Shown here: positions 1 through 64,000 of the stretch, piece by piece | Position numbering within the stretch: position 1 is the stretch's first letter | Layout: every line of letters begins with the position of its first letter | IMG/VR virus record: IMGVR_UViG_3300019487_000001 | Span: 126,001 to 190,000 of that record | Reading direction: 5' to 3' (one strand) | Source: a virus | Length of the DNA: 64,000 nt | The notes under the pieces: generated by a model | The model's database searches: none | What the model saw: only the letters and a program-made list of their open reading frames with translations | Told to the model about the DNA's origin: nothing | Program-made: the position numbers and the translations under genes

Positions 1-6
1 ACTAAG

Positions 7-1941
7 ATGATGGCAGGTGGAGTTGGCGCAAGTCACGGTGCATATGGTTTTACGGCCTTTAGTTCTACTAACGGAAGACCGTCTCCTGTTAAGATGTTCA
101 ATGGATCTTTATTTATGGGTCTAGGTCATGGTAACGGATGGGGTTGGGTTATGTGCTCCTTTGTAAAGGAGCGTGCTATTTATAGTCAAACTGCACTTCG
201 GTATGATTGGACGGGTAACATAGCAAGTCGCAATGGTGGTGGAGGCTGGACTTTATTCGACAGCGTGACTCGTACTGCTATGGGTCAAGTTGTAGATGTT
301 GACATGCAAAAACTTGTGGGCGATGGCAAAGAGTATTTGGCTATGGCTACCTATACAACCTCTTGGATTCTTCGTAATACATTCGAGTGCCAGTGGGCTG
401 CCATCGAGGGTTTTAATCGATACTACGGAACTATTACGCAAACCGATTGGTTTGTCCAATTAACTCCATCTGGTAAACTCTATGTGTGGGATGCCTCTTT
501 CGTTAGGGTTGAGGTGTATTATCAAGTTCACGAAGATGCGAATAATTCTACTAATATTTTGTTCAGTGCTTTTTATGATAACAGTAACCCAGCTGCGGCG
601 GGGAGAATAGCAGCTAGTACTGATCAGGCTAATGCTATGTTTGTTACAGATCAAACATCTGCAATTGAGCCTAGTTCGAGCACTATATTTGTCGCCCAGG
701 GTGGACACTTGATAACTGTCATTAGTACTTATGAAATCATTGGACAAGAAAATAATGCCAAAGTTTCTTTAATAGGGCCAAATGTTATTTATCCACCGGT
801 ACATTACGGGGATAAGGATGGTGGTGCTGGTGGCCATATAACATTTGGGCGGGGAAGTCCAACTAACGTATTTCCAGAAACTACGCAGTTCACTTGGATA
901 AACCATCCTATGCGCAATGTTGGTAACACCGGTGCGTCAGAATTTGAGTTTTCTCAAAACGTAGGTGCATTTCCAGGTATGTTCTGGGAAATTGATAGCG
1001 GCGCTTCAACAACTGTTCCATTATCGGGCCTTATGGTCAGTAGAAAAATTTATAATAATGCCTCAGGGAATCAGACCCTTCATGATGCAGTTGGTAATAC
1101 AAATGAGGTAAACATAGATGGTATTAATCGTAATACTAATCCTGTAATGTTTTTACGTATTGCCCGTGGAACTGATGGAGGAGAACGGTGGTTTACCATA
1201 GCCTTTTGTGCAGGCTGTGCTTCTGGCGGAGTGCAGAATTTCTTTCAAGGTCGCTTTTCTGGCTACATGTGGGTCGACGGCCCTGGTGGTGGAACAACTC
1301 CATCAATGTCAAGACTATATAGGTTTGACGGTGGTAGCTCTGTGGATACTGCTACGCCCGTTAGGATAGATGCCGAGAGTTCAGTAGCAACCCTTCCGTC
1401 TAGTTTTAGTTCTCCTGATTTTTATCAATACTACATTGCCCTGACGCCTACGACAATTAAAGTCTATAATGTTAGTGGTCAACCGATCGGACCCGGTGCA
1501 TCTAATAACTTCACTAATGATCTTCCATTTTTGACTGCTACGGATGGTACCTATAATGGTGGTTTTATTTCTTTTGGACCTTCATTTAATAGTAATAGCA
1601 GTGGTACTTATTATTTGGTAAACGAGCTCTCGGTTGAACCACCTCAGCCTGCGTATTCTTTGCGCGGCGGTTCCTATAAAGTAATAAGTATTTCCGGGGA
1701 CTCATTTGCGGGTCGCGATGTGGGCAGACTAGTTGTAGCTAGCACTCTTGAATCCTATAATTCTCCAACTATAGCGTCAGAGGCGCACTATCAGGTTGTC
1801 GACATGAGTGTCAAATATAATAACACGGGGGTAGATCCTGTTAATGGTCCTCAACTTTTTCATGTCTCATCTGAGAACAATCAGGTGCCTGATATTACCA
1901 GTGAGTGGATCTATCCGGGTTTGCCAGGCCCGACGGGATAA
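7..1941 (+). CDS. Large beta-rich virion protein, probably tail fibre or adhesin (possibly 5'-truncated by window edge)
   Basis: The 644-residue product is rich in Gly, Ser, Asn, Thr and aromatics, with no membrane segment or catalytic motif that I recognise. That composition is typical of beta-structured phage fibres and surface proteins. The reading frame is open for the two codons before the first ATG, so the true start may lie outside the window; no ribosome-binding site can be seen in the six bases available. It is the first gene of a tight tail operon and is followed 8 bp later by a GHxF-motif protein. It carries no clear copy of that motif. The role is inferred from context and composition only. 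Confidence 0.6.
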   Translation: MMAGGVGASHGAYGFTAFSSTNGRPSPVKMFNGSLFMGLGHGNGWGWVMCSFVKERAIYSQTALRYDWTGNIASRNGGGGWTLFDSVTRTAMGQVVDVDMQKLVGDGKEYLAMATYTTSWILRNTFECQWAAIEGFNRYYGTITQTDWFVQLTPSGKLYVWDASFVRVEVYYQVHEDANNSTNILFSAFYDNSNPAAAGRIAASTDQANAMFVTDQTSAIEPSSSTIFVAQGGHLITVISTYEIIGQENNAKVSLIGPNVIYPPVHYGDKDGGAGGHITFGRGSPTNVFPETTQFTWINHPMRNVGNTGASEFEFSQNVGAFPGMFWEIDSGASTTVPLSGLMVSRKIYNNASGNQTLHDAVGNTNEVNIDGINRNTNPVMFLRIARGTDGGERWFTIAFCAGCASGGVQNFFQGRFSGYMWVDGPGGGTTPSMSRLYRFDGGSSVDTATPVRIDAESSVATLPSSFSSPDFYQYYIALTPTTIKVYNVSGQPIGPGASNNFTNDLPFLTATDGTYNGGFISFGPSFNSNSSGTYYLVNELSVEPPQPAYSLRGGSYKVISISGDSFAGRDVGRLVVASTLESYNSPTIASEAHYQVVDMSVKYNNTGVDPVNGPQLFHVSSENNQVPDITSEWIYPGLPGPTG

Positions 1942-1949
1942 AAGAATGA

Positions 1950-2960
1950 ATGAGCCAGTTCGACGAATACTCAGTCAGTACGGAGGATGGGGTTCTTGGA
2001 CATCGATTTCATGCGGAAATCGGTGGCGGTAATCTACAGCAACAATTTGATGTAGATCACATCGATGTTCCTCCGGCAACAGGAACTGGTAATGAGCTAG
2101 GTTCAAAATTTGACGTAGGTACTGGTGCAAGGTTTAGACATCGGTTTAGTGTAGAAGTCGGAAACGGTAGTTTTGGCCATCGCTTCTTCATGATCACGCC
2201 AAGATCTACTATTCATTTTATAGCTGCCTCGCTAACTGGAACCTCTGAACTCGTTGCACGAACTAAGGGATTACTGAAGCTTAACGAGCAGAGTTCTAAC
2301 GAAGATGTAGCTAGCCATAAGTTTCACGTTACTATTATTTCACATATTGCTCACACCAAGCATTACGTTGGTGCTTCTAATACTGAAACTGGTGGGGAAA
2401 AAGTTGCACGCACGAAGGGTTTAGATATATTTGTTTTAACAAATCAGAACGAGGATTGTGCGACACACAAGTTCCATGTTATTATACCGGAGTTTTTGCC
2501 TGCTGATTATCATTTTATAGGTGCTTCTAATACAGAGTCGGGTGGAGAAAAGGTTACTAGAATTAAGGGTGTAAATAAGTTTACTACGATCTCACCTAAC
2601 GAATCCGTAGCTGCACACAAGTTCCATGTTGTTTCTCAAACACATCGCGGCCTGCTTTACCATTTTGTTGGGGCGAGTAGGACTGGTGGTACTGGCACAA
2701 CTCGTATCTACGGTCTTAATAAGTTTGAAACATCACCGGATGTTTTCGGACATGAGTTTAATATTGCTGGCATAGAAGTTGATGGCACTAAGCCTCAAGA
2801 TCTAGGACAGACTTTATTTCACAAGTTTATTGTACGCGGTAATTATCAAGGTTCTGAATTCGGAGTATATGCTTGGGCTATGCCACCAGAATTTGGGGTA
2901 TTTACACAAGAATCCGATTGGCCCACGGGTCAATTCGATGAAACAGAGGAAGACTGTTAA
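1950..2960 (+). CDS. Tail-associated protein with ten GHKF-type motifs and four 50-residue repeats
   Basis: This 336-residue protein has variants of LGH[KR]F-x-V at about residues 16, 29, 50, 62, 75, 121, 171, 221, 266 and 289. Residues 88-265 form four repeats of about 50 residues: a strand such as YHFIGASNTESGGEKV, then T-R-x-K-G, then N-E-x-x, then a HKFHV copy. The HKF copies at 121, 171 and 221 are exactly 50 residues apart. Its first 35 residues closely match the N-terminus of the protein at 3670-4254 (MSQFD, then FHAEIGGGNL). The tripeptide run VDHID is shared with the 979-residue - strand repeat protein. The stop overlaps the next start (TAATG). I do not recognise a known family; a virion or tail role is inferred. 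Confidence 0.75.
   Translation: MSQFDEYSVSTEDGVLGHRFHAEIGGGNLQQQFDVDHIDVPPATGTGNELGSKFDVGTGARFRHRFSVEVGNGSFGHRFFMITPRSTIHFIAASLTGTSELVARTKGLLKLNEQSSNEDVASHKFHVTIISHIAHTKHYVGASNTETGGEKVARTKGLDIFVLTNQNEDCATHKFHVIIPEFLPADYHFIGASNTESGGEKVTRIKGVNKFTTISPNESVAAHKFHVVSQTHRGLLYHFVGASRTGGTGTTRIYGLNKFETSPDVFGHEFNIAGIEVDGTKPQDLGQTLFHKFIVRGNYQGSEFGVYAWAMPPEFGVFTQESDWPTGQFDETEEDC
2211..2744 (+). repeat. Four 50-residue protein repeats inside the first GHKF-motif tail protein
   Basis: Four successive units of about 150 bp encode a [YI]HF[IV]GAS strand, a T[RK]xxG turn, an N-E segment and an H-K-F-H-V strand. The last unit is shorter and ends in GHEFNIAG. The DNA of the units has diverged at synonymous positions, so this is an old protein repeat under selection, not a recent DNA duplication. 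Confidence 0.8.
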
Positions 2961-3667
2961 TGGCAATTGCTAAACAAGGACATAGGTTTGGCGTCAAACA
3001 GGACTCCCTGGGGCATAAATTTTGCTTACCCGGGGAGCTGCTCGGCTATGTCGACAATGATCTCTTCGACGCAGCGGCTGGCTGGAATGACTCCGCAAGC
3101 AATGGCACTGTAACTACCGATACTCCTACTTACACAAAGACTATTACGCGTGTCTCGGATAACGGAACTTTCAATGGGTTTACGCGGTCTACTGGCACGA
3201 GATTAAAGCGTGGCACACGTATTGCAATTGATTTTAGGTTTCAACAAAATCATAATGCGATTGCTTCTGGCGTAGCTGCGCAGTTTAGACTAGGGTTGGC
3301 GCCAAATAGTACTGGGTCTTATTCTAACACTTCAGGTTTGGCTGCTGGTATTCCCCAGATGAACAATGGTTTTATCGGCAGTGCTCCTAATGATGATGGC
3401 CCGCTGAATGATCGCTCAAACACCGGGTTGAGCTATGTTATTAAAGGTGCGGTGAGTTCGCCTGGTACTATTCAACGAAGTATTCAACCAAATACTGATT
3501 ACTATTTAATCTTTGAGCTCAATGAAGATGATACCGTTTCGCTTTACATAGAGGGCGGAGACTACACTGAGCCAGCTTTGATAGCTACCTCTCATTTAGA
3601 TTTATTTGGTGCCGCTAATGGCTCAGACTTAAGGCTAGCATATAATGTAGCGCATTCGGGGGTTTAA
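2960..3667 (+). CDS. Tail-associated protein: two N-terminal GHKF motifs plus lectin-like beta domain
   Basis: The 235-residue product starts on the stop codon of the previous gene (TAATG coupling). Two motif copies sit at the very start (QGHRFGV at residues 6-12, SLGHKF at 16-21). They are followed by one long beta-rich domain with alternating Ser/Thr/Gly strands resembling a concanavalin-type jelly roll (about residues 33-235). There is no signal peptide and no catalytic motif. The arrangement suggests a binding domain attached to the particle by the N-terminal motif pair. The lectin-like reading is an inference from strand pattern only. Confidence 0.65.
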   Translation: MAIAKQGHRFGVKQDSLGHKFCLPGELLGYVDNDLFDAAAGWNDSASNGTVTTDTPTYTKTITRVSDNGTFNGFTRSTGTRLKRGTRIAIDFRFQQNHNAIASGVAAQFRLGLAPNSTGSYSNTSGLAAGIPQMNNGFIGSAPNDDGPLNDRSNTGLSYVIKGAVSSPGTIQRSIQPNTDYYLIFELNEDDTVSLYIEGGDYTEPALIATSHLDLFGAANGSDLRLAYNVAHSGV

Positions 3668-3669
3668 CT

Positions 3670-4254
3670 ATGAGTCAATTTGATGACTATATAGTATACA
3701 GCCCAGATGACGGCGTACTGTTTAACAAGTTCCACGCGGAAATTGGCGGCGGTAACCTTAGCCAGAAGTTCAAGGTTATGCTTCGTCTTATTACCGAAGT
3801 GGTCCTTAGTGATATTGATCACTGTTTAACTTTGACGTGCTGTGGCCTACAAGTTGGAGAAGCCTACTATACATCCCCAGTGCACGATCTTGGTGGTGGG
3901 CAGGGCATGATCGTGGTACAATGGGTGTCCGACGAAACTGCCGGTAGCAAGGTTGACAACGATACTGCGGGTGTTGTGTCGGCAAAGGTTATTGAGGTTC
4001 GGGGAAGTGGCACTCCTCCGACTTTAGATCATCTGGGTAACCCCTGGGTGAATGATAAGTTACCAGATCCAGCCGATACAGTATGGGGCACATCCGGTAC
4101 ACTAGAGTACATTTTCGTTCAGAATGGTGGCACATCTGGTTTTGACAAGGTTACTGGTTCACCTGTGCCTTTGCCACAGGGGCGTTATGTTCAATATAGG
4201 GTGAGGCTTGTTGGTCCAAGCTCTTACTTAAAGCACAAGTTCACGGTGATATAG
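3670..4254 (+). CDS. Tail-associated protein with GHKF motifs at both ends
   Basis: A 194-residue protein. Residues 1-37 are a diverged copy of the N-terminus encoded at 1950 (MSQFD, D-G-V-L, FHAEIGGGNL, then a KF strand), so two motif variants are at the start. The last nine residues are YLKHKFTVI, placing another copy exactly at the C-terminus. The middle is a small beta-rich domain containing the stretch GQGMIVVQWVSDE. I do not recognise a family. The gene lies 2 bp after its neighbour in the same operon, and the terminal motifs suggest a linker or adaptor in the tail. Confidence 0.65.
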   Translation: MSQFDDYIVYSPDDGVLFNKFHAEIGGGNLSQKFKVMLRLITEVVLSDIDHCLTLTCCGLQVGEAYYTSPVHDLGGGQGMIVVQWVSDETAGSKVDNDTAGVVSAKVIEVRGSGTPPTLDHLGNPWVNDKLPDPADTVWGTSGTLEYIFVQNGGTSGFDKVTGSPVPLPQGRYVQYRVRLVGPSSYLKHKFTVI

Positions 4255-4263
4255 GAGATACAA

Positions 4264-5223
4264 ATGGCAGACGGACAAGAAAATTTTAGCCACCAATTCA
4301 AAGTCAAGCTTGTAAAAGTTGTTGGCGTTCCAGAAGTCCACAATGTTCTAGGCCCTCTAGATCAGCATCAGGGTTTGTTGGTAACACTTAATCGCCTCAA
4401 GGGCGAATCTAATGCTTCTTATAAGCAGCGTATATTGGACGTTTATGTCAATCAGGGTGCGGCTACATACGGAGGTTTAATCAATGGTATTACTAGAGAA
4501 TTAGGTTTGACCCAGCTCGAAGCTCTTAAAATTGATGCCGTGCGTAACTTGGACGGTTCTTTTGTCAGCGAAGCGCCTCGTATAACCATTGACAGCACCG
4601 AGGTGGTTCTGTATAATAAGTGGCGAAGTAGTGAGGATTATTCGATAGATAGAGTGATTCCTATCTATAATACCACCGATACCGGTTTCACCCTAGACAA
4701 TCTCGTAGCTGCTATTAACGAGAGTCCGTACTTCTTGGCAGAGATTCTGCCCGGAGTAGACGGTACGCGGCGCTCAGTGCAGTTGCTATTACAAGATAGC
4801 ACGCAGACTGTGAGTTCCGAAGTTGTACCTCCTGCTTCTTCTTTCAAGGTTAAATTTCCAGACCTCTTGCAGGGATCCGTTTTCTTTTCAGAAATAGATA
4901 CGTTTATCACAGAGGTCGCTCTTGATAATCAGGTTTTGGCTAGCCCCGGTAATTATTTTGTGGATTATAAAACTGGCCGGGTCCATGTTCGTGGTTTGCC
5001 TGCTGGCGGCGGTACCGTGCGTTATGCCCATATGCAGTTTCCTTTTCGTGCCAAGGCCTCAGATGTTATCCTACAAAAGCTTTTTGATGAGAAGCTGAAG
5101 AAGGAATTGTTTGAGCAGGTGCAGTTGAACACGGGAGAATTTGTAAACGGCTTACCCAAGTCGGATACAGTTGATCTCATCAATGAGCTTATTTCTGTTA
5201 AAGGGGTGTACTGGGGTAAGTAA
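4264..5223 (+). CDS. Putative baseplate/tail protein with N-terminal GHKF motif
   Basis: This 319-residue protein follows a good ribosome-binding site (AGGAGA). One motif copy lies at the N-terminus (NFSHQFKVKLV). An alpha-helical segment follows (GESNASYKQRILDVYV, about residues 54-70), resembling the region that starts many baseplate-wedge-like proteins. The C-terminal part has the strand-turn-strand pattern GNYFVDYKTGRVHVRG and then a GTVRY strand. The same pattern recurs in the large proteins at 7431 and 16720. No enzyme motif is seen. A baseplate role is inferred from this shared module and the operon. Confidence 0.6.
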   Translation: MADGQENFSHQFKVKLVKVVGVPEVHNVLGPLDQHQGLLVTLNRLKGESNASYKQRILDVYVNQGAATYGGLINGITRELGLTQLEALKIDAVRNLDGSFVSEAPRITIDSTEVVLYNKWRSSEDYSIDRVIPIYNTTDTGFTLDNLVAAINESPYFLAEILPGVDGTRRSVQLLLQDSTQTVSSEVVPPASSFKVKFPDLLQGSVFFSEIDTFITEVALDNQVLASPGNYFVDYKTGRVHVRGLPAGGGTVRYAHMQFPFRAKASDVILQKLFDEKLKKELFEQVQLNTGEFVNGLPKSDTVDLINELISVKGVYWGK

Positions 5224-5225
5224 TC

Positions 5226-7418
5226 ATGGCTGAAATTGTCAAGATAAATGTAGATACTCGCCAAGAAGTCTACGAAAAAGATCTAAAGCCACCCATCGCT
5301 GGGTTTAATACTCCAGAGGAGTTCTTGGATCAACCCCTGCCTGGCTGGCGTTTTGACGAGCGCCGTTGGCCTGCGTTTGAAGAAGAGCAGCTTATTGAGG
5401 CTTTGCCAAACATATGGGATCCTCAAACGCTTGGTTTACAAGAAGAAGAGTTCCAGTCTGGCATAGGTGACAACCGGGATCTCGAGGTTCTTCGAATTGC
5501 AAATCTTCAATCTCAAGGACAAAACCTCTGGGTTCCAGAAGTTAATCATGGTTTTTATTATATCCATGAAGAGCCACGCTATTTGTATAGTGATCAATCA
5601 ACTGTGGAGTTTGTCACTGATGCAAACATTGTCGACGGTCACATGGAGGTACAGCTTAGATTTAATCCCAAGCCTGGGATACCGATATCTATTTTCCAGT
5701 TAAACAAGGATAGCGTTTCAAATATTATTCCTGAGAGCGGTCTCAGGAAGAGAGTTAATTTTACCGGCAAGATTGTGAACGGTGTCGAGCTTTCAACGCG
5801 GAACTCCAACAACACAATTAATTTTGCCAACGTAGATACTACGAAAGATGAATTCGTTATTGATTACGGAACGGTTCCTCCCACCTTGATCTTGAACAAG
5901 GTTTATACAGATTCTGTTGGAGAGGTGCCTGTTTTTTATTCGGATTTAATCAGCACAGAGAAGCTTGGCACCAGTAATGGTCATCCGAATCAAAGCTTCC
6001 AGGCTTCGAAAGTACCATTTGTAGTCGGATCTGCTAGGGTGTTTGTCGGGGATTCGTCTAACAGCACGTTTGTCGAATGGACCGAAGTTGAGAACTTTAA
6101 CACATCGGGGCCGCTAGACAATCATTTCATCGTCGATCCAGACATTGGTCGTATTGCATTTGGGGACGGTACAAACGGCAAGCTTCTGTCGTTACTACTG
6201 GATGTATATGTTATTTATGATCAGGGTATTTGGATAGAGTACGAACCAGAGAATACGATTGACTCAGTACTTCCTGCTGAAGCGGACCTTAATCCTGTGC
6301 ATCGAAGCTTGGAGCGAGGATTTATTTATCTTTCTGAGCGCCGCATTGACGTAGCTAATATTACCCTGGAGACTGACAAGCCTATTATTCTTGGGACCAT
6401 TGATATATACGGTCCGGTCTTTGTTGGTAATGACTTCGCACGACTTGAAGCGACTGTCCGTACAAGCACGGGCGAGCCTGTTGAAAATGTCGAGGTTATT
6501 TTTGATATGAATAACCTGCCATTTACAGGTACCATCTCTGGTTCATCGGAACAAATTAGTCGATTCACAAATAGTCAGGGAGTCGCTAGGGCGTTTTTTA
6601 ATCCTCCGAGAGCGACATCTGATCTTGGTTTCTTTACTACCCAAATAGAATCACAAGTATTACCAAACGATACACTGGTGTTAGCTGGGGCTGGTTCCTC
6701 GATTGACGCTAACACGTCAGATATCTATGTGTTTACCGTTCGTAATGACGATCCTTGGCTAGGCAAGGTGCACGCTAACAGTGATACCGAAAACGATCCG
6801 CTCGAAACTACTCGTCGCATTGTAAACCAGTTACCGTTTGAAACTGAGTTTAGACTAGAGACAGGCAAGAAGGTCGTTCTTTATCATTATGATCCTCTTG
6901 CTACCAATCCGAATACCGGAGATCCTGGTGCTTTTATACCGACTCAACCGGTCGAGATTGTTGGTAACAAGTTGCGGTTCAATCTTTCGCTACCTGATAT
7001 CTCCAATCCCATTGCCGGGTACTGGGTAGTAGCTCCAAGAAAAGTAAGTATTTTTGCGCAAGTGACAAATAAGGATTTGAATCAAACCTTTGTTTCTAAT
7101 TTGATCACATTCCAAGTTTCAGTTCCGCCGTTCCAACTGGGTGTTTTTGTTGCCAATCCTCCAGGAGTTAATATCAATAATGACGAGGATGGAACATTCC
7201 CGTTCGACAATCTTGTTAAGTATGGTTGGAGATTAAGATCTGATGGTTTAAACGATACGCGTAATCTGCCCAACCCAGGCTCGGCCTTAAACGGAATCAC
7301 ATTCCTGAATATCAATCCTGTGGCAGACGGACCTTTCGGGGGCCTCTATCACTTCTTTAACGTTCAAAATAATACTCAAAATACTGGCCAGTGTGGTCAT
7401 GTATTCAAGGTAATCTAG
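5226..7418 (+). CDS. Large baseplate-like protein with Ig (Big-1-like) domain and C-terminal GHKF tag
   Basis: The 730-residue product begins with a segment containing INVDTRQ, which is also near the N-terminus of the protein at 9369. Around residue 300 is GRIAFGDGTNGKLL. FGDGxxG is a recurring signature of phage baseplate J-like and related baseplate assembly proteins, and it also occurs in the 1040-residue protein at 16720. Residues of about 395-490 have the Big-1/invasin-type Ig pattern (TSTGEPVENVEVIF, then NSQGVARAFF). The protein ends in QCGHVFKVI, a terminal copy of the GHKF motif. Baseplate or tail-tip assembly is the likely role. Confidence 0.7.
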   Translation: MAEIVKINVDTRQEVYEKDLKPPIAGFNTPEEFLDQPLPGWRFDERRWPAFEEEQLIEALPNIWDPQTLGLQEEEFQSGIGDNRDLEVLRIANLQSQGQNLWVPEVNHGFYYIHEEPRYLYSDQSTVEFVTDANIVDGHMEVQLRFNPKPGIPISIFQLNKDSVSNIIPESGLRKRVNFTGKIVNGVELSTRNSNNTINFANVDTTKDEFVIDYGTVPPTLILNKVYTDSVGEVPVFYSDLISTEKLGTSNGHPNQSFQASKVPFVVGSARVFVGDSSNSTFVEWTEVENFNTSGPLDNHFIVDPDIGRIAFGDGTNGKLLSLLLDVYVIYDQGIWIEYEPENTIDSVLPAEADLNPVHRSLERGFIYLSERRIDVANITLETDKPIILGTIDIYGPVFVGNDFARLEATVRTSTGEPVENVEVIFDMNNLPFTGTISGSSEQISRFTNSQGVARAFFNPPRATSDLGFFTTQIESQVLPNDTLVLAGAGSSIDANTSDIYVFTVRNDDPWLGKVHANSDTENDPLETTRRIVNQLPFETEFRLETGKKVVLYHYDPLATNPNTGDPGAFIPTQPVEIVGNKLRFNLSLPDISNPIAGYWVVAPRKVSIFAQVTNKDLNQTFVSNLITFQVSVPPFQLGVFVANPPGVNINNDEDGTFPFDNLVKYGWRLRSDGLNDTRNLPNPGSALNGITFLNINPVADGPFGGLYHFFNVQNNTQNTGQCGHVFKVI

Positions 7419-7430
7419 GGGTGCTAAACT

Positions 7431-9353
7431 ATGACTGATAAATTTAAGGATACATTTCCTATAGAGGTTCAGTTCACCGAGGGTGAACAGCCTGCTGCAC
7501 AAAAACTGACGGGTTGGGCAAACCAAACCAATCGTGGACTTCTCTTGCTCGAGAAGGCCGTAGGTGATTTGTGGAATCAATCCCAGTCACCTGGTACACC
7601 ACTTTATGGTATACCCAATCAGATTGTCAATTTGGCTAGAGCCATAGGTCAAATGCAAGCGCTTAACCCCCGGGTGCTTGGTGATCTTTCCGTGGCTGGC
7701 TTTACTGAAGCTGTGCCTGCTGATTCCCAACAGTTTACCTTGTTGCATACTCCTAGCAGTGGTTTGCTCTTTTCTCCGTCGGGTGGTGCTTTTACTACTC
7801 TGAAACTAACTAAGGCTCAGCTCTTAGTCGATGGGGATTATTTTGTAGACGCAGCCCAGAGAACGGTCTGGACAAGATCCAAGACTGGTTCTGGTATCAG
7901 CGTTACCTATACGTACGAAGATGCTAACTCGTCTTATACCAATGCCACTTTCAACGTCATACCGCACTTTAACCAGGTTATTAAATGTAATATAACTCTC
8001 AACGCTGGCGGTGCAGGCGTTCATGAGGTCGCCCTGCCTCTTATTACACACGATCAGGACGGCATTCTAACAACTGGCATTGATCCTAATTATAACCAAC
8101 AGGCGACACTGCCTTTTGTTTTGTCCACATTGGCGCCTAATGACATCATAGCAAGTGGATTCTTGTCTTTGTGGGATCATCAGTCTAATCGGATCTTGGA
8201 GGGTGCAACTTATTTCTATCAAGATCAGCAACGCGTATATGTAACCGGCGTTGAACTAGACGCTGGCAATGCACGCTATTCTATTATAACTGTGGGTAAT
8301 AGTCTTACCGGAGCTGTTGACTATTTGCTCGATAAGATGCTCAATCATGCCCACCGCAATGACGGTTCAAGTGCCATACAGCACGGCAATCTCCGAGGTC
8401 TTATTACCGGAGGCCTGACAGACAAAGGTGGAACCAATTCCCTATCTTTTTCCAATTCTAAAATTGCTAACAATGACCATGCTCAATATCTGCATAGGGC
8501 TGGTTATAAATACAACAAGACCCCAGACACTACAGACGAAGGCACTTATAACAATGCCATGGTCGGCGATATTCTCATGGGGTCTACTCAGAAAGCTGGC
8601 GGCACGGTTGAATATGTGAATCTGTCAGCTAACAGTTTCGAACTTATCTTCGGTAATGACACTGGAGATGCTCCCAGGTTCGGTTATGTCCAAGCAGATG
8701 ACAAGTTACAAATGAAGGGCACCAAGCCCATGCGCATTAACTCTGGTTCGTTATTTCTTGGACAGGATTCTCCAGCTGGATTACGTCGCATTGTTGCCGA
8801 GATCGGATCTTCGGTTGAACCCGAAATCTTCTATGATCCTGGTTATCAAAGCTGGCGTATTGGCCGCGAGGGTGGTACTGATATTCAGAATCTGATCGGT
8901 GTTCCGATCGGTGCGGTAATTGACTGGTGGAGACATACAGGTCTAGTTCCTGTTCCATTTGGTTTCGTTGTAGCAGATGGCGCTCCAGTCTCTGATCCTC
9001 TCTCCCCCATGTTCGGTATAGTAACCCCGGATTGTCGCAATAAGTTTGTACGGGGCCATGCTACGATGCCGACCACTGGTTTTACTTCTGGCGGAGCTGA
9101 CACGTTTGGTCTACCTGCTCACAATCACACTCTTTCATTGGCTGCCAATATAAAGATTAACGATCTTATTCCGTTTTTTAACGTTGATATTGAGGATCCA
9201 GACTTAGCTTTTGACGCTTTCCCACCCAGCGGTGGTGCGACTCGTACATATAACCTAAACGTTACGACCAATAGTATTTCTAACAATGGTGGAGCTACCG
9301 TTAACACGGTGCCTGCCTATGTTGGCTTGAACAAGATTATACGTATTAAGTAA
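7431..9353 (+). CDS. Tail fibre protein with C-terminal collar domain
   Basis: This 640-residue fibre protein follows a GGGGTG ribosome-binding site. The C-terminal 150 residues form a phage tail collar domain: IGAVIDWW, then a VPFGFVVADGAPV loop, FVRGH, GLPAHNHTL, and the closing VGLNKIIRIK. Collar domains sit at the receptor-proximal end of short and long tail fibres. The middle contains AHRNDGSSAIQHGNL, a fibre repeat-like stretch, and the upstream part has the GDYFVDAAQRTVWTR strand module shared with neighbours. It carries no GHKF motif, unlike the genes either side. Recognition of the collar domain is firm; receptor binding is inferred. Confidence 0.85.
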   Translation: MTDKFKDTFPIEVQFTEGEQPAAQKLTGWANQTNRGLLLLEKAVGDLWNQSQSPGTPLYGIPNQIVNLARAIGQMQALNPRVLGDLSVAGFTEAVPADSQQFTLLHTPSSGLLFSPSGGAFTTLKLTKAQLLVDGDYFVDAAQRTVWTRSKTGSGISVTYTYEDANSSYTNATFNVIPHFNQVIKCNITLNAGGAGVHEVALPLITHDQDGILTTGIDPNYNQQATLPFVLSTLAPNDIIASGFLSLWDHQSNRILEGATYFYQDQQRVYVTGVELDAGNARYSIITVGNSLTGAVDYLLDKMLNHAHRNDGSSAIQHGNLRGLITGGLTDKGGTNSLSFSNSKIANNDHAQYLHRAGYKYNKTPDTTDEGTYNNAMVGDILMGSTQKAGGTVEYVNLSANSFELIFGNDTGDAPRFGYVQADDKLQMKGTKPMRINSGSLFLGQDSPAGLRRIVAEIGSSVEPEIFYDPGYQSWRIGREGGTDIQNLIGVPIGAVIDWWRHTGLVPVPFGFVVADGAPVSDPLSPMFGIVTPDCRNKFVRGHATMPTTGFTSGGADTFGLPAHNHTLSLAANIKINDLIPFFNVDIEDPDLAFDAFPPSGGATRTYNLNVTTNSISNNGGATVNTVPAYVGLNKIIRIK

Positions 9354-9368
9354 TACCGGGGAGAAGAA

Positions 9369-11720
9369 ATGCCTGTACCGACTAGAGACATACAGGGACA
9401 CCGAGTAGTAGTAACCGGTATTCCTATCAGTATCAATGTTGACACTAGACAGAATGTCAAGAAGCGTCACCAGTTTATTCGCTTTGGTACATCTCTGGCA
9501 CCCAACGAAGTTAACCTAGCTTTTGCGGCAACTCCAGGTATTTCTTTGAGCAAGAATCTTCTTATATCAGATCGTAGTCAGTCTATATCTCAGAATTCAA
9601 ATGTGTTCTTGGCTAGTTCTTCAGACGAGGAATTCTTCGGACCAACGTTCAACTCCATTTACAAAGACTTTTTGGTTACCGATCAGTTCTCAGCTAATAC
9701 ACCAACTCAACGGCCTACGCCGTTTTATTATAAGCATTCCTTTGAGACCCCAGCTGATGACGTGATAGTCACTAGCCTCACTGTTACGGATAAAGATTTT
9801 AGGCCAGTGAGTACGACACAATATAAGATCGATTTAGATCGGCGTAACAGCGAAGACGGTCGTATCGGTGACTTCGTCTATCATAATTTGTTGAACACGT
9901 TCGACGAGGAGACCGGCGAATCTACGGTTTATTATGTTCGCTACACTCTGTCGAATGGGGAGTTTTTTACTAAGATTCTTAAGGCAGAAAAGATCTTCCA
10001 GCCTGCTACGTTCGAAGACGTGGACACGAATGGTAACATCTTTGAGGAAGCTCAGGTGTTTTTACTAGAGCAGCAAGGTAACACTTTCCTGCTTACGTTA
10101 CCCACGCAGAACAAATATGCTATTAGGTTTCTGGCAAATAATTCTCGTATCCAAGTTTTACCCCCAGCTGTTGGGACCAATGAAGTTCCGTGGTTTGTGC
10201 GTATCTCTAATGGTAGGTTTTTTGTAACAGATGGTTCGGCAACTTATCGTTATGAGGTAGCCGAATTTTCGCAACAGATTTTTAATCCCATAGAGCCATA
10301 CAAAATTGCAGTAGAAGAACCCGCACTGTTTGTGTCGGGTCGTATTTTGAGTCTTGGTCGGCAGAATATATTTCATAATCCAAGCAGTGGATTTTCTGTT
10401 GACATTGTTCATCGTGATCGCGAGGGCGAGATAGATCTGGGTCTTACCACAGATCCGGCCAAGTTCGATAGGGCAATCTCGGCTCTTAGCACAGCTAGGT
10501 ATAGAGAGGACGGCGGTATTCTAGGTATTGATCCATTGAGCGGAATGGTTCAAACTAGTATTGATATACCGCAGGATGGAGAGTTGACAGCGAGCTTTTT
10601 CTTTAAGGAAGAGCAGTACGAATTGACGCTTGTTAACTTTAATCCGATTCAGAATCGATCTGTATTGAATGGCCGCAAGGTTATCTATGTGGTCCCTGAG
10701 GCGGGACCAAATGGAAACTTGGGTCAAACGACTTCTGTACACATTCTGGATGTTGACAATCAGGGTATTATCCAGTCTACCACTCAAAATGGTAGTGGAG
10801 GGAATGAGAACCTAGCTAAGATAACGGGATTTGATTCTTTTGGAGACCCAATTGATAATCCCAATTCGATCGTAGTTAACAGTCTAGTTACAAGACCAAT
10901 GTATTATGATGCTATACCAGCCGTAAAACGTAATGTTGGCGTAGATTCTAATGTGGTCGGGCATCGTTTTACTACTACGATCCTAGATAACGATGGCAAT
11001 GTGATCGACAGTATTCTGTTCACGGATCGTTTCACGGTTGAAACTAAATTTGCAAACGAGAAACGGTATTTGATCCTAGCAGATATATTTGTTGCCGATC
11101 CTGACTCACCAGATTCAGTTACTCTACTTGATACCAGAATACGCGGTGGTGGTATTCGCGAGGATAGAGAAGCTGAACTCATTAAGAGGTTTCCAGAAAT
11201 TGCTTGGTTTTGGGATATCGGTTCATTGGATGGACCGCCCTTCCCGGCGGCGGCGACGTTTATTGTTAAGCTGCCCTTCAAGATCCTTGAGGAGTTTGGT
11301 GGTATATTTACCAAAGAACAAGTGCGAGATATTGTATCTAGACACGTAGCCGCAGGAGAATATCCAGTCATTCGATATTACGGAGCTATTCCGGAGATCG
11401 TTAGTCTTACGGCATCTGAGGAGACCCTTAGAGTTTGTTGGACTGGACTTGGTCCTGGTTTTAGTTATAATGTTTACTACCGTACCACGCGAACTAGCCC
11501 ATTAGTCTTGGCTAACTCTTCTCCAATTACAGACGCTGGATATGGCGAGCTTTGTTTAACGCTAGATGACTTAATGGATTTTGTTCCGTACTATGTAAGT
11601 GTGACGGCGATAGATTCTGATGGTATAGAGGGTCCGCACTCTGTGGCCTGGATCGGAATGCCTCGCCTAGTGGATCACAAAATAAAAGTTACTATAGGAC
11701 ACGTATTCACGGTCCTTTAA
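9369..11720 (+). CDS. Large tail protein with FN3 domain and GHKF motifs at both ends
   Basis: The 783-residue product has motif copies near the N-terminus (QGHRVVV), around residue 530 (VVGHRF) and as the exact C-terminus (IGHVFTVL). INVDTRQNV near residue 22 matches the protein at 5226. Residues of about 675-765 read as a fibronectin type III domain (PEIVSLTASEETLRVCW, then FVPYYVSVTAIDSDG and GPHS). FN3 domains are common surface decorations of phage tails. The remainder is beta-rich without catalytic motifs. A strong GGGGAG site precedes the start. The tail location comes from context. Confidence 0.7.
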   Translation: MPVPTRDIQGHRVVVTGIPISINVDTRQNVKKRHQFIRFGTSLAPNEVNLAFAATPGISLSKNLLISDRSQSISQNSNVFLASSSDEEFFGPTFNSIYKDFLVTDQFSANTPTQRPTPFYYKHSFETPADDVIVTSLTVTDKDFRPVSTTQYKIDLDRRNSEDGRIGDFVYHNLLNTFDEETGESTVYYVRYTLSNGEFFTKILKAEKIFQPATFEDVDTNGNIFEEAQVFLLEQQGNTFLLTLPTQNKYAIRFLANNSRIQVLPPAVGTNEVPWFVRISNGRFFVTDGSATYRYEVAEFSQQIFNPIEPYKIAVEEPALFVSGRILSLGRQNIFHNPSSGFSVDIVHRDREGEIDLGLTTDPAKFDRAISALSTARYREDGGILGIDPLSGMVQTSIDIPQDGELTASFFFKEEQYELTLVNFNPIQNRSVLNGRKVIYVVPEAGPNGNLGQTTSVHILDVDNQGIIQSTTQNGSGGNENLAKITGFDSFGDPIDNPNSIVVNSLVTRPMYYDAIPAVKRNVGVDSNVVGHRFTTTILDNDGNVIDSILFTDRFTVETKFANEKRYLILADIFVADPDSPDSVTLLDTRIRGGGIREDREAELIKRFPEIAWFWDIGSLDGPPFPAAATFIVKLPFKILEEFGGIFTKEQVRDIVSRHVAAGEYPVIRYYGAIPEIVSLTASEETLRVCWTGLGPGFSYNVYYRTTRTSPLVLANSSPITDAGYGELCLTLDDLMDFVPYYVSVTAIDSDGIEGPHSVAWIGMPRLVDHKIKVTIGHVFTVL

Positions 11721-11746
11721 GATACACAAGAAAGAAGGTGATATAG

Positions 11747-12277
11747 ATGGTTGTATCAATTACTTGGTCTTCGACAGAGGGTGGAACCGCGATCCCGGAA
11801 CCACTCGATCATGGCAATATCGCCAACGGTACACAGGGAACTACTAAGGATCTTTTTGTACGCCACAACGGCACGAACCCGATTACTAGCGTAGGTTACT
11901 ACATGCAGGCTTTTTCTGGTGACTATGCTGGCAACGGTGGTAATGCTTCGGCGGCTGCTGATTTCACAGAATTGATCGGATGGGGTGACAACTCCGTTTC
12001 GACAGATCTGGGAGGCTTCTTCATTAACCAGAACCGCGTTGGTTCGTATCCGGCTACGGACTTCAAAGTCCATAAGACGGGCACGGGTAACTCGGCTTCT
12101 AATGCCTTCACATTGGCATCTACCAGCTTTACTCCGTCTTCGACGGGAACCACGAACGGACAATTAGATGCGGGTGACGACTCACACATTCAGGTGTATG
12201 TCGCAGTGCCCAGCACTGAGAACACCGCTGGTGTTCGCTTGTTCGATCAGGTCCTTAAGTTTACGTTTACCTCTTAG
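11747..12277 (+). CDS. Small beta-rich structural protein, probably highly expressed
   Basis: This 176-residue, Gly/Ser/Thr/Asn-rich protein has no membrane segment. It has a strong, well-spaced ribosome-binding site (AAGAAGGTGATATAG) and more C-ending codons than its neighbours, both suggesting abundant production. The C-terminus (VLKFTFTS) ends in a beta strand. It is the last gene before a 119-bp gap with a candidate promoter, so it may close the first tail transcript. A decoration, tail-tube or fibre subunit would fit, but I do not recognise a family. Confidence 0.55.
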   Translation: MVVSITWSSTEGGTAIPEPLDHGNIANGTQGTTKDLFVRHNGTNPITSVGYYMQAFSGDYAGNGGNASAAADFTELIGWGDNSVSTDLGGFFINQNRVGSYPATDFKVHKTGTGNSASNAFTLASTSFTPSSTGTTNGQLDAGDDSHIQVYVAVPSTENTAGVRLFDQVLKFTFTS

Positions 12278-12303
12278 TACCGGTCAAGCTCCCTCAGTTG
12301 GCT

Positions 12304-12327
12304 TGCAAGACAAGATATTGTCACGCA
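12304..12327. promoter_or_regulatory. Imperfect inverted repeat, possible operator or weak hairpin
   Basis: TGC-AA-GACAA-GATA-TTGTC-AC-GCA is a dyad with two mismatched positions, in the gap after the 176-residue protein gene and about 20 bp upstream of the candidate promoter. It lacks a following T-run, so it is not a typical terminator. Confidence 0.3.
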
Positions 12328-12345
12328 CAAGTGGGAGCGCAAATA

Positions 12346-12374
12346 TTGCCTTCTAGCTAGGTTTATGCTAGACT
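12346..12374 (+). promoter_or_regulatory. Candidate sigma70-type promoter
   Basis: TTGCCT and TAGACT are separated by exactly 17 bp in the only sizeable gap of the tail block. The start of the next gene is 22 bp downstream, preceded by TTGGAGGATTC as ribosome-binding site. Agreement with consensus is moderate. Confidence 0.45.
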
Positions 12375-12396
12375 GGTTTTTATTATTGGAGGATTC

Positions 12397-12864
12397 ATGC
12401 AAGGTTATACCAAACATTTTACAGATGGTTCAACGGAAGTTATCAGTGATGAACTAGTAAAAGCCTCACGGGCCTCCTGGTCTCGTGGCAAACTCTCAGA
12501 CATGAGTGCTGCCGATTTGCACATGGGATCTATCATGTTAACCATATCGGGTCCCGGTGATTACTGGGTTGCCGATGATATGATTAACATTGCAAAAGTA
12601 CCCACTGCGAAACGACCTAGTATTACAGTTCCATCTCAGTTTGTTGCTAGGAGGGTGCAACGCCTTATTATACCTTCGGATGTTGGACGCTTTGTCGTGT
12701 TGCAAGTTAGAGATAATAAAACTTTCCACATGTACCTATCGGCCAAGGAAGGCCCAGATGTTCAGTATCAATTGAAAGAAGATCACGTGGGCAAGTGGCT
12801 CACTTTAGAATATGATTTAAAGGCTGACGAGGTAGTTTACAAACTTCAAGACGCAAGAGGTTAA
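12397..12864 (+). CDS. Hypothetical 155-residue protein, first gene after the internal promoter
   Basis: I do not recognise this protein. It is a soluble mixed alpha/beta sequence with several short beta strands in its second half (QRLIIPSDVGRFVVLQV, then DKTFHMYLS-like). It has a clear GGAGG ribosome-binding site. It is followed after one base by the GT9-methyltransferase fusion, so the two are probably co-translated. A structural accessory role is possible because tail genes flank the pair. Confidence 0.5.
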   Translation: MQGYTKHFTDGSTEVISDELVKASRASWSRGKLSDMSAADLHMGSIMLTISGPGDYWVADDMINIAKVPTAKRPSITVPSQFVARRVQRLIIPSDVGRFVVLQVRDNKTFHMYLSAKEGPDVQYQLKEDHVGKWLTLEYDLKADEVVYKLQDARG

Positions 12865-12865
12865 A

Positions 12866-14785
12866 GTGTATTATAAGCTCTTATGGCAGCGACAGCCGTT
12901 AGATTTTACCGGTCACTATCTGGGTGTAGACTTTAAAGATGGGATCGGTGAAACCAAGTGTCATCTCTATTATAACGCGCTGAGATTTAGATATTGCAAA
13001 GATATCTCTCCGCCAGAAATGGTTGAGGCGAGATCTAAAAGAGATCTCAAAAAGATTTTAGTAGTACGTACGGGAGCCTATGGTGACCTTATGATGGTCA
13101 CCCCGGCAATACGGGGTCTTCGAGAGAAGTATCCCGATGCTGAGATTGATTTCGTTGGTCGATATCCCAACATTGAGATTCTTTATCAGAACCCAGATTT
13201 GAACAGGGTTCTTAACGATGTAAGAGTTACGGACATTGGTTTACTGTGCCCTAACTATGATGAAGTGTTTGATCTTTCTCATAGCATAGAGCTCAATCCG
13301 GAATCCGACTGGGTCAATGCGCAAGAGTTAAGTTGTAAGTGGCTTCAGGTTGAGCCCAAGAGCTATGAGCCTGTGATCGGAGTTACGGAGCAGGAAATGG
13401 CTTTGGCTCGAGACATGTTGCATCGCAATGGTGTTGATTTGGCTAAGTATCGCGGTTCTATCATAATGATGCACATCGAGAGCACGGCTCCATTGCGCAG
13501 GATGCCAGATGTAGTTGCTCTGACTACCGCCCAGCATTATGCGGAGCTTGGCTACAAGGTTATATTTAACGGAGTAAACACAGAGCTGTCACGCGTTAAG
13601 CTTGCTAAGTTACCATGTTGTGGTAGGACTAACACGGTGATCATGGATTCGAATTTTCAAAACATTCAGTATCCATGTAAGTTTTGCAACAAGACAGTAG
13701 TGCCGCAAATTACCAAGCTCCATTCTAATATTCATTTTCTGCAACATGAGGGTCATGAAACTCTCGTTAGACCTAAGTTTTTTACAGTGGCCTATGCCGA
13801 CGTCTTTGTTGGTGTTGACAGTTCCTTTTCTCATATTGCTGCAGCCTTTGGTCGTCCAAGTGTTTTATTGTATGGACCATTTGATGCATCTCTGAGAGCT
13901 AAGCATTGGCCCCATGCTTTGTGTATTCAGCCACAGCCAGCATGTGGACCTTGTCATCAATTAGCACCGTGGTGTGTGAGATACCAGAACGGGATTCCTC
14001 CCTGTACAAACGAGATCACGCCCCAGCAGCTTGTTGATGCTATAGACGCACACCTCGGTTTGAATGGTAAGAAATTTACAGGTAATAATAGTATGCAGTT
14101 TGCTTTACCTGAAGGCGAGCTAGATGTTACCAGGGATTGCCCGGCGTGTGGCCACACACATTCCGAACCTGTTGTTCGCAAAAAGAATGTGATCTATCGC
14201 AAGTGTGACCAGTGCCGTTCGCTGTTTACCAACAGAGAAGTTCTTAGTCCTTCGACTGGTTCTGTTTATCAAGCAGACTTTTTATCTTTGAGTGCTAGCT
14301 TTGTTCACGGGGTTTGGGCTTCCAAGGTTCTTGATATGTTAAAGAAAAATAACATTGATCAGCCACGGGTGGCAGAATATCGCCCACTTAACTCTGCTTT
14401 CAAAGATGAATTTGGCAAGCTTAATACCGGGGAATATGTTTCACTTGAAGATGTTGCACCGGACTCTTTAGATATTGTAGTAGGAATACGTTCACTAGAG
14501 AGAGCACCGAATCCCCGAGAGGCCTTGGCCGACATAAAAAATAAATTGAAGCCAGGCGGATTCTTGATGCTTTACGGACCGGCAGCCGATGCTTGGAATC
14601 GCAATAATGCCTGGGCGCACTTGAATACGCCAGTTGCCGGAGACAACAAGACTATTTTTAGTTCAGAAGGAATTCAAAAAATAACGAAGGAGGCGGGCTT
14701 TCAGGGTATAGAGTACAAACCGTTTACTAATGTTGAGGAACAAATGGTACTCGTACGCAAGCCAAGCAATGAGCCGATATCTTGA
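12866..14785 (+). CDS. GT9 glycosyltransferase fused to zinc ribbon and degenerate methyltransferase domain
   Basis: Residues of about 55-400 are a GT9 (ADP-heptose:LPS heptosyltransferase-type) glycosyltransferase. The N-lobe has RTGAYGDLMMVTP, and the C-lobe has VDSSFSHIAAAFGRPSVLLY followed by the C-x2-C/C cluster usual in this family. A four-cysteine ribbon follows (CPACG, then CDQC, about 430-455). The rest is a methyltransferase-like domain with the late motif LKPGGFLMLYGP. Its SAM-binding glycine loop (usually D-x-G-x-G) is not recognisable, so methyl transfer is doubtful. GTG start, AGAGG site. The position inside the tail operon suggests it modifies a virion protein or host surface glycan. 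Confidence 0.8.
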   Translation: MYYKLLWQRQPLDFTGHYLGVDFKDGIGETKCHLYYNALRFRYCKDISPPEMVEARSKRDLKKILVVRTGAYGDLMMVTPAIRGLREKYPDAEIDFVGRYPNIEILYQNPDLNRVLNDVRVTDIGLLCPNYDEVFDLSHSIELNPESDWVNAQELSCKWLQVEPKSYEPVIGVTEQEMALARDMLHRNGVDLAKYRGSIIMMHIESTAPLRRMPDVVALTTAQHYAELGYKVIFNGVNTELSRVKLAKLPCCGRTNTVIMDSNFQNIQYPCKFCNKTVVPQITKLHSNIHFLQHEGHETLVRPKFFTVAYADVFVGVDSSFSHIAAAFGRPSVLLYGPFDASLRAKHWPHALCIQPQPACGPCHQLAPWCVRYQNGIPPCTNEITPQQLVDAIDAHLGLNGKKFTGNNSMQFALPEGELDVTRDCPACGHTHSEPVVRKKNVIYRKCDQCRSLFTNREVLSPSTGSVYQADFLSLSASFVHGVWASKVLDMLKKNNIDQPRVAEYRPLNSAFKDEFGKLNTGEYVSLEDVAPDSLDIVVGIRSLERAPNPREALADIKNKLKPGGFLMLYGPAADAWNRNNAWAHLNTPVAGDNKTIFSSEGIQKITKEAGFQGIEYKPFTNVEEQMVLVRKPSNEPIS

Positions 14786-16718
14786 TAAATTCGTAAGCGT
14801 TATTCCTGCCGTACAGGGCAAGCAGATTACTGAAATTCTTAGTAACAATAAAAACCTGGGCAGTATACGCACAGTCGAAGAGTATTCTCAGAAAGCTGAC
14901 GAGCTATTCCAGGTTCTCGCACAAACAGATCCTAAGCCTACCCTTAAGCTGTTCTTGGGAGAAGTAGATAAAACTCTTTCTTCTGAGACCTTCAACTTCA
15001 TGATGGAACGGATCATAGATGATCTAACGTCTGTTTTCAAGGAAGCTAAAAATATTGCTGATGTTGCGATCCTGCATCGCAAGCTCATTGTGGAAACAAT
15101 ATTGCGCAGCCTAAGGTTTGCTATCAATAACCTCAACGACAATATCAGCGTGCACGAGTTCTTATCCAAGAACAAAGATGGTTTTACTGCTGCTCAGTTC
15201 AATTCATTCAAGCAAGATAACGTGCTTAAGACTGCCCGCACCGACGCCTTGGCAACAGCCTTGTACGTTGATCCTAGTACCGGTCTCCTTGTCCCCGCTA
15301 CCGAAGACGCCGTTGTAGACCCTGTCGGTGAACAGTTGCTTCTATCCGCTTCTCTGACAAAAGAGATTCTGATGAAGAATGTACGTTTAATCCTAGATGC
15401 TGATACTCGTGCCACAGAGGTTGACGTCACCTTCCCCGGGTCAGACATTAAACACATCATCGATGGACAAGAAGATACTTATTGGATTAACGATGTCCTA
15501 CTGAGCTCACCAGAGCCAGAGGGTGTTATTATGAAACTGGAATTACAATTGGCCGGTATGCAAGAAGTAAACTTTATTGAACTAGAGCCTGCCACCCTGT
15601 TTCAGTTTTCTTTATTCGAGATGGACTATATAGACGCTTCGGGAAGTCTACGACACATACCGCTAGATGAGGTTGTTTTAGATCGTCCCCGTCGCTTAAA
15701 TTTTTCTAAGATAACTACGAATACGATCATCTTGTCATTTCGACAGAGGACTTATATTCGTGCTAGATATTCCTTTAATGCAGATACTCAATCATACGAA
15801 CGTATCGTAGCCCAGGATCCCATTACACTAGAGGATGTTGATTTCACTTCGGTTGAACAAGAGCTTAGTGATCTCATAGATTCAGCTAATTTGAAAGCAG
15901 CTATCGGTGTAACCCAGGCGGGCTTCCAGTTCGATGACGTCGATATGTTTGAGTACATCGCAGGCTTTGATAATATACGGGTGGGCTTGAATCAATACAA
16001 TGAGCGTGGAATATATGTTGGATCTAAATTAGAATCCCCGCGTCCCGGCGTTCTCGGACTTCAGGTGAATGCTCAGCGTAATCTACACGAAGTACTTGGC
16101 TACCCCATAGACAGCTTAGAATTTACAGTCTACAAACAAAACTTTGATTCCAGTGGCAACTTTGTTGACACTGAAGTGTTTAATGTTCCACCGGTTAGTG
16201 AAACCTCTATGAGTCATGAGAGAATGCTTCTTAGCGATCGGACGGCCCTACCTAATGATACTGGAGTGCTACGCTTTTATCCGGATGTTACTAAGCCATT
16301 TAAGATATTCAGAGATGGCACAGAGCTTACCATCGGTTCAGATTATCAGGTATCTGGAGACAGCGGAGTTAGTTATCAGTCAGTGCTTAATCCGATTCTT
16401 CATAATCCCGGTGGCCAGTTTCATGACTTCAAGGTTCAGATCATAGGTCCCGCTAGTACTTCCATCTATACTGCTTCCTATACACCATTGTATAACGTAT
16501 ATGTGAACAGTGGTCGGACGGCCACACTGGTTAATGGCAATCTTATTAACTTCGTACTCGAGCGTACGACCAACAGTGTTGATAGATCCGAGATGTATTT
16601 GATTATCACTTTGCGCCGCAACTTTACAGATGTAACTCGCACACCGGAGCTGCGGGATTATAGTTTTCTGGTTGGCTCTGTAGACAAAGAAAAGTTCACG
16701 GGAGACGAATTGACCTAA
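14769..16718 (+). CDS. Large tail/baseplate protein with discoidin-like domain (1 of 3 related)
   Basis: About 649 residues, starting from the ATG inside the end of the previous gene; an upstream in-frame ATG at 14730 is also possible and neither start has a clear ribosome-binding site. The N-terminal 150 residues are helical. A domain beginning I-I-D-G-Q-E-D-T-Y-W (about residue 235) resembles the discoidin (F5/8C-like) fold, and a related ILDGNADTW segment occurs in the next gene. The C-terminal half is beta-rich. No GHKF motif is seen. A particle component is inferred from size, fold and neighbours. Confidence 0.6.
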   Translation: MSRYLDKFVSVIPAVQGKQITEILSNNKNLGSIRTVEEYSQKADELFQVLAQTDPKPTLKLFLGEVDKTLSSETFNFMMERIIDDLTSVFKEAKNIADVAILHRKLIVETILRSLRFAINNLNDNISVHEFLSKNKDGFTAAQFNSFKQDNVLKTARTDALATALYVDPSTGLLVPATEDAVVDPVGEQLLLSASLTKEILMKNVRLILDADTRATEVDVTFPGSDIKHIIDGQEDTYWINDVLLSSPEPEGVIMKLELQLAGMQEVNFIELEPATLFQFSLFEMDYIDASGSLRHIPLDEVVLDRPRRLNFSKITTNTIILSFRQRTYIRARYSFNADTQSYERIVAQDPITLEDVDFTSVEQELSDLIDSANLKAAIGVTQAGFQFDDVDMFEYIAGFDNIRVGLNQYNERGIYVGSKLESPRPGVLGLQVNAQRNLHEVLGYPIDSLEFTVYKQNFDSSGNFVDTEVFNVPPVSETSMSHERMLLSDRTALPNDTGVLRFYPDVTKPFKIFRDGTELTIGSDYQVSGDSGVSYQSVLNPILHNPGGQFHDFKVQIIGPASTSIYTASYTPLYNVYVNSGRTATLVNGNLINFVLERTTNSVDRSEMYLIITLRRNFTDVTRTPELRDYSFLVGSVDKEKFTGDELT

Positions 16719-16719
16719 C

Positions 16720-19700
16720 ATGGTAAACAAACACGTAAGACCAATTCAATCTACGGTGGTGCGGAATAAGCTTGACGCTCTATTGAAAAACCTCAATCAG
16801 AGTTTTCAGAATAAGTCCGTCAATACCCAGGAAGATTTAATTGCTGAACTTATTCAGGTGGTCAATTCATTGTACCTTACTTTGCGTGACCCGTTGTTTG
16901 TACCCCGCAAGTTTCTTCCAGGTGAGCTTCCAGATAGAACAGAATACAATGATATTTTTTCTATTCTGGCAGATGATATAGATGTATTGTTCAAAGAGCT
17001 CGCCCAGGTCGAAGGCATTGTTCTTGGTAACTTTAATTACATTGTGACTGAGCGAGATCGTTTGAATAAAAAGATTAAGAGTGTTGCCTCGAGTCTTGGC
17101 GACCTGACTCTCTTCTCTCAGGATCCGCTTAACCGTCTTTTGTTTTTCAAGGATAGTTTTAACGATGTTTCTAAGATCGATGTGAACAGTAGGCTCTTGA
17201 ATAACCCGCAGGCCCAAATTAATCAGGACGAAGGTGTTATTACACTATCTGTAGATCGTAGTGGTTCACCGCAAACAGCTAAGCGTAACTTGAGTGCTAC
17301 CATTAACAGCGGCTCTAACGGCCAGTCTGGTAATAACTTTCAGGTTGGTGCTCAGCGTCGTGCTGAGATTCGAGACATTCTAGACGGCAATGCTGATACG
17401 TGGTTCGAATATGAGAGAGTACAGAGAACTCGAGAAGAGAATACTAATCCCCTTCTTTTAGATCTAACTCTTACCTTCAACGTAGAAACGATTATCAACT
17501 TTATTCTAATCAATCCTAACAATTTTGGTACACAAAATTTTGTTAAGATTAAAACTATAGACACGTCGCTCGATGGCAATGTTTTTATCTCTATTAAAGA
17601 TGACATTCCGATAGCAGGGTTTTTGACTGAAGACGAAGAGAACGTATTCACGTTGGCGCCCTCTGTCTCTAAGTTTGCTGGACAGGGCCTATATACTTTT
17701 ACGCCGCGCAAGGTTAAGCATATACATCTAGTGTTTGAACAGAACACGCCGCTGCTTATTAGTACGCCAACTGGTGAACAATTTCGTTATGCTATTGGTA
17801 TCCGAGACATCGAGGCTCATGCTATACCATTTGAAACTGTGGCCGAAGTCATCTCGACTCCGTTCGATGTTGGCACTGAGATTGCTAAGGTTTCACTGTT
17901 GGCCGCTGAGAATCCTTCTGAGGTTTCTGAGCTGGCCGATATAACACATCAGATTTCCCCCGATGATGGAGCTTCTTGGTATGATATCCAGCCGCTTGAT
18001 AGGGACGGTATTGAGATACCAGAAGTGTTGAATTTCAATACGGGTGACGAGGATTCAGTTGTTACCGCGCACCCAGTTACAGCTATACGGCACAAGGCTA
18101 TTTTAACCCGCAGACCAGAAGCCTTCGAAGATGGGTCTTCTACCTTGAGACAGACTATAAGTAAGACTCAAGAGATAGTGAATTTGGGAACGGTTGCACC
18201 ATTTGAAGTAGCGGTTACTAAGCCACCGGTAGCTGGAACAATCACTTTACTTAATCCGTTGTTCGGCAGTAAGGGTAAGGATATTCCGAAGCGCTTCTTG
18301 GCCTTTAGTGCGTTTGAGTCTAGCCAGCGATATATTATACCGTTTGATGGTATTACGCTAGGGTCAGAGAGAATATTTGTCGAGAACGTACAGTGGACTC
18401 GAGTGGGTAGTTTCGCTAACTCGCAGGCCGAAGATAAGCATTATACCCTGAATGTTGACACTAAATTTTTAGCCTTCGGTGATGGTATCAACGGTAAGAT
18501 CCCTGATCAGGGCGCTAGAATAGAAATGGGTTTTGATGCTGAAAGGGTATCGCCTAATCCCGCTGTGCCACACAGATTCGATCTTCAGTTTCACAGTGAT
18601 GGCGATGAGAAGAGCACAGAGATACGATTATTGCAACCTGCGCAAGCAGTACTGAATGAAGTATTGCCGCGTGGAGCACAGGTGATTCGTCTAAAAAACA
18701 AAAGAATTGTTGACAATGCTTCCTTGAAGTTCTTTGAGAAGGATGCGAGCGGTGTTGCTATTTCGCAGGCATTTGTTACCCAGGTAGATTTCATAGACGG
18801 ACAAGAAGAATTCAGTGGTACTCCAGCTGGCCGCTGGTCGATTAATCTCGACCAGGGCATTGTTTATACAGAGGCCCCGACCCACAAAAGTGGTACTGCC
18901 ACTATAACTTACGATTATATTCCTGTGAGGATCTTAAAGCCTAGCACCGATTGGAAGTATTCTAACATTGACAATGCAGAGTATAGATCAATAGAGCTTA
19001 CCCCTGGCACCTTTGCTTCTGCCCAGGGTACTGCGGATCTAGCGGGCGATGTTGGGAACAAAGTTGCTAGCCTGGATCAAATAGCACTCGTAGATAAAAC
19101 TGTAGTCTTTACGGAACCGGATAGTTCTGGGATCCTAGATCCTTTGGCGTTCCAACAAGAGGTTAAGTTTATAGATGGTATCACTGAACTAAGTAATGTC
19201 GTGCAAGTATTGAGCGAGATCGTTCCGGCCAATTCTGGCGGCAATGGTGTAACACCAGCTCTAGCATTTACTCTTGCCCATATTCCTAACCTTAACTTCG
19301 AACCTGCATTTACGAATACCTCTGTGTTTCTTACTCGCAAAACATTTATCAATGGTACGACAGAGAATACAACGTCAGGTGACTATTCGATTAACCCATC
19401 TACTGGGGCGGTGTGGACTAGGAATAGCACCGGTTCGGTGCCTGGCACAGTCTCTTATTATTTCAATGATAACACAGTGGACCTTACTGGTTACTACTCT
19501 ATCGATTATTATAACGGTATCGTATATACAGTGGTAGCCATACGTACCGGCACTACTGCTGCTTTCAACTTTTCGAATTATGAGGTCTCTTATAATATTG
19601 CGCGGATCGTACCTACTGATCGCTATACCGTTGATACTCAAAAGAAATTAATTAGCCTCGCTTCCACTGAGATCCAAGAGTTGTTTGGGCGTGTCGTAGA

Positions 19701-19842
19701 TCAGCGTACCGGACCTGAGTTGCTTAAGGTCATCTATCAGTTCGTAGATGAAACTCGCGATAGCATTAAAGATCTTGAGCCATTCTTTACTCCTATCCTG
19801 AAGGACTATGTTATCAAGGTTCTCACGAAGGCGAATGTATAA
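16720..19842 (+). CDS. Very large baseplate-like protein with FGDG motif and repeated beta modules
   Basis: The 1040-residue product is the longest + strand protein here. It has a helical N-terminal 150 residues, a discoidin-like segment starting ILDGNADTW, and FGDGINGKIPDQG around residue 585, the signature seen in phage baseplate assembly proteins and in the 5226 gene. Three further copies of a strand module occur (RWSINLDQGIVYT, GDYSINPSTGAVWTR, GYYSIDYYNGIVYT). It ends in a helical tail. Its stop codon overlaps the next start (TAATG). A baseplate or tail-tip scaffold is the best guess. Confidence 0.65.
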   Translation: MVNKHVRPIQSTVVRNKLDALLKNLNQSFQNKSVNTQEDLIAELIQVVNSLYLTLRDPLFVPRKFLPGELPDRTEYNDIFSILADDIDVLFKELAQVEGIVLGNFNYIVTERDRLNKKIKSVASSLGDLTLFSQDPLNRLLFFKDSFNDVSKIDVNSRLLNNPQAQINQDEGVITLSVDRSGSPQTAKRNLSATINSGSNGQSGNNFQVGAQRRAEIRDILDGNADTWFEYERVQRTREENTNPLLLDLTLTFNVETIINFILINPNNFGTQNFVKIKTIDTSLDGNVFISIKDDIPIAGFLTEDEENVFTLAPSVSKFAGQGLYTFTPRKVKHIHLVFEQNTPLLISTPTGEQFRYAIGIRDIEAHAIPFETVAEVISTPFDVGTEIAKVSLLAAENPSEVSELADITHQISPDDGASWYDIQPLDRDGIEIPEVLNFNTGDEDSVVTAHPVTAIRHKAILTRRPEAFEDGSSTLRQTISKTQEIVNLGTVAPFEVAVTKPPVAGTITLLNPLFGSKGKDIPKRFLAFSAFESSQRYIIPFDGITLGSERIFVENVQWTRVGSFANSQAEDKHYTLNVDTKFLAFGDGINGKIPDQGARIEMGFDAERVSPNPAVPHRFDLQFHSDGDEKSTEIRLLQPAQAVLNEVLPRGAQVIRLKNKRIVDNASLKFFEKDASGVAISQAFVTQVDFIDGQEEFSGTPAGRWSINLDQGIVYTEAPTHKSGTATITYDYIPVRILKPSTDWKYSNIDNAEYRSIELTPGTFASAQGTADLAGDVGNKVASLDQIALVDKTVVFTEPDSSGILDPLAFQQEVKFIDGITELSNVVQVLSEIVPANSGGNGVTPALAFTLAHIPNLNFEPAFTNTSVFLTRKTFINGTTENTTSGDYSINPSTGAVWTRNSTGSVPGTVSYYFNDNTVDLTGYYSIDYYNGIVYTVVAIRTGTTAAFNFSNYEVSYNIARIVPTDRYTVDTQKKLISLASTEIQELFGRVVDQRTGPELLKVIYQFVDETRDSIKDLEPFFTPILKDYVIKVLTKANV

Positions 19843-20132
19843 TGGCAAATACTGACTGGTCCAAGCTGGAAGAAGAAGCTCGAAGTAGAGATACTTATCG
19901 AGCAGCAATCGAGGGTATTATTAGATGTCTTACAGCTATTGAGATGGATAAAGCTGATAAGATCCTAGAACACAGCTCTAGTGTTTACAGGGATACCGTC
20001 AAGAGACTCGAACGACCGAACCTAGACATGAGAGAGGAACATGAGAGATTAAAGAAAGCTTATGAGGATTTTTATGAGCGCTATCGGGCCTATGAAAGAG
20101 CCAAGAACGAAAGGTTCAAAAAGTTAGTTTAA
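19842..20132 (+). CDS. Small charged helical protein ending in RFKKLV
   Basis: The 96-residue protein is almost entirely charged helix (many E, K, R), probably a coiled coil, translationally coupled to its neighbours on both sides (TAATG before; 1-bp gap after). It ends in ERFKKLV, matching the C-terminal tag RF[GK]xL[LV] on five - strand proteins. It is the only tagged protein in the tail block. I do not recognise a family. Confidence 0.65.
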   Translation: MANTDWSKLEEEARSRDTYRAAIEGIIRCLTAIEMDKADKILEHSSSVYRDTVKRLERPNLDMREEHERLKKAYEDFYERYRAYERAKNERFKKLV

Positions 20133-20133
20133 T

Positions 20134-22203
20134 ATGGTAAAGCCAATTGATGAAATAGTCAGAGAACAGATCACCGAAGATATACTTCGGGACGAGTTCT
20201 TTGAGCATAACCAGATTCCTACGGCTAATGAATTGGAAGCTAGGGTGGATGCTTTTCTTGAAGAGCATCCTGATCTTACGATCCCACTTACCTCGAAGGA
20301 AGATATCAGGGTGGAAGAGCTAGAAGAGTCTTCGGCTTCCAAGTTTAGCAATACGCTCGTCTCTCTGCACAAAGACTTGCGTTCCGCCTATACTGCCCTT
20401 TTTAGTCTTACGCAATCTTCGATGGAGGACTTTGATCGGTACTCTGCCGAAATCAAGTTGCTCAATAATAGACTTACAGATCTGGAATCCAGAGTGAACG
20501 GTTTACTTCTGGTGGCGCGTGATACTGAAGGGTTTATTGCGTTTGTGGAAGACAACTTCGTAGACTTTGAAAAGGTTGACCAGGGTAATACTACGGCAGA
20601 AATTGATGCAGATAATCATATTGTAAAACTTCCGGATTCTGCTTCGACGTCTTTTCTTACTAAGATTAATTTGAACACCGTTAGAGAGCAGGACGTAAGG
20701 TTCTCCGTTTTGACAAAGAAGTTCCTTAGCTCGACTCTATTAGCCCCCGGCACACAGCTTCGCTATGCCTTCTGGGATCAGCAATCTTTCTGGCAACATA
20801 GACTGACACTGACTTCTCAGGCAGAACCGGTTACAACTGAGCTCGTAGTCAAACTGGGCGATGTTGCTATTGAGGTTTCTAAGATTAACTTTTCCCTGTT
20901 CGCCTCTGGTGCGTCTTCTCCTGTTTTGTTTAATGTCCAGTATTCACTGGATGATTATAATTATTATCCTTTACCAATAGAATCTTTTATACAGAGTGCA
21001 GACGAGGTTGCCTTCTGGTCGTTCCCGTCTACCGAAATGAAGTTCGTAAAATTCATTATGACCAAGTCTGGTCCCGATGACGACGTAGATGGCTTGTTCG
21101 TCTACGAGTTTGGTGCCAAAAATATTTCGTTCTTTAAGCAAACCTATGATCCTGCCATGGAAGCTATATTCCAATCGAGACCATTGGTAGCGACTGATAG
21201 CGCTGGAGACGTCGTATTCTTTAATAAAGTAGCTCTTGAAACATGTGAAAAAGTTCCCGAGAATACCAGTCTAGATTTCCAGATTTCTATTGACGGTGGT
21301 ACTGGATTTTTCGACATTGCTCCCATCAATCGAGAACAGCCCTTGGCGGCTACCTCAATCGATTTGGGGGGTATCACGGAGTCCAATAATAGCGGAGTGT
21401 TTTTAGATATCGGCAATACTGTTGTGCCCCAGTTATCGTTCGTCAATGCTGAAGATCGTGCCATCAGAACCAAGAGTGACGGTGTAACCCCCATTATTGC
21501 GGCTGGCGATCCAGTGGTTGAATCTACCCTCCAGGTTTACCGCAACATTGGTAACAATGCACAGGATGTACAGGTTCGGGAAATTGCCAGTGGATGGCGC
21601 TTCGAGGATCCTTACTATATTACAACCATCGTGGTTATGAACCCAGATGGCATTACAGTAGACCTAGGTGACTTCGAAGCCGAGGTTGACGGAGCTTTGA
21701 CCAAGGGTAATACCTTAATAGGAGAGGGCGTACATCACTTTGTGACGCACAAGAGTAACTGGCAACCGATTGATTTAACAGCTGTATCGAGTATGCTCAA
21801 TGTGGACGATCTGAAAGCTCTGGATTCGCTATATCCATTTAACCACAAGCTGATAGTCGAAGGTGTTAATTATCCTGCCAACTATTCGGGCGACAGGATT
21901 TATACAGGTATGGATATCTATGCGGAATTTCTCATGGACAGGGTAAGTCCATTTGACTTAAGGAACAATGTAGGCGATAATGACTATTCTAAATTCGCCA
22001 TAGACTCTGACAGTACAGGTGACAAGTTCTTGCTTATGAAAATTAATAACGAAATTGGGGATAGTACTAACGAGAGATTTCTGGTAAACTATAACATCAG
22101 CGATGCTGAGTTCGCTGAGATCATTTTGCGGGCTAGACTGAGAACGACGAACCCGGGATTAACCCCCATGTTCAGCAAGTATAGATTAAGACTAAGTATC
22201 TAG
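20134..22203 (+). CDS. Large tail/baseplate protein with helical N-terminus
   Basis: A 689-residue protein. Residues 1-130 are strongly helical and acidic, with a likely coiled coil around 75-125. The rest is beta-rich, and its middle (SPVLFNVQYSLDDYNYYPLP) resembles discoidin-like parts of the two preceding large proteins. The trio at 14769, 16720 and 20134 look like distant structural relatives arranged in series. No catalytic or membrane motif is seen. A tail or baseplate role is inferred. Confidence 0.6.
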   Translation: MVKPIDEIVREQITEDILRDEFFEHNQIPTANELEARVDAFLEEHPDLTIPLTSKEDIRVEELEESSASKFSNTLVSLHKDLRSAYTALFSLTQSSMEDFDRYSAEIKLLNNRLTDLESRVNGLLLVARDTEGFIAFVEDNFVDFEKVDQGNTTAEIDADNHIVKLPDSASTSFLTKINLNTVREQDVRFSVLTKKFLSSTLLAPGTQLRYAFWDQQSFWQHRLTLTSQAEPVTTELVVKLGDVAIEVSKINFSLFASGASSPVLFNVQYSLDDYNYYPLPIESFIQSADEVAFWSFPSTEMKFVKFIMTKSGPDDDVDGLFVYEFGAKNISFFKQTYDPAMEAIFQSRPLVATDSAGDVVFFNKVALETCEKVPENTSLDFQISIDGGTGFFDIAPINREQPLAATSIDLGGITESNNSGVFLDIGNTVVPQLSFVNAEDRAIRTKSDGVTPIIAAGDPVVESTLQVYRNIGNNAQDVQVREIASGWRFEDPYYITTIVVMNPDGITVDLGDFEAEVDGALTKGNTLIGEGVHHFVTHKSNWQPIDLTAVSSMLNVDDLKALDSLYPFNHKLIVEGVNYPANYSGDRIYTGMDIYAEFLMDRVSPFDLRNNVGDNDYSKFAIDSDSTGDKFLLMKINNEIGDSTNERFLVNYNISDAEFAEIILRARLRTTNPGLTPMFSKYRLRLSI

Positions 22204-22216
22204 GAGGTTCGGTAAT

Positions 22217-23911
22217 ATGCCGATAGACAGACTGCGCGTATCGCTGGTTTCCCGAAACGAACCTTTCCGGGGGCCATCGTCATCTGCGCGTTTAAATGAT
22301 GAGATGCAAGAGATCCTAAGGGATCTCGCTGCTTTAACAGCTGAGTGGAATGGTAATCTATTTCCTTTGCTTGATGCCTTGCCCAAGGGAGATGGTACTC
22401 CAGATCCCCGCTATCCTAATGCGACGGGTATGCCAAATCCATGGACTAATGGATTTGATGGTTCAAATTTCTTTATAGACAATAATGCCGAACCGAACTC
22501 TGACAGTGGTCGCTTCTGGAATGAACTTCAGAACCGTCCTGTTACTCCGAAAGAATTGCATCTCAAAATTGTAGACGAACTTCGCATTCTCGAAGAGAGT
22601 CTCCTAGAACAAATAAATCAATTTTCTGATGTTCTCACTGACGAACAAAAGGCTCGCATCGGTGAGAATATTTTTGATCCTACTAAGATTTCAAATTCAA
22701 CATCGCTTGACGGTGTTTCAAAATTAAACAGCTTTAACATTGCCCAGCTAGCCCGAGATCTCTACGGGCCTAGTCCGCTCCTAGATGGAGATGGCCAAGG
22801 TAACTTAAAGCAAGCTGTTACTAATGCTACCCTGTCGGTGCGCCAGATTGTTAATGCAGTCCTAGCTCTACACAATGGATCGTGGACCAGTGATAACAAT
22901 ATTGACAATACCGTTTCTCATAATCTATTCAATGCTGACATTGATCCCAACGCGGCTATCGCTCAAACTAAGATAGCCCAATCGAATACTATCAACGATA
23001 CCTTTGTCGGTTCTCCTGTCAACCTGTTGGAGGATCTGAATAAGCTTAGAACAGTTATTCGTAATCATACCGGTAGTACAGCGTGGGACGCTCTAGTAGC
23101 TGTCCCGTACTCTGGTGGTCCACAAACTTTACGCGGACACATGATTGATTTCGGTACGGGTACACCAGATGCAACCAATCCTCATGGTCTTGATCTTCGA
23201 GATCTGGACGATGGAGATGGGCTGCTCTTGGCCTCAAACGAGGCCAGTGAAATTTCTTATGTACCCAACGGTACCCAGGTTATTCAGCCCACTGATACGA
23301 ACGTACAACTAGCTCTGGATACATTGGATGTAGAGTTGTTTAATCATCTGGGGGATTTTACTAATCCACATAACGTTACTGCAGTTCAGATTGGTGGAAC
23401 CAATATTATTACTGAACTTAACCAGGGTTCTACGGTCGGTGTGATACAAGGAACTCATCTCGGCGTAGATACCAATGCTACCTTCTTGGTAGAGCACAAT
23501 TCGGATGGCACACATTCCGGCAAGATCGGCCTTGCCGATTCCGACATCCCGCCCACGATTACCCGTGACACGGAAGTGCCCGGATTAGCTGAGCCCCTCA
23601 TTGACCAAAAGATTACAGATGCATTGGGTGAAGGTCGCAGGCTAGAGATCCCATTCTTCAATAACACCAATCCAGCTACGCCCATTGTTGTTACACATAA
23701 CAAGAACTTTTATCCGATTGTTCAGGTCCTAGATACGGCTATAGACATTAGTTATCCCTACGAGGATGCTGGTCTAGTCGATGAAGGCACTGGTCAAGTC
23801 GGTGCTTACGGCGGAGAGTCCGTCGAATTTGTTTCAGTACAGCATATCAACAGAAACGTATTCCACGTATATACCTCAGTTGTTCGAGGTTACATTGTGG
23901 CACTTTTCTAA
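22217..23911 (+). CDS. Probable tail fibre protein
   Basis: The 564-residue product has a strong AGGAGG site. It has an N-terminal helical region (about 20-160), and the C-terminal domain (VVTHNKNFYPIVQV, then HVYTSVVRGYIVALF) is typical of beta-structured fibre tips. DATNPHGLDLRDLD and a later FTNPHNVTAVQIGG copy are the NPHxxT/D-type fibre repeats seen in many phage tail fibres. The following small gene may encode a fibre-associated subunit. Confidence 0.65.
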   Translation: MPIDRLRVSLVSRNEPFRGPSSSARLNDEMQEILRDLAALTAEWNGNLFPLLDALPKGDGTPDPRYPNATGMPNPWTNGFDGSNFFIDNNAEPNSDSGRFWNELQNRPVTPKELHLKIVDELRILEESLLEQINQFSDVLTDEQKARIGENIFDPTKISNSTSLDGVSKLNSFNIAQLARDLYGPSPLLDGDGQGNLKQAVTNATLSVRQIVNAVLALHNGSWTSDNNIDNTVSHNLFNADIDPNAAIAQTKIAQSNTINDTFVGSPVNLLEDLNKLRTVIRNHTGSTAWDALVAVPYSGGPQTLRGHMIDFGTGTPDATNPHGLDLRDLDDGDGLLLASNEASEISYVPNGTQVIQPTDTNVQLALDTLDVELFNHLGDFTNPHNVTAVQIGGTNIITELNQGSTVGVIQGTHLGVDTNATFLVEHNSDGTHSGKIGLADSDIPPTITRDTEVPGLAEPLIDQKITDALGEGRRLEIPFFNNTNPATPIVVTHNKNFYPIVQVLDTAIDISYPYEDAGLVDEGTGQVGAYGGESVEFVSVQHINRNVFHVYTSVVRGYIVALF

Positions 23912-23929
23912 AACGGAGGAAGAAAGAAA

Positions 23930-24259
23930 ATGGCTCTTCAAACATTACCCAAGATTGTCGGCAAACAAATCGATGGCAAGTTGCGCTATCAGACATGGAC
24001 GATCTCTGTAACGGTGTCAAATGACTATTTGATTCCGTTGAAGGAATCTCTTTGGAACTTTTCCAGTAAAGGATATCTTCGAACAACCGCGAATTTGTTA
24101 ATTCGGTTGAACGTAGATCCTGCTAGTCCAACTACCTCACCCATGGATGAGATTGCTATTCTTGCGAATGATACCTTTGTTTGGGAAGACGGTATATCAA
24201 TTGATAATATCTATATCCCAGCAGGACAATCAGCAACCGTTAATATCTACGCAGAGTAG
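23930..24259 (+). CDS. Small beta-rich protein downstream of the fibre gene
   Basis: A 109-residue soluble protein with alternating strands; the closing segment YIPAGQSATVNIYAE suggests a jelly-roll or Ig-like domain. It has a very strong ribosome-binding site (GGAGGAAGAAAG). It follows the fibre gene by 18 bp and precedes the actin module. Likely a small virion subunit or fibre accessory; no family is recognised. Confidence 0.5.
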   Translation: MALQTLPKIVGKQIDGKLRYQTWTISVTVSNDYLIPLKESLWNFSSKGYLRTTANLLIRLNVDPASPTTSPMDEIAILANDTFVWEDGISIDNIYIPAGQSATVNIYAE

Positions 24260-24278
24260 TAACACGGAGTAAAATAAT

Positions 24279-24623
24279 ATGCCCCGAGTGGTTTCCGGAA
24301 ATAAAACGATAGTCAGAGAAACTATCGTTAAGGAAGTAACCCAGGGGTTCCAGCAAAAAGAAATTGAGAAACTAGCGGAGATTTTAGCTAAGAGTATGGC
24401 TCAAGAAATGTTGCAAGAACTTCTGACCAAGCTTCCTCAGGGTATGTATGCCCCTGGCGTAGCTCCATCAGTTAAGCCGGGCGTGGCCCTGGACGAATCC
24501 GTGGCAGATGTTACCAAGGAAAGCAACTTCACTAAGTCAGCTGAGCTCGGTGCGACAAGCACTTCCACTGAGCAAGCTATAGGTAAAAGCGATAAACTCA
24601 AGGAACTTCTTAGGAAGAAATAG
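24279..24623 (+). CDS. Small helical protein upstream of actin-like ATPase, candidate filament partner
   Basis: The 114-residue product begins with a helical, amphipathic half (IEKLAEILAKSMAQEMLQEL) followed by a Pro/Ala/Thr-rich linker and a basic end (KLKELLRKK). It lies 8 bp ahead of the actin-like gene, in the position often held by DNA-binding or adaptor partners of ParM/Alp systems, but on the upstream side. No DNA-binding motif is obvious. Partner status is an inference from adjacency. Confidence 0.5.
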   Translation: MPRVVSGNKTIVRETIVKEVTQGFQQKEIEKLAEILAKSMAQEMLQELLTKLPQGMYAPGVAPSVKPGVALDESVADVTKESNFTKSAELGATSTSTEQAIGKSDKLKELLRKK

Positions 24624-24631
24624 GAGGATTT

Positions 24632-25633
24632 ATGGCAGTAGGTTTAGACATTGGCACTTCGTTTATTGTAGCCTCTCGTTTTGACGAGGGTGGCAAGGTG
24701 CAATACCGTGAGATTAGAGATGCCTTCCTTGCAATGAAACCCAAGACGGCTATCAATCGTAAGATGATTGAGGGCGGTTTACAACGTCGCAAGGCGGTCT
24801 ATCTTGAACAAGATGGAACTTTGTTTGTTGTTGGCCAGGATGCTATCGAGATGGCGAACGAGCGCAATGAGGTGGCTCGGCGTCCGATGAGTCGTGGTGT
24901 TGTTAATCCCAATGAGCAAGAAGCTCTGCCTATTCTCAAGTTTATTCTTAAAGAAATTGTCGGTTCGCCCACCGGTGAAACCGAGAACCTTTGTTACTGT
25001 GTCCCTGCAAATCCGGTAGATGCAAATTTCGATATGGGCTATCATCAGGATGTTTTGAATAACTATCTGAATAGTCTAGGCTATAAGGTTTCGGTAATCA
25101 ACGAAGCCGAAGCCATTGGCTATTCACAGTTACTTGACGACGGTTTAACTGGTATCACTTTGAGCTTTGGAGCGGGCATGGTTAATACAGCCGTTCTTTC
25201 AGCAGGTGATCCTGTAGTGAAGTTTAGTACTGCCCGATCGGGAGACTGGATCGACGAAATGGCCGGACAGGCTTCGGGTAATACTCCCACAATAGTTCAA
25301 TCCGAGAAAGAGGGCGATGGCGGAGTGGATCTCCTGAATCCGAAAAATCCCATTCAGGAAGCTATTACCATCTACTATAAACGCCTCATTGCATATGTTC
25401 TTGAGAACATCGCTTTGAGTTTGCGAGACTCGGATAAGCTGCCCTCTTTTAAGGAACCTATCCCCATCGTTATCGCTGGTGGCACCAGTCAGGCTAAAAA
25501 CTTCCTGAAAGTGTTCGAAGAGGAGTTGTCTAAGATTGACTTCCCTGTTAAAGTGAAAGAAGTTCGGCACGCCAAGGATCCTTTACATGCCGTATCTGAG
25601 GGTTGTCTTCTAGCGGCCCAGGCAGCTGAATAA
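24632..25633 (+). CDS. Actin-like ATPase (ParM/MreB/Hsp70 superfamily)
   Basis: The 333-residue protein has the actin-fold nucleotide-binding motifs: phosphate-1 GLDIGTSF (residues 4-11), phosphate-2 TLSFGAGMVNTAV (about 175) with an unusual FGAGM in place of the DxGGGT form, and the adenosine motif IVIAGGTSQ (about 275). An EAEAIGY-type connect region lies just before phosphate-2. Length matches phage and plasmid actins (about 320-350). Such proteins form filaments that position or segregate DNA, or in some phages the replication compartment. Strong AGGAGG site. It sits between tail genes and the glycan island. Confidence 0.85.
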   Translation: MAVGLDIGTSFIVASRFDEGGKVQYREIRDAFLAMKPKTAINRKMIEGGLQRRKAVYLEQDGTLFVVGQDAIEMANERNEVARRPMSRGVVNPNEQEALPILKFILKEIVGSPTGETENLCYCVPANPVDANFDMGYHQDVLNNYLNSLGYKVSVINEAEAIGYSQLLDDGLTGITLSFGAGMVNTAVLSAGDPVVKFSTARSGDWIDEMAGQASGNTPTIVQSEKEGDGGVDLLNPKNPIQEAITIYYKRLIAYVLENIALSLRDSDKLPSFKEPIPIVIAGGTSQAKNFLKVFEEELSKIDFPVKVKEVRHAKDPLHAVSEGCLLAAQAAE

Positions 25634-25644
25634 GAAAATGAACT

Positions 25645-27624
25645 ATGACCAAGGTGGTTTTGGATAACGGAGTTATGAAGCAGTGGATTCCTTCGCACAA
25701 TGCTGCGGCGAAGGTGGTTAGTACCACTACCACAAAAACACAATCCGTTCTTAATAACCTACATAAGCTCGAGCGGATTAAGACTACCAGTAGCTACAAG
25801 ATCTGTATTATGCGCAAGCTCGGAGGTTTTGGTGACATTCTAATGATCACCCCTTCCCTGCGCGGTATCAAAGCTCGGTACCCTGACTGTCATCTGACGT
25901 TCGCGCTTCCAATTGACCTAGATGGTCAGTACCTCGATTCAGTTAAATACAATCCATACATTGATGCTATTGTCCCTTGGCCTAGCGTACAGCAGCAGGA
26001 CTATGATGTTTTTATTGATGTTACGATGTCCTGCCTTAAATACGAGAAGCCGCTAACACGCCCCCCGTCTCGCATCGATTTGTTTGCCGAGGCGATAGGG
26101 GTCGAGCTACAAGATTATATTCCCATTTATATTATTACAGAAGAAGAGCGGCGTTGGGCTTCGTCTCTCAAAGAGAGATGGAATCTTCCCATAGGAACTG
26201 GCCCCCTTCCGAATACTACCTATGTCGGTGTTCAATACAAGTCTCAGGGAGATAAGAGAAACTGGGAAGCAAAAAAGGTGAAGGCATTGATCGGCCTTCT
26301 TACTTATCATATTCCCAACTGTGTTGTAGTTTTATTCATGGGTCATGATCCTCTTCCCAATTGGAAAATCCGTAACTGCATTGAACTAAGGGGATTTCGC
26401 TGGCGCGAGGTGGCAGCAATTGCAGACGGCATGGATGTCATGGTAACACATGACTCTGGCATGTTACACCTGGCTGCTGCACTTAATAAGAAAACGGTAG
26501 CTATATTTGGCTCCACCCCATCCGCTTCTAGATCTGACAGATATCCCACAGTGGTTCCCGTGGAAGATAATACACTGGTTTGTAGGCCTTGCTGGTATGG
26601 CAAGTGTGACTTTAATACCATGTGTCTAAAAAATATTTCTGAGCAGCAGGTATATAATACAGTACGGGATTTGCTCAATCCCAGCATAATTAGCAAACCA
26701 AAAGTTACAGCGGTTGATGTTGACGCATGTCTCTTTCAGCGTGACGTTGGTGGCTATGGTGACATGATTACTCTCACTCCGGTCATTAGAGAATTCAAAA
26801 GACTTAACCCTAAACGTAAACTCTTCTTGGCCGTACCTGAGCAATACAAATGTATATTCGAGAACAATCCAAGCATTGATGCTTTGTATTCTGTTAAGGA
26901 TAAATTGCCCAGGGTGGGTGCCCAATATAATTTTTCTACCCCCTGTGCATCCTATGAGACACAGAGAATTCATCGTAAACTTCCGGTGGATAAGAGTCGC
27001 ATAGAAATTTTTGCTGACCATTGTGGTTTACCCAGGAGTATTAATCATAAACCCGAAATGTTTTTAACGCCCGAAGAGCAAGAGTGGGCTTACAGCCAAG
27101 TGGATCCTGACCGTATCAAGATAGGTATCGCTTTGCGGACGTCTGATGGATATCGGGATTGGCCTAGGGAATATTTTGAGAAACTTTTCAATGAACTTAG
27201 TGGTCTAAAGAAGTCCGTACAGCTAGTTCTCTTCGATCAAGAGAGATCATGGGATTGCGATAGATCCTATATGTTAGATGCCATGGGGTATCCTTTCCGC
27301 AAGATGGCGGCTTTGGCGCAACAATGCCAGTTGTTGGTGACTGCAGACACCGCTCTGCTGCATTTAGCTGGTTGGCTCGGCACTCCTACTATTGCCCTGT
27401 TTGGTCCTATATATTCAGACTGTAGAACGAAGCACTATCCAAACGTAGAAGTGCTATATGATAAAACATTAGACTGTCTTCCTTGCTGGAGAAATGCTAA
27501 TATAGCTTGTAGGATTGCTCCCCCAGGGAGCCCGCTGCCCTTTTCGCAGTGCATGTATAATATTAAGCCCACTGAGGTTTTTATAAAGATACAGGAGAAG
27601 CTCAATGTCGCGCCCACCCTGTAA
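25645..27624 (+). CDS. Tandem GT9 (heptosyltransferase-type) glycosyltransferase
   Basis: The 659-residue protein contains two complete GT9 units. Unit 1 (about 50-350): LGGFGDILMITPSLRG, then THDSGMLHLAAALNKKTVAI and a C-x2-C cluster. Unit 2 (about 355-655): DVGGYGDMITLTPVIRE, then TADTALLHLAGWLGTPTIAL and a second C-rich end. The family transfers heptose or related sugars from nucleotide donors to lipopolysaccharide cores or, in some systems, to proteins. Usual members are single-unit, about 350 residues, so this is a duplication-fusion. It is the first gene of a five-gene glycan island; acceptor unknown. Confidence 0.85.
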   Translation: MTKVVLDNGVMKQWIPSHNAAAKVVSTTTTKTQSVLNNLHKLERIKTTSSYKICIMRKLGGFGDILMITPSLRGIKARYPDCHLTFALPIDLDGQYLDSVKYNPYIDAIVPWPSVQQQDYDVFIDVTMSCLKYEKPLTRPPSRIDLFAEAIGVELQDYIPIYIITEEERRWASSLKERWNLPIGTGPLPNTTYVGVQYKSQGDKRNWEAKKVKALIGLLTYHIPNCVVVLFMGHDPLPNWKIRNCIELRGFRWREVAAIADGMDVMVTHDSGMLHLAAALNKKTVAIFGSTPSASRSDRYPTVVPVEDNTLVCRPCWYGKCDFNTMCLKNISEQQVYNTVRDLLNPSIISKPKVTAVDVDACLFQRDVGGYGDMITLTPVIREFKRLNPKRKLFLAVPEQYKCIFENNPSIDALYSVKDKLPRVGAQYNFSTPCASYETQRIHRKLPVDKSRIEIFADHCGLPRSINHKPEMFLTPEEQEWAYSQVDPDRIKIGIALRTSDGYRDWPREYFEKLFNELSGLKKSVQLVLFDQERSWDCDRSYMLDAMGYPFRKMAALAQQCQLLVTADTALLHLAGWLGTPTIALFGPIYSDCRTKHYPNVEVLYDKTLDCLPCWRNANIACRIAPPGSPLPFSQCMYNIKPTEVFIKIQEKLNVAPTL

Positions 27625-28303
27625 GACTCTAGAAGAAGTCAAAGAATATGTGGGTCGTCAATACTGGGAGGACGGCCTTAATAGTGGCTGTTCTGGATAT
27701 CAAAATGAAACAATTAACTGGTGGTGGTTCCTGCGGTGGCACCAATGTTTTAACCAGGTAGTTCCTCTGAGAGACAGGTCTTTTTTGGATCTTGGCTGCG
27801 CACTTGGTTCCATGGTGTCGGTTGCCCTAGCTGCGGGCGGCTGTGATGCCCATGGAGTTGACCTATCAGAATACGCAATAGAGAAGGGTCACAAGCTGTT
27901 TGAGCAGATAACCAATAGAACCCATGCTGGATCTATTCATGATCTTTCCCGCTTTCCAGATAAGAGATTCGATGTGATTTACAGTATGCAAGTCTTCGAG
28001 CATCTGCCGGAAGAATTGACTAGTGCAATGGTTAATGAGATTACTAGGGTAGCGCGAGATGGTGCACTTCTCTGGGCTGGCCTTGTTCTGGGCATGGGCC
28101 GATCAGAAGACGACAAGGACCTATCTCATATTAACATTCACCCTAAGGAATGGTGGGATGCTAAGTTTCTTGCACACGGATGGATTGTGGATGATGAGAC
28201 TGATCGACAGCTTAGACAGTCTACCTGTGGTCCCGATAACCCTGGCTTTTCTTATTTCAAAGAATACGGCTGGCATACTATATGTTACAGAAAAAACACC
28301 TAG
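27605..28303 (+). CDS. Class I SAM-dependent methyltransferase (glycan island)
   Basis: The 232-residue enzyme has motif I FLDLGCALGSMV (about residue 60), the acidic residue of the next strand in GVDLSEYAIEKG, motif IV as FDVIYSMQVFEHL and a later LLWAGLVLG strand. This pattern matches Methyltransf_11/23 enzymes that methylate sugars or lipids. Its start lies inside the previous gene (20-bp overlap) behind GGAGAAG. Together with its neighbours it probably finishes a glycan; the substrate is unknown. Confidence 0.8.
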   Translation: MSRPPCKTLEEVKEYVGRQYWEDGLNSGCSGYQNETINWWWFLRWHQCFNQVVPLRDRSFLDLGCALGSMVSVALAAGGCDAHGVDLSEYAIEKGHKLFEQITNRTHAGSIHDLSRFPDKRFDVIYSMQVFEHLPEELTSAMVNEITRVARDGALLWAGLVLGMGRSEDDKDLSHINIHPKEWWDAKFLAHGWIVDDETDRQLRQSTCGPDNPGFSYFKEYGWHTICYRKNT

Positions 28304-28321
28304 TCTATTCCAAGGAGAATT

Positions 28322-29044
28322 ATGAAACATTCTAAAATGAATCTGATAGTTAATACACGAGACGATGATCGCTGGTCGAAGGATCTCGTGGTTGTACGAG
28401 ACGTCCTAGAGAGGGATGCGTATAAGTTAAATAAACTATCCTCCCTGATAACCCCACGAGTGATATTAGACATTGGTGGACACATAGGTTCTTTTAGTCT
28501 TAAGGCCAAAACTGTATGGCCGAATGCCCAGATTTTTGCTTTTGAGCCCAATGTAAAAAATGCACATCTCTATCAAAGAAATGTTCTTGATAATAAGTTT
28601 ACTGGCGTAAAGGTTTTCAACGAAGCTATCTCGTATGAAAAAGACAAGGTCGTTCTTACGGACCATCTTGATGCTACCGGGGGCGGATTTTTGTGTGCCC
28701 AAGATAAAGTCGATAAGCTGGGTAGCTACTTTGTTAGTCGTACGGATGTAGCCCTCTCTACCCTAGAGGAGATTATGGTCCGAGAAAATATTGAGTATAT
28801 TGATTTGTTGAAGCTTGATTGCGAAGGTAGTGAACGTGAAATTATTCGCCAGATGTTAGATGAGACAGTAAACAAAATAGGCATGATTGTTGGAGAATAC
28901 CACATAGAGGGCGGCTATCCAAAATTTAGTGAGTTGTTCTATTCTAGATTTAAGCACCTAGAGCTTATCAGAACAGATCCGTCCAATACTCGAAATATAG
29001 GAGAGTTTTTAGCGGTTCCAAAGGTTTTACGGAACAAGTTCTAA
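28322..29044 (+). CDS. FkbM-family methyltransferase
   Basis: A 240-residue protein with the FkbM layout: VILDIGGHIGSFSL (SAM loop, about residue 48), FAFEPNVKN, and the diagnostic IDLLKLDCEGSE near residue 160. FkbM enzymes O-methylate hydroxyl groups on sugars and polyketides. An AAGGAG site lies directly upstream. Being inside the glycan island, sugar O-methylation is the natural reading. Confidence 0.85.
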   Translation: MKHSKMNLIVNTRDDDRWSKDLVVVRDVLERDAYKLNKLSSLITPRVILDIGGHIGSFSLKAKTVWPNAQIFAFEPNVKNAHLYQRNVLDNKFTGVKVFNEAISYEKDKVVLTDHLDATGGGFLCAQDKVDKLGSYFVSRTDVALSTLEEIMVRENIEYIDLLKLDCEGSEREIIRQMLDETVNKIGMIVGEYHIEGGYPKFSELFYSRFKHLELIRTDPSNTRNIGEFLAVPKVLRNKF

Positions 29045-29062
29045 TTAGAAGGAAGTTTAATT

Positions 29063-30181
29063 TTGTTACCTAAAACCATCCCCATAATTACAACCTCCGT
29101 GCGTTGTGATCACAATCCCGGTGATACGTTTATTTGTGTAGGTCTACAATGGCTTTGGGAGCACACACTCCAGAGAGTATTGCCCTGGTTATTAATAAAT
29201 AAATTCAATCAAGACATTATTAAAAGTCGCATACCATCCATCCAGGAGGCCGGGTTCTTAGTATTCGGTGGCACTCCCCAGTATAACAACTATAAAGACT
29301 GGAAGTTTTGGTACGACGATGGGTTGTGGACTGAAGTTATCATACCCAACAAGATACCGGTGGCTGTTCTTGCAGGAGGTTCTGGATTTCCCGATGCCAA
29401 CATGACACCGGAACAGTTTGCGGACTATTGCACATCGGACCCAGAGACAGTAGAGATTATTAAGCGGCGTGCGATCCATGCACTTTGTTTTACAACTCGA
29501 GATTTGCATTCGCATTATTTACTTAACAAGATCGGGATAGAAAATAAATACCTACCATGTACTGCTACGTTTGCAGCACGATATCTTCCCGTACCAACAG
29601 AGCGGCCCTTCATTGCACTAGTACCGCCTTCGCCGAATTCTTTACCGGACCCCTATGTAACACCCGGTATGACAAAAGAGGAAACCGTTAAGACTGGTTG
29701 GCTGGAATTATTTCGTGCTCTTCAAGAGCAAGGCAAAAATCCAGTAATGGTGTGCCATTGGTACCGAGAGTATGAACTATTTAAGACCGAGCTAAACGAC
29801 TCGGAGTTGTTTTATTCTAATGACTACGCAGCTTTCTTACGCTTCTATACACAGTGTAATACGGTTATAAGTGCTAGGCTCCATGGCGTTCTACCTGCGT
29901 ACGGCATACTCGGCACGCGTGCGATAGGAGTATCTATAGATACGAGAGGCCATGCTGTAAATATCTTCCCTAAGATTCCAGAAATTACCTACGATAAATT
30001 CAAGAAGGAATCGATTTTGGAGCTTTTACCTAACCTGCAGCCTTCATCTGAAGATGACTTTACTGCTCATATACAATCTTATGGAGAAGTTATTCGCGGG
30101 ATTTTGTCCAAGGTAGATGATTTGAACTTGCCTAAACAGGAAGAACCTGTTACAGTAGAAGAAACTAAAGTCGAATCCTAA
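29063..30181 (+). CDS. Polysaccharide pyruvyl transferase-family protein
   Basis: The 372-residue product starts at a TTG preceded by AGAAGGAAG at correct spacing. It has the family's N-terminal NPGDTFICVGLQWL and the C-terminal SARLHGVLPAYGILGTRAIG, where the R-L-H motif is conserved in CsaB/WcaK-type enzymes. These transfer pyruvate from phosphoenolpyruvate to make sugar ketals on surface polysaccharides. The C-terminal 25 residues are an acidic tail. It suggests the phage adds an acidic, methylated group to a glycan. Confidence 0.8.
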   Translation: MLPKTIPIITTSVRCDHNPGDTFICVGLQWLWEHTLQRVLPWLLINKFNQDIIKSRIPSIQEAGFLVFGGTPQYNNYKDWKFWYDDGLWTEVIIPNKIPVAVLAGGSGFPDANMTPEQFADYCTSDPETVEIIKRRAIHALCFTTRDLHSHYLLNKIGIENKYLPCTATFAARYLPVPTERPFIALVPPSPNSLPDPYVTPGMTKEETVKTGWLELFRALQEQGKNPVMVCHWYREYELFKTELNDSELFYSNDYAAFLRFYTQCNTVISARLHGVLPAYGILGTRAIGVSIDTRGHAVNIFPKIPEITYDKFKKESILELLPNLQPSSEDDFTAHIQSYGEVIRGILSKVDDLNLPKQEEPVTVEETKVES

Positions 30182-30190
30182 GAGGTTTTA

Positions 30191-30820
30191 ATGATTAACA
30201 AAGAAGATTTTTATGCCACAGATCCCATCCTGATAGACTCTGTGGGTAATACGCGCACTCAGGACGAGCTTAGAAATGATAGGTTCTGGTCTTCTGACAC
30301 CATGGGTGGCAATCATTTAGTTCGACGTCGTCTGGCCTTCCATCACGTTCTCCCGTATTGCAAGGGAAACGGTATTGATATCGGATGCATGGCTAATCGC
30401 CTACAGTATCGATCTATTGGCATAGAAAAAGATAATTGTGCAAATTATAATTCCAATGCTCACGGTCCCCAGCTTATAGGGGATGGTGGTAATCTATATT
30501 GGTTCAAGGATAAGGTTCTTGATTATGTCTTTGCTTCGCATTCGCTAGAAGATTTTGAGGACACCGTTGGTATTCTCCGTGAATGGTGGAGAGTTATTAA
30601 GCCAGGTGGCCATCTTATTGTCATTATGCCTCACGCTAAGTACTATCCAAGACATGGAACTCCTGGGGCTAATCCAGATCATAAGCACGATTTTCTCCCC
30701 GAGATGCTACTTAAACAGATAGACGAAACCTTCCCGGGAGAGTATAATCTACTGCAATCCGAAAGCTTCGATAACAACTTCGAGTTCGATATAGTCATAC
30801 AGAAAAAAGAGGAGAGATAA
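30191..30820 (+). CDS. Class I SAM-dependent methyltransferase, last enzyme of glycan island
   Basis: The 209-residue protein has a short motif I (GIDIGCMANR), YVFASHSLEDFEDT as motif IV, and the late motif VIKPGGHLIVIMP followed by a His-rich loop (HGTPGANPDHKHDF). The pattern fits Methyltransf_11 enzymes. The glycine loop is GCM instead of GxGxG, but the fold should be intact. RBS AGAGG. Probably a sugar or lipid methylase together with the two upstream methyltransferases. Confidence 0.75.
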   Translation: MINKEDFYATDPILIDSVGNTRTQDELRNDRFWSSDTMGGNHLVRRRLAFHHVLPYCKGNGIDIGCMANRLQYRSIGIEKDNCANYNSNAHGPQLIGDGGNLYWFKDKVLDYVFASHSLEDFEDTVGILREWWRVIKPGGHLIVIMPHAKYYPRHGTPGANPDHKHDFLPEMLLKQIDETFPGEYNLLQSESFDNNFEFDIVIQKKEER

Positions 30821-30822
30821 CA

Positions 30823-31041
30823 ATGCCTTTAACCGAGCAACAGATTGATGCCTTGTATCAAAGGCTCAACGTAATTGAGGCGGCGATTGATGATCTCAAA
30901 GTGGCTGTAACTAATCTTGCTTCAGTGAAGCAATTGAAACAGCTAAACATTATTAAACAGAACGAGGTCATTGATCTTAAGGAGCGGGTAACCGCTCTAG
31001 AGTCACAGGTGCAAATTCTTCAGGGGCAAGTAGCTCCGTAA
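30823..31041 (+). CDS. Small coiled-coil protein
   Basis: The 72-residue product shows heptad hydrophobic spacing through nearly its whole length (VIEAAIDDLKVAV, then LKERVTALESQVQIL). It follows a GGAGAG ribosome-binding site 2 bp after the glycan island. Probably a dimeric or trimeric coiled coil; the function is not recognisable. Confidence 0.6.
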   Translation: MPLTEQQIDALYQRLNVIEAAIDDLKVAVTNLASVKQLKQLNIIKQNEVIDLKERVTALESQVQILQGQVAP

Positions 31042-31059
31042 TATTTGAAAGGTATTTCC

Positions 31060-31971
31060 ATGGCTAATTCTAAGTATTTCGACCTGGTAGATGCCGTCAA
31101 TAAACATCTTACCCGAGACCGCTTAATCAAGGGCCACCGTAGCTCTAACTTCTATCCCACAGAAGCTAGTGCCGAGTATCGAGATATTTCTCAAGAGAGC
31201 GAGCGCACTGTCATCGTTGGCAAATGTATTCGCGCTGCCTACTACCGATGCAGTGGCATGTTCGAAGATGCCAAGACTGAAACAACCCCACGGCGAGAAA
31301 TCATATTCTCGATGGGCAAGCTTCTAGAAATGGGCATTGTGGAATACTTCAAACAGATGGGTCTTTGGGTTGATAACAACATTAAGATCTTCGATACCGC
31401 CCGGAAGATTAGCGGAGAAATCGATGTATTCATTCGTGATCCTAGAACCAATGGTCTTATCGGTGTGGAAATCAAAACATACTATGGCTACAGTGCCGAA
31501 AAACAAATAGAAGGTAACACATACGTTAAGGGTGCTCCGAAGATTGAGCACGTACTACAAGCAGCCCTGTACCTAGATCATGTTCAGAATAATCTGAAGC
31601 TGCCCATCAGGCAGTTCAAGATCCTTTATATTAACCGTGGTACAGGTCATATGTCAGAGTTCAATTTAACTCTCGAGGTGCGCGATGGTCAGGTGTATGT
31701 CGCGATCAACGACGAGATCATGGGCGACTTCCCCATGGCTTCTGTGTATCAGAGATACAGCTTATTGGAGCAGTATCTTAATTCTAAGGAAGTTCCGCCC
31801 CCGGACTATATGTTGCATTATCCGCCGAACATTGTAGAAGAGAAGCGGATGCAGGGCGATATCTCTGACTCTGCCTATAAAAACTATAAACGTAATCCCA
31901 ACAAGTATCCAATTGGAGATTGGCAATGTAGCTATTGTGATTTCAAAAAGGTTTGCTGGGGAGTTATTTAA
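31060..31971 (+). CDS. Cas4/RecB-like PD-(D/E)XK nuclease with Fe-S cysteines
   Basis: The start is taken at ATG 31060, behind GAAAGGT, not the TTG 15 bp upstream; 303 residues. An early cysteine (GKCIRAAYYRCSG, about residue 50) and the C-terminal CSYCDFKKVC form the four-cysteine iron-sulphur signature of Cas4/AddB-type nucleases. The catalytic core is GEIDVFI followed by GVEIKTYYG (D and E-x-K) and Y-x(n)-Q near VLQAALYLDH. These are DNA exonucleases. It directly precedes the primase-helicase, so a role in phage replication or recombination is likely. No CRISPR array or Cas1/2 is nearby. Confidence 0.85.
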   Translation: MANSKYFDLVDAVNKHLTRDRLIKGHRSSNFYPTEASAEYRDISQESERTVIVGKCIRAAYYRCSGMFEDAKTETTPRREIIFSMGKLLEMGIVEYFKQMGLWVDNNIKIFDTARKISGEIDVFIRDPRTNGLIGVEIKTYYGYSAEKQIEGNTYVKGAPKIEHVLQAALYLDHVQNNLKLPIRQFKILYINRGTGHMSEFNLTLEVRDGQVYVAINDEIMGDFPMASVYQRYSLLEQYLNSKEVPPPDYMLHYPPNIVEEKRMQGDISDSAYKNYKRNPNKYPIGDWQCSYCDFKKVCWGVI

Positions 31972-31986
31972 CTCGGGAGGCTACTC

Positions 31987-34503
31987 ATGTTTAATGATAG
32001 AGTATTAAATTCGGATGAGGTTATTGCAAAACTGTTCCCGTATCTTCCTCAGTATCTCGAGGAACATGGCATTGATCCCAGTAAGCCGTTCAAGTGTATA
32101 AGCGCAAAACACGATGATAAGACTCCCAGCTGCTCCATAGTACCGGAGAGCAAAGTTTCTGGTGTCTGGGTATATAAGTGTTTTGGTGGTGGCTGTGGGC
32201 ACACTGGCAACATCTTCACTGCCGCTTCGGATCTCGAGAACAAGCCCCGTTCAGGCCCTAACTGGGTAGAAGAAACCCTAATTTATCTCGCCGATAAGTA
32301 CAAGGTGCCTGTTGAATTTCGAGAGCTCACCGAGTCCGAGAAGTTTGAATACAACACCTACCGTTGTTACAGAGATGCTGCTGAGCTGATCGCTGATCGC
32401 AAGCTCGGTGACTATAAGCATTTTGATATCGAAGCTAGACGTCGCAACTGGGATAGGGATATCTTGGAGAAGCTCGGCGTTGGCACCATCGATTACTCTA
32501 CGTTCCGCGAGTCGCTGAAGAACATGGGCTGGAACACAAAATTCTTGCAAGAGATTGACTTGGACAGGAAGGATCTTTTCAGCGAGTTTTCCATGATCTT
32601 TACTGTCAAGGATGAGCACGGTCGCCCCGTAGGTTTTGCTGCTCGCAACTTAAATTTTGAGAAGATGAAGACTGCCGAGAAGCGAGCCCCCAAATATATC
32701 AACACCGCCTGTAATAGTATGCGCTTCAATATTTACGACAAGGAAGCCAGACTGTACAATATTCATTTAGCTAAGGGTAGCACACCACCACTATACCTCT
32801 TCGAGGGATACGGAGATGTTATATCTGCATACCATAACGGTATCCAGAACGCGGTAGCGATCTGTAGTTCGACCCTTACAGATTCTCAGTTAGCCCTTAT
32901 CAAGAGTATCGGTTGCAACGAGATCATCCTCGGATTGGACGGGGATGCCCCGGGGCAAGCTGCAGTGGAAAAATTACTAGACGAGAAATTATCAGGTAGG
33001 CGTGACCTGAATATAAAAATCATGCACCTTCCCGGTGGCCAGGATCCTGACGAATTCCTGCGCAATAACACCGTAGAAGAGTTTAGAGCCCTTAGCCGCA
33101 TGAGTGCTTTCGAGTGGCGCCTGCGCCGCTTTGAAGAGGGCACACCCTCAGATGAAATTTGCAAGCGCATGATCCCGCTGATTGTTAACGAAGAGTCATA
33201 CATTAACCAAGAGACTATGTGTGAGCAGTTGTCCAGAGAGACCAACCGTTCACTTAAGTTCATTGTAGCTGAGTTAGAACGCTTGCAGAATCTCAAGTCT
33301 AAAGAGCTCTATGAACATCGGGAAGCGATTGTAGAGAAGACTTTCTACGACATTAAGCGCAATCCTGATGATGTTCGCTCCATTCTGCTTCAGGCTGCCG
33401 ACCAGGTTTCCGAGATAGAGAATCGATTTGACGAGAACAGTCTTTCGATCAATACGACCCTTTCTGTTCTGGAAGCTCAAAAGGCGGACGAGGAAAAGAA
33501 GTCCGACGAGTTCGCGGGCTATTATCTTGGTGATGCCCTAAGAGGATTACAGGATAAGCTGAACGGCGACTGGCGCAAAGACTGCGTTGTCTTCTTGGGT
33601 GGCAAAGAGAACTGTGGAAAGACAAGTTTAATGTGTCAGATTGCCTATGAGATTGCTAGAGATCCACGTAATAATGCTACAGTCATTTACCACAGCACGG
33701 ATGATACCATTGCTCAAATCTGGCCAAGATTTATTTGTACTTCCCAGGATACTCTCTTGGATTTGGGTCAGGTTACCCATCCTAGATACTGGCGAAAGAA
33801 GGTAGGTCCGAGCGTAGAGGGGCGACGGAAAAACGGTTATCAAGAAATTACCGACCTCGTTCGTGAGGGTCGATTAGTATTGCGCGATGTAACTTATGGC
33901 GATACTGTGTCGTACGGCGAATCTCTCGTGAAGTATTACAAGTCCAACTTCCCGGATCGTAATATAGTTTACATCATGGATAACTTCCATAAGTTTAGTG
34001 ACTTTCCAAATCTAGATACTAGGGAGAGGTTTACAAATCTTTCTAATAAAGTGAAGCGTCTTGCTACCGTGCACCATGTCACTGTTCTTGCTACGGCAGA
34101 ATATACGAAGCTTGGGCCAGGCATGAAGCCAAGCAATAACAACATCGCCGAGGCTAGAGCTATGCAGTATGACGGGAACGTTCTCTTGCACTTGTATAAC
34201 GATCTGCATGATATGGGGTCACAGAGTACGGTTTATCATTTGGACGAAGATGGCGAAACGCATCTGCCGATTATCGAGATCATCTTTGGTAAGAATAAAG
34301 TCAGTAGCTTCAAGTCGAACATGATGCTTAAGTTTTTTCCCAAAAGTGCCCGCTTCCATTTCATTGAAAAGGAAGAGGTACATAACAAAGTTCTACAAAG
34401 TAAAGCACAGCACATCCTAGAGAAAGAGCAAGCTAAAGAGCGAGTGCAACACATGCTGGAGGCTGTAAGACCCAATGGCCAAACAAGAACCGCCGGATCT
34501 TAA
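31987..34503 (+). CDS. Primase-helicase fusion (CHC2-like zinc finger, Toprim, DnaB-like helicase)
   Basis: An 838-residue protein. The N-terminal zinc-finger-like segment (KCISAKHDDKTPSC, then KCFGGGCGHTG, residues of about 36-75) resembles DnaG CHC2. The Toprim core is YLFEGYGDVISAY (about 260) with GLDGDAPG as the D-x-D. The helicase half begins near 490: Walker A GGKENCGKTSL, Walker B-like VYIMDNFHKF. The order resembles T7 gp4, joining primer synthesis and strand unwinding in one polypeptide. Length is greater than T7 gp4 (566 residues) because of a helical linker (about 370-490). RBS GGGAGG. Confidence 0.9.
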   Translation: MFNDRVLNSDEVIAKLFPYLPQYLEEHGIDPSKPFKCISAKHDDKTPSCSIVPESKVSGVWVYKCFGGGCGHTGNIFTAASDLENKPRSGPNWVEETLIYLADKYKVPVEFRELTESEKFEYNTYRCYRDAAELIADRKLGDYKHFDIEARRRNWDRDILEKLGVGTIDYSTFRESLKNMGWNTKFLQEIDLDRKDLFSEFSMIFTVKDEHGRPVGFAARNLNFEKMKTAEKRAPKYINTACNSMRFNIYDKEARLYNIHLAKGSTPPLYLFEGYGDVISAYHNGIQNAVAICSSTLTDSQLALIKSIGCNEIILGLDGDAPGQAAVEKLLDEKLSGRRDLNIKIMHLPGGQDPDEFLRNNTVEEFRALSRMSAFEWRLRRFEEGTPSDEICKRMIPLIVNEESYINQETMCEQLSRETNRSLKFIVAELERLQNLKSKELYEHREAIVEKTFYDIKRNPDDVRSILLQAADQVSEIENRFDENSLSINTTLSVLEAQKADEEKKSDEFAGYYLGDALRGLQDKLNGDWRKDCVVFLGGKENCGKTSLMCQIAYEIARDPRNNATVIYHSTDDTIAQIWPRFICTSQDTLLDLGQVTHPRYWRKKVGPSVEGRRKNGYQEITDLVREGRLVLRDVTYGDTVSYGESLVKYYKSNFPDRNIVYIMDNFHKFSDFPNLDTRERFTNLSNKVKRLATVHHVTVLATAEYTKLGPGMKPSNNNIAEARAMQYDGNVLLHLYNDLHDMGSQSTVYHLDEDGETHLPIIEIIFGKNKVSSFKSNMMLKFFPKSARFHFIEKEEVHNKVLQSKAQHILEKEQAKERVQHMLEAVRPNGQTRTAGS

Positions 34504-35176
34504 CGATCATCGGATCGATAAGGTTCGACAATACATTCTTAGAGTTGTTAAAGAGGAGTATGATCGACTCCTAGAGGTGGCACCAAGTGATAGCGCCACC
34601 CAGGAAATGTTTCAGTTGATGGCGCAGCGGCTCGAGCGCGAAGTTAATCGCGTCATCAAGACCTACAATGAAACCAACAATGACAATCTTTATATACGAG
34701 ATTACAAGCTAGACATAATGCCGGTGGTTGCTTCGCCCGGACTGAAGCAAGTTACAAGCGGCCAGTACATTGACATCGAACTGTTTTGGTATGAAACAGA
34801 GTTTGATCTCAAGGGTATGGTCAAGATGAAATATGTATGTTCTGTTAATCGGTGTCGTGCCGATATGAGAAAGATTGATCCATTGACCGTTGTTATCGAC
34901 GGGGTGGAATACGACTTCTGTCCTGATTGTTTTAGGCACTTCAAGGCTTTTACAACTCAGCGTCTTAAGCCTGGCCGTAAAACTAAACTAGCTGCCCAAG
35001 AGTGGGCCAAGTTCAAAAAGAACCATGATGCTCGTATTAGGAGAGGCCCCTCGATGCTTATCAATTTAGCTACCGAGGCTGTTCGAGCCATTGATGCACT
35101 TGAACAACCGACCCAGGATGAGATTGAAGATTTCTTTAGAACGCCCAGCGAGGCAGATATGGAGGAAGAAGAGTAG
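34475..35176 (+). CDS. Zinc-finger protein, paralogue 1 of 3
   Basis: A 233-residue protein. After a helical N-terminus (10-80) and a small beta region comes a treble-clef-like finger, VCSVNRC then YDFCPDCFRHF (about 125-155), with spacing C-x5-C-x~18-C-x2-C-x2-H. The next two genes repeat this pattern. An acidic tail (EIEDFFRTPSEADMEEEE) follows. It overlaps the helicase gene by 29 bp, with GGAGG upstream. Probably binds nucleic acid or a replication protein. Confidence 0.65.
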   Translation: MAKQEPPDLNDHRIDKVRQYILRVVKEEYDRLLEVAPSDSATQEMFQLMAQRLEREVNRVIKTYNETNNDNLYIRDYKLDIMPVVASPGLKQVTSGQYIDIELFWYETEFDLKGMVKMKYVCSVNRCRADMRKIDPLTVVIDGVEYDFCPDCFRHFKAFTTQRLKPGRKTKLAAQEWAKFKKNHDARIRRGPSMLINLATEAVRAIDALEQPTQDEIEDFFRTPSEADMEEEE

Positions 35177-35568
35177 TGGCCTACGTTAAAATATGCGACA
35201 TGAGGTCCTGCAGGAAAGAACTAGGCGATGATCTCTTCCAGCAACCAGTTGTTATAATGGGTAAAGGATATGATCTATGCCAAGATTGTGTTCGGCATCT
35301 CGAAAAGTTTGTTCAGTCCAAGTTAGCTGGTGGTTATCCTGTCATGGAACAGATACCTATCATACCGGATCCAGCTCCGGACCTTTCTCCACTATACCCC
35401 TTTCCTCCGATTACCAGTCCCTCGTTCCCATTGCCCAATATGCCGCCCATACCGGAGATATCGCCTTTACAAGACGATATATCTAGTGGTAGAGTTATAT
35501 GGACAGATAATCGAACTGTAACAGAAATGCCCCCACTTTCTAGACCGCGAGGAAGCCGTGGTTCATAA
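35176..35568 (+). CDS. Zinc-finger protein, paralogue 2 of 3, with Pro-rich tail
   Basis: The GTG start shares one base with the previous TAG stop, behind GGAGGAAGAAG. The 130-residue product consists of the finger (ICDMRSC, then YDLCQDCVRHLEKF, residues 5-45) and a long low-complexity proline-rich region (about 60-110) likely disordered. The finger aligns residue for residue with the flanking genes, so the three arose by tandem duplication and then acquired different tails. Confidence 0.65.
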   Translation: MAYVKICDMRSCRKELGDDLFQQPVVIMGKGYDLCQDCVRHLEKFVQSKLAGGYPVMEQIPIIPDPAPDLSPLYPFPPITSPSFPLPNMPPIPEISPLQDDISSGRVIWTDNRTVTEMPPLSRPRGSRGS

Positions 35569-36009
35569 AGTTATATGTGACATGAAGAGCTGCGGTGCCG
35601 ATATAACCAAGGCACCAGATGCACGGTTTCGTCTCCTAGATAAGGAATATAATTTCTGCGGTACCTGCGCTAGTCACTTGAAATCTTTCATTAAGAATTC
35701 CTTACACGATGGTAACGCTCCGTCAAGAATGCGCAGACTCCTTGAAGAAGGTCCACCTCCTTTGTATATGACTTCTGGATCTTCAACGCCTATTGAAGCT
35801 GAAATACAAGCGTTACGTGGTGTCTTGTCTCACGATCTTGGACATGAGGCGCATCAAATGATGAGAGAAGCTCGCCAGGCCATTGAGCAAGATATGCAAG
35901 CCATGGAGAGCGATCTTCGTGCCCTAGAGAGAGAGACAACCGAGCCATAGAGACTGATTATAGACGCATGGATGACTTCCTCTTCGGTAACAATAAAAAG
36001 GAAAAATAA
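35558..36009 (+). pseudogene. Zinc-finger protein, paralogue 3 of 3, frameshifted at a GA repeat
   Basis: As written, the frame from GTG 35558 stops at 35950 (130 residues: finger ICDMKSC then YNFCGTCASHL, and a helical tail). The tail is interrupted at (GA)5, 35927-35936. Removing one GA continues the helix as LERDNRAIETDYRRMDDFLF and ends at TAA 36007, two bases before the next gene, matching the dense packing of this operon. This may be a real mutation, phase variation, programmed -1 slippage, or a sequencing error. The stop at 35950 is the conservative end; I consider the extended form ancestral. Confidence 0.6.
35927..35936 (+). repeat. GA dinucleotide run (five units) at a coding frameshift
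   Basis: Five consecutive GA units within the helical tail of the third zinc-finger paralogue. Loss of one unit joins the two frames; see the pseudogene entry. Confidence 0.8.
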
Positions 36010-36011
36010 TT

Positions 36012-36965
36012 ATGAAATTTAGCTTTACGGAAGTTATGGGGTTTATCCGAAAGATTCCCAACTGGCCCAAATATGTTGTAATCGTATTTTTAATCTTCGC
36101 CCTGGTCGGTATCTTTAACGAATGGTACCAGAACAGAGAGAGACTTTTGTCCCTCAAGAGAGACTACCAGCAACTATCCAGTAACCTAGCTGCCAGTGAA
36201 TCAAAGTTTTCCACCTTGTCTGATGTCAAGAAATCCCTAGAGGAGAACATCCAAGAAAAAGACAAGGTAATCTCTTTGCTTAAGCAACAGAATTTAGACC
36301 TACGTTCCGTAGGAACTACCAAGGGTAATATACCCGGTAGCTCTAAGGACACTGGGGTTGAACCAGGCAAAGAAGTTTATACGGACCTGCTGGCATTTGG
36401 TAACGGTCTGCCGGTAGCTCGGGCAGAGTTTAATACGAAAGAACCCGCCTGGCACAACAAGGTTTTTGGTATAGATTTTGAAGTCAATACGGTTATTGCC
36501 ACAGACAAGAATGGTCTAGACCAGGTTATAACCCAGGTCAATGCCTACAATAACGAGCTCGAGGAAACAAAGGGTAAGCCCTTCCCGGTAGCTGTTACGA
36601 GTTCAAGCTTTAAGCAGGTTTTGCCCGATACAAAAACTTGGCACTTTATTAACCCCAAGCTAGACTTAGCGGCCAGCGGTGGGGTGTCCTGGAAGGATCT
36701 CTCTGTAGCGCCCTCTATTACCCCTGAATTGGGTTTTTCTATGATGGGATATGGGCTGACGTCAGAGGAAGAGACCTGGCGCTTCCTGCGCGTTTCAGCG
36801 GGGTATGATGCGTACAACCGAACTGCCCGGGGTGGCGTAGGCCTAGCTGGCTACAACCTTGGGACCGTTTTGCCACTGGTAGATGACTTATGGCTATGGC
36901 CAGTCTACACAGTAGATCACGAAGGTCGATCAGGATTCAGCCTTTCAATAGGCACGAACCTATAG
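36012..36965 (+). CDS. Membrane-anchored coiled-coil protein with beta-rich C-terminal domain
   Basis: The 317-residue product has one N-terminal membrane segment (YVVIVFLIFALVGIF, about 22-36), a coiled coil (about 45-95), a Gly/Pro linker, and a C-terminal half of alternating strands that includes GGVSWKDLS and ends GFSLSIGTNL. The topology (short cytoplasmic start, periplasmic coil and beta domain) is reminiscent of envelope-spanning lysis or superinfection proteins; the final strands look amphipathic. RBS AAAAGG. No family is recognised. If the host is Gram-negative, a spanin-like or envelope role is possible. Confidence 0.6.
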   Translation: MKFSFTEVMGFIRKIPNWPKYVVIVFLIFALVGIFNEWYQNRERLLSLKRDYQQLSSNLAASESKFSTLSDVKKSLEENIQEKDKVISLLKQQNLDLRSVGTTKGNIPGSSKDTGVEPGKEVYTDLLAFGNGLPVARAEFNTKEPAWHNKVFGIDFEVNTVIATDKNGLDQVITQVNAYNNELEETKGKPFPVAVTSSSFKQVLPDTKTWHFINPKLDLAASGGVSWKDLSVAPSITPELGFSMMGYGLTSEEETWRFLRVSAGYDAYNRTARGGVGLAGYNLGTVLPLVDDLWLWPVYTVDHEGRSGFSLSIGTNL

Positions 36966-36978
36966 GAGTGTGACTTGA

Positions 36979-37260
36979 ATGTCTTCTACAGTACAAATGA
37001 TTCATAGCCAGCACTTTCCTGGCTTGGTTAAGCTTAAAGAAGAGTACGATCAATACTGTGTATTGCCTTATGAAAAAGAAATCATTTTTAACCCCCTAGT
37101 AGACAAGGCTACGCATGATGCAAAATACAAAGAGTCCCGTGCGCGTATTGCGAAATTATCTAAGGAAGAGTATGCTATCTTAGTAAGTAAACTCAAGGAT
37201 CTTGATGCGCGTATTTCGGCGTTCTTAGCTAGTGCAGCAGCAGGAACCATTAAACACTAG
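36979..37260 (+). CDS. Small helical hypothetical protein
   Basis: A 93-residue, mostly helical, charged protein (KYKESRARIAKLSKEEYAIL) with an Ala-rich end. It lies between two membrane proteins with a GGAGTG site upstream, and no membrane segment of its own. Function unknown. Confidence 0.55.
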   Translation: MSSTVQMIHSQHFPGLVKLKEEYDQYCVLPYEKEIIFNPLVDKATHDAKYKESRARIAKLSKEEYAILVSKLKDLDARISAFLASAAAGTIKH

Positions 37261-37268
37261 GAGGATTT

Positions 37269-37451
37269 ATGTTTCTTTTAGGAATGCTCTTCGGTATAGC
37301 GTTAGTGTTCCTTCTGGCCCTGACGGCATCCGCCGGTCTTACCCAGGACCAGTTGAATGACATTCGTCGTATCATGATCCAGGGACCCAAGAAGCCCTGG
37401 AAGGTGCAGTATCCCGACGAACCCAAGGAAGATACCAAAGAGGAGAAATAG
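37269..37451 (+). CDS. Small membrane or secreted protein
   Basis: The 60-residue product begins with a hydrophobic stretch (FLLGMLFGIALVFLLALTASA), either a transmembrane anchor or a signal peptide with an A-S-A-like cleavage site, followed by a short charged Pro/Lys/Glu tail. It has a strong TAGGAGG site. It lies close to the other membrane protein; holin-like or lysis-associated roles are possible but unproven. Confidence 0.6.
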   Translation: MFLLGMLFGIALVFLLALTASAGLTQDQLNDIRRIMIQGPKKPWKVQYPDEPKEDTKEEK

Positions 37452-37453
37452 TC

Positions 37454-37660
37454 ATGCCTCAATACGAATATCATTGCGAAGCTAACGGTCGCAACGTTGA
37501 AGTTATGCAGAGTATCAAGGACCAATCCTTTAAGACTTGGGGAGAGTTATGTGCGGGCGCAAAGATTGATCCGGGTGATACACCGGTTGATTCTCCCGTC
37601 ACAAAGGTTCTTCATGCCCATCACAAACACGGATCCTGGTCTCAGTGGAGAGCCCTGTGA
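37454..37660 (+). CDS. FmdB-type zinc-ribbon protein with lost second cysteine
   Basis: The 68-residue protein starts MPQYEYHCEANGRNVEVMQS and continues SIKDQSFKTWGELC, closely matching the FmdB putative regulatory family (usually M-P-x-Y-E-Y-x-C-x-x-C-G with E-V-x-Q-S and a second C-x2-C). Here the first pair is C-E-A-N and the second only L-C-A-G, so classical four-cysteine zinc binding is absent. The product may keep the fold without metal. The last codons overlap the next gene (GTGA). Confidence 0.7.
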   Translation: MPQYEYHCEANGRNVEVMQSIKDQSFKTWGELCAGAKIDPGDTPVDSPVTKVLHAHHKHGSWSQWRAL

Positions 37661-38139
37661 AGTTTGTAAAGAACAAATCTGGTAAAACTATTCTCAAGGT
37701 AGAGCCTCTTATAGAGGTTACATCTCCGGGTCTATCTATTATTCATTCTGATAATATTAAAACTAAAAAAGATCTTAAGAAGGTTTTTGAGACTGGCAAA
37801 AAAATCTGGGAAGCTCGAGCTAAATCTCGCGGAGACTTGGCTGATCCTCCACCTGAAAAGGCCAATCGTTTACCTGGTCTTTTGTGCACAAATTGCGAAG
37901 CATTTATTTATAGTAGCTACCGGCATGACTTTAAGGTTTGTAAGTGTTTTGAACTAACCCAGGGCACACAGATGATTGCCATTGACGGTGGCTTTGATTA
38001 CTGTAAGATTACTGGCAACGGCAATGACATGGTGCACGCCGAGCTAGATGTCAATACTTGGAAGGTCTATGCTGAACCCTACAAGAAGGGGGTAATCAAA
38101 GTTAAGGCACGGTTCAAAAATCTTATTCCGGAGGTTTAA
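37657..38139 (+). CDS. Hypothetical protein with RHDFxxCxC...DGGxDY motif, upstream of thyX
   Basis: The start is taken at GTG 37657, overlapping the preceding TGA and 6 bp after GGAGAG (160 residues). The core LCTNCEAFIYSSYRHDFKVC followed by CFE and IDGGFDYCKITG resembles a small uncharacterised phage domain with a C-x2-C, R-H-D-F, C-x-C and D-G-G-x-D-Y pattern. It is probably metal-binding. It lies 2 bp before thyX, so it may act in nucleotide metabolism, but that is positional inference. Confidence 0.6.
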   Translation: MKFVKNKSGKTILKVEPLIEVTSPGLSIIHSDNIKTKKDLKKVFETGKKIWEARAKSRGDLADPPPEKANRLPGLLCTNCEAFIYSSYRHDFKVCKCFELTQGTQMIAIDGGFDYCKITGNGNDMVHAELDVNTWKVYAEPYKKGVIKVKARFKNLIPEV

Positions 38140-38141
38140 GT

Positions 38142-38936
38142 ATGGGTTTTGACCAGATCCAAGTCGAGGTACAAGATGCGTGGGGCGACGATCGCGTTGC
38201 TGCCTTTGATGCGTGGGGATCCACCACTCTCGAAGAGAAGTTAAGTAAGAAGACACCGGAAGAGATCGAGGATCTTATTACTAATAAGCTAGTACCACCT
38301 TGGCACGGTACCCCATTCGAGGGTATTTGGTTTCGTATCTATATTAAGCTTCCCATTTTTATCGAACGCCAGTACGACAAGTATCGTATGTCTATTCAGG
38401 ATCAAGACGTTGAAGTAGAATGGATGCGCGGGAATCTCGGGCGAGACTTCATAAGTCAAAACGAATTGTCTGGACGCTACCGCTCTATTCCTACCGAATT
38501 CTATGATTTACCCAAGGACGTAGTAGACATTGCCGAGAAAGCATCTCCTAAAAGTGTACTTGACTGGCATGGCTACAGCGAATTTTATAGTGGCCTTATG
38601 AGTGACCAGGCTTATTTCTATGATAAATACTTGGAGCTTTTCAAAGAGGCCCGCGACGCAGGTCGTATTACTGCGGAGGAATATAAACGTTGGCGTGAAG
38701 TTCACCGGGGCGTTTTAGGTACAGGTTTCTTTACCTATATGCGTTTGCGAGCAAACCTAGTAGCCCTTTTACACATGTGGAACCAGCGTCTTAAACCAGA
38801 CGCTCAACCCGAGGCACAAGAGATTGCCAAAAGAACTTTACAGGGAGTATACCGATACGGCAATATCCCTATTACTATGAAGGCCATTGTTAAGAAGTTC
38901 GGATGGGAGAGATTCCTAGAACAAGATGAACTTTAA
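38142..38936 (+). CDS. thyX: Flavin-dependent thymidylate synthase ThyX
   Basis: A 264-residue enzyme. The ThyX signature is present as ERQYDKYR followed, after about 20 inserted residues, by RDFISQNELSGRY (family: R-H-R-x-x-S-x-N-E-x-S-x-R-Y). The C-terminal half has HRGVLGTGFFTYMRLRANL and LKPDAQPEAQEIAK, corresponding to the FAD/dUMP-binding helices. It methylates dUMP to dTMP using methylene-tetrahydrofolate and FAD, supplying thymidine for phage DNA. GGAGG site. The split signature is unusual. It pairs with the phage ribonucleotide reductase at the far end. Confidence 0.85.
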   Translation: MGFDQIQVEVQDAWGDDRVAAFDAWGSTTLEEKLSKKTPEEIEDLITNKLVPPWHGTPFEGIWFRIYIKLPIFIERQYDKYRMSIQDQDVEVEWMRGNLGRDFISQNELSGRYRSIPTEFYDLPKDVVDIAEKASPKSVLDWHGYSEFYSGLMSDQAYFYDKYLELFKEARDAGRITAEEYKRWREVHRGVLGTGFFTYMRLRANLVALLHMWNQRLKPDAQPEAQEIAKRTLQGVYRYGNIPITMKAIVKKFGWERFLEQDEL

Positions 38937-39651
38937 TGTACAGGATCTTCAAAAATTTCTTCAATGCCCCAGAAGAGTTGCTTTAGACGCCATTGCTGCG
39001 TCCCCACCCCCCGAAGTGACCAATCTGTTTCCTTACCTCAAGCAGTGTATCCTCCGTATGTATTCGGAGGAGCTGGCCAATAAAACCAAGCTTCATTTCC
39101 GTAGGGTTATAACGCATTGGGACAAAGTGTTTTGGGCACAGAGAGAAAACTCTAAGGAAACTAGCGCTTTATCTCTTAAGGGGCTCGAGTTCCTTAAGCA
39201 TTTCTACGACCGTATATACCTCCAGGATGCCAACAACGTAGCTATGGTTGACATGGGGGTCATATTTTGTATGCACAAACCACCCTGTAATGGGGTTGAT
39301 TTACATGTGAATTATGATATAATCTCGGTAGATAAACAGGAAAGAATCCATCTTTCTTGCTTAACAGATAGTACCCAGGGTGATAAACATCCGGCACACG
39401 ATCTAGCTACCCGGGTTCTTTGCTACACTCTCTCTGCCAATCTGGGACGTCCGGTGTATGCTGTGCACAAATATAAAATTGATTGCCTCGCTCCCAACGA
39501 GCACGTTCGGAGCGTGTACTTTAATACCGAAGATCTTGCTAGTATTCCAGATATTTTGAAACATGTAAGTTCTGGATTAGCTAACAAGATTACAGTCCCC
39601 GTGTACAGTGACCAGTGTAGTACATGTCCGCATTTTCTGTGTGACTATTAG
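38926..39651 (+). CDS. Degenerate Cas4/RecB-like protein with retained Fe-S cysteines
   Basis: A 241-residue protein. FLQCPRRVALD near the N-terminus and CSTCPHFLCDY at the C-terminus give the cysteine layout of Cas4/AddB Fe-S nucleases. In the middle, the expected D and E-x-K residues are replaced: DIISVD followed by RIHLSCLTDS has no lysine two residues after an acidic one. It may therefore bind DNA and the cluster without cutting. It overlaps thyX by 11 bp. It differs from the complete Cas4-like enzyme at 31060, so the phage has an apparently active and an apparently inactive relative. Confidence 0.6.
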   Translation: MNFNVQDLQKFLQCPRRVALDAIAASPPPEVTNLFPYLKQCILRMYSEELANKTKLHFRRVITHWDKVFWAQRENSKETSALSLKGLEFLKHFYDRIYLQDANNVAMVDMGVIFCMHKPPCNGVDLHVNYDIISVDKQERIHLSCLTDSTQGDKHPAHDLATRVLCYTLSANLGRPVYAVHKYKIDCLAPNEHVRSVYFNTEDLASIPDILKHVSSGLANKITVPVYSDQCSTCPHFLCDY

Positions 39652-39662
39652 AAAGGTGACTT

Positions 39663-39800
39663 ATGGCTCGTATAAAAATACTAGACAAAGACGGCAAGGT
39701 TAAGTTCATCCAAGACGATGATGACTCTCAGCCGGTTGAAGTTGAAGATGAGAAAAAGCTTGAAACAGAAGAAGATCTTCCGGAGGAAGAGAAGGAGTAA
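39663..39800 (+). CDS. Tiny acidic protein (45 residues)
   Basis: ATG at 39663 follows GAAAGGTGAC, and the stop is 3 bp before the next gene. The product starts MARIKILDKDGKVKFIQDDD and then becomes almost purely acidic with lysines. It is well framed in the operon with no competing gene, so it is likely real. Function unknown. Confidence 0.65.
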   Translation: MARIKILDKDGKVKFIQDDDDSQPVEVEDEKKLETEEDLPEEEKE

Positions 39801-39803
39801 TTT

Positions 39804-40226
39804 ATGGCAGACGAAGAAGTACCTGGCCGCTACCTCGATAAACGTCCGGATGCGGGACGGAAAAAACTTGATGGTGTTCCCCTTATGACCTGTGAGAAGT
39901 GTGATAGTACCTTCTTTGAGGCTGTAACCCTGCATCAGTATCGTGAAGATAACATGGTAGCACCGGACAGACAGGCCATTGTTCTTAGTACAGTTGTTCG
40001 ATATAAATGTGGCAAGTGCGGTACGGCACAGGACCACCCACAGCTTAACATTTCCGAGGATAGATTGCGCAAGGCCTATGATGCCTTCCAGCGTGAACTC
40101 GCGGGCGAATCGTCCGAAGATGCACCGTTTATTGACAAGTTCAAATCTGGACAGCGCAACTTCCAAACCCAAGAAGAAATTGTTAAGGCGCGAATGGAGC
40201 AAGAAAAGAACTCTAGGGATTACTAA
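39804..40226 (+). CDS. Zinc-ribbon hypothetical protein
   Basis: The 140-residue product has a four-cysteine ribbon: MTCEKCDSTFF (about 28-38) and YKCGKCG (about 70-76), then a charged helical second half. GAAGGAG precedes the start. Such small ribbons occur in transcription- and replication-associated phage proteins. No further assignment is possible. Confidence 0.6.
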   Translation: MADEEVPGRYLDKRPDAGRKKLDGVPLMTCEKCDSTFFEAVTLHQYREDNMVAPDRQAIVLSTVVRYKCGKCGTAQDHPQLNISEDRLRKAYDAFQRELAGESSEDAPFIDKFKSGQRNFQTQEEIVKARMEQEKNSRDY

Positions 40227-40231
40227 TCGCC

Positions 40232-40513
40232 ATGAGGTTAGTTAACCAAGAGCGCTATCCCTTCCCGTCTAATCCTTTCTTTGTGCACATAGCTACAATT
40301 AAGGATGGCCTTTCAGACTTGTATGTTTACTTCCAGGACACTAGGACAAGTCAAACCTATATCGAGCGAGTCGTAGGTGCGATCAGTCCGACCGGAGAAG
40401 TCGAGGGATTCCTCGAGCAGATAGGTGACGATGTTTTATGGGCACATCTTGCACAGTTCATTCAGAAGCTCGGCCTGGACAAAATGCTTGATAAGAACTC
40501 TAGACCATTTTAG
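40232..40513 (+). CDS. Small hypothetical protein
   Basis: This 93-residue soluble protein has a beta first half (FFVHIATIKDGLSDLYVYF) and a helical end. It sits between the zinc-ribbon gene and the Vsr-like nuclease with short gaps. The ribosome-binding site is weak. I do not recognise it. Confidence 0.5.
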   Translation: MRLVNQERYPFPSNPFFVHIATIKDGLSDLYVYFQDTRTSQTYIERVVGAISPTGEVEGFLEQIGDDVLWAHLAQFIQKLGLDKMLDKNSRPF

Positions 40514-40522
40514 AATAACTCT

Positions 40523-41266
40523 ATGACCCAAGAGCTTTCTTTGACTGAAGATCAAAAAGAAATACTTACCAATCTGGCTAAGTCTTCCAGGTTTACATAT
40601 GCAGACCTCTCCTGTTTTTTCGATGTACCAATAAGCAAGATTAAAAACTATTGTCGATATCACAAACTTAACGGGTACATCAAAAAGGAAACCTCCAGCG
40701 GAGAACGTATTCTATTAGAATACTTGCGTGATATCTATAAGAGTAATCGGTTTAAGACTCAACATCATGTAGGTGAAGGTCTTCGTCTGGACATCTTCGA
40801 TCCCAAATTAAACATTGGGTGGGAGTATCATGGCATTCAGCACTCCCAGTTAACAGAGTTCTTCCACTCTGAGGAAGAATACAATAAGGCTCTCGGTCGA
40901 GATCGCAGGAAGCAAGAGCTGTGTAGACATCGTGGAATTAGGCTGGTTGTTATATATCCTTCGGATCTTACACTAGCCAATTTGCGTGATATGATTCACA
41001 AGCTAGAGCCTGGAACGGGTGAAATTAGTGAAAAAGCTGTTAGAACTTATAATGAACTTTCTAAAGAGCGCAACGCCGAGCGCCGAGAAGCCCATAGCAA
41101 ATCCGAGTACCGGCGCCTCCTCATCCAGCGAGGCCGCGACTACCGGAAGCAACAGTACCAGCGTGCCAAGCAGTGGAAGCGAAAACTTCAAAGTGACAAA
41201 CGTGACGAGCAAGCTAGTACGTCACCCGACCAAGAAGTACCAAACAAGAAATCTCAATCAGATTAA
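40523..41266 (+). CDS. HTH plus Vsr/DUF559-like nuclease
   Basis: The 247-residue protein has an N-terminal helix-turn-helix (FTYADLSCFFDVPISKIKNY, about 20-45) and a PD-(D/E)XK-type core of the Vsr-like group: GLRLDIFDPKLNIGWEYHG with I-Q-H immediately after, then RRKQELCRHRGIRLVVIYP. The pattern D-x(n)-E-Y-x-G-x-Q-H is shared by Vsr-like homing and repair nucleases. The C-terminal 75 residues are a Lys/Arg/Glu-rich helix. That tail is encoded on the same DNA as the first 82 codons of the amidase in another frame. A homing or repair endonuclease is likely. Confidence 0.7.
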   Translation: MTQELSLTEDQKEILTNLAKSSRFTYADLSCFFDVPISKIKNYCRYHKLNGYIKKETSSGERILLEYLRDIYKSNRFKTQHHVGEGLRLDIFDPKLNIGWEYHGIQHSQLTEFFHSEEEYNKALGRDRRKQELCRHRGIRLVVIYPSDLTLANLRDMIHKLEPGTGEISEKAVRTYNELSKERNAERREAHSKSEYRRLLIQRGRDYRKQQYQRAKQWKRKLQSDKRDEQASTSPDQEVPNKKSQSD

Positions 41267-41834
41267 GAGAACAATCCTTCACTGCTCTGATCATGCCAAG
41301 GCGGATGCCTACGAGATAGCTCGCTGGGACATCACACCGACATATACCAAGAATGGCAAAGTTTATGCCAATCCTCTTTCTGACACGGGCGCCCCGGGCA
41401 TGACTTATCATGCTTTCGTAGATTCTGAGGGTGATCTATTCCAGACGCAAGACTTTAAGACAGTAAGTTGGCACGCCTCTGGGCACAACACAGACTCTGT
41501 TGGCGTGTGCATTCAGTATAGGGCTACCGGCAATGACCAGCCACCCCCCGAGGATCAGCTTGAAGCCGCGATAGATTATATCGCACATGTCAATGTTCAC
41601 TTCGGGATCCCTTCGGATCAGACCTTCGGCCACAGGGAGCTATTAGGCACCGGTTACAATCTGGTTGATGGTAAGAGGGTGCTGAGAAAAGAATGTCCCG
41701 GCATGAAAGTTGATATGGACAAGTTCCGTAAAGACCTTGATACTAAAATGAAGACGCTATTAAAAGAAAAAGGTTTTGATGACCTCGCAGCCTATTCCAA
41801 ACAGGCTCAACTCAAGTCCCCATTACCTTTCTAG
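41019..41834 (+). CDS. Endolysin, N-acetylmuramoyl-L-alanine amidase (Amidase_2 / T7 lysozyme-like)
   Basis: From GTG 41019 the product is 271 residues. The amidase domain (about 73-255) follows T7 lysozyme closely: TILHCSDH (zinc His), MTYHAFVDSEG (Tyr), SWHASGHNTDSVGVC, FGHRELLG (His) and RKECPGM (Lys and zinc Cys). It cleaves the amide bond between muramic acid and the peptide. Residues 1-17 are an amphipathic helix and 18-60 a Ser/Thr/Pro-rich linker, both dual-coded with the nuclease tail. The start is uncertain; downstream GTG codons could give a domain-only form. Confidence 0.85.
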   Translation: MKLVKKLLELIMNFLKSATPSAEKPIANPSTGASSSSEAATTGSNSTSVPSSGSENFKVTNVTSKLVRHPTKKYQTRNLNQIKRTILHCSDHAKADAYEIARWDITPTYTKNGKVYANPLSDTGAPGMTYHAFVDSEGDLFQTQDFKTVSWHASGHNTDSVGVCIQYRATGNDQPPPEDQLEAAIDYIAHVNVHFGIPSDQTFGHRELLGTGYNLVDGKRVLRKECPGMKVDMDKFRKDLDTKMKTLLKEKGFDDLAAYSKQAQLKSPLPF

Positions 41835-41841
41835 AGGAGTT

Positions 41842-42660
41842 ATGTCTGACCAAAATGTTATCCAGCTCTTTCCTAAGCTAAGGGCGGTCCAGCCACCTAA
41901 AAGCAATGTGACATCTGACACTGCTGCGGTTAATAAAAGCATACTGGAAGCAGAACAGTGTCGTTATCAAGAAGCTATGAAGAAAGCTTCAGTTAAGCTC
42001 ATAGCCGAAGACACGCAAGATGAAGAAAATCTTGAAGTTGTCCACGCTCAGAGGTCCGTCCATAATCTCATCATACAAAGTATCGATCTTTGGTTCCCCC
42101 GGTTATTTAACCTAGATGACAACGCGCAGGATGCACGGCGTGTGCGGAACCTTCTTCAATACATTTACCCGTCTGCCAAAGAAACCACCAAGGTGGCTGC
42201 ATCCTTACACTGGCTAGATAATCTAGGTAAAGTTCTTAGGACCTGGCAGAAGCTGGCCTACAATATAGACCAGGCTGCCAAGGTAGCTGAGTCATTTACC
42301 AAGGCGGGGTATGAGAACCTGTTTGATACCCACGTGCGAATCTATGCTGCCCTACTGACCTTCCCCTCCGAGAATGAACTAAATAGGTTTCTCCTGGTAA
42401 ACCACGAGTGCTATGGGAAGCTTGGTCCTACGGTCCTACTAGACCCCTCTAAACAGCTCAAGGAGAGGTTTAATAACCAGGGTGGCCCCCTCGGTATTGC
42501 CCAGGACGCTACAGACCTTCTCAACGAAACCTCAGAGATCTATGCTCATTTACTAGCTCAATACCTGTCTTCTCTAGTGGATGGTTACCGGATGTCGGGA
42601 CTTAAAAGCCAATATATTGAGGCCTTTGAGTCTGGGAGACTTTGGAGTCTTGACAAATAG
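41842..42660 (+). CDS. Hypothetical helical protein
   Basis: The start at 41842 is set by AGAGGAG directly upstream; an in-frame extension to 41776 overlaps the endolysin and has no site. The 272-residue product is predominantly alpha-helical with no recognised motif. Phrases such as LWFPRLFNLDDNAQDARRVR and AQYLSSLVDGYRM suggest a globular helical bundle. It ends the stretch before a 112-bp gap with an inverted repeat. Confidence 0.6.
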   Translation: MSDQNVIQLFPKLRAVQPPKSNVTSDTAAVNKSILEAEQCRYQEAMKKASVKLIAEDTQDEENLEVVHAQRSVHNLIIQSIDLWFPRLFNLDDNAQDARRVRNLLQYIYPSAKETTKVAASLHWLDNLGKVLRTWQKLAYNIDQAAKVAESFTKAGYENLFDTHVRIYAALLTFPSENELNRFLLVNHECYGKLGPTVLLDPSKQLKERFNNQGGPLGIAQDATDLLNETSEIYAHLLAQYLSSLVDGYRMSGLKSQYIEAFESGRLWSLDK

Positions 42661-42772
42661 ATAAATATATGTCATTTTAAGTATGAGATCCCATACCATA
42701 TGGGATACCATATAAGGTCAAATATGGTTTTTCATATTTAACTTTAGAGCTGGAAAGTGAAATTAACCCCAC
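42661..42772 (+). promoter_or_regulatory. AT-rich intergenic control region with inverted repeat
   Basis: This 112-bp gap precedes the RusA-sigma-small gene set. It contains ATCCCATA-CCA-TATGGGAT (8-bp arms, about 42689-42707) and a second ACCATAT copy just after it. The rest is AT-rich. I see no convincing -35/-10 pair. The symmetric site looks like an operator for a dimeric repressor or activator that controls the downstream genes. Confidence 0.5.
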
Positions 42773-43222
42773 ATGCCTCGACACGTCTTTCACATCGAGT
42801 TTGATTATACTCAGTACATAGCTTTCACCGTACAAGGTAATGCAGTTACCAAGAGCAACGCCCATGGAATGACCGGCAAGTCAGGGCGCATGGTAATGTT
42901 TGTACCCAAAAAATATAAGGACTACGAAAAAGCTATCAAAGCTGAGGCTGCACAAGCGATGCAAAATGCAAATATGAAACCTTTTACAGGTGACTGCATC
43001 ATGCTTTTGCGGTACTATTATGACACAAGGAGATTACGAGACGTGCAAAATCTACCCAAGTCCACCTGTGATGCACTCAATGAAATCGTCTACGAAGACG
43101 ACAACCAGGTAAAGAGAATGATTGATATGGGTAAGTTCTTCGACAAAGAGAACCCCCGGGTAGAGATTGAAGTTTTCGAAACTAAACGACGATGGTACGA
43201 GTCAACCCAAGGCGAACCTTAA
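42773..43222 (+). CDS. rusA: RusA-like Holliday junction resolvase
   Basis: The 149-residue enzyme carries the RusA core: FTVQGNAVTKSN near the start, RRLRDVQNLPKSTCDAL (the D-x-x-N-x-x-K and D-A-L pattern) and YEDDNQVKRM with the catalytic Asp pair. RusA-family dimers cut four-way DNA junctions during recombination and packaging. It also overlaps the sigma factor start by 31 bp. The phage additionally encodes an endonuclease VII, so it has two junction-resolving enzymes. Confidence 0.85.
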   Translation: MPRHVFHIEFDYTQYIAFTVQGNAVTKSNAHGMTGKSGRMVMFVPKKYKDYEKAIKAEAAQAMQNANMKPFTGDCIMLLRYYYDTRRLRDVQNLPKSTCDALNEIVYEDDNQVKRMIDMGKFFDKENPRVEIEVFETKRRWYESTQGEP

Positions 43223-43938
43223 AACAGATAGACGGCACTGCAGCTGCCTATATTAAGGCATATTCGTCCCAAAATTACGATGAAGCTGCTCGAATCATGG
43301 AAGAGCTCATAGAAGATTTCACTCCATATATCAACAAGTATGTGGCTTTATCCAAATCTAAAAATAATCAAGACATCAATAACAAAGACACCCAGCAATT
43401 CTTGGCCCTATTCCTGTCTCCCGATAAGAGACGACAGGTCGATATGGTTAGCGCCAAGAACTTTTTCCAGGCAGTCCTAGAAGGGTTAGAGTCGGAAGAG
43501 ATCTTCAACGAGCTGGTCATTGTCTTCATAGATCTGGCCAACCAATACGATCCCAGTAACCGAGTCGGGTTTACGCGGTACATTACTCAGTATATGAAGT
43601 GGGAAATCTCGCGCTGGGTTAAGCGCTTCAAGACAGAGCCACTTGTTGGCATGAGGCCGGTGTTCGAGTTCACAGAAGAGATAGGACCTGATGACGAGTT
43701 TGCTTTGATGCCGGATCTAGATATGCCGGAGATCACATTGGGTTGGGTTTTTGATTGCAATCGTGGCCCATTCGCTGTACTATCTCACTATGAAAGATGT
43801 CTGCTTTATCTCAAGTTCAAAGAGGGTAAAACCACAGATCAAATAGCCGAGAAAACTCAGAGGAGTCACGGCACAATAGTTAAAGATATCAACGAAGCAA
43901 TCAGTAAGGTTGCTATTGTCTTCAAGAAAGGAGAATAG
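43192..43938 (+). CDS. Phage RNA polymerase sigma factor-like protein
   Basis: The 248-residue product has a region 2-like helix (YDPSNRVGFTRYITQYMKW, then EISRWVKRF, about 115-145) and a C-terminal region 4 helix-turn-helix (LSHYERCLLYLKFKEGKT, then QIAEKTQRSHGTIVKDI). The spacing resembles small phage sigma factors such as those for middle or late transcription. It starts inside the rusA end without a strong site, so it is probably coupled. It could direct host RNA polymerase to the non-canonical promoter copies at 52263-52359. Confidence 0.75.
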   Translation: MVRVNPRRTLKQIDGTAAAYIKAYSSQNYDEAARIMEELIEDFTPYINKYVALSKSKNNQDINNKDTQQFLALFLSPDKRRQVDMVSAKNFFQAVLEGLESEEIFNELVIVFIDLANQYDPSNRVGFTRYITQYMKWEISRWVKRFKTEPLVGMRPVFEFTEEIGPDDEFALMPDLDMPEITLGWVFDCNRGPFAVLSHYERCLLYLKFKEGKTTDQIAEKTQRSHGTIVKDINEAISKVAIVFKKGE

Positions 43939-43940
43939 AT

Positions 43941-44192
43941 ATGAGAACAGAATCGTCCCAAGAAGACCGCGTCTTCAACAAGAATCTCGAGTACGATGAA
44001 GTCCCACCGGAGTCAGTGACGGAAACTCTCTCCATCCCCGGCCTCAAGGAGCTTCATAAGTTAGATCGAGATAGCATGGCCGAGACACTCAAGACTGTAT
44101 TCTTGAATACTCTCAAGTCTCGTCCGGATCTTATTGCTTTCACCTATACGGTGGGCAAAGATGTCAAAGTTACGTACCGTCCTAAAGCTTAA
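43941..44192 (+). CDS. Small hypothetical protein, last gene of the + block
   Basis: The 83-residue product starts behind GAAAGGAGAA, 2 bp after the sigma gene. It has helical segments and a terminal strand (FTYTVGKDVKVTYRPKA). It could be a partner of the sigma factor. No family is recognised. Confidence 0.55.
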   Translation: MRTESSQEDRVFNKNLEYDEVPPESVTETLSIPGLKELHKLDRDSMAETLKTVFLNTLKSRPDLIAFTYTVGKDVKVTYRPKA

Positions 44193-44211
44193 GTTCTAAA
44201 TCTAGATTCAG

Positions 44212-44247
44212 AAACGACAAAACCCGCGTAAGCGGGTTTTTTCGTTT
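44212..44247. terminator. Strong bidirectional rho-independent terminator between convergent blocks
   Basis: AAAACCCGC-GTAA-GCGGGTTTT forms a perfect 9-bp stem with a 4-nt loop (44219-44240). It extends outward through AAACGA/TCGTTT after one mismatch. A T-run follows on the + side and the A-run gives a T-run on the - side. It separates the two convergent gene blocks and can serve both. Confidence 0.9.
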
Positions 44248-44265
44248 GGGGTATATTGTCCTAAA

Positions 44266-44805
44266 CTACAGGAGCTTCTTGAATCTATTTCTTCCTGAGA
44301 GTTCCTTCTGTTGTTCTTTCTCTTCTATCCTATTCAATTCTTTAATCACTCCCACTTCCATACCGAGGTGTCCTCCGCAGTGTGGACAAGCTATATTCTC
44401 GATACGTGTACGAGCTGCTTCTTCTTTCGCGACGGTACCGACCAGAGCCTCTAGCTGCTTGTCCGTTAATACGCCACGCTGTATGAACTGGGTGAATAAG
44501 CTCCGAATGAACCTATTATAGGGAGCAACTTGATGTGCATGTATCAAGTTGTTGATAGTGGTACGCTTTCGTTCATCCTCTCCGCCGCCCGGGAACAGTT
44601 CTAATTGTAAGGGGGTCTCATTGCGAAGGAATTCATCGATCGATGATTTTGCCATGAGGCCTAGATTAGTAAGCTCACGCTCTCGATCGTAGTCATATTG
44701 ATCTTTGGCGAGCTGGAGTTTTTCAGGGGTCGGAGCTTTAGCTCTGTGGACCCTCTTCTTCGGAGCGGCTCGGGTTACGGGTCTGATTATCGACGCGAAT
44801 GCCAT
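44266..44805 (-). CDS. Zinc-ribbon-containing protein ending in RFKKLL
   Basis: The start at 44805 is set by GAGGAG seven bases upstream, giving 179 residues. The N-terminus is basic (MAFASIIRPVTRAAPKKRVH), the middle helical, and CPHCGGH (about 150) is a half zinc-ribbon. It ends RNRFKKLL, one of six proteins with this C-terminal tag. It is the last gene of the - block, beside the terminator. Function unknown. Confidence 0.65.
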   Translation of the reverse strand: MAFASIIRPVTRAAPKKRVHRAKAPTPEKLQLAKDQYDYDRERELTNLGLMAKSSIDEFLRNETPLQLELFPGGGEDERKRTTINNLIHAHQVAPYNRFIRSLFTQFIQRGVLTDKQLEALVGTVAKEEAARTRIENIACPHCGGHLGMEVGVIKELNRIEEKEQQKELSGRNRFKKLL

Positions 44806-45334
44806 CTCGATTCTCCTCAAATCTTAAGTTTAAGTTCTGAAATCTTGATTGTACCTCTTCGGTAGACGAGGGTGGTTCTACTATTGACTTTAACTTAAAA
44901 TACCACCGTTGTCTAAGGTAATTTGGAAGCTCATCGAATTCAGGAGTGAGGTCTCGAGGGTTGACGGAGATGATTAGGTTGGGCCTACCGAGCCAGCTGT
45001 ACCGGATAAACTTATAGCTGCGGCTTTCATACTCGTCAGTGCGCATAGAGTAGTGCCCATTGAGGATGTCGTAGTTAAATCCTACGAACATAATGGCTCC
45101 AATGACACTGGCAATGCCTAAGCCTGTCACAAGGATCCAGGTTGCACCCCAGATTAGGTAACAAATGATAGTGGGGAAGCCAAGAATGCCCATTGGTATG
45201 GCCATCATAAAGAAAAAGGCTCCTACGTATTCTAAAATACGCTCTAGGAACCTTAGTGGGGATATAGCAATCTCAAAACGCTCTCTTAGAGAGGTACGGA
45301 GGTCATGTAAGAGATTTTTTAGATAGGACCACAA
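44738..45334 (-). CDS. Multi-pass membrane protein
   Basis: A 198-residue product from TTG 45334, with AAGGATAG in the end of the upstream gene as site. Two or three hydrophobic segments lie at about 35-95 (VGAFFFMMAIPMGILGFP, then LVTGLGIASVIGAIMFVGF), flanked by soluble charged ends. Its 3' end overlaps the next gene by 68 bp. It could be a phage membrane or superinfection-control protein; no signature allows a firm call. Confidence 0.6.
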   Translation of the reverse strand: MWSYLKNLLHDLRTSLRERFEIAISPLRFLERILEYVGAFFFMMAIPMGILGFPTIICYLIWGATWILVTGLGIASVIGAIMFVGFNYDILNGHYSMRTDEYESRSYKFIRYSWLGRPNLIISVNPRDLTPEFDELPNYLRQRWYFKLKSIVEPPSSTEEVQSRFQNLNLRFEENRDGIRVDNQTRNPSRSEEEGPQS

Positions 45335-45342
45335 TGCAATCT

Positions 45343-45801
45343 CTATCCTTGTTCAGGTGGCTTATCGTCAAAAGTGCCATCCACGCCGAAACTGGCGTCG
45401 TTAAATGGATCTCCTGACTTCTCTAGCTGATCAATCTGCTTCTGGATACTCTGAAAAGGCTTAATAACCTTCTCTTCAAAGACCTCTTGGTACTTGACGG
45501 GATCGAGTTTGTTCTCGGGACCTAGGCCAACATCCTTGAGGTAGTGCATCAGGGTCGTAAGAGAGGCAAATGAATGGGCACTCTTATTAAAGAGCTCTGT
45601 CAAGCCACCGGCGAGGGCTTCAATCTCGTATTCAATACGATCTGAATGAGCTGCATTGACTAGTTCGATACGAATCATGTCTTTGATTGCCCCGATCACC
45701 TGCTCGGCGTTGGGTTTATCAAACCCAAGAAAGCTCTCTAGGCGCTTGCGGGCTGATTCATATTCTTCTCTGCTTTTAATCTCTTCAGCTTTGGTGCTCA
45801 T
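45343..45801 (-). CDS. Helical hypothetical protein coupled to phosphoesterase
   Basis: This 152-residue soluble protein is mostly helix (EEYESARKRLESFLGF, then VFEEKVIKPFQSIQKQID) with an acidic disordered end. ATGA overlap with the phosphoesterase stop points to coordinated translation. It could be an accessory subunit of that enzyme. No family is recognised. Confidence 0.55.
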   Translation of the reverse strand: MSTKAEEIKSREEYESARKRLESFLGFDKPNAEQVIGAIKDMIRIELVNAAHSDRIEYEIEALAGGLTELFNKSAHSFASLTTLMHYLKDVGLGPENKLDPVKYQEVFEEKVIKPFQSIQKQIDQLEKSGDPFNDASFGVDGTFDDKPPEQG

Positions 45802-47042
45802 ATTTGTTCCTTCCCTTTTTCAAATTCATGTTTGAAGTCTGAACGGTAGTAGTACTTGCCAGCCACTACCCCGAAGTCGCCAGGGATGTGGAACAACTCT
45901 TGGGTTACCTTCTTGCTGTAGGTATCAATATGTGCAAGACCGAAAGCGTTAATGTACTTGGTAACGCCCTCTTCGTATTCTACGCGAGGCTTAGAGCAGC
46001 AGCCCGTGATCATCCACGATGTGTCGATGAAGTCGGTATCAATGAGTGACTTACTGAATGAGATGCCGGGCTTATGGGAATGTCCGTGTGTACCTGACAA
46101 CCGAGAGAACTTATTATCGTATTCGTGACAGGCTACATAGGCACCGTGATAGACTTCGAAGTTCTCTTTGACAGCAGCTTCTGGATTATCGTTCGAGAAG
46201 GCGTGGAGATCAAGCTTAGAGATCAGATTGATCTCGTACTTGTCTAGCCCCATGATGTCTTTGAGGGACAGGTTTAACCAGGGGAGATCTCCTAATAGAG
46301 TGCGAAGCTGAGGAGCGTCCGCTAGGAGCTTAATCAGGCGTGCTTCGTGATTGCCTACAATGAAGTCGATCTGTGCATCAGGACAAGCTTTACGAAGACC
46401 CCCGAAAATAGTTTCTCGTACGAAAGTGCAACGTTCGACCGGTTGATAGAGGCGAGGATCGTGCTTGTATTTCATAGACAGTTCGTAGTAATCAAAGGCA
46501 TCCCCGTTCACGATGATAATGTCCGGTTGAATAATCTTAGCTACATCAAAGATGATAGCTAAAACAAACCGATCAATCTCTAGGTCATGCAGATCAGAGA
46601 TAACCAGGGCGGTTTTAATACGACCCAGACGATCTGCTTTCTTGTACTTGCCATGTTGAGGAATAACTTGATCGATGTAGTATTTCTTATAGATCTCTAC
46701 TTCACCGATTCTTGCAATGAGACGATTGAGCTTCTCTTCTCCGGGAGAAGACTGCAGCACTCCAGATCGGCGAATGAATTCTTTCCAGCTACCGAAGTGT
46801 CGTGCCCAGGTGGTATCATGAAACTTACCATGGGCTCGGTAGAAATCACGAACAATGACTTCGTTGGGGGATAACTGCTGCACTCTCTGCAGGTCAGCTA
46901 TGACCTCTTCTGCAGTTACCGTAAGCTCATACTTCTCTTTTTGATTCTCGGCCAGTATGGCAAGTTGAGCTTGTGATAACCGGCCCCTCTTCCGCTTGAG
47001 TGAATTCTCTTTCGCAATTTGGATCTGTTTTTTTGTTACCAT
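45798..47042 (-). CDS. Calcineurin-like metallophosphoesterase with N-terminal homing-type repeat
   Basis: The 414-residue protein has all metallophosphoesterase blocks: VISDLHD, VNGDAFD, GNHEAR, a CHEYDN stretch and GTHGHSH near the C-terminus. The N-terminal 130 residues are basic and contain RHFGSWKEFIRRSGV, resembling the homing-endonuclease-associated DNA-binding repeat (F-G-S-W-x-x-A/F). This combination could be a DNA-targeted phosphatase or nuclease. It follows the polymerase gene by 7 bp. The substrate is not known. Confidence 0.75.
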   Translation of the reverse strand: MVTKKQIQIAKENSLKRKRGRLSQAQLAILAENQKEKYELTVTAEEVIADLQRVQQLSPNEVIVRDFYRAHGKFHDTTWARHFGSWKEFIRRSGVLQSSPGEEKLNRLIARIGEVEIYKKYYIDQVIPQHGKYKKADRLGRIKTALVISDLHDLEIDRFVLAIIFDVAKIIQPDIIIVNGDAFDYYELSMKYKHDPRLYQPVERCTFVRETIFGGLRKACPDAQIDFIVGNHEARLIKLLADAPQLRTLLGDLPWLNLSLKDIMGLDKYEINLISKLDLHAFSNDNPEAAVKENFEVYHGAYVACHEYDNKFSRLSGTHGHSHKPGISFSKSLIDTDFIDTSWMITGCCSKPRVEYEEGVTKYINAFGLAHIDTYSKKVTQELFHIPGDFGVVAGKYYYRSDFKHEFEKGKEQI

Positions 47043-47049
47043 AGTTTAA

Positions 47050-50000
47050 TTAAATCCTTCCAGTAAAGTCGTTAGAAACTGAGAATTTAGTTGGTATGCT
47101 CCAGCCATTAAAATCGACTGTTAGTCGATGATCGCCGGGAGTCTCTTGTGCTATTCTAGCAACTTTAGAAACTTCTTGCAAGCTAGAAACTTTCAGTCTA
47201 ACGCCCGTGAGTTTAGCAACCAGGTCTTTTAGAGCCTCAGCTGAGTTGACAAAGAACTCAGACTTTGTTTCAGAATTTTTAACTGAGCCGTGTAACACCA
47301 CGCACTCGCCTTCCATGAGAAGATGCTGGATGTTTTCATAATTACCGGGAAACACTGTTGCTGTCATGTTACCAGTTAGATCTTCCACTGTCAACTTCGC
47401 CATCATCTTACCAGAGTATTTACTGTCTTTTTTCTTAACGGGCCACACTTCTTTTGCGGTGATGACGCCCACTATCTTGGCATGTTTTGCATCGCTGATC
47501 GCCAAAACCTGGGAGATGGTTGAATAATGCTTCTGTACTTGCTCTAGGCGCCCCTTGTATTGCTCTAATGGATGGGCACTAACGTATATACCCATAGTGA
47601 GCTTCTCAAAAGCAGCCATCGTAGCCTTGGACCATTCGTCTAGCGGTATGAGTTCGGGCTTGTCTGGTAATGATAACAGTTTCTTTTTGGTTTTACCACC
47701 CTGTTTTGTGATCTGAATCAATTCCTGTTTACGGTCATCACACACTTCCTTGCGATCTAACCAATCAACGATCTTGCCGTAGAAATCCAGTAGAGCTCGG
47801 CGTGAGTAACCGAATTCATCAAACGCTCCGCAGTAAATAAGGTGTGTCACCGATGTCTTATTGACCTTCGAACGGTTCACCTTAGACAAGAAGTGTTCAA
47901 AATCCTTAAAGCTCCCGACCTGTTTCCTAACAGACAGAATGTTTTTGTATACAGTATGCCCTATGTTCTTAATACCATTCAATCCGAACCTTACTCCCCC
48001 TTCTTCAGCGGTGAATTTGTCCCCGCTAATATTGATTGAGGGAGGAAGTATTTTGAGGTTTACTTCCTTCATAGCGTTAATAAAAGCTGCCGTCTTCTCT
48101 AGGGGATCAGACTCCGTCTGCACAGAGTTTAGACACGCACAGTAGAAATCCGAGGGATAGTAGTGTTTGAGGTAGGCAGTGTAATAAGAGAGGAAAGAGT
48201 AGGCTAGTGCGTGACTCTTATTAAACGCATATGAGACAAACTCAGATATGTTGTCGAAGAGCTCGGTGATCTTCTCTAGATCATGTCCGTTCTTAATGCC
48301 ACCTTGAACGAACTTTTCTCGCTCTTTGTCCATGACCTCTTGGATCTTTTTACCCATAGCCTTACGGAGATCATCGGCTTCCGCCAATGTATAACCACAG
48401 AGGTCCTGTGCAATCCGCATAACCTGCTCCTGGTACACGATGGTACCATGCGTGGGAGACAGGATGGGCCGAAGAGCTTCTATCTCATAAGAAACTACTT
48501 CTTCACCATTGCGTCTTTTGACGTAGGCTTCCGTATAGCCAGCTTCAAGAGGACCAGGTCGGAAAAGTGCAGTAGCAGCGGCCAGGTCTTCCATGCTTCG
48601 CGGCTGCAACTTAAGAACAAGTTCCCGGAAACCAGAAGAACCCTGAAACTGGAACACACCCGCAGTATCGCCAGAGCAAAGATCATTGTATACCTTTTCA
48701 TCTTCGAGGTCGATCGTATCGAGATCGATCTTTTTGGGTAGTCTAGGATTGATGTTTTGCAATATTTCCTTGACAACCGTGAGGGTGCGAAGGCCCAAAA
48801 AGTCGAACTTCACTAGCCCGACCGCCTCGCAGCTGTCCATATCATACTGAGTTAAGATCTTATCTTTTTCTTTGCCGTAGCAAAGAGGGACTATGTCGAT
48901 GAGTGGGGTGTTAGAGATGATTAAACCAGCTGGGTGGATAGAGATATTCTGAGAGACGCCCTCCAGGCGCTCAAGGGAGCGGAGGATCTCAGAACCTATT
49001 TGTCCTTGGAAGATCTGAGGAGCTTCTTGCTTTGTTCTCTCCAGATCGGGCTGCTTACCATGGATAGCAGCAGGAACTTGGCCGACTAGGTTGCCACATT
49101 CTGCAACAGAATAACCTAGAACTCGTCCAATATCACGAAGCCCGCCTTTGATACCCAGTGTATCAAACGTACAGATCTGGGCTACGTTCTCTTGGCCGTA
49201 TCTCTCTCTAATATATTCAATGACCCGAGGTCTAGACTCCTGGCATATGTCCGTATCAATGTCAGGTAGACCTTTACGGCCAGGATTAAGGAACCGTTCA
49301 AATAGAAGTCCGTACTTAATGGAGTCTATCTTACTAATACCCAGAGCCCATGCAGCTAATGAACCAGCAACACTCCCGCGTCCAGGTCCGATGGGGATAT
49401 CCTGACTGGTACACCAATCAATGACGTCTGCAACTATTAGGAAGTAACCCGCATAACCCATGTTCTTGATTACTTCGATCTCATAGTTGAGACGATCAAG
49501 ATATTGTTGTGGAGGTGTTTCGCCCTGGAACTTCTTAGCCAACCCCGCTCGAGCTTTTTCTTCGAACACAACGTTCTCATCGCCCTCGACCGGGGCCTTG
49601 GGCATGAAGAACTTCTTTGATAAGGGATTCCAGTCTACTTTATCGACGATCTCCTGAGTTCTATCACAATCTGCTTCGTCATGTTCCTTGAGCATTTCGT
49701 CACGAGACTTAAGATACAGATTGTCATAGATCTCGTCTTTGTAGTTGTTGAACTTCTCGTCTGTCACCTTCAGATGATACTGAATTGCTAGGAGAATACT
49801 CTGATGAATGTCATCTGAGGGTAAAAGAAAGTGACAGTCGTTCGTAGCTACAAGCGGTAGATTCCACTGAGCTGCTAATTGTTTGAGGTGGGGTCTTATA
49901 TGTTCCCGTTCTAAATCAGTACCAACTTGGGTCTCAAGATAGTAACGGCCCGGGAAGGTCTCAGAGTAGAATGTTAGGATCCTACTAATCTCTTCATGGT

Positions 50001-50544
50001 CTTTAGCTAGATTAGCACGGGAAAGTTCTGAGGAGAGGCAACCGGATAAGATCACAATACCTTCGCTGTGCTCTCTTAGCACTTCCCAGTCCACACGGGG
50101 GACATAGTAGAACCCTTCTTTGTAGGCTCTAGAGGAAAGCTTGCACAGATTATGATATCCAGTTTGGTTTATGGCGAGAGCTGTCAGATGGTAATTAAAT
50201 TTCTTCGGGGTCTTCGATATACCGCAGCCAGGTATGATTATCGAATCTTCTTTTTCAAGCTTAGGATACTTGAAGGCATCGTCTTTATCTGTCTTGTCCT
50301 TGCGTCCCATAAAACGATTGCCGAAGGCCACATATAATTCACAGCCCAGGACGGGCTTAACGCCTTCTTTAGTACAAGACTTATAGAACTCTACGGCACC
50401 AAATATATTACCATGGTCGGTAATAGCGATAGAGTTCTGGCCGATTTCTCTGACTCGGCGAGCAAGGTCTTTGATGCGAGTGGCACCATCTAATAGAGAG
50501 TACTGGCTATGATTATGGAGGTGGGTAAATAGTTTTTCAGCCAT
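47050..50544 (-). CDS. dnaE: DNA polymerase III alpha subunit (DnaE-type replicative polymerase)
   Basis: The 1164-residue length matches bacterial DnaE. The N-terminal PHP domain has HLHNHSQYSLLDG. The C-family catalytic carboxylates are in PDIDTDICQE (about 430) and VKFDFLGLRTLTVV (about 580). Helix-hairpin-helix and OB regions occur in the last third (MAKLTVEDLTGNMTATVFPG). No DEDD exonuclease domain is attached. This is the phage replicase. It implies recruitment of host clamp and loader, or phage versions outside the window. It starts 3 bp after the stop of a tagged small protein. Confidence 0.95.
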   Translation of the reverse strand: MAEKLFTHLHNHSQYSLLDGATRIKDLARRVREIGQNSIAITDHGNIFGAVEFYKSCTKEGVKPVLGCELYVAFGNRFMGRKDKTDKDDAFKYPKLEKEDSIIIPGCGISKTPKKFNYHLTALAINQTGYHNLCKLSSRAYKEGFYYVPRVDWEVLREHSEGIVILSGCLSSELSRANLAKDHEEISRILTFYSETFPGRYYLETQVGTDLEREHIRPHLKQLAAQWNLPLVATNDCHFLLPSDDIHQSILLAIQYHLKVTDEKFNNYKDEIYDNLYLKSRDEMLKEHDEADCDRTQEIVDKVDWNPLSKKFFMPKAPVEGDENVVFEEKARAGLAKKFQGETPPQQYLDRLNYEIEVIKNMGYAGYFLIVADVIDWCTSQDIPIGPGRGSVAGSLAAWALGISKIDSIKYGLLFERFLNPGRKGLPDIDTDICQESRPRVIEYIRERYGQENVAQICTFDTLGIKGGLRDIGRVLGYSVAECGNLVGQVPAAIHGKQPDLERTKQEAPQIFQGQIGSEILRSLERLEGVSQNISIHPAGLIISNTPLIDIVPLCYGKEKDKILTQYDMDSCEAVGLVKFDFLGLRTLTVVKEILQNINPRLPKKIDLDTIDLEDEKVYNDLCSGDTAGVFQFQGSSGFRELVLKLQPRSMEDLAAATALFRPGPLEAGYTEAYVKRRNGEEVVSYEIEALRPILSPTHGTIVYQEQVMRIAQDLCGYTLAEADDLRKAMGKKIQEVMDKEREKFVQGGIKNGHDLEKITELFDNISEFVSYAFNKSHALAYSFLSYYTAYLKHYYPSDFYCACLNSVQTESDPLEKTAAFINAMKEVNLKILPPSINISGDKFTAEEGGVRFGLNGIKNIGHTVYKNILSVRKQVGSFKDFEHFLSKVNRSKVNKTSVTHLIYCGAFDEFGYSRRALLDFYGKIVDWLDRKEVCDDRKQELIQITKQGGKTKKKLLSLPDKPELIPLDEWSKATMAAFEKLTMGIYVSAHPLEQYKGRLEQVQKHYSTISQVLAISDAKHAKIVGVITAKEVWPVKKKDSKYSGKMMAKLTVEDLTGNMTATVFPGNYENIQHLLMEGECVVLHGSVKNSETKSEFFVNSAEALKDLVAKLTGVRLKVSSLQEVSKVARIAQETPGDHRLTVDFNGWSIPTKFSVSNDFTGRI

Positions 50545-50547
50545 GCA

Positions 50548-50949
50548 TTATACTAGCATACCGAATCTGCCACGGTCAATCTTTTCTTTAGGAGGAGGTT
50601 CGTGGTTAACACGGAAGTAATGATGTTTTCTCCATATATCCCCCTTAGGGTTAGGCATGAACGGGAGTAGATCTGATAGGGTCACCGCTAATACGTGAGG
50701 CATTTCCTCGGTGCTCGAATGACCGCGTTGATGCATTGATGGATCAAAGGAATAGCCGTCGTCGTCCTCCTGGTTTGGATCTTTACCAGCTTCCATCCAG
50801 AACCAGTGTTTCTTTGATTTGTCATATCCAGTTAATACACAGGTGTTATGGGTAGATGACCTAAAGACATAAACGATTTGCTCTGGTCCGGCAAGTACAC
50901 GGTACAGGTGGTGTCCCCATTTGGTTTTAGGTTTTTTAGGTACAGTCAT
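50548..50949 (-). CDS. Small protein upstream of polymerase, ending in RFGMLV
   Basis: A 133-residue soluble protein, rich in aromatic and His residues (KHWFWMEAGKDPN, then RKHHYFRVNHEPPP), ending GRFGMLV, the shared C-terminal tag. It lies immediately before dnaE and overlaps the GIY-YIG gene by 14 bp. A polymerase-linked role is possible given its position. No family is recognised. Confidence 0.6.
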   Translation of the reverse strand: MTVPKKPKTKWGHHLYRVLAGPEQIVYVFRSSTHNTCVLTGYDKSKKHWFWMEAGKDPNQEDDDGYSFDPSMHQRGHSSTEEMPHVLAVTLSDLLPFMPNPKGDIWRKHHYFRVNHEPPPKEKIDRGRFGMLV

Positions 50950-51607
50950 AGCAAATCAATCTTCCTTGTTCTATGTTGCAAGTGTCACATCCACAAAGCA
51001 CATGATTTTCTTTGTCTTCTTCCGTCCATTCGTCCCAGAATGGATTTGTTACAGTAATGAACTTATCTTTTTTGCGTGCATTATTCTCGGCCTCTTCATA
51101 AAACAGAGCTGCAATAATCATGGGACCCTCGAAGTCAGGCCAGCAGCATTCCCCTCCATCATACCCTAGCGCAAAATAAACCTCTTGTCCTATTGCGAAG
51201 GGCTCCTTGCAGTACTCGCAATGCCAAGAAGATTTACGATGACCACGTGGATAGCGTCCGTTCGAAATATTATACCCTAATTCTCGAGCATTACATTCTT
51301 TTATGGCATGTTGCTCTAATATATTAATCTCTTCGTGGGTATTGGCACGAGCAAAAATGGTCCAGGGAGCCTTGGAATAAATTCTAAGTGCCCGATAAAA
51401 TGGTGTATCTTTGTGTTTTTCTAGAGCTTGATACAGATGTGCCGCTAAGCGAACAGGAAAGTTCTCGGTAGCACCAATATAAAACTTTCCGTTAGGGAAA
51501 TCTACCCGGTATAAGAGGAACGTTCCCAGGCGTGGATCGGTTTTATCCGTTACCGGAGGCCTGGGGAATGTTTCTATCCATCTACCTATTTCATTTCTTA
51601 ACTTCAT
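50936..51607 (-). CDS. GIY-YIG nuclease with C-terminal zinc ribbons
   Basis: The start at 51607 overlaps the GP88 stop as TAATG (223 residues). The nuclease core is TFLLYRVDFPNGKFYIGAT (L-Y and Y-I-G) with VRLAAHLYQAL and a later E (HEEINILE). Cysteines follow: CEYC, GGECC, CGCDTC and CYDC, giving two metal sites. GIY-YIG enzymes with fingers are often homing or resolving endonucleases; a phage-genome-specific or host-DNA-degrading role is possible. Confidence 0.75.
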   Translation of the reverse strand: MKLRNEIGRWIETFPRPPVTDKTDPRLGTFLLYRVDFPNGKFYIGATENFPVRLAAHLYQALEKHKDTPFYRALRIYSKAPWTIFARANTHEEINILEQHAIKECNARELGYNISNGRYPRGHRKSSWHCEYCKEPFAIGQEVYFALGYDGGECCWPDFEGPMIIAALFYEEAENNARKKDKFITVTNPFWDEWTEEDKENHVLCGCDTCNIEQGRLICYDCT

Positions 51608-52257
51608 TACCTGAAACAGATACCACACTTCTTACAGTTCATTTCCTTCCCTGCTTTGATACCATTCTCTACAGGGCACACCACTACACCCTCCATACGT
51701 GGCATCCTAGCTTCACGTACGGCCCTAAAAACGAGGTCTACAGGGTAGGGAGGGGTGTCGGTATCCGTCAATGCTAACCAGGCCCGCTTAAAGCCTACTG
51801 GAGGCTCTCCGGTGCCTCTATCACATGATGCCCAGACGGTTACGTTAGGTAAACTGCTGAGTTCTATTAGCTCAGGAAGGATGATAGGGATCCGCCAGCT
51901 CCTGGTGTATGTCCAGAAGTGAGTGTCCGGTCTTAGAATTGCTACTTTCGTCCACGCTTCCACGTACTCGGGGCTAAAGAAGTCCCCTCCTACATGAATA
52001 CGGAACATGGGGCCTCGTATGATTGGCACGAGGTCCAATATCTTGGCAGGATTCTCTCTTACCAGAGAAGAATTATGAGCCCAATAGGGGCCACCGAAGT
52101 ATAAACTGGTTCCTTTTGCAGCGTAACAGATCGCCGCACACTCGGCAGTCTCACCTGGACAGTCCATGTGAGGAGTTATAGAGAAACTCTGTACATGACC
52201 GAGCTTACCGTTCTCTTGAGAGAGATGAAGTTGTCCTGGAATTGTTTTTATCGGCAT
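51607..52257 (-). CDS. GP88-like phage protein with cysteine clusters
   Basis: The 216-residue protein has MDCPGETAECAAICYAAKG near residue 31, the signature of the phage gene-product-88 family, then RIHVGGDFFS, TYTRSW and a final CKKCGIC. Members are found in many phages and have unknown function; the Cys pattern suggests Fe-S or zinc binding. The ATG has no ribosome-binding site and is preceded at 11 bases by TATAAT, so the transcript may be nearly leaderless. Confidence 0.75.
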   Translation of the reverse strand: MPIKTIPGQLHLSQENGKLGHVQSFSITPHMDCPGETAECAAICYAAKGTSLYFGGPYWAHNSSLVRENPAKILDLVPIIRGPMFRIHVGGDFFSPEYVEAWTKVAILRPDTHFWTYTRSWRIPIILPELIELSSLPNVTVWASCDRGTGEPPVGFKRAWLALTDTDTPPYPVDLVFRAVREARMPRMEGVVVCPVENGIKAGKEMNCKKCGICFR

Positions 52258-52262
52258 CTAAA

Positions 52263-52359
52263 TATTCATTATAGTGAAAATTATATGGAGCCTTAGCAAC
52301 AAATCTACAAACCTTCCACGTATTATTCATCATAATGAATATTTTATGGAATCTTTGCA
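52263..52359 (-). promoter_or_regulatory. Two diverged copies of a 36-bp promoter/operator-like element
   Basis: Copies at 52263-52298 and 52324-52359 agree at about 29 of 36 positions. On the - strand both contain TGCWAAG, then TCCATAWAAT, and TATRATGAATA. Copy 1 has a perfect TATAAT at 52268-52273, ten bases before the GP88 start. No consensus -35 (TTGACA) lies at the right spacing; the conserved TGCWAAG sits there instead. Each copy also has a short dyad (TTCA/TGAA). This suggests a phage-specific promoter or activator site. Confidence 0.55.
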
Positions 52360-52363
52360 CCGC

Positions 52364-52732
52364 TTAGAGTAACGAACCAAACCTGCTAGTATCTGAAGGT
52401 ACCACTTCTTGAGGAGTTGTAGTCTGCGTAGGTGTCAGACGGCCAATCTCTTTCTTGAGCTTTTGACATATCAAATGTAAAGCTGGCACCTGAAAGGTGA
52501 TAGGCTGTCTTGGTACTACAGACTCATATACCCAGTCAGTATGCCTATTCTTAATGCGCAAAGTCTGTTTATCTTCGTCATAATGGACATCATAGTTCAT
52601 GTCAATGGAAGAAGCAGAGGAAAGCTGAAGACGATCAACTGCCGCTAGAATAAGGGGAGTTGTGTCATCAATCCTGGCTATCCAGTTATGAAGTCTAGCC
52701 AGTTCCATTAGCTCACTAAGGTGTGTCGTCAT
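52364..52732 (-). CDS. Small hypothetical protein ending in RFGSLL
   Basis: A 122-residue soluble protein, mixed alpha/beta, ending TSRFGSLL, one of six carriers of the C-terminal tag, after a flexible Thr/Pro/Val linker. GGAGG lies upstream. The gene overlaps the previous stop by 17 bp. The motif-bearing tail looks like an extension separate from the domain. Confidence 0.6.
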   Translation of the reverse strand: MTTHLSELMELARLHNWIARIDDTTPLILAAVDRLQLSSASSIDMNYDVHYDEDKQTLRIKNRHTDWVYESVVPRQPITFQVPALHLICQKLKKEIGRLTPTQTTTPQEVVPSDTSRFGSLL

Positions 52733-52898
52733 AAAGAATTAATACCTCCGCTTGTTCGTTGGTTGATTTTAATTTAATTGTCACCGCTCCTAAGAAGCGG
52801 TCAGCTGAGATGTTAGCTAGAATCAACGCAGCGTCGAGTGCGGCTTGTGGATCCACACTCTCAATCGTTATAATCTTAGCTACTACTTTGTTTGCCAC
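52716..52898 (-). CDS. Very small hypothetical protein
   Basis: GTG start behind CAGGTGA; 60 residues with alternating strand-helix-strand (VVAKIITIES, PQAALDAALIL, VTIKLK, VLILYDD). The pattern fits a small alpha/beta fold. It lies between two operon genes with overlaps. No family is known. Confidence 0.5.
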   Translation of the reverse strand: MANKVVAKIITIESVDPQAALDAALILANISADRFLGAVTIKLKSTNEQAEVLILYDDTP

Positions 52899-52900
52899 TA

Positions 52901-53296
52901 TTATTCACCTGTCCTTATTGCGTCCATCGCTATCTTTTCGAATCGAGCTTTCTGAGCATACTCAGGTCCATAGATCAAACTGCTGAGACCTTTAATAAAG
53001 TTCTCGAGTTCTAGAACTTTATTAGCTAGGGCTTCTACTTTATTGTTTGCCTGTTCGGCTTTTTCCTTAGTCATCCGAAAGGTCCAATTCTCATCCATGT
53101 GCCAGCCGTTAAACTGATTTGTGAGCACCTTATTGTGGTACTCGGTCAGTATGCAATAGACGATATCTGATATCCATTCTATCCACCGGTCTTGGTCAGG
53201 CATGGGAACATTAGAACCTATACCAGAGATCTTATTCTTTACCTCATAGGCAATGCGCTGTTCCAGGTCGTCTGGTCGATAAAAAGTTTCGATCAT
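52901..53296 (-). CDS. Helical hypothetical protein
   Basis: 131 residues, ATGA-coupled to the previous gene. A likely coiled coil lies at 75-105 (EKAEQANNKVEALANKVLEL). Tryptophans occur in the middle (WIEWISDIVY). No recognised motif. Confidence 0.5.
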   Translation of the reverse strand: MIETFYRPDDLEQRIAYEVKNKISGIGSNVPMPDQDRWIEWISDIVYCILTEYHNKVLTNQFNGWHMDENWTFRMTKEKAEQANNKVEALANKVLELENFIKGLSSLIYGPEYAQKARFEKIAMDAIRTGE

Positions 53297-53844
53297 AATA
53301 GCTCCCCAAATCTTGATTTTGATTTATCATCCGCTAACACATCTTGAACATTGCCCTGTTCTATACGATCCAGTCTTTTTAGGATCTCTTCTTGCTTGCG
53401 AAGATACCAGTGCGCCAACCTAACCCAGTCGGCAATAAATTCATTGTGAGCACGAGCTTCTAGGCTATCAATTAGTCTTTGAGAATGCTCATCTTCGAGT
53501 GGCACAAAATTCTCCCGTCTTATGGCTGATCGAGCCCATGCGTCTACATCAGTGGGTCCGGTAATACGTCCTAATAAGTCTACGGGTATACTAGAAGGTT
53601 CATATATAGGTACCGTACGTGGAGCTACCAGTGGTTGTTCCGGAAGATTAGCTTGGTACCGCCACCTCTTCATCAACCAGACCTCGAATGGATCACCCGG
53701 CGTGTCGATGGAATACATCTCAGAAAAACCACGGAACTGAACTACGTTCCTCCATGAAGAGTAATAAGCACTTGCAGTGTAGGCTGTATGGGCACCACCG
53801 GGTATATCATATGATATAATCCCAAAGCCCCTATATGTCGTCAT
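53293..53844 (-). CDS. Hypothetical protein ending in RFGELL, after the GHKF scaffold gene
   Basis: The start at ATG 53844 overlaps the end of the 979-residue gene, giving 183 residues; the longer frame to 53994 runs through that gene and is not needed. The product is rich in Tyr/Trp early (YSSWRNVVQFRGF) and helical late, ending KSRFGELL, the shared tag. Its linkage to the repeat protein suggests a virion or assembly role. Confidence 0.6.
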   Translation of the reverse strand: MTTYRGFGIISYDIPGGAHTAYTASAYYSSWRNVVQFRGFSEMYSIDTPGDPFEVWLMKRWRYQANLPEQPLVAPRTVPIYEPSSIPVDLLGRITGPTDVDAWARSAIRRENFVPLEDEHSQRLIDSLEARAHNEFIADWVRLAHWYLRKQEEILKRLDRIEQGNVQDVLADDKSKSRFGELL

Positions 53845-56770
53845 CCACCAAAGCAATCTTAGCGATAGCATTCGGACCTGTATACCGGACAGTGACACGA
53901 GAATTCCGCGAAAGATTCTGGTCAGCAGTGAGATTTGCATCCGAGACTTTTTGCTCGATTGTATTTTTGTTTGCTCTGATGACTGTACCGCCAAGGTCCG
54001 CTCCCAAGAGGTCTAGTAACTTGTCCCCTCTTACTTGAATGATAGTTCCACTTATAGCATTCCCTGAAACTTCCTTCAATAATAAGATTTCTCCCACTTT
54101 ATTGGGAGCCTCTAACTGCAATTGTAATAGAGCTGGTAACCGTAGAATGAACTTGACTGTTATTGTGTCAGAGATTCTACAAATGCGTGGAGTGGCAAAG
54201 TATGGAGCTACAACTAGAGCGACGGATTCAAGGCCATCCGGGTCGAATGCACCTGGTGCATAAAATAAAGGAGATCCGTTAGACAGTTTGCCATCTCTGC
54301 CTGCACCGGGACGCAATTGGATCTCAACAATAGCCTCCGCCAGTTCTCCACCTAAGAGAGGGCCACCGAGATTGAAGGTACTCTCGAGCATGGCCGGATC
54401 GAACGGCGGGAAGATGGGGCCATTGATAATGTTCTGACCAATAACTATGTTGTTAATCTTTAGAGTGATGGTCAGTTTATCGATGGGCCACACTTGACTG
54501 ATAGCTTGACCGGGGAGATCTGAGTCTTCGAAGATGTTAAAGCCGGTCGCCTGGACTTTGATCTGGGTGTCATTCAATATCGTATCGCTACCATCCGGAT
54601 TAGATATGGTGATGTCAGTAAGATTACACTGGGGGTCCTCATTAAACCGATAGAGGTTCACGTCATAGTTATCGAACGGTATGGGGAAGATACCTTGGCC
54701 TCGCACCAACGCCGATGGCAGCGCTCCAAACAGACCGGTGCGTGTGAAGGTATGATCGGGCGTATTAAGATCCAAGCCTTCACCAGAAGCCTTTGTACTC
54801 GTAGGTGTAGCTGGTACAAAGACTGGGATCTTAATTAAACCTAGATAAGGCCTACCCCCTAGATCGATATCAAACTCCAGAGGACTTGGGTATTCCTCAC
54901 TACCGATAGGTCTGTGATCGAATGGAGTGTGATCATCGGGGGTACCTTGGCCATGTTCCACCAGGAGACCAGGGAACGGGTCATTGGTATTTGCAACACG
55001 AGGATCTGGGTGGGCAAGGATTGGGAGAAGAGGCTTTGTGAGCCGCCAGACATCTACGTCGAAAGCAGCGCTACCATCTACATCATTAAAGGTAAACGGG
55101 TAGACGTCATTCTCAATCGGATGGCGTTTGAATCCATCGCCACCGTCAAAGACAGTGGTTCCAAATGTCTGGTTCTTATTGATCTCGTATGCAACTGCGG
55201 GTACGCCACCAACTCCCAGCGTTCCCGTCTCCGGTGGTTTGTTCCCTAGAATTGAGTGCTCGAAAATGCCACGGATAAACCGGTCTATTCCGATACCGTC
55301 ATCTAGGGGTACAGGGAGATCAGAGGTGTGTCTGATCATTGAGTTCGGATCGTGGTGAATATTGTGGGGAACTCCACTATCCAAAATATCTGTATTATGA
55401 ACGTCGCTACCGACATGGGTCTTAGCGTCCAGGTCGATATCTGAGTAACCAAATCTTATTGCGACAACATTAAAATTGTCTCCGTCTAGGTCAATGATAC
55501 CCGTCGGCATAACCTGGAACCTGTGCCCTTGGAAGCCGGGCAGCTTCGGTATATTAACCTCGAACTTGTGTTGTAGAGAGTCTCGGCGGGATCCTACGCC
55601 GTTGGCAGAGAAGATGTGACCTAAGGCATCTGATCCTATATTGAAGGGCTGGAAGAACTTATGGCCCAAACTCTCGATAGTAGAGACCTGGGTAATAGCA
55701 AGGCGGTGGAAGAGGAAGTCAAAGGCTCTGAGAGCACCTTGGAACTTATGACCGAATTGATCTTCTGCATCCTGCTCGACCGCGAAACGATGGTTGAGGA
55801 CCTGACCGATGGCACTGAAGTGATGTCCTAGAGCATCTATGGTGCCAACCTCAACGGCAAGTCTATGGCCGAGGGGTTCGTTCGCATTGATGCCAGCGAT
55901 GTTAAACTCATGGCCTAGCTCATCTGTATCATCCTGAGTAACACCGAAGCGACAACCTAGGGCATCCGTAGCATTTTGGGCAACGGCAAACTTATGACCG
56001 AATGGATCTCCGAAGACACCGAAGCGATGCTCCATTTCATCTTGTGTGCTTATAGATACGGAGAACTTGTGGCCGAAGTTATCTGTTACGAATGGTAATG
56101 CAAACTTATGACCTAGCGCATCCGTAGCATCTATGTGATCAATGTTGAACTTGTGTGAGAAGTTATCTTTAGCTTGGACAGTACCGGTGAATTTGTGACC
56201 AAGGGCATCTGCCTGGTCTACAAATCCTACAGTAAACTTGTGGCCAAGTTCGTCTGTATCCCGAATCTCATTACAATTAAACCGATGACCAATGTGATTC
56301 TGAATTTCAGCACGGAACTTATGGCCTAGGGAGTCTGAAGCATTAATCTCATTGACATTAAACCTATGCCCAAACCTTTGACCTTCGTCAAAGGGATAGG
56401 GGGGAACGTCAATGCCGGGAATGGTAAATTTATGACCGAGTTGGTCGGCTGGAGTGGCGTTGAACTTATGACCTAGTTCATCTTGATCGTCGATATGATC
56501 GACGTTGAACCGGTGTCCTAGAGCATCAGTAGCACTGATGGGACTTGCGTTGAACTTATGACCGAGTGCGTCAGTAGCTTGAACAGCTACGGTAAACTTG
56601 TGCCCTAGTTCATCGGTCGCAGTAAATACCGCTGTGAACTTATGTCCGAGTGCATCAGTCGCATCAATATGATCGACGTTAACCCTATGCCCTAGGGCAT
56701 CGGTTCCGAATTCGCCGAACTGAATAACGACGGCACATAAAAGAGGTATGTTAATGGGGGTACAGGACAA
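53831..56770 (-). CDS. 979-residue protein with about 28 tandem GHKF-type repeats and beta-rich C-terminal region
   Basis: Residues 20-420 are almost wholly tandem copies of a 10-22-residue unit (mostly about 14-15), consensus [AE]LGH[KR]F-x-[VA]-x(3-5)-[AT]-[TD]-D. Examples are TDALGHKFNV and DELGHKFTV; exceptions include LGCRF and LFHRL. Residues 420-979 are beta-rich domains without motifs. Shared phrases with the + strand tail proteins (VDHID, GHEFNIAGI) indicate a common origin. The start is uncertain: a TTG at 56770 with only GGGAAG 12 bp upstream; no better in-frame start exists before the first repeat. Probably a large virion or scaffold protein; I recognise no known family. Confidence 0.75.
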   Translation of the reverse strand: MSCTPINIPLLCAVVIQFGEFGTDALGHRVNVDHIDATDALGHKFTAVFTATDELGHKFTVAVQATDALGHKFNASPISATDALGHRFNVDHIDDQDELGHKFNATPADQLGHKFTIPGIDVPPYPFDEGQRFGHRFNVNEINASDSLGHKFRAEIQNHIGHRFNCNEIRDTDELGHKFTVGFVDQADALGHKFTGTVQAKDNFSHKFNIDHIDATDALGHKFALPFVTDNFGHKFSVSISTQDEMEHRFGVFGDPFGHKFAVAQNATDALGCRFGVTQDDTDELGHEFNIAGINANEPLGHRLAVEVGTIDALGHHFSAIGQVLNHRFAVEQDAEDQFGHKFQGALRAFDFLFHRLAITQVSTIESLGHKFFQPFNIGSDALGHIFSANGVGSRRDSLQHKFEVNIPKLPGFQGHRFQVMPTGIIDLDGDNFNVVAIRFGYSDIDLDAKTHVGSDVHNTDILDSGVPHNIHHDPNSMIRHTSDLPVPLDDGIGIDRFIRGIFEHSILGNKPPETGTLGVGGVPAVAYEINKNQTFGTTVFDGGDGFKRHPIENDVYPFTFNDVDGSAAFDVDVWRLTKPLLPILAHPDPRVANTNDPFPGLLVEHGQGTPDDHTPFDHRPIGSEEYPSPLEFDIDLGGRPYLGLIKIPVFVPATPTSTKASGEGLDLNTPDHTFTRTGLFGALPSALVRGQGIFPIPFDNYDVNLYRFNEDPQCNLTDITISNPDGSDTILNDTQIKVQATGFNIFEDSDLPGQAISQVWPIDKLTITLKINNIVIGQNIINGPIFPPFDPAMLESTFNLGGPLLGGELAEAIVEIQLRPGAGRDGKLSNGSPLFYAPGAFDPDGLESVALVVAPYFATPRICRISDTITVKFILRLPALLQLQLEAPNKVGEILLLKEVSGNAISGTIIQVRGDKLLDLLGADLGGTVIRANKNTIEQKVSDANLTADQNLSRNSRVTVRYTGPNAIAKIALVDDDI
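55500..56710 (-). repeat. Tandem array coding for the GHKF peptide
   Basis: About 28 coding units of 30-66 bp (mostly 42-48). Codons vary widely among units encoding the same residues, so selection acts on the peptide, not on the DNA. Neighbouring units share longer phrases in places (ATDALGHKF), suggesting repeated unequal exchange. Confidence 0.85.
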
Positions 56771-56949
56771 TTAGGTACACGCTTCCCAGTAGATGGGCCT
56801 AGCTAAAATCGAGGACGTGAGCAGCGCACGGGGGAATTTAAAACTGCGAAGCAGAAAGCAGTGGTTTTGAATTCCCAAGGAGCAGGTCGACGCCCGGAGA
56901 TTTTAGAAAGAGCCGTGGGGAAGATGCGTAAGGGGGTGGGGAAAGGGAA
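56771..56949. ncRNA. Candidate structured RNA or regulatory leader in GC-rich gap
   Basis: This 179-bp gap lies between the 291-residue gene and the GHKF-scaffold gene. Nested pairings: CTAAAATC (56803-56810) with GATTTTAG (56899-56906); CGTG-AGCAGCG-CACG (56816-56830); and GGGAATTTAAAAC (56832-56844) with GTTTTGAATTCCC (56864-56876, 13 bp with one G-T). CTGC-GAA-GCAG is an alternative inner hairpin. The layout is a multi-arm junction. It is GC- and purine-rich unlike the flanks. It could be a leader or small RNA on either strand; I match it to no known class. Confidence 0.5.
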
Positions 56950-57825
56950 CTATTCTTGTAAAAAGGTTATGTTACCGTATCCAGCAAAGCCGCCGTTGGG
57001 TTTGAATAATCGATAGACGTCGGCGCCGTCGGTAAGAGTATCACGGGATACCCAAAATCCATCTGTTGCCAGAGCAAAGATGTCTAGTAATCTACCGCGA
57101 TAATGCCTATTGAGAGCTCCGTGACTCGTCGGAGAGACCAGAAAGAAGCTATACAGATACCATCTGTTATCCCAAACACTGGGATTAGCTAGGTTATGGT
57201 CAATGACAGAGATACTTGCCAAGAACGGATCGTTCTCAGCAAATGGATCTGGTGCACTTGCAACTGCACCTGTACCTGCCGTATTGAAGGTCTGCAGGCT
57301 ACCGCCGCTTCCAGTTGTACCGTTACCGTTTACTGCCACTACCGGTACTGGATCTTGCGCTGGGGTATGAAGACGTGCGTATGTCCCAAAGTAGAACAAC
57401 GAAATGATCCCTGTATGAGAGATGTCTCCCTCTAGGGCAATAATGATCCTGTCTTTAGAGACAGAGATCCAGAAGGCAACCAGATCGTTTTCTGATACGA
57501 AGTTACCATCTGTAAATACTTCCTGATTGAATTGCTCGGTCACCACCGTCATGCCAGCATTCAAACCGCCACGCCATCTCTGGTTTCGCTGAGGAGTTCC
57601 CTCTCCTAGCCACTGCCAGTACATGTCGATTTGGTTAATGTTCGTAGGAATGCCGCCACTAGTTGGACAACGAGCGATTCTTAATGACACATTGGTTCTT
57701 TCCCATGCGTCTCCTGGAGCTGCCGTCACGCTGTTCCCGTTAGCTGCGACAAATCCAGTAACAAGATCATAGATCTGTTGATCTACGTCTTGCCATGTGA
57801 GTGTTCCTGTTAAAAAGGATGTCAC
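56950..57825 (-). CDS. Probable virion surface protein
   Basis: The 291-residue protein is beta-rich and soluble, with Gly/Asn loops, aromatic clusters (IDMYWQWLGEG, then DNRWYLYSFFLVSP) and an end FAGYGNITFLQE. The style resembles fibre or head decoration proteins. It lies two bases after the zinc-ribbon gene stop and upstream of the GHKF gene. It has no GHKF motif. No family is recognised. Confidence 0.55.
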   Translation of the reverse strand: MTSFLTGTLTWQDVDQQIYDLVTGFVAANGNSVTAAPGDAWERTNVSLRIARCPTSGGIPTNINQIDMYWQWLGEGTPQRNQRWRGGLNAGMTVVTEQFNQEVFTDGNFVSENDLVAFWISVSKDRIIIALEGDISHTGIISLFYFGTYARLHTPAQDPVPVVAVNGNGTTGSGGSLQTFNTAGTGAVASAPDPFAENDPFLASISVIDHNLANPSVWDNRWYLYSFFLVSPTSHGALNRHYRGRLLDIFALATDGFWVSRDTLTDGADVYRLFKPNGGFAGYGNITFLQE

Positions 57826-57826
57826 C

Positions 57827-58156
57827 CTATACCACCTCTTGCTTCTCTTCTCCCTTGACTTGAGCCTGCTGCTCTAAGATTGCAGCCTGCTTAGCCTTAA
57901 ACTCTTCTATGTCTTTTTCGATGAGCTCGCGTCGCTTAAGGGCGACACATACTCGTCTGGTCTTGGGGTTGAAATACTGGTACGGTTCTAACGGACACGC
58001 AGGTCCGCATTTGTAAGGACGGATCTCTTTCTTGAGAGCATGTTCCGCAGTCCAGCCCTGCTTGAACGTAAGCTTAAGAGCGTCGTACGCTTCCCGGGTA
58101 GCAACAGTTTCAGATAAACCACACTTCTTGCAACTGTAAGTATAGCTCTTAGGCAT
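57827..58156 (-). CDS. Small zinc-ribbon protein coupled to recA
   Basis: ATG 58156 lies within the recA end (8-bp overlap); a longer frame to 58243 runs through recA and is rejected. The 109-residue product has [11 protein letters not shown] (residues 7-17) and [15 protein letters not shown] (about 52-66) as four cysteines, followed by a charged helical tail. It may be a RecA-associated or DNA-binding accessory. Confidence 0.6.
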
Positions 58157-59213
58157 TGCGCTTAACCCTTTCAAGTACAAGGTTACGTAGCTTAGTAAAC
58201 AAAGCTCCGTTGGTACGGAGTAATTCTTTGACGGAATCGGCACCCTGACCTAAGCGCTCGCCTTCAAATGAATACCAGGATCCTGCCTTTTCTATGATGT
58301 TGAGATCAGTGGCGAGTGATAAAACCTCCCCGGCTTTATCCACACCCTGGCCAAATATAAGATCGAACTCGCACTGCTTAAAGGGTGGAGCTACTTTATT
58401 TTTGACAACCTTAACCTTGGTAGAGTTACCAACGGTATTAGGATCATCGCCTTCAACCTGAGATTTTTCTTTCACTGCTCCGGTCCTACGAACATCTAGT
58501 CGAATCGTAGCATAGAACTTGAGAGCGTTACCGCCGGTCGTCGTTTCAGGACTGCCAAACACAACACCGATCTTAGATCGAAGCTGGTTAATAAAGATGA
58601 TTACCGGGCCGGTTTCATGATCTCCGAGAAAGCCTACCATCTTCCTCATAGCTTGGCTCATGAGGCGGGCCTGAAGGCCCATGTGACTGTCGCCTATCTC
58701 GCCTTCGATTTCGGCTTGAGGAACTAGGGCCGCGACAGAATCTATAAGAATAACATCGACAGCCTTAGACTCGATAAGCTCTTGAACGATCTGAAGAGCT
58801 TGCTCGCCGGAATCTGGCTGGGACAGTAAAAGTTCATCAGCATCTACACCCAAATTAACGGCATAGTTCATATCCAGGGCGTGCTCTGCGTCTACGATAG
58901 CAGCTATGCCCCCAGACTTCTGTGCGTTAGCTACCACCTGAAGACCGAGAGTTGTTTTGCCTGTACTCTCAGGCCCAAAGATCTCAGTAATAGCACCACG
59001 GGGCAAACCACCTACGCCCAGGGCTATATCTAAACCCAAGGAACCAGTGGAGATGGATCGTGGACTTGTTACGGCATCAAGACCGTATTTGGCAATAGCA
59101 CCTTTACCAAAATTCTTGGTGATTGTAGCGAGAGCTACTTGTAGGCGCTTCTCTTTATCGGGATCGGAAACCTTAATAGTTTCAGGGACTTCGTCATCTT
59201 TTTTCTTAGACAT
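58149..59213 (-). CDS. recA: RecA recombinase
   Basis: The 354-residue enzyme has standard length and motifs: [11 protein letters not shown] Walker A (about residue 68), [18 protein letters not shown] Walker B and loop L1 region, [20 protein letters not shown] loop L2. N-terminal TKNFGKGA-like and [15 protein letters not shown] segments are present. It is closer to bacterial RecA than to T4 UvsX. It supports strand exchange, recombination-dependent replication and repair. It is directly controlled by the near-consensus promoter at 59241-59269. Confidence 0.95.
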
Positions 59214-59240
59214 TGTAAATCCTCGTTAAAGTTACAGTTC

Positions 59241-59269
59241 AGTATACAGTATGAACTATGAACTGTCAA
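59241..59269 (-). promoter_or_regulatory. Near-consensus sigma70 promoter for recA
   Basis: On the - strand TTGACA is followed after exactly 17 bp by TATACT; recA starts 28 bp beyond the -10. The spacer holds a direct repeat GTTCATA-GTTCATA, and TGAAC/GTTCA arms flank the -10, a possible operator. No LexA-type box matches. Confidence 0.8.
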
Positions 59270-59746
59270 CTATCTCTTGGGCTTCTTCTCGTGCTGGTCG
59301 TACCAAAGAATCATTAGAAGGTTCCAGGCAGCATGGCCCAGATGGGCAAGACCACTTTCAGGATCATTAGTTTCACCCTGTTGCCAGGCAGCAATGTGGC
59401 GGCGGGCACTCGAGAGACGGTCTTGTACTACCTTAGAATGGTCTGTGGTATTAAGAGACTTCTTCCAGTTGTGCGGTGCATATTTCTTAGCTCCGAAGGT
59501 GAAGATCTCAGCTAGCACAGATTCCCATTGCCAGGGAATCAAGTCATACATCGTTTTGTTCTGGTTATATCGAAGCGTATGTTCCGAGGTCTGCTGTTTA
59601 CGAATCTCAGCTTCAGGCGCAGAAGCCTCAGATTCTGAGGCTGTCTTAACATCAGCCAGTCGCTCAGCTTCTTCTGGAGACACGATCGTAGCTTTGATTT
59701 CTTTACTATTGGCCTGGTAGCCACCGAATGACGTATAATGTCCCAT
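59270..59746 (-). CDS. Phage dATP/dGTP diphosphohydrolase-like protein (DUF5664)
   Basis: A 158-residue protein. The C-terminal domain has RYNQNKTMYDLIPWQW, EIFTFGAKKYAPHNW, RRHIAAWQQGE, DPESGLAHLGHAAWN, matching the phage domain annotated as the dATP/dGTP diphosphohydrolase N-terminus (all-alpha, MazG-like metal site with E/H/D). Such enzymes hydrolyse dNTPs, shaping the pool for phage replication. The N-terminal 60 residues are low complexity. Confidence 0.7.
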   Translation of the reverse strand: MGHYTSFGGYQANSKEIKATIVSPEEAERLADVKTASESEASAPEAEIRKQQTSEHTLRYNQNKTMYDLIPWQWESVLAEIFTFGAKKYAPHNWKKSLNTTDHSKVVQDRLSSARRHIAAWQQGETNDPESGLAHLGHAAWNLLMILWYDQHEKKPKR

Positions 59747-59747
59747 T

Positions 59748-60341
59748 CTAAGTCCTCCTCTTTTCTATTTCTATTTTAATTTGCTCGAGTAAGTATAGCC
59801 AATTGTGGTTAGGCAGTCTATGAATATTCTCATAATTCTTTTCACAATCACCATAGACAGTTTGATTATATGAATGCGGGGGAACAAAGACTTTGATCCC
59901 TGCAGCTGCACATTTATGCGCCACCGTTGGGTGGTCGTCAACTAGGATTGGTATGTGGTTTGCTAGACAGATGTCTTGCTTCTCATTAGTGAACGCAATC
60001 CAGTCGTAATGTATCTTGTACTGCGACAGCCACCAATGAGTGTCTTGGACGATCTCAGGATACTGCCAGCGGTGGGTGATGATAGCAATTTCACAACCCC
60101 AAGTCTCGTGAAGCTCTTTAATGACTGACGGAATATTAGGATCAATAATGGGAGCATTTCTAAATACAAATGGAGTGAAGGCTATCTTCTCCATCCTCTT
60201 ATCTGAGACACCTGGTATCCGGGCACGAGTGCCTTGCATCTGGTTTGGATCAAAAGTCTTACCTAGCTTGAGACTACATACCTCAGAGAAAAATTGATTA
60301 AACGCAACGATGGTATTATCGAGGTCAAAGGCTATTTTCAT
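59748..60341 (-). CDS. HAD-family 5'(3')-deoxyribonucleotidase-like phosphatase
   Basis: The 197-residue product has motif I AFDLDNTIVAF (residues 4-14), motif II Thr (IAIITHR), Lys (NEKQDICLA) and motif IV PILVDDHPTVAH. The arrangement matches small HAD nucleotidases (NT5C-like). It dephosphorylates deoxynucleotides, or another small phosphate ester. The motif I second Asp (D-L-D) is intact, so it should be active. Confidence 0.8.
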   Translation of the reverse strand: MKIAFDLDNTIVAFNQFFSEVCSLKLGKTFDPNQMQGTRARIPGVSDKRMEKIAFTPFVFRNAPIIDPNIPSVIKELHETWGCEIAIITHRWQYPEIVQDTHWWLSQYKIHYDWIAFTNEKQDICLANHIPILVDDHPTVAHKCAAAGIKVFVPPHSYNQTVYGDCEKNYENIHRLPNHNWLYLLEQIKIEIEKRRT

Positions 60342-60825
60342 AGCTAACCTCCAAGTATTGAACTGCTAATCTAATGCGTTCCGGGCTATCATTGAAGCAC
60401 CCGATTCCTTGGTTACACTTCTCGCACAACAGGCCCCTGATTCGGCCAGTTGTATGACAATGGTCTACGGCAAACGCCTTACTGAACTCATCTCTATGCT
60501 GGGAACACACTGCACAAAGGAAGTTTTGTTGACCTAAAATACGATCATATTCTGATGCAGTAATACCAAACTTGTTCTTCAAGCGAGCGTTTCGCCTCTG
60601 TTCATATGTTAACTCGATGCGAGCTCGTTGTGATATCTTTTCAAAGTTCTTTTCGTACCAGGCCTTATTGCGAGCGTTAGAGTATTCTTTATTTCTTAGA
60701 TACCAGCTAGCTGCGAACGCTTTCACACAAACCTTGCAACACCAGGCAAGCCCGCCCTTCCTCTTCCTTGACTTATGGAACTCTGATTCTTGCTTGTTGT
60801 ATTTGCAACGGGGGCATTTCTTCAT
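60325..60825 (-). CDS. Recombination endonuclease VII (HNH, T4 gp49-like)
   Basis: The 166-residue enzyme starts CPRCKYNKQESEFHKS and has a second C-x2-C (WCCKVC). The core FGITASEYDRILGQQNFLC, then CSQH, FAVDHCHTTGRIRGLLC and EKCNQGIGCFNDSP is the endonuclease VII family pattern (DHCH, G-L-L-C, N-x-x-x-G). Such enzymes resolve Holliday and branched DNA before packaging. Second junction-resolving function in this window, with RusA. Confidence 0.9.
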   Translation of the reverse strand: MKKCPRCKYNKQESEFHKSRKRKGGLAWCCKVCVKAFAASWYLRNKEYSNARNKAWYEKNFEKISQRARIELTYEQRRNARLKNKFGITASEYDRILGQQNFLCAVCSQHRDEFSKAFAVDHCHTTGRIRGLLCEKCNQGIGCFNDSPERIRLAVQYLEVSYENSL

Positions 60826-61319
60826 GGATGTTCGATTGTCCCTTTAGGATAAACCTTTAATGACTCGAACTCGTCACAGCTTTCACTTGTCCAGGAATCG
60901 CTAGGATCATCTAACTTGGCAAGCATCTTCTCAATGATCACGCGCCACATCTCGCTCGTGTATCCACGTGGCTCCATGGACCGATTGGCAACGTTTAACT
61001 CGAAGTTAGGTTTCCAATACGTGAACTTAACTTTATAGTATCTGGGGATCTGTTGAAGGACTAGAGCCCTGTCATACATAGAGAGGTTGACGTCGTCCAC
61101 GATAATATTATCACCGTGAAGACAAGCCGTGCGGATAAGACTCAAGAACATCTTGTCATAGAGAATCGCCATGTCCTCACGGAAGTCATATGAACCTCCA
61201 TGGCACATATAGATCAGCTGGTCTTTATTGATTACGGTATATCCGTCAAGCATCCGCCTGCGGGTGTACGTGGACTTGCCGGATCCCGGCAAGCCTATTA
61301 AGATATCTGCTGTAGGCAT
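60822..61319 (-). CDS. P-loop kinase, polynucleotide-kinase-like
   Basis: A 165-residue protein with Walker A LIGLPGSGKSTYTRR (residues 7-21), VINKDQL, IIVDDVNLS (Walker B-like D-D-V-N) and a C-terminal NRSMEPRGYTSEMWRVI lid-type segment. The size and pattern match the 5'-kinase domain of T4 Pnkp-like enzymes. It may phosphorylate nucleic-acid ends or a hypermodified base. It has no phosphatase domain, though a HAD gene lies close by. Confidence 0.75.
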   Translation of the reverse strand: MPTADILIGLPGSGKSTYTRRRMLDGYTVINKDQLIYMCHGGSYDFREDMAILYDKMFLSLIRTACLHGDNIIVDDVNLSMYDRALVLQQIPRYYKVKFTYWKPNFELNVANRSMEPRGYTSEMWRVIIEKMLAKLDDPSDSWTSESCDEFESLKVYPKGTIEHP

Positions 61320-61321
61320 GA

Positions 61322-62023
61322 TTAAACCTCGGTATCAAGATTCCGTTTCATTAAGTTACGGAGCTTCTTAGTCATGTGTCGCGGTCGTTTGTAAATAGGT
61401 GAAGTCTGATTATTAATTTCAAACAAGGCTGCCCACTTCATATGATAAATGAAGCCTTCGAGTGTTGTGAAGACATGAGTTGCCTTAGAGATAACAGATA
61501 GGGATACTTTCTCGAGCGGGATATCCTTACCAATGATTAGGAATACGGGGATCCCACGTGCATTGGCCCAGCCTACTTCCATCGCGCTACCGCCACCACC
61601 GAATATCGATTCGTCCCAATAGATAGCTAGGGAGTCATTGCGCGTATCAATGACCTTCTTGTCTGCATCGAGAAGACTAGAGACAATGGCCGCAGCCCTG
61701 GGGAGAGTCGACCACTTCTTGAGAGCTTTAAGCTCATTGGCATTGATGCCAAAAGCCTCTAGGACACCACGCTCTTCTGCTGGAGGATTGAAGAATTTAT
61801 ACCAGGGATCTAGTTCTAGAACAATACGATCGCGCCAGCCCAGACCGTAGTCTTTGGCATATTCCATGCCACCAGAAAGATAGATGTCTTCTACCGCTTC
61901 TGGTAAGCGCTTACTACCGCGTTTTGGTAACACTAGACAGGAATACTTGTTCAGCTTTGATTGATCAATTTTGTCATCGGGAGATAGCCACACGGGCAAT
62001 TGATACTGCTTTGCCTTGTTCAT
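61322..62023 (-). CDS. Nucleoside 2-deoxyribosyltransferase-like protein
   Basis: The 233-residue product has IYLSGGMEYAKDYG (N-terminal strand and Gly-Gly-Met), DSLAIYWDESIFGGGGSAMEV and WANARGIPVFLIIGKD: the substrate-binding and acid residues pattern of the NDT family (D and E near G-S/T-x-x-E). These enzymes swap bases on deoxynucleosides. An extended C-terminus is basic. A phage role in nucleotide recycling is likely. Confidence 0.7.
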   Translation of the reverse strand: MNKAKQYQLPVWLSPDDKIDQSKLNKYSCLVLPKRGSKRLPEAVEDIYLSGGMEYAKDYGLGWRDRIVLELDPWYKFFNPPAEERGVLEAFGINANELKALKKWSTLPRAAAIVSSLLDADKKVIDTRNDSLAIYWDESIFGGGGSAMEVGWANARGIPVFLIIGKDIPLEKVSLSVISKATHVFTTLEGFIYHMKWAALFEINNQTSPIYKRPRHMTKKLRNLMKRNLDTEV

Positions 62024-62037
62024 AGTGTTTTACCTTC

Positions 62038-62057
62038 CTATGTTTGGTTGAACATAG
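62038..62057. promoter_or_regulatory. Inverted repeat at the transcription start of the nucleotide operon
   Basis: CTATGTT-TGGTTG-AACATAG (7-bp arms) spans the expected transcription start of the promoter just upstream and ends before the AGGAAGG ribosome-binding site. Either an operator or a 5'-UTR hairpin. Confidence 0.5.
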
Positions 62058-62061
62058 TGAT

Positions 62062-62090
62062 AGGATATCGACAAAGACTATGCGTGTCAA
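62062..62090 (-). promoter_or_regulatory. Near-consensus sigma70 promoter
   Basis: On the - strand TTGACA is followed after exactly 17 bp by TATCCT, in the 142-bp gap before the deoxyribosyltransferase gene. It reads the operon through the kinase, endonuclease VII and phosphatase genes. Confidence 0.75.
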
Positions 62091-62165
62091 GGCTCAATTC
62101 TTATGAACATGTCCATGCTATTAGGATCACCCAAAATAGCACTACAAGAAACCAAGGTCTTACTG

Positions 62166-62366
62166 TCATAAAGTTGGCTTTCTTTCTTCTATCTCTTGGA
62201 CGCTGCGGGTACTTATGTCACCGCCACCGGTGGGGTACCAATCTATTTTTCCACGCTCATCCAATTGATGAGCGAGATTATCAGCCTCAGCTGAGTTGGC
62301 AGCCTCCACTTCAATTTCCGCACGCATAAAATCCGTACGTCCAAGCTTAACAATAAATCTAGGCAT
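62166..62366 (-). CDS. Small hypothetical protein
   Basis: The start at 62366 overlaps the upstream stop, with TTGGAGC as site; the frame reaching 62441 is read-through of the neighbour. The 66-residue product MPRFIVKLGRTDFMRAEIEV is a small alpha/beta protein with a helix (SAEADNLAHQLDE) and a strand, resembling a ferredoxin-like fold. Unknown function. Confidence 0.6.
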   Translation of the reverse strand: MPRFIVKLGRTDFMRAEIEVEAANSAEADNLAHQLDERGKIDWYPTGGGDISTRSVQEIEERKPTL

Positions 62367-62613
62367 ACTTAGCTTGCTCCAACAAATCTTGTTCGAACTC
62401 TCGTTCGTATTCTTCAACGAGATCCTTGTGATAAAGTCCACGCAAAACGTAATCGGGTGAGGGATGGTCTACTTCCGCCATGAATCTCTGATAGTTGTTA
62501 CCACGAACCCCGTCACTCTCGATACAAGTACGATGAATCCTTATAGCATCATCTCTAAGGCTATTGTTACCTTGGGCAAAATGGTAGATGATCTTCTTTT
62601 GTAAGTCATTCAT
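62359..62613 (-). CDS. Small helical hypothetical protein
   Basis: 84 residues, TAATG-coupled to the zinc-finger gene above, with GAGGAG in its tail. Mostly helix (LQKKIIYHFAQGNNS, then LVEEYEREFEQDLLEQ). No motif is recognised. Confidence 0.55.
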   Translation of the reverse strand: MNDLQKKIIYHFAQGNNSLRDDAIRIHRTCIESDGVRGNNYQRFMAEVDHPSPDYVLRGLYHKDLVEEYEREFEQDLLEQAKYA

Positions 62614-62732
62614 TAATAACTATTCTCCTCTACCCAGGCGTCATAGCAATAGGGGCAAAGCATTCGCCCCTCATCATTCTCGATGCACTCACCTTCGGCT
62701 TCGCCGCATTCTTCGCATTCATCTTCGATCAT
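62613..62732 (-). CDS. 39-residue zinc-finger protein
   Basis: A gene framed exactly by ATGA coupling to the previous stop and TAATG coupling to the next start. The product starts MIEDECEECGEAEGECIEND and contains CPYCYDAW: two C-x2-C pairs with a short spacer. Probably a metal-binding peptide; the neat couplings make it credible despite its size. Confidence 0.7.
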   Translation of the reverse strand: MIEDECEECGEAEGECIENDEGRMLCPYCYDAWVEENSY

Positions 62733-63022
62733 AACAGTTTCTTAAACCTAGTCTCTTGATTGATTTCTTTAAGTACCGGATACTCTGCCTCTAGATCTAT
62801 ACCAGACCGTTCGTTCGGTGGAACCTTAATCTGGTCGAGTAGAACATTCATCATCTCTATATACTGATCTACGACCTTGGGGGCATCCTCTCCAGCCAGC
62901 ATGTTCTTTATACGCTTCACCATGATCTTTAATGAGGCAAGCTCCTGATGGGTAATAACATAACCCACCTCCCGAATTCTAGCCTGGGTGGCAGGCAAGA
63001 CATGTTGTCTACCGAGGCTCAT
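62729..63022 (-). CDS. Small helical protein ending in RFKKLL
   Basis: 97 residues with a long helical centre (ELASLKIMVKRIKNMLAGED) and C-terminus ETRFKKLL, the tag shared by five other proteins. Overlaps its upstream neighbour by 14 bp. No family is recognised. Confidence 0.6.
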   Translation of the reverse strand: MSLGRQHVLPATQARIREVGYVITHQELASLKIMVKRIKNMLAGEDAPKVVDQYIEMMNVLLDQIKVPPNERSGIDLEAEYPVLKEINQETRFKKLL

Positions 63023-63314
63023 CTGATTTTTTAATCTCCGGAATTAGTTCCATGAAACGTTGGGTATCAATTTTAGGAATGATATCTTGAATCCTAGGCT
63101 TGTGAACACGACCTGAAACAGTTTCCAGAGCTTGTCTAATTTGTTCGTTGTAGCGATAAACTTGTACGAGTATTTCATTGCAATCACCACGAGAAAGTTG
63201 TGTACTATCTTGTAGTAGTTCGAGCGTACTACGAATACCTTCAGCACATCCATAAATCTTATCAAAGGCGTAGTCGGTTATCTCATACACAGAATATGTA
63301 TCGGTGTTACTCAC
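63009..63314 (-). CDS. Small helical hypothetical protein downstream of ribonucleotide reductase
   Basis: GTG start overlapping the reductase TGA (GTGA). The 101-residue product is helical (FDKIYGCAEGIRSTLELLQD). It may be a reductase-linked accessory by position only. Confidence 0.5.
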   Translation of the reverse strand: MSNTDTYSVYEITDYAFDKIYGCAEGIRSTLELLQDSTQLSRGDCNEILVQVYRYNEQIRQALETVSGRVHKPRIQDIIPKIDTQRFMELIPEIKKSDEPR

Positions 63315-64000
63315 AGTATCTCACAGCTTCCGCCCATGCAAGCGTACTCTTGGTCACCGGTTGTCTCGTCTTCCTTCTCGAAATCAACCAGTTGCTCGTA
63401 ATTTATCTTAGGGAATGCAGCCTTGCGTTCCTTATATTCGTCCTCGCTAATCGCTTCTTCCGGTAAAAGACTGTACCTACCTCCATCTTCGGGTAGGAAG
63501 GACACGGCAACTAACTCATGTCGGGCCTCCCAGACCTCCGCCTGCATCTTAGACCACTGTCCATCAGGTATGGTGATAGTACAATTGTGGGTTAAAATAT
63601 TATCCTCGATTGTAAACAAATGATTCTGTGGTTCATCCACGCAATAAACTGGCTCTATTAAACCAGTCGGTTCTATGCTTTCAACCCTCCAGGACTTAGG
63701 CGATTGTTCATTCTGAATCTTGGCCAATCTAGACCGATGTTTTTCTCTAATGAAAAAGGTTCTATGCACATGTCCCTTAATAAGGGACAGCTTGAAGCAC
63801 GGATTATCACTTGCAAATGTTGCCTTAGAATTATCAACAGCACCAATATGATTGGAGACAGGAATGCCTATAGAGGGACCTATTTTTTGTATCCACTCCA
63901 AATTATCATGGTGGATGGAAGAGATTAGACTGTTACGACCATCTGCACTTATGTGACCATCGGCTGCAAACCAGCCAGCTATAAACCAATAGAGATAATC
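63311..64000 (-). CDS. Ribonucleotide reductase (probably class II) C-terminus interrupted by an intein; 5' end outside window
   Basis: The frame is open to the window edge. The last 90 residues (C-extein) start CTITIPDGQWSKMQAEVWEA, then VSFLPEDGGRYSLLPEEAI, and end EYACMGGSCEIL, with the C-x4-C thiol pair that reduces the active site of ribonucleotide reductase. The pattern best fits adenosylcobalamin-dependent class II enzymes, which make deoxynucleotides for replication. Upstream in frame is an intein (separate entry). The catalytic barrel and N-extein are outside the window. Confidence 0.85.
   Translation of the reverse strand, partial: DYLYWFIAGWFAADGHISADGRNSLISSIHHDNLEWIQKIGPSIGIPVSNHIGAVDNSKATFASDNPCFKLSLIKGHVHRTFFIREKHRSRLAKIQNEQSPKSWRVESIEPTGLIEPVYCVDEPQNHLFTIEDNILTHNCTITIPDGQWSKMQAEVWEARHELVAVSFLPEDGGRYSLLPEEAISEDEYKERKAAFPKINYEQLVDFEKEDETTGDQEYACMGGSCEIL
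63584..64000 (-). mobile_element. Intein with LAGLIDADG homing endonuclease (C-terminal part)
   Basis: Block F/G is complete: EPVYCVDEPQNHLFTIEDN, then ILTHN, with splicing before Cys+1 at 63581-63583. Asn and His precede the junction as required. At the window edge, IAGWFAADGHIS is a LAGLIDADG-type motif in the same frame, so the endonuclease domain is present. Inteins excise from the protein after translation; the endonuclease drives copying into intein-free alleles. Confidence 0.92.

Follow-up and report, generated by a model that had tools for sequence, protein, structure and literature searches.

A frameshift in a GA repeat truncates a zinc-finger paralogue in a virus record

Overview

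A frameshift in a GA tract cuts short the third of three zinc-finger paralogues behind a primase-helicase gene, a result that is well supported. The window, i.e., the whole stretch of DNA analysed here, comprises 64 kb (positions 126001–190000 of a 194,631-base virus record). To judge from its frames, codon use and repeats, the break is real at the level of the sequence, but nothing identifies it as a switch in preference to a sequence error or an ordinary mutation; an ordinary slippage indel is the most likely cause, with a local consensus error second. The frameshift itself is not categorically new. As it stands, the finding is an annotation correction: gene callers would end the protein at 130 aa and would leave as "intergenic" 61 bases that represent the former 3′ end of paralogue 3. 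The features concerned are as follows.

31987–34503 (+): primase-helicase (Toprim and DnaB-like), the upstream synteny anchor
34475–35176 (+): zinc-finger paralogue 1, 233 aa, with its zinc finger at about residues 119–168
35176–35568 (+): zinc-finger paralogue 2, 130 aa, with a proline-rich C-terminus
35558–35950 (+): zinc-finger paralogue 3 in its cut-short form, 130 aa, with a GTG start; an N-terminal Cys-x4-Cys ... Cys-x2-Cys-x2-His domain, a linker and a long C-terminal helix
35879–35964 (+): four 21-nt heptad-coding repeats, starting at 35879, 35900, 35921 and 35944
35927–35936 (+): (GA)5 tract, the frameshift site, one unit beyond what the downstream frame needs
35937–36009 (+): detached 3′ end of paralogue 3 in the −1 (= +2) frame, with MDDFLFGNNKKEK and a stop at its end
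36012–36965 (+): 317-aa protein with an N-terminal hydrophobic stretch and a coiled coil, the downstream neighbour

One GA unit sets the reading frame of paralogue 3

The first-pass annotation had claimed that a GA-repeat frameshift truncates a zinc-finger paralogue and that removal of one GA joins the helix ending in ALERE to a further frame, which stops two bases before the next start. The tract, stops, frames and coordinates were all confirmed, and the translations agreed. In frame 0, paralogue 3 reads ...ALERETTEP and stops at 35948–35950, 14 bases past (GA)5. When it was translated with one GA unit fewer, the product ended in ...ALERDNRAIETDYRRMDDFLFGNNKKEK and the stop moved to 36007–36009, two bases 5′ of the next start (ATG 36012); the 24 residues gained (DNRAIETDYRRMDDFLFGNNKKEK) take the place of the ETTEP end. 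Comparison of the translations showed that the number of GA units sets the reading frame of paralogue 3.

Within the 64-kb window, no dinucleotide tract other than (GA)5 reaches five units, and the whole 194.6-kb record holds three such tracts, (GA)5 included. Per 64-kb window, about 0.1 GA/CT-type tracts of such length are expected, indicating that a repeat of this kind within the gene is beyond chance. The remaining tracts of at least five units in the record are (TC)5 at L002:11185–11194, inside an ORF on the minus strand (L002:10987–11694), and (AT)5 at L004:8762–8771, apparently between ORFs.

The detached frame has coding character

The frame downstream of the tract reads as coding DNA. 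Coding score was computed as in-frame versus out-of-frame codon use after training on 89 genes of the same phage. The 23 codons of the detached frame reached a log-likelihood ratio of 6.64, which tops 79% of true in-frame windows (mean 4.2); out-of-frame open windows averaged −4.6, and 2 of 1380 reached 6.64. The detached tail showed no decay: its 24 codons are uninterrupted by a stop, and its codon statistics are normal.

The four repeat units encode the heptads AIEQDMQ, AMESDLR, ALERDNR and AIETDYR, spaced at 21, 21 and 23 nt; the third unit, which holds the GA tract, is 23 nt long and has two extra bases. Unit 4, which belongs entirely to the detached frame, matches units 1–3 so well that, on both strands, no more than 2 of 388,586 other 21-mers equal it. 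The heptad match was weaker at the protein level (shuffle p 0.0045) than at the DNA level, and the pattern is partly due to coiled-coil composition. A similarity between DDFLF in the tail and the EDFFR end of paralogue 1 was dropped as not significant (shuffle p 0.95).

From the last upstream stop (35884–35886) to ATG 35968, the detached frame has no ATG, GTG or TTG, and ATG 35968 (MDDFLF) opens only a 13-codon remnant. Having no start of its own before this remnant, the detached frame can be understood only as the end that paralogue 3 has lost; without a start codon between that stop and the MDDFLF ATG, it could not have become coding as an independent gene. The gap left by the truncation is 61 nt and is exceeded at 1 of 28 neighbouring junctions (152 nt, holding a 45-aa ORF). 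Gene junctions in the cluster measure at most 19 nt in 26 of 28 cases, so a 61-nt gap is unusual. The AlphaFold2 single-sequence model of paralogue 3 predicted a confident helix over residues 78–127 of 130, running into the frameshift, with pLDDT values of about 95–98 over residues 101–120 and low confidence in the zinc-finger part.

The zinc-finger cluster

The three zinc-finger genes are tightly coupled and lie directly behind the primase-helicase. Each carries one copy of a common zinc-finger-like domain, Cys-x4-Cys ... Tyr-x2-Cys-x2-Cys-x2-His. Mutual phmmer E-values of 5e-6 to 3e-5 bore out the paralogy that had been claimed for them, and no other match was found among the ORFs of the record. 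By BLAST, paralogue 2 is the closest paralogue of paralogue 3 (30% over 77 aa). The paralogues are like small C2...C2(H) zinc-finger proteins in their short Cys-x4-Cys and Cys-x2-Cys-x2-His domain; unlike those proteins, they pass no Pfam family cut-off, and nothing convincing was found for them in PHROGs or PDB. The best Pfam match, a weak lead, was Arc_trans_TRASH (PF08394; E 0.027, 15 bits against a cut-off of 27). Because of the zinc-finger domain and the place beside the primase-helicase, our guess is that a zinc-binding head on a coiled-coil stalk binds nucleic acid or protein. Farther downstream, 37454–37660 encodes a 68-aa zinc-ribbon protein, Zn_ribbon_8-like below the cut-off, to which related phages appear to have syntenic counterparts.

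The phage and its relatives

The record contains bacteriophage genes for terminase, portal, major head, sheath and baseplate proteins, together with genes for a primase-helicase, a RecA/UvsX-like recombinase and ThyX; this gene content marks its source, an uncultured large tailed bacterial virus, as a bacteriophage. We compared it with Acinetobacter phage ME3, Moorella phage MTATph1 and Bacillus phage vB_BauM_KLEB27-3 (KLEB27-3), to whose proteins its terminase is 30–34% and its tail sheath 30–35% identical. The annotation of Metrivirus ME3 refers to Bacillus phage 0305phi8-36, and the homologous terminase and sheath join the record, via ME3, MTATph1 and KLEB27-3, to the large myophages like 0305phi8-36. 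The relationship is nevertheless distant, the link to 0305phi8-36 itself is indirect, and ME3, MTATph1 and KLEB27-3 are without the zinc-finger cluster. The closest terminases among IMG/VR contigs are only 38–41% identical; therefore, no near relative was found there.

The nearest-relative primase was 43% identical, and its alignment brought in more relatives with the same neighbourhood; a primase search of genome contigs returned distant primases only. None of the syntenic relatives examined has a zinc-finger paralogue behind the primase. Three genes come after the primase in L101, L102 and L104: an unrelated one, one for a zinc ribbon like that at 37454–37660, and a third that, in the case of L102, can be aligned with the 317-aa gene at 36012. 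The 317-aa gene is kept in a relative without the zinc-finger genes.

A profile built from the three paralogues recovered each of the three copies from the record to which the window belongs, indicating that the search works, and returned nothing from related viral records (many of them fragments), ME3, MTATph1 or KLEB27-3. No orthologue of paralogue 3 was found by DNA or protein in phages, viral contigs and plasmids; some of the collections may omit the nearest records. When a DNA pattern across the GA tract was searched with a gap of variable length, the site turned up in no other record, and no tract-length variant was seen. The zinc-finger cluster is lineage-specific, so far as the collections searched show. 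It occupies 34475–35950, between the primase-helicase and conserved neighbours; at this place, the small genes of relatives, where there are any, are unrelated.

Origin of the extra GA unit

We consider a one-unit (2-bp) slippage insertion in the GA tract, within the coiled-coil-coding end of a lineage-specific phage gene, to be the best account of the break and a reasonably probable one. The ancestral frame, for which the evidence is internal because the searches turned up no relative in which the copy is intact, would have run through four heptads to the stop at 36007–36009, giving a protein of about 149 residues with the charged tail MDDFLFGNNKKEK. Replication slippage would have added one GA to the third heptad unit, and translation through the extra GA leaves the frame and reaches its stop, behind ETTEP, at 35950. 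What the protein loses is the last heptad and the tail; it keeps the zinc-finger domain and most of the predicted helix. The frameshift falls in one of the three rare dinucleotide tracts of the record, as slippage predicts. We infer a recent event of replication slippage and a real population variant rather than a base-calling or assembly error.

The undecayed tail, with its open 24 codons and normal codon statistics, would also be seen if the true genome had (GA)4 and an intact gene, and (GA)5 were a sequencing or assembly error; the shift amounts to exactly one repeat unit, and a single wrong unit would be enough. However, a (GA)5 tract is short for tract-length errors in sequencing or assembly, and no second frameshift came to light across the 69.6 kb of the record that have homologues in the relatives compared, although this check was about 50% sensitive (43 of 84 simulated 2-bp insertions detected). 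Because no other frameshift occurs in this homologue-covered DNA, a real variant is mildly favoured over poor assembly; a generally error-prone assembly is disfavoured, and we regard an error at the tract as unlikely yet deserving of attention. A further reading is phase variation, in which the tract slips reversibly in and out of frame and produces long and short forms that switch under selection. A simple sequence repeat within the coding region, a frame that follows the unit number cleanly and the rarity of such tracts in the record are consistent with it. Phase switching, however, usually targets surface or receptor-binding proteins, and the product of paralogue 3 is no known protein of either kind. 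Moreover, five dinucleotide units form a short tract that is explained by the heptad-unit codons GAG AGA GAC, the short form retains most of the protein, and neither tract-length variants nor relatives were found. The slipped-strand indels in short repeats of contingency loci are like paralogue 3 in having a coding-region repeat whose unit number sets the frame. In contrast, here the tract is a short dinucleotide one in a phage gene, one length was observed, there is no sign of reversible switching, and the loss is limited to the last ~24 residues. The model in PMC4085013 concerns homopolymer tracts in meningococcus, a bacterium, and a literature search for repeat-driven variation in phage genes gave bacterial cases and reviews. 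We consider phase variation improbable; a slippage-switched zinc-finger gene near the replication genes, in which the GA tract would toggle the coiled-coil end and charged tail with both forms in one population, is less probable still. Mixed tract lengths in the reads would point to repeat-driven variation of a phage gene outside receptor-binding proteins, which is unsupported now.

Both forms might instead be made from one mRNA by programmed ribosomal frameshifting, either −1 or as a +2 hop from AGA 35930 or GAG 35927. Perfect re-pairing two bases downstream is available to both codons; the GA tract, being purine-rich, resembles a weak internal Shine–Dalgarno sequence; and the overlap 35887–35947 is open in both frames. 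However, this overlap lacks an X XXY YYZ heptamer, a homopolymer of at least 4 and any site for tandem −1 re-pairing of 4 of 6 bases. No stable downstream structure was predicted (MFE −9.8 versus a shuffle mean of −12.8, z +1.08, in a model that does not cover pseudoknots), and an interrupted repeat unit of 23 nt is what an indel gives. The absence of a slippery site, homopolymer and downstream structure leaves a DNA change of one GA unit. The first-pass claim of a truncating frameshift in the GA tract stood; of the four mechanisms offered with it, programmed −1 slippage fell for the lack of these signals and appears unlikely; a +2 hop by tRNAs on GAG 35927 or AGA 35930 would be unusual and is formally possible. 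Taken together, we hold recoding on the ribosome to be highly improbable. It is scarcely credible that the gene naturally ends at the 35950 stop and that the tail match is a coincidence: in favour of this reading, the long form was seen in no relative, but the coding score, the repeat match and the repeat spacing jointly oppose coincidence, and the tail frame is without a start of its own.

A repeated motif elsewhere in the record

A 979-aa ORF at 53831–56770 (−) has 18 matches to a short motif around (L/F)GH(K/R)F ("ATDxLGHKFxxxxx"). The motif also occurs once or twice in the ORFs at 1950–2960, 2960–3667, 9369–11720 and L005:17272–18399, and it is possibly a modular fibre or adhesin repeat.

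Follow-up and report, generated by a model that had tools for sequence, protein, structure and literature searches.

The window analyzed here (64,000 nucleotides, C1:126001-190000 of an IMG/VR contig of 194,631 bases, C1; positions without a prefix are those of the window) holds on its minus strand, at 53831 to 56770, an ORF for a protein of 979 amino acids, called here the array protein. Twenty-eight tandem units with the consensus D-x-L-G-H-[KR]-F-x-[VAI] fill its residues ~22 to 421 (55508 to 56707, minus strand), while the C-terminal 558 residues (53831 to 55507, minus strand) are unit free. The start of the protein is uncertain, as a TTG lies right behind a stop codon and the first in-frame ATG does not appear before unit 16. 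The units are 11 to 22 residues apart, with a median of 14 (15, 14, 14, 15, 15, 12, 22, 15, 12, 15, 15, 14, 15, and 13 for the first 14 spacings and 14, 11, 14, 14, 15, 14, 11, 14, 14, 15, 15, 16, and 15 for the last 13). Counting from the histidine, Asp(-4) is found in 22 of the 28 units, Leu/Phe(-2) in 25, Gly(-1) in 23, His(0) in 27, Lys/Arg(+1) in 25, Phe(+2) in 25, and Val/Ala/Ile(+4) in 23. One strand face reads as hydrophobic (L, F, V) and the other as polar. A regular expression for the core matched 23 times in residues 1 to 425; shuffling the residues 10,000 times gave 0.14 matches on average and never more than 3.

At the DNA level, TRF detected only a weak 2.7-copy array of 42 nt (69% matches), and the 27 units with a histidine use both of its codons (CAT in 17, CAC in 10), which indicates that the array is not a recent DNA expansion. 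When units were compared with each other, the five-codon core L-G-H-K-F showed 0.87 synonymous differences per site, near saturation, and 0.23 nonsynonymous ones (pN/pS of 0.26), whereas the linker between cores had a pN/pS of 0.85 (a ratio of 0.66 to 0.77). From the diverged codons and the low core ratio it follows that the array is old and its core under purifying selection, and the gradient from core to linker fits what would be expected of conserved motifs on free linkers. The initial annotation had described about 28 copies of a GHKF-type motif in one protein, mostly of about 14 to 15 residues, with a near-invariant His-[KR]-Phe between variable linkers, and all of this was borne out by the counts. 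We consider this description of the array, as well as the sharing of its unit with other proteins (see below), firm as sequence facts.

By its terminase, portal, capsid, and sheath, which are homologous and collinear with those of group members, the contig is a 0305phi8-36-like large myovirus. Its terminase relatives are Acinetobacter phage ME3 (whose annotation cites homology with Bacillus phage 0305phi8-36), Moorella phage MTATph1, and Bacillus phage KLEB27-3, and sheath and portal match PHROGs of the same three phages. Relatives in IMG/VR were gathered through terminase and capsid alignments, among which G003 (126 kb) shows the best synteny, with head, tail, and baseplate genes in collinear order and a capsid identity of 69% over 396 residues. 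The large terminase gene (C1:70228-73284, 1019 amino acids) appears to bear an intein, as the mature half resumes at the junction between ...LYVLANGLVTHN and TT, the point at which the homology of the relatives begins.

Searches with tblastn and against Pfam, PHROG, NCBIfam, and PDB sequences found no relative of the array protein, and in the last four libraries no match covered the units or the 558-residue C-terminal region. Direct scans of IMG/VR (queried by the entire protein, a stretch of 67 residues, DnaE, and the unit alignment) and of GTDB genomes gave no confirmed match. The unit alignment compared to 98 related records retrieved one weak match, on two near-identical contigs, which is a genuine C-terminal unit. 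Some candidates were discarded: a tblastn match in Microcystis phage Mel-JY01 is a low-complexity G-T-S-G stretch read in another frame, one in Vibrio phage BONAISHI (E=0.9) was not credible, IMG/VR contig L015, picked up by a DNA pattern, was a chance hit in a contig without the repeat, and Pfam matches to FlK and Ig fell below the cutoff. The statement that no described family has this consensus thus holds for Pfam, PHROGs, NCBIfam, and PDB, but it overlooked a precedent in kind, the repetitious domain of 0305phi8-36 (PMC2147016).

The unit in other proteins of the genome and its relatives

The profile made from the 28 units matched further proteins of the same genome. At a unit score of at least 12 there were 17 occurrences outside the array and none in reversed proteins, and the unit is present on the array protein and at least six others. 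Two of them are paralogous array proteins detected with the unit profile. One of 377 amino acids lies outside the window (C1 77.3-78.4 kb) and carries ~15 units, 11 to 84 residues apart, with long stretches of other sequence between them. The other, of 336 amino acids (1950 to 2960, plus strand), belongs to an accessory module, has no homolog in relatives, and carries ~10 degenerate units. At 2080 to 2770 it also contains a second repeat of ~50 residues (FIGASNTESGGEKVTRIKGLNKF...SHKFHV) in about three copies, each including a unit-like HKFHV. Accessory-module genes on the plus strand further include one that bears two units at its N terminus (AKQGHRFGVKQDSLGHKF) and, behind them, a domain that matches no family and looks beta-rich by eye (2960 to 3667), one with a weak pair of units at the N terminus and another unit, YLKHKFTVI, at the C terminus (3670 to 4254), and, in the module of the 336-residue paralog, a unit-free gene of 644 amino acids (7 to 1941) that is absent from syntenic relatives. 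The unit is also found in three core proteins, all encoded on the plus strand: a baseplate-region protein of phrog_21059 whose only unit, ENFSHQFKVKL, is N-terminal (4264 to 5223), a protein ending in CGHVFKVI (5226 to 7418), and one with an N-terminal unit (DIQGHRVVVTGI) and a C-terminal one, TIGHVFTVL (9369 to 11720).

In related IMG/VR phages the unit is single-copy, placed at the extreme N or C terminus in two or three families of baseplate-region proteins, to which these three core proteins of the window also belong. In homologs of 9369-11720 and 4264-5223 the N-terminal starts are SVGGHKFKVSQV, SILGQQFQVSAV, DGLGHEFTVGSV, TYLGHTFDIESI, SSLGLQFTVNEV, SGFGHKFNVHEI, QAISHEFTIAEI, and ETLGHQFTVGSV, and the C-terminal units of relatives are the final residues TTDALGMSFTVP (including DALGMSFTVP), NNALEMQFTVV, and NFLSQRFTVIS. 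Some homologs lack the N-terminal extension entirely, and in other relatives (G54_53247, G56_52104) the unit sits between a domain upstream and the phrog_21059-type core, linking the two. A LamG-like domain of one relative (G54_52326) gave a weak internal match that we judged convergent, showing that a motif this short can also be matched through convergence.

To avoid circularity, we compared the two sets of units with models that were each built from one side only. The N-terminal alignment columns of 18 relatives of 9369-11720, taken without hand-picking and with no sequence from this genome, were turned into an HMM and searched against all predicted proteins of this genome and of 10 related contigs plus parts of three named phages. 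The HMM ranked the array protein first (E=6.4e-6; best reversed-sequence match, E=0.58), and next behind its training set came two unit proteins of this genome. An earlier relatives-only HMM had given E=8e-20, but its seeds were chosen by eye, and the unpicked model was therefore preferred. With a matrix derived from the array alone, the N terminus fell in the top 5% of the protein's own internal windows for 12 of the 18 relatives of 9369-11720 and for 8 of 20 members of the 4264-5223 family, several of which have no extension. The terminal-unit families of relatives (phrog_21059-like and 9369-11720-like) thus share with the array the core L-[GS]-[HQ]-x-F-x-[VI], although in a single terminal copy and with a laxer histidine, often replaced by Q, S, N, L, or M, instead of tandem copies in which it is near invariant. 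Since it is less strict in relatives, the role of the histidine may be specific to the array. Single units are terminal while those of the array protein fill residues 22 to 421, so that the latter is a concatemer of the unit and not a terminal-unit protein.

Modeled by AlphaFold with 19 sequences, the 9369-11720 protein showed a folded core, with a mean pLDDT of 70.5, whereas residues 1 to 56 and 765 to 783, which hold both terminal units, had a pLDDT below 50 and no secondary structure. Disorder in this monomer model is weak evidence, because the terminal alignment columns are shallow. Foldseek matched the model to FN3 domains in the PDB over ~100 residues, and the only long matches were to unnamed or uncharacterized viral proteins.

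Accessory modules and distribution of the array

If one chance match, judged so by eye, is set aside, chains of at least four motifs occurred in only three proteins, all of this genome. Their genes lie in three blocks that are missing from G003 at collinear joints: one between the homologs flanking C1 73.8-78.4 kb, another reaching from the gene left of the window up to 4264, and the third, with the 979-residue array gene, between dnaE (47050 to 50544) and recA (58149 to 59213), which are adjacent in G003. The array-bearing genes had no homolog in the 10 related contigs and another 10 loci, nor did those compared with named phages, and no tandem array was found in any of the relatives examined, so that conservation between phages gives no hint of what the array does. 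The 979-residue array gene is located far from the baseplate genes. Its upstream neighbor (56950 to 57825, minus strand) is a unit-free member of a virion structural protein family (phrog_9130, E=6e-6) and is absent from all relatives examined. None of the libraries searched places the array protein in the virion; we infer its presence there from its paralogs and this neighbor.

The blocks contain other genes of note. Ahead of the 377-residue unit protein there are two adjacent structural-looking paralogs (C1:73749-77235), 30% identical over 593 columns and absent from relatives. The block between dnaE and recA includes a Cys-rich ORF of 216 amino acids (51607 to 52257) with a radical-SAM or gp88-like look (MDCPGETAECAAICYAAKGT...).

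Possible roles of the unit

In our preferred reading, to which we give about even odds, the unit serves as a docking strand and the 979-residue protein as a 28-valent adaptor in a tail or baseplate appendage system. In its normal form the unit, L-G-H-x-F-x-V-x-x-[IV], would be the single free N- or C-terminal tail of a baseplate-region protein, serving tail/baseplate assembly in this phage lineage and folding only upon adding to a partner. The array protein would carry 28 copies of it on flexible linkers of 4 to 15 residues, together with a separate C-terminal region of 558 residues. It might then fill many copies of the site that receives single tails, or else hold many partner subunits and thereby recruit or space an accessory tail structure. 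The paralogs with ~15, ~10, 3, and 2 units would belong to this structure as well, with core baseplate-region proteins using the unit as single copies and accessory proteins using it in bulk. The alternation L-x-H-x-F-x-V, the tolerance of linker length, the unstructured tails, and the conservation gradient all fit a docking strand, and the 28 copies suggest a built-in multisocket adaptor for appendage assembly. The idea of the initial annotation that this is a multivalent protein with repeated binding sites gains indirect support from the single units at free termini of baseplate-region proteins across the clade. Binding to a partner, the virion location, and the stoichiometry of the array protein are inferred, and neither a partner nor a receptor site was found.

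This architecture has some precedents. In 0305phi8-36, a repetitious domain (paralogue family a) is common to six ORFs (Virol J 2007, PMC2147016), and its authors proposed that it anchors accessory structures to the virion; the modules for curly fibers carry this family and are absent from a relative (PMC2147016). In both phages a repetitious module is shared by several genes, which in 0305phi8-36 encode virion proteins, within modules that are missing from a relative. However, the repeat of paralogue family a has ~50 residues, whereas here the core has 7 and arrays reach 28 copies, and the two were compared by description only. Outside phages, CsoS2 and EPYC1 are scaffolds of CO2-fixing compartments, with many short motif copies on flexible linkers and known partners; the array protein is likened to them by architecture alone. 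It is akin to known multivalent short-motif scaffolds and to repetitious virion anchors, yet unusual for a virion.

More tentatively, and with a probability clearly below even, the unit could be a lineage-wide peptide plug, an attachment code for tail and baseplate parts, with the array protein as a rail of 28 plugs that sets the number or spacing of appendages. Little is understood of how large myoviruses attach many different accessory fibers to a single tail, and the majority of their virion genes are without a family match. A short, transferable terminal peptide on unrelated baseplate-region proteins, together with a natural 28-copy concatemer, makes such an attachment code testable. If it is true, the units would be modular tags for decorating phage tails and would help to recognize accessory virion proteins missed by every family model.

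A fiber shaft is possible but rather unlikely. Each unit would be a beta strand of a homotrimeric or solenoid-like shaft, the array protein would be a whisker or tail fiber that ends in a C-terminal tip, and the lone terminal units would be vestigial or capping strands. Beta-solenoid and triple beta-spiral fiber shafts do have short repeats of ~15 residues with alternating hydrophobic positions, comparable to the strand-like alternation and the 14-to-15-residue mode seen here, and the modules of the paralogs lie beside head and baseplate genes, as do the curly-fiber modules of 0305phi8-36. An AlphaFold model of seven units, poor as it is, has one short strand in each, although at a pLDDT of 40 it is unusable and its confidence too low for any fold. 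The near-constant coil length of a shaft is not found, neither in the array with its irregular spacing nor in the 377-residue paralog with up to 84 residues between units, and lone units on the free ends of unrelated proteins could form no shaft. The solenoid proposed in the initial annotation is disfavored by these same spacings and has no support from the unusable model.

Still less likely is a homotypic zipper, in which units pair mutually and the array cross-links unit-bearing baseplate and accessory tails with no need for a separate receptor. The breadth of proteins that carry the unit and its hydrophobic and polar faces would suit such pairing, but the single units of relatives exist without any array and must have a role independent of it, and 28 self-pairing copies on one chain would tend to collapse on themselves. 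We regard as very unlikely that the near-invariant histidine binds a metal or a host surface polymer, with repetition providing avidity: it is not conserved in relatives, and, even if propeller-, LamG-, or Ig-like domains (types assigned by eye) precede the unit in some of them, its terminal place on baseplate-region proteins points to assembly over surface display. Least probable is a polyprotein cut into peptides like the internal head peptides of phages, or a processing or modification site, since, for all the regularity of the short units and the basic residue behind most histidines, this residue varies in relatives (Q, E, T, S, V), cleavage at units that are the last residues of several proteins would remove almost nothing, and no matching protease was identified.

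Apart from the unit of the array, other sequences recur along the contig. Three ORFs (50548 to 50949, 52364 to 52732, and 53293 to 53994) end in [GSNT]-R-F-x-x-L-[LVIT] (RFGSLL, RFGELL, RFKKLL, and the like), an ending found in ~21 otherwise unrelated proteins of the contig (for example, C1:61303-61827, 170269-170823, and 188732-189043). The regular expression [RK]F..[LIVM] matched the last 10 residues of 24 of 253 ORFs, compared to 2.1 expected from internal 10-mers and 0 to 1 in each relative. This ending looks like a second peptide code, perhaps a tag at the C terminus for one shared hub, a clamp for example. A small Cys-rich protein starting with ACTRC/KCNKC is also present as four paralogs, 32 to 39% identical, at scattered sites (C1:69687-70250, 88874-89407, 121729-122259, and 186328-186843, the last at 60328 to 60843 of the window), which are probably homing-endonuclease-like.

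Follow-up and report, generated by a model that had tools for sequence, protein, structure and literature searches.

The window analyzed here (64,000 nucleotides) comprises bases 126001-190000 of the 194,631-bp (194.6-kb) virus record IMGVR_UViG_3300019487_000001. The portal protein of this phage (L008:728-3082, same record) shared ∼30 to 33% identity with those of Moorella phage MTATph1, Bacillus phage KLEB27-3, and Acinetobacter phage ME3 and 35 to 53% identity with many IMG/VR contigs; the ME3 record gives its homologues as in phage 0305phi8-36. On these portal comparisons, the phage stands alone within a broad clade of large myoviruses, with 0305phi8-36, MTATph1, KLEB27-3, and ME3 as its kin. 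No multi-subunit RNA polymerase gene was found in the record.

From ∼62 kb down to 44 kb, the main genes of the window are all on the − strand. Read in that direction, a virion structural protein gene is followed by a 179-nt gap (56771-56949) and then by a gene for a 979-amino-acid protein made of repeats around a G-H-K-F core (Table 1). Also present in or near this block are a near-consensus σ70 promoter before the phage recA gene (59241-59269, − strand; TTGACA-17-TATACT), an Endonuclease VII/HNH-type gene (60325-60825, − strand) of which the record holds at least three paralogues (L007, L008, and L010), and a free-standing GIY-YIG endonuclease gene (50936-51628, − strand) between DNA polymerase III alpha and other genes.

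The virion protein has three full or partial relatives in Moorella phage MTATph1, and its alignment to phrog_9130 reaches position 265 of 286. Its gene is therefore not truncated, and an intron or a translational bypass that would link the flanking genes is unlikely; both were rejected, because the upstream gene has the length expected for its family. A group I or group II intron was likewise rejected, with no Rfam core match and an upstream gene that is not incomplete.

The downstream gene had been called a scaffold gene in a preliminary description of the locus, a name that found no support. The 979-amino-acid product had no real family match. Its ∼42-nt tandem repeats (56551-56663; whole gene, 53831-56770) encode ATDALGHKF-type units for which the Pfam match was only subthreshold, and a match to Microcystis phage Mel-JY01 was dismissed as a low-complexity artifact. 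In the Mel-JY01 entry itself (PP395634.1, L002:1-3052), a + strand open frame of at least 1,016 amino acids with collagen-like GTSG repeats overlaps the two genes annotated on the − strand (1-651 and 739-2298), an annotation that is probably on the wrong strand. A second GHKF-repeat gene (L007:17272-18399, + strand; 375 amino acids) is found in the structural module of the same phage record, preceded by a spacer of only 33 nt that is not structured; a repeat gene of this family thus does not in itself entail such a gap.

Table 1. Genes and predicted elements at and around the 56771-56949 gap (window positions)
Feature	Positions	Strand	Details
Virion structural protein gene	56950-57825	−	291 aa; phrog_9130, E value 6e−6
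GHKF-repeat protein gene	53831-56770	−	979 aa; TTG start directly after TAA
SD-like site TGGGAA	56783-56788	−	−4.2; only one before the TTG start, 12 nt away
C-rich, G-poor 78-nt stretch (C29:G5)	56897-56974	−	Rho rut-like; overlaps end of upstream gene
Core of candidate structured RNA	56776-56935	+	MFE −62.0; mean probability of MFE pairs 0.94
Outer closing stem, 5′ arm	56776-56787	+	MFE; partner 56918-56930
Outer closing stem, 3′ arm	56918-56930	+	MFE
GGCCT arm	56796-56800	+	MFE; partner 56909-56914
8-bp stem, 5′ arm CTAAAATC	56803-56810	+	100% complementary to 56899-56906
8-bp stem, 3′ arm GATTTTAG	56899-56906	+	100% complementary to 56803-56810
Purine-rich irregular zone, 5′ side	56811-56831	+	MFE; holds alternative CGTG/CACG hairpin
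Purine-rich irregular zone, 3′ side	56877-56898	+	MFE
Apical 16-bp helix, 5′ arm	56832-56847	+	MFE; 3 G-U on +, A-C mismatches on −
Apical 16-bp helix, 3′ arm	56861-56876	+	MFE
Alternative hairpin CTGC-GAA-GCAG	56844-56854	+	Sequence
G-quadruplex-type motif, four G runs	56917-56947	+	Composition; one of few in genome

The core of the gap is predicted by minimum free energy (MFE) to fold as one unbranched rod of 53 pairs. The 8-bp and 13-bp stems noted previously are both present as parts of this rod, the two ends of which are joined by an outer closing stem that the preliminary description had missed. The 13-nt arms (56832-56844 and 56864-56876) are 92% complementary, and their one mismatch becomes a G-U pair on the + strand, where the apical helix extends to 16 unbroken pairs with G-U at all three non-Watson-Crick positions. 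A 4-bp stem, CGTG/CACG at 56816-56819/56827-56830, could be identified in the sequence as described; it belongs, however, to an alternative fold, and enforcing it costs 7.7 kcal/mol relative to the rod. The GAA-loop hairpin given as a further alternative was also found.

When compared with dinucleotide-shuffled sequences, the core folded far better than chance on both strands (z of −5.18 on the + strand and −4.49 on the − strand), with 0 of 1,000 shuffles folding as well on either; for the full gap, z was −3.9 (+) and −4.5 (−). The structured RNA candidate put forward in the preliminary description is upheld to this extent, and the gap is a real, statistically supported structured element without a known family. 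Its description as GC-rich holds mildly, at 53%, and the contrast is weak against 48% in the flanking genes and ∼45% in the genome. Long, GC-rich intergenic regions are an established source of structured RNAs in bacteria (PMC8723152), a pattern that fits the case for a structured RNA here without proving it.

A folding scan of the 64-kb window (514 strand-windows) ranked the gap third on the − strand and eighth on the + strand by z. Across gaps of ≥100 nt in the whole record, at least six others folded as strongly; six scored better than the target, with z as extreme as −12.6, and structure alone is therefore not exceptional in this genome. Some of the stronger-folding gaps are clear terminator-like or palindromic hairpins, whereas the target gap has no T run and shows extreme strand asymmetry. 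Gaps that folded as strongly as the target or more so lie at L005:7826-7955, L006:19190-19392, L009:3775-3880, L004:1056-1379, L006:15443-15562, and L007:278-437, and a perfect 21-bp palindrome was seen at L005 ∼7871-7916. In the window scan, the coding stretches 34501-34680 (− strand), 24001-24180 (− strand), and 13001-13180 had folding z values similar to that of the target.

That several other gaps of this phage hold strong palindromes raises the question of whether the element acts as DNA, either as a one-strand hairpin in replication or recombination or as the remnant of a mobile palindromic element. Both strands folded as DNA did beat their shuffles (z of −3.1 and −2.7), but no second copy of the gap element was detected in the genome, blastn of the gap DNA returned nothing from plasmids, and no skew change marking an origin occurs here, making a DNA-level role unlikely. 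An origin of replication at the gap was rejected on the same absence of a skew signal, and a direct repeat flanking the gap (TAAAAGAGGTATGTTA) was at chance level.

Relatives of the element were sought by several routes. An Rfam search, suggested in the preliminary description, matched no family: covariance models gave no match at the gathering score and none at E values up to 10 for 56600-57100, and Rfam and ARAGORN searches of the window and of the remaining parts of the record were also without a match. Against phages, blastn of the gap DNA gave only chance pieces at E values up to 10. Searches of IMG/VR with the flanking proteins, DnaE, RecA, and the portal protein recovered relatives that were all distant, and in none of them were the two flanking genes both present. 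A single-sequence covariance model (R1) had no match in 50 related records or the other loci tested, although a missing match in these fragmentary records does not amount to evidence of absence; a three-block pattern found 0 viral contigs and 32 chance-level genome matches. The element is currently a one-genome candidate. A coding remnant on either strand was rejected, having no family match. The lack of a homologue and an open frame of ∼70 codons on the + strand of the gap, which matches nothing, would suit a reading in which the gap has no function as RNA and is an oddly composed spacer, or what is left of a gene, that folds by chance. This reading is improbable given that none of the 1,000 shuffles folded as well on either strand and that the window has few long noncoding gaps.

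The two strands of the gap differ markedly. The MFE of the core is 12 kcal/mol better on the + strand than on the − strand (−50.2), and the 50-nt apical hairpin alone reached −21.7 versus −13.1. Unpaired bases are 89% purine on the + strand (49% A, 40% G), whereas on the − strand 85 to 87% are C or T (45% C, 40% T) and 15% purine. The 56830-56949 segment is the most purine-rich 120 nt of + strand in the record (0.70); the coding strands of the flanking − strand genes are purine balanced (0.49 to 0.53), and the asymmetry is absent from the genome's other structured gaps, in which the unpaired purine fraction is 0.38 to 0.60. In a small benchmark of four Escherichia coli RNAs (6S, RNase P, tmRNA, and 4.5S), the sense strand was the more stable in all four, and its unpaired bases were the more purine-rich in three, 6S being without purine bias.

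A + strand RNA is therefore favored, because the fold is more stable, the 16-bp helix is unbroken, and unpaired bases are purine-rich on that strand. We regard the case for a + strand RNA, which would be antisense to its two neighbors, as moderate, and the RNA strand as probably +. The unpaired purine fraction of 0.89 exceeds that of the known RNAs tested, and another cause of the strand asymmetry is therefore possible. Near 56776, a consensus search identified no σ70-type promoter on the + strand, and no promoter or terminator for a gap RNA was found on either strand; the same was true of intrinsic terminators (a GC-rich hairpin followed by a T run) on both strands from 56300 to 57400.

As the gap sits inside a − strand gene block, − strand transcription is expected, and the preliminary description had placed the RNA in the − strand mRNA. 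The fold at z of −4.49 is indeed present there, while the strand tests favor the opposite strand. Also correct was the observation that the downstream gene lacks a normal start: its TTG opens directly after TAA, and its sole SD-like site, poor and distant, falls within the outer closing stem.

These features form the basis of a serious rival, in which the gap acts on the − strand as an intercistronic mRNA element, either an RNase III site, a leader closing the weak start of the repeat gene, or both. Translation of the repeat gene would then be low or conditional, which was the main idea of the preliminary description. Consistent with this, the gap spans exactly the interval from stop to start in the − strand operon, for which the best nearby promoter is that at 59241-59269, the full gap folds well on this strand (z of −4.5), and the only SD-like site is enclosed in the closing stem. 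However, the fold is weaker on the − strand, with A-C mismatches breaking the main helix, and the unpaired bases are nearly all C or U, unlike those of most known structured RNAs. Moreover, the SD-like site would be too far from the TTG even if open. A translational or processing element is on balance possible but rather unlikely. Of the two options raised originally, the strand evidence agrees better with a separate small RNA than with translational control of the downstream gene.

The − strand of the gap is striking in composition (36% C, 17% G), its 5′ half being rich in C and poor in G. In a further reading, a Rho-dependent terminator follows the virion-protein gene, with the C-rich stretch as rut and the downstream hairpin as pause site. 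The 56897-56974 stretch has the composition of a rut site, ranking third among the distinct loci of the genome by C/G ratio, although any role for Rho is putative. A strong hairpin lies within 60 nt downstream of it, and there is no intrinsic terminator at this point. Termination here would, however, keep transcription from reaching the later genes of the block, and C-rich, G-poor stretches elsewhere in the genome include the noncoding strands of genes. We consider Rho-dependent termination unlikely.

Our preferred reading, held tentatively and at somewhat less than even odds, is that the gap specifies an independent structured RNA of ∼155 to 160 nt on the + strand, which would be stable, probably protein bound, and also a cis-antisense regulator. 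Such an RNA would run against the operon and adopt the rod described above, in which an outer closing stem, the 8-bp stem, and a purine-rich irregular middle lead to the 16-bp apical hairpin. Transcribed from the + strand, it would be perfectly complementary to the junction of the virion-protein and repeat-protein genes in the operon mRNA. Pairing with this junction in the − strand mRNA could mask the repeat-gene start or form a duplex for RNase III, and in either case the two genes would be uncoupled. If real, it would represent a stable phage RNA without a described family, in a large-myovirus lineage with poorly explored noncoding RNAs. Annotation would miss such an RNA because of its position opposite its neighbors, and it could prove to be a new antisense regulator encoded by a phage.

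The phage also encodes a retron-type reverse transcriptase (RT) of 329 amino acids (L004:14562-15551, − strand; record 14562-15551), which matched NCBIfam retron_St85_RT (E value, 8e−44; below cutoff) and PADLOC RT_III-A (E value, 3e−45) and whose best PDB matches are mostly retron RTs. Its operon (record ∼13.5 to 16.2 kb) carries SpoVG-like, cold-shock-domain, RT, and phosphoesterase-like genes; the RT directly follows the cold-shock-domain gene (PADLOC CSD_V; E value, 4e−9), and the 18 nt before it leave no room for an adjacent msr-msd. In a related phage contig (L174), a structured spacer of 389 nt directly precedes the retron RT. Retrons are described as contiguous cassettes with the priming G in a conserved AGC, although msr-msd copies that lack a nearby RT occur in Retron-Nex1 (PMC6868368). 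The candidate resembles an msr-msd in that its closing stem is like a1/a2, its apical hairpin is like msd, AGC follows its closing stems, and neither the retron-type RT gene nor the cold-shock-domain gene of its genome has an adjoining RNA. Nevertheless, the RT is ∼168 kb away from the candidate RNA (record 182776-182935), and the two do not form a contiguous cassette. The AGC at 56801-56803 follows an interrupted helix, so that no unbroken a1/a2 helix abuts it; AGC occurs several times in the candidate, and here the 8-bp helix directly follows it. A retron scan of the genome gave as its best match L007:3031-3243, which folds no better than chance. It is highly improbable that the candidate is the detached template RNA of this RT, as in a retron split in trans.

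Like 6S RNA (ssrS), the candidate is predicted to be a rod without branches, closed by an outer stem, capped by an apical hairpin, and of about the same length. What defines 6S RNA is a large central bubble that mimics an open promoter. No large open central bubble is predicted in the candidate, where the largest internal loop in the MFE structure is 8 by 3 nt; it also differs in its purine-rich loops and in having no Rfam match at E values up to 10. As a long hairpin between genes of one operon, the gap is reminiscent of T7-type RNase III processing sites. Those sites were shown by experiment, whereas the hairpin of the candidate is predicted and is better on the other strand.

Phage P22 sar, lambda OOP, and P1/P7 c4 are short, structured cis-antisense RNAs complementary to an intergenic junction. 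They have mapped promoters, terminators, and targets, whereas for the candidate no promoter was found by consensus and there is no Rfam match; its rod (∼155 nt) is also longer. The c4 antisense RNA is among those listed for phages (PMC2864571). As modeled, the candidate is like sar, OOP, and c4 in that it would be a structured RNA on the strand opposite the phage genes, complementary to the junction between them.
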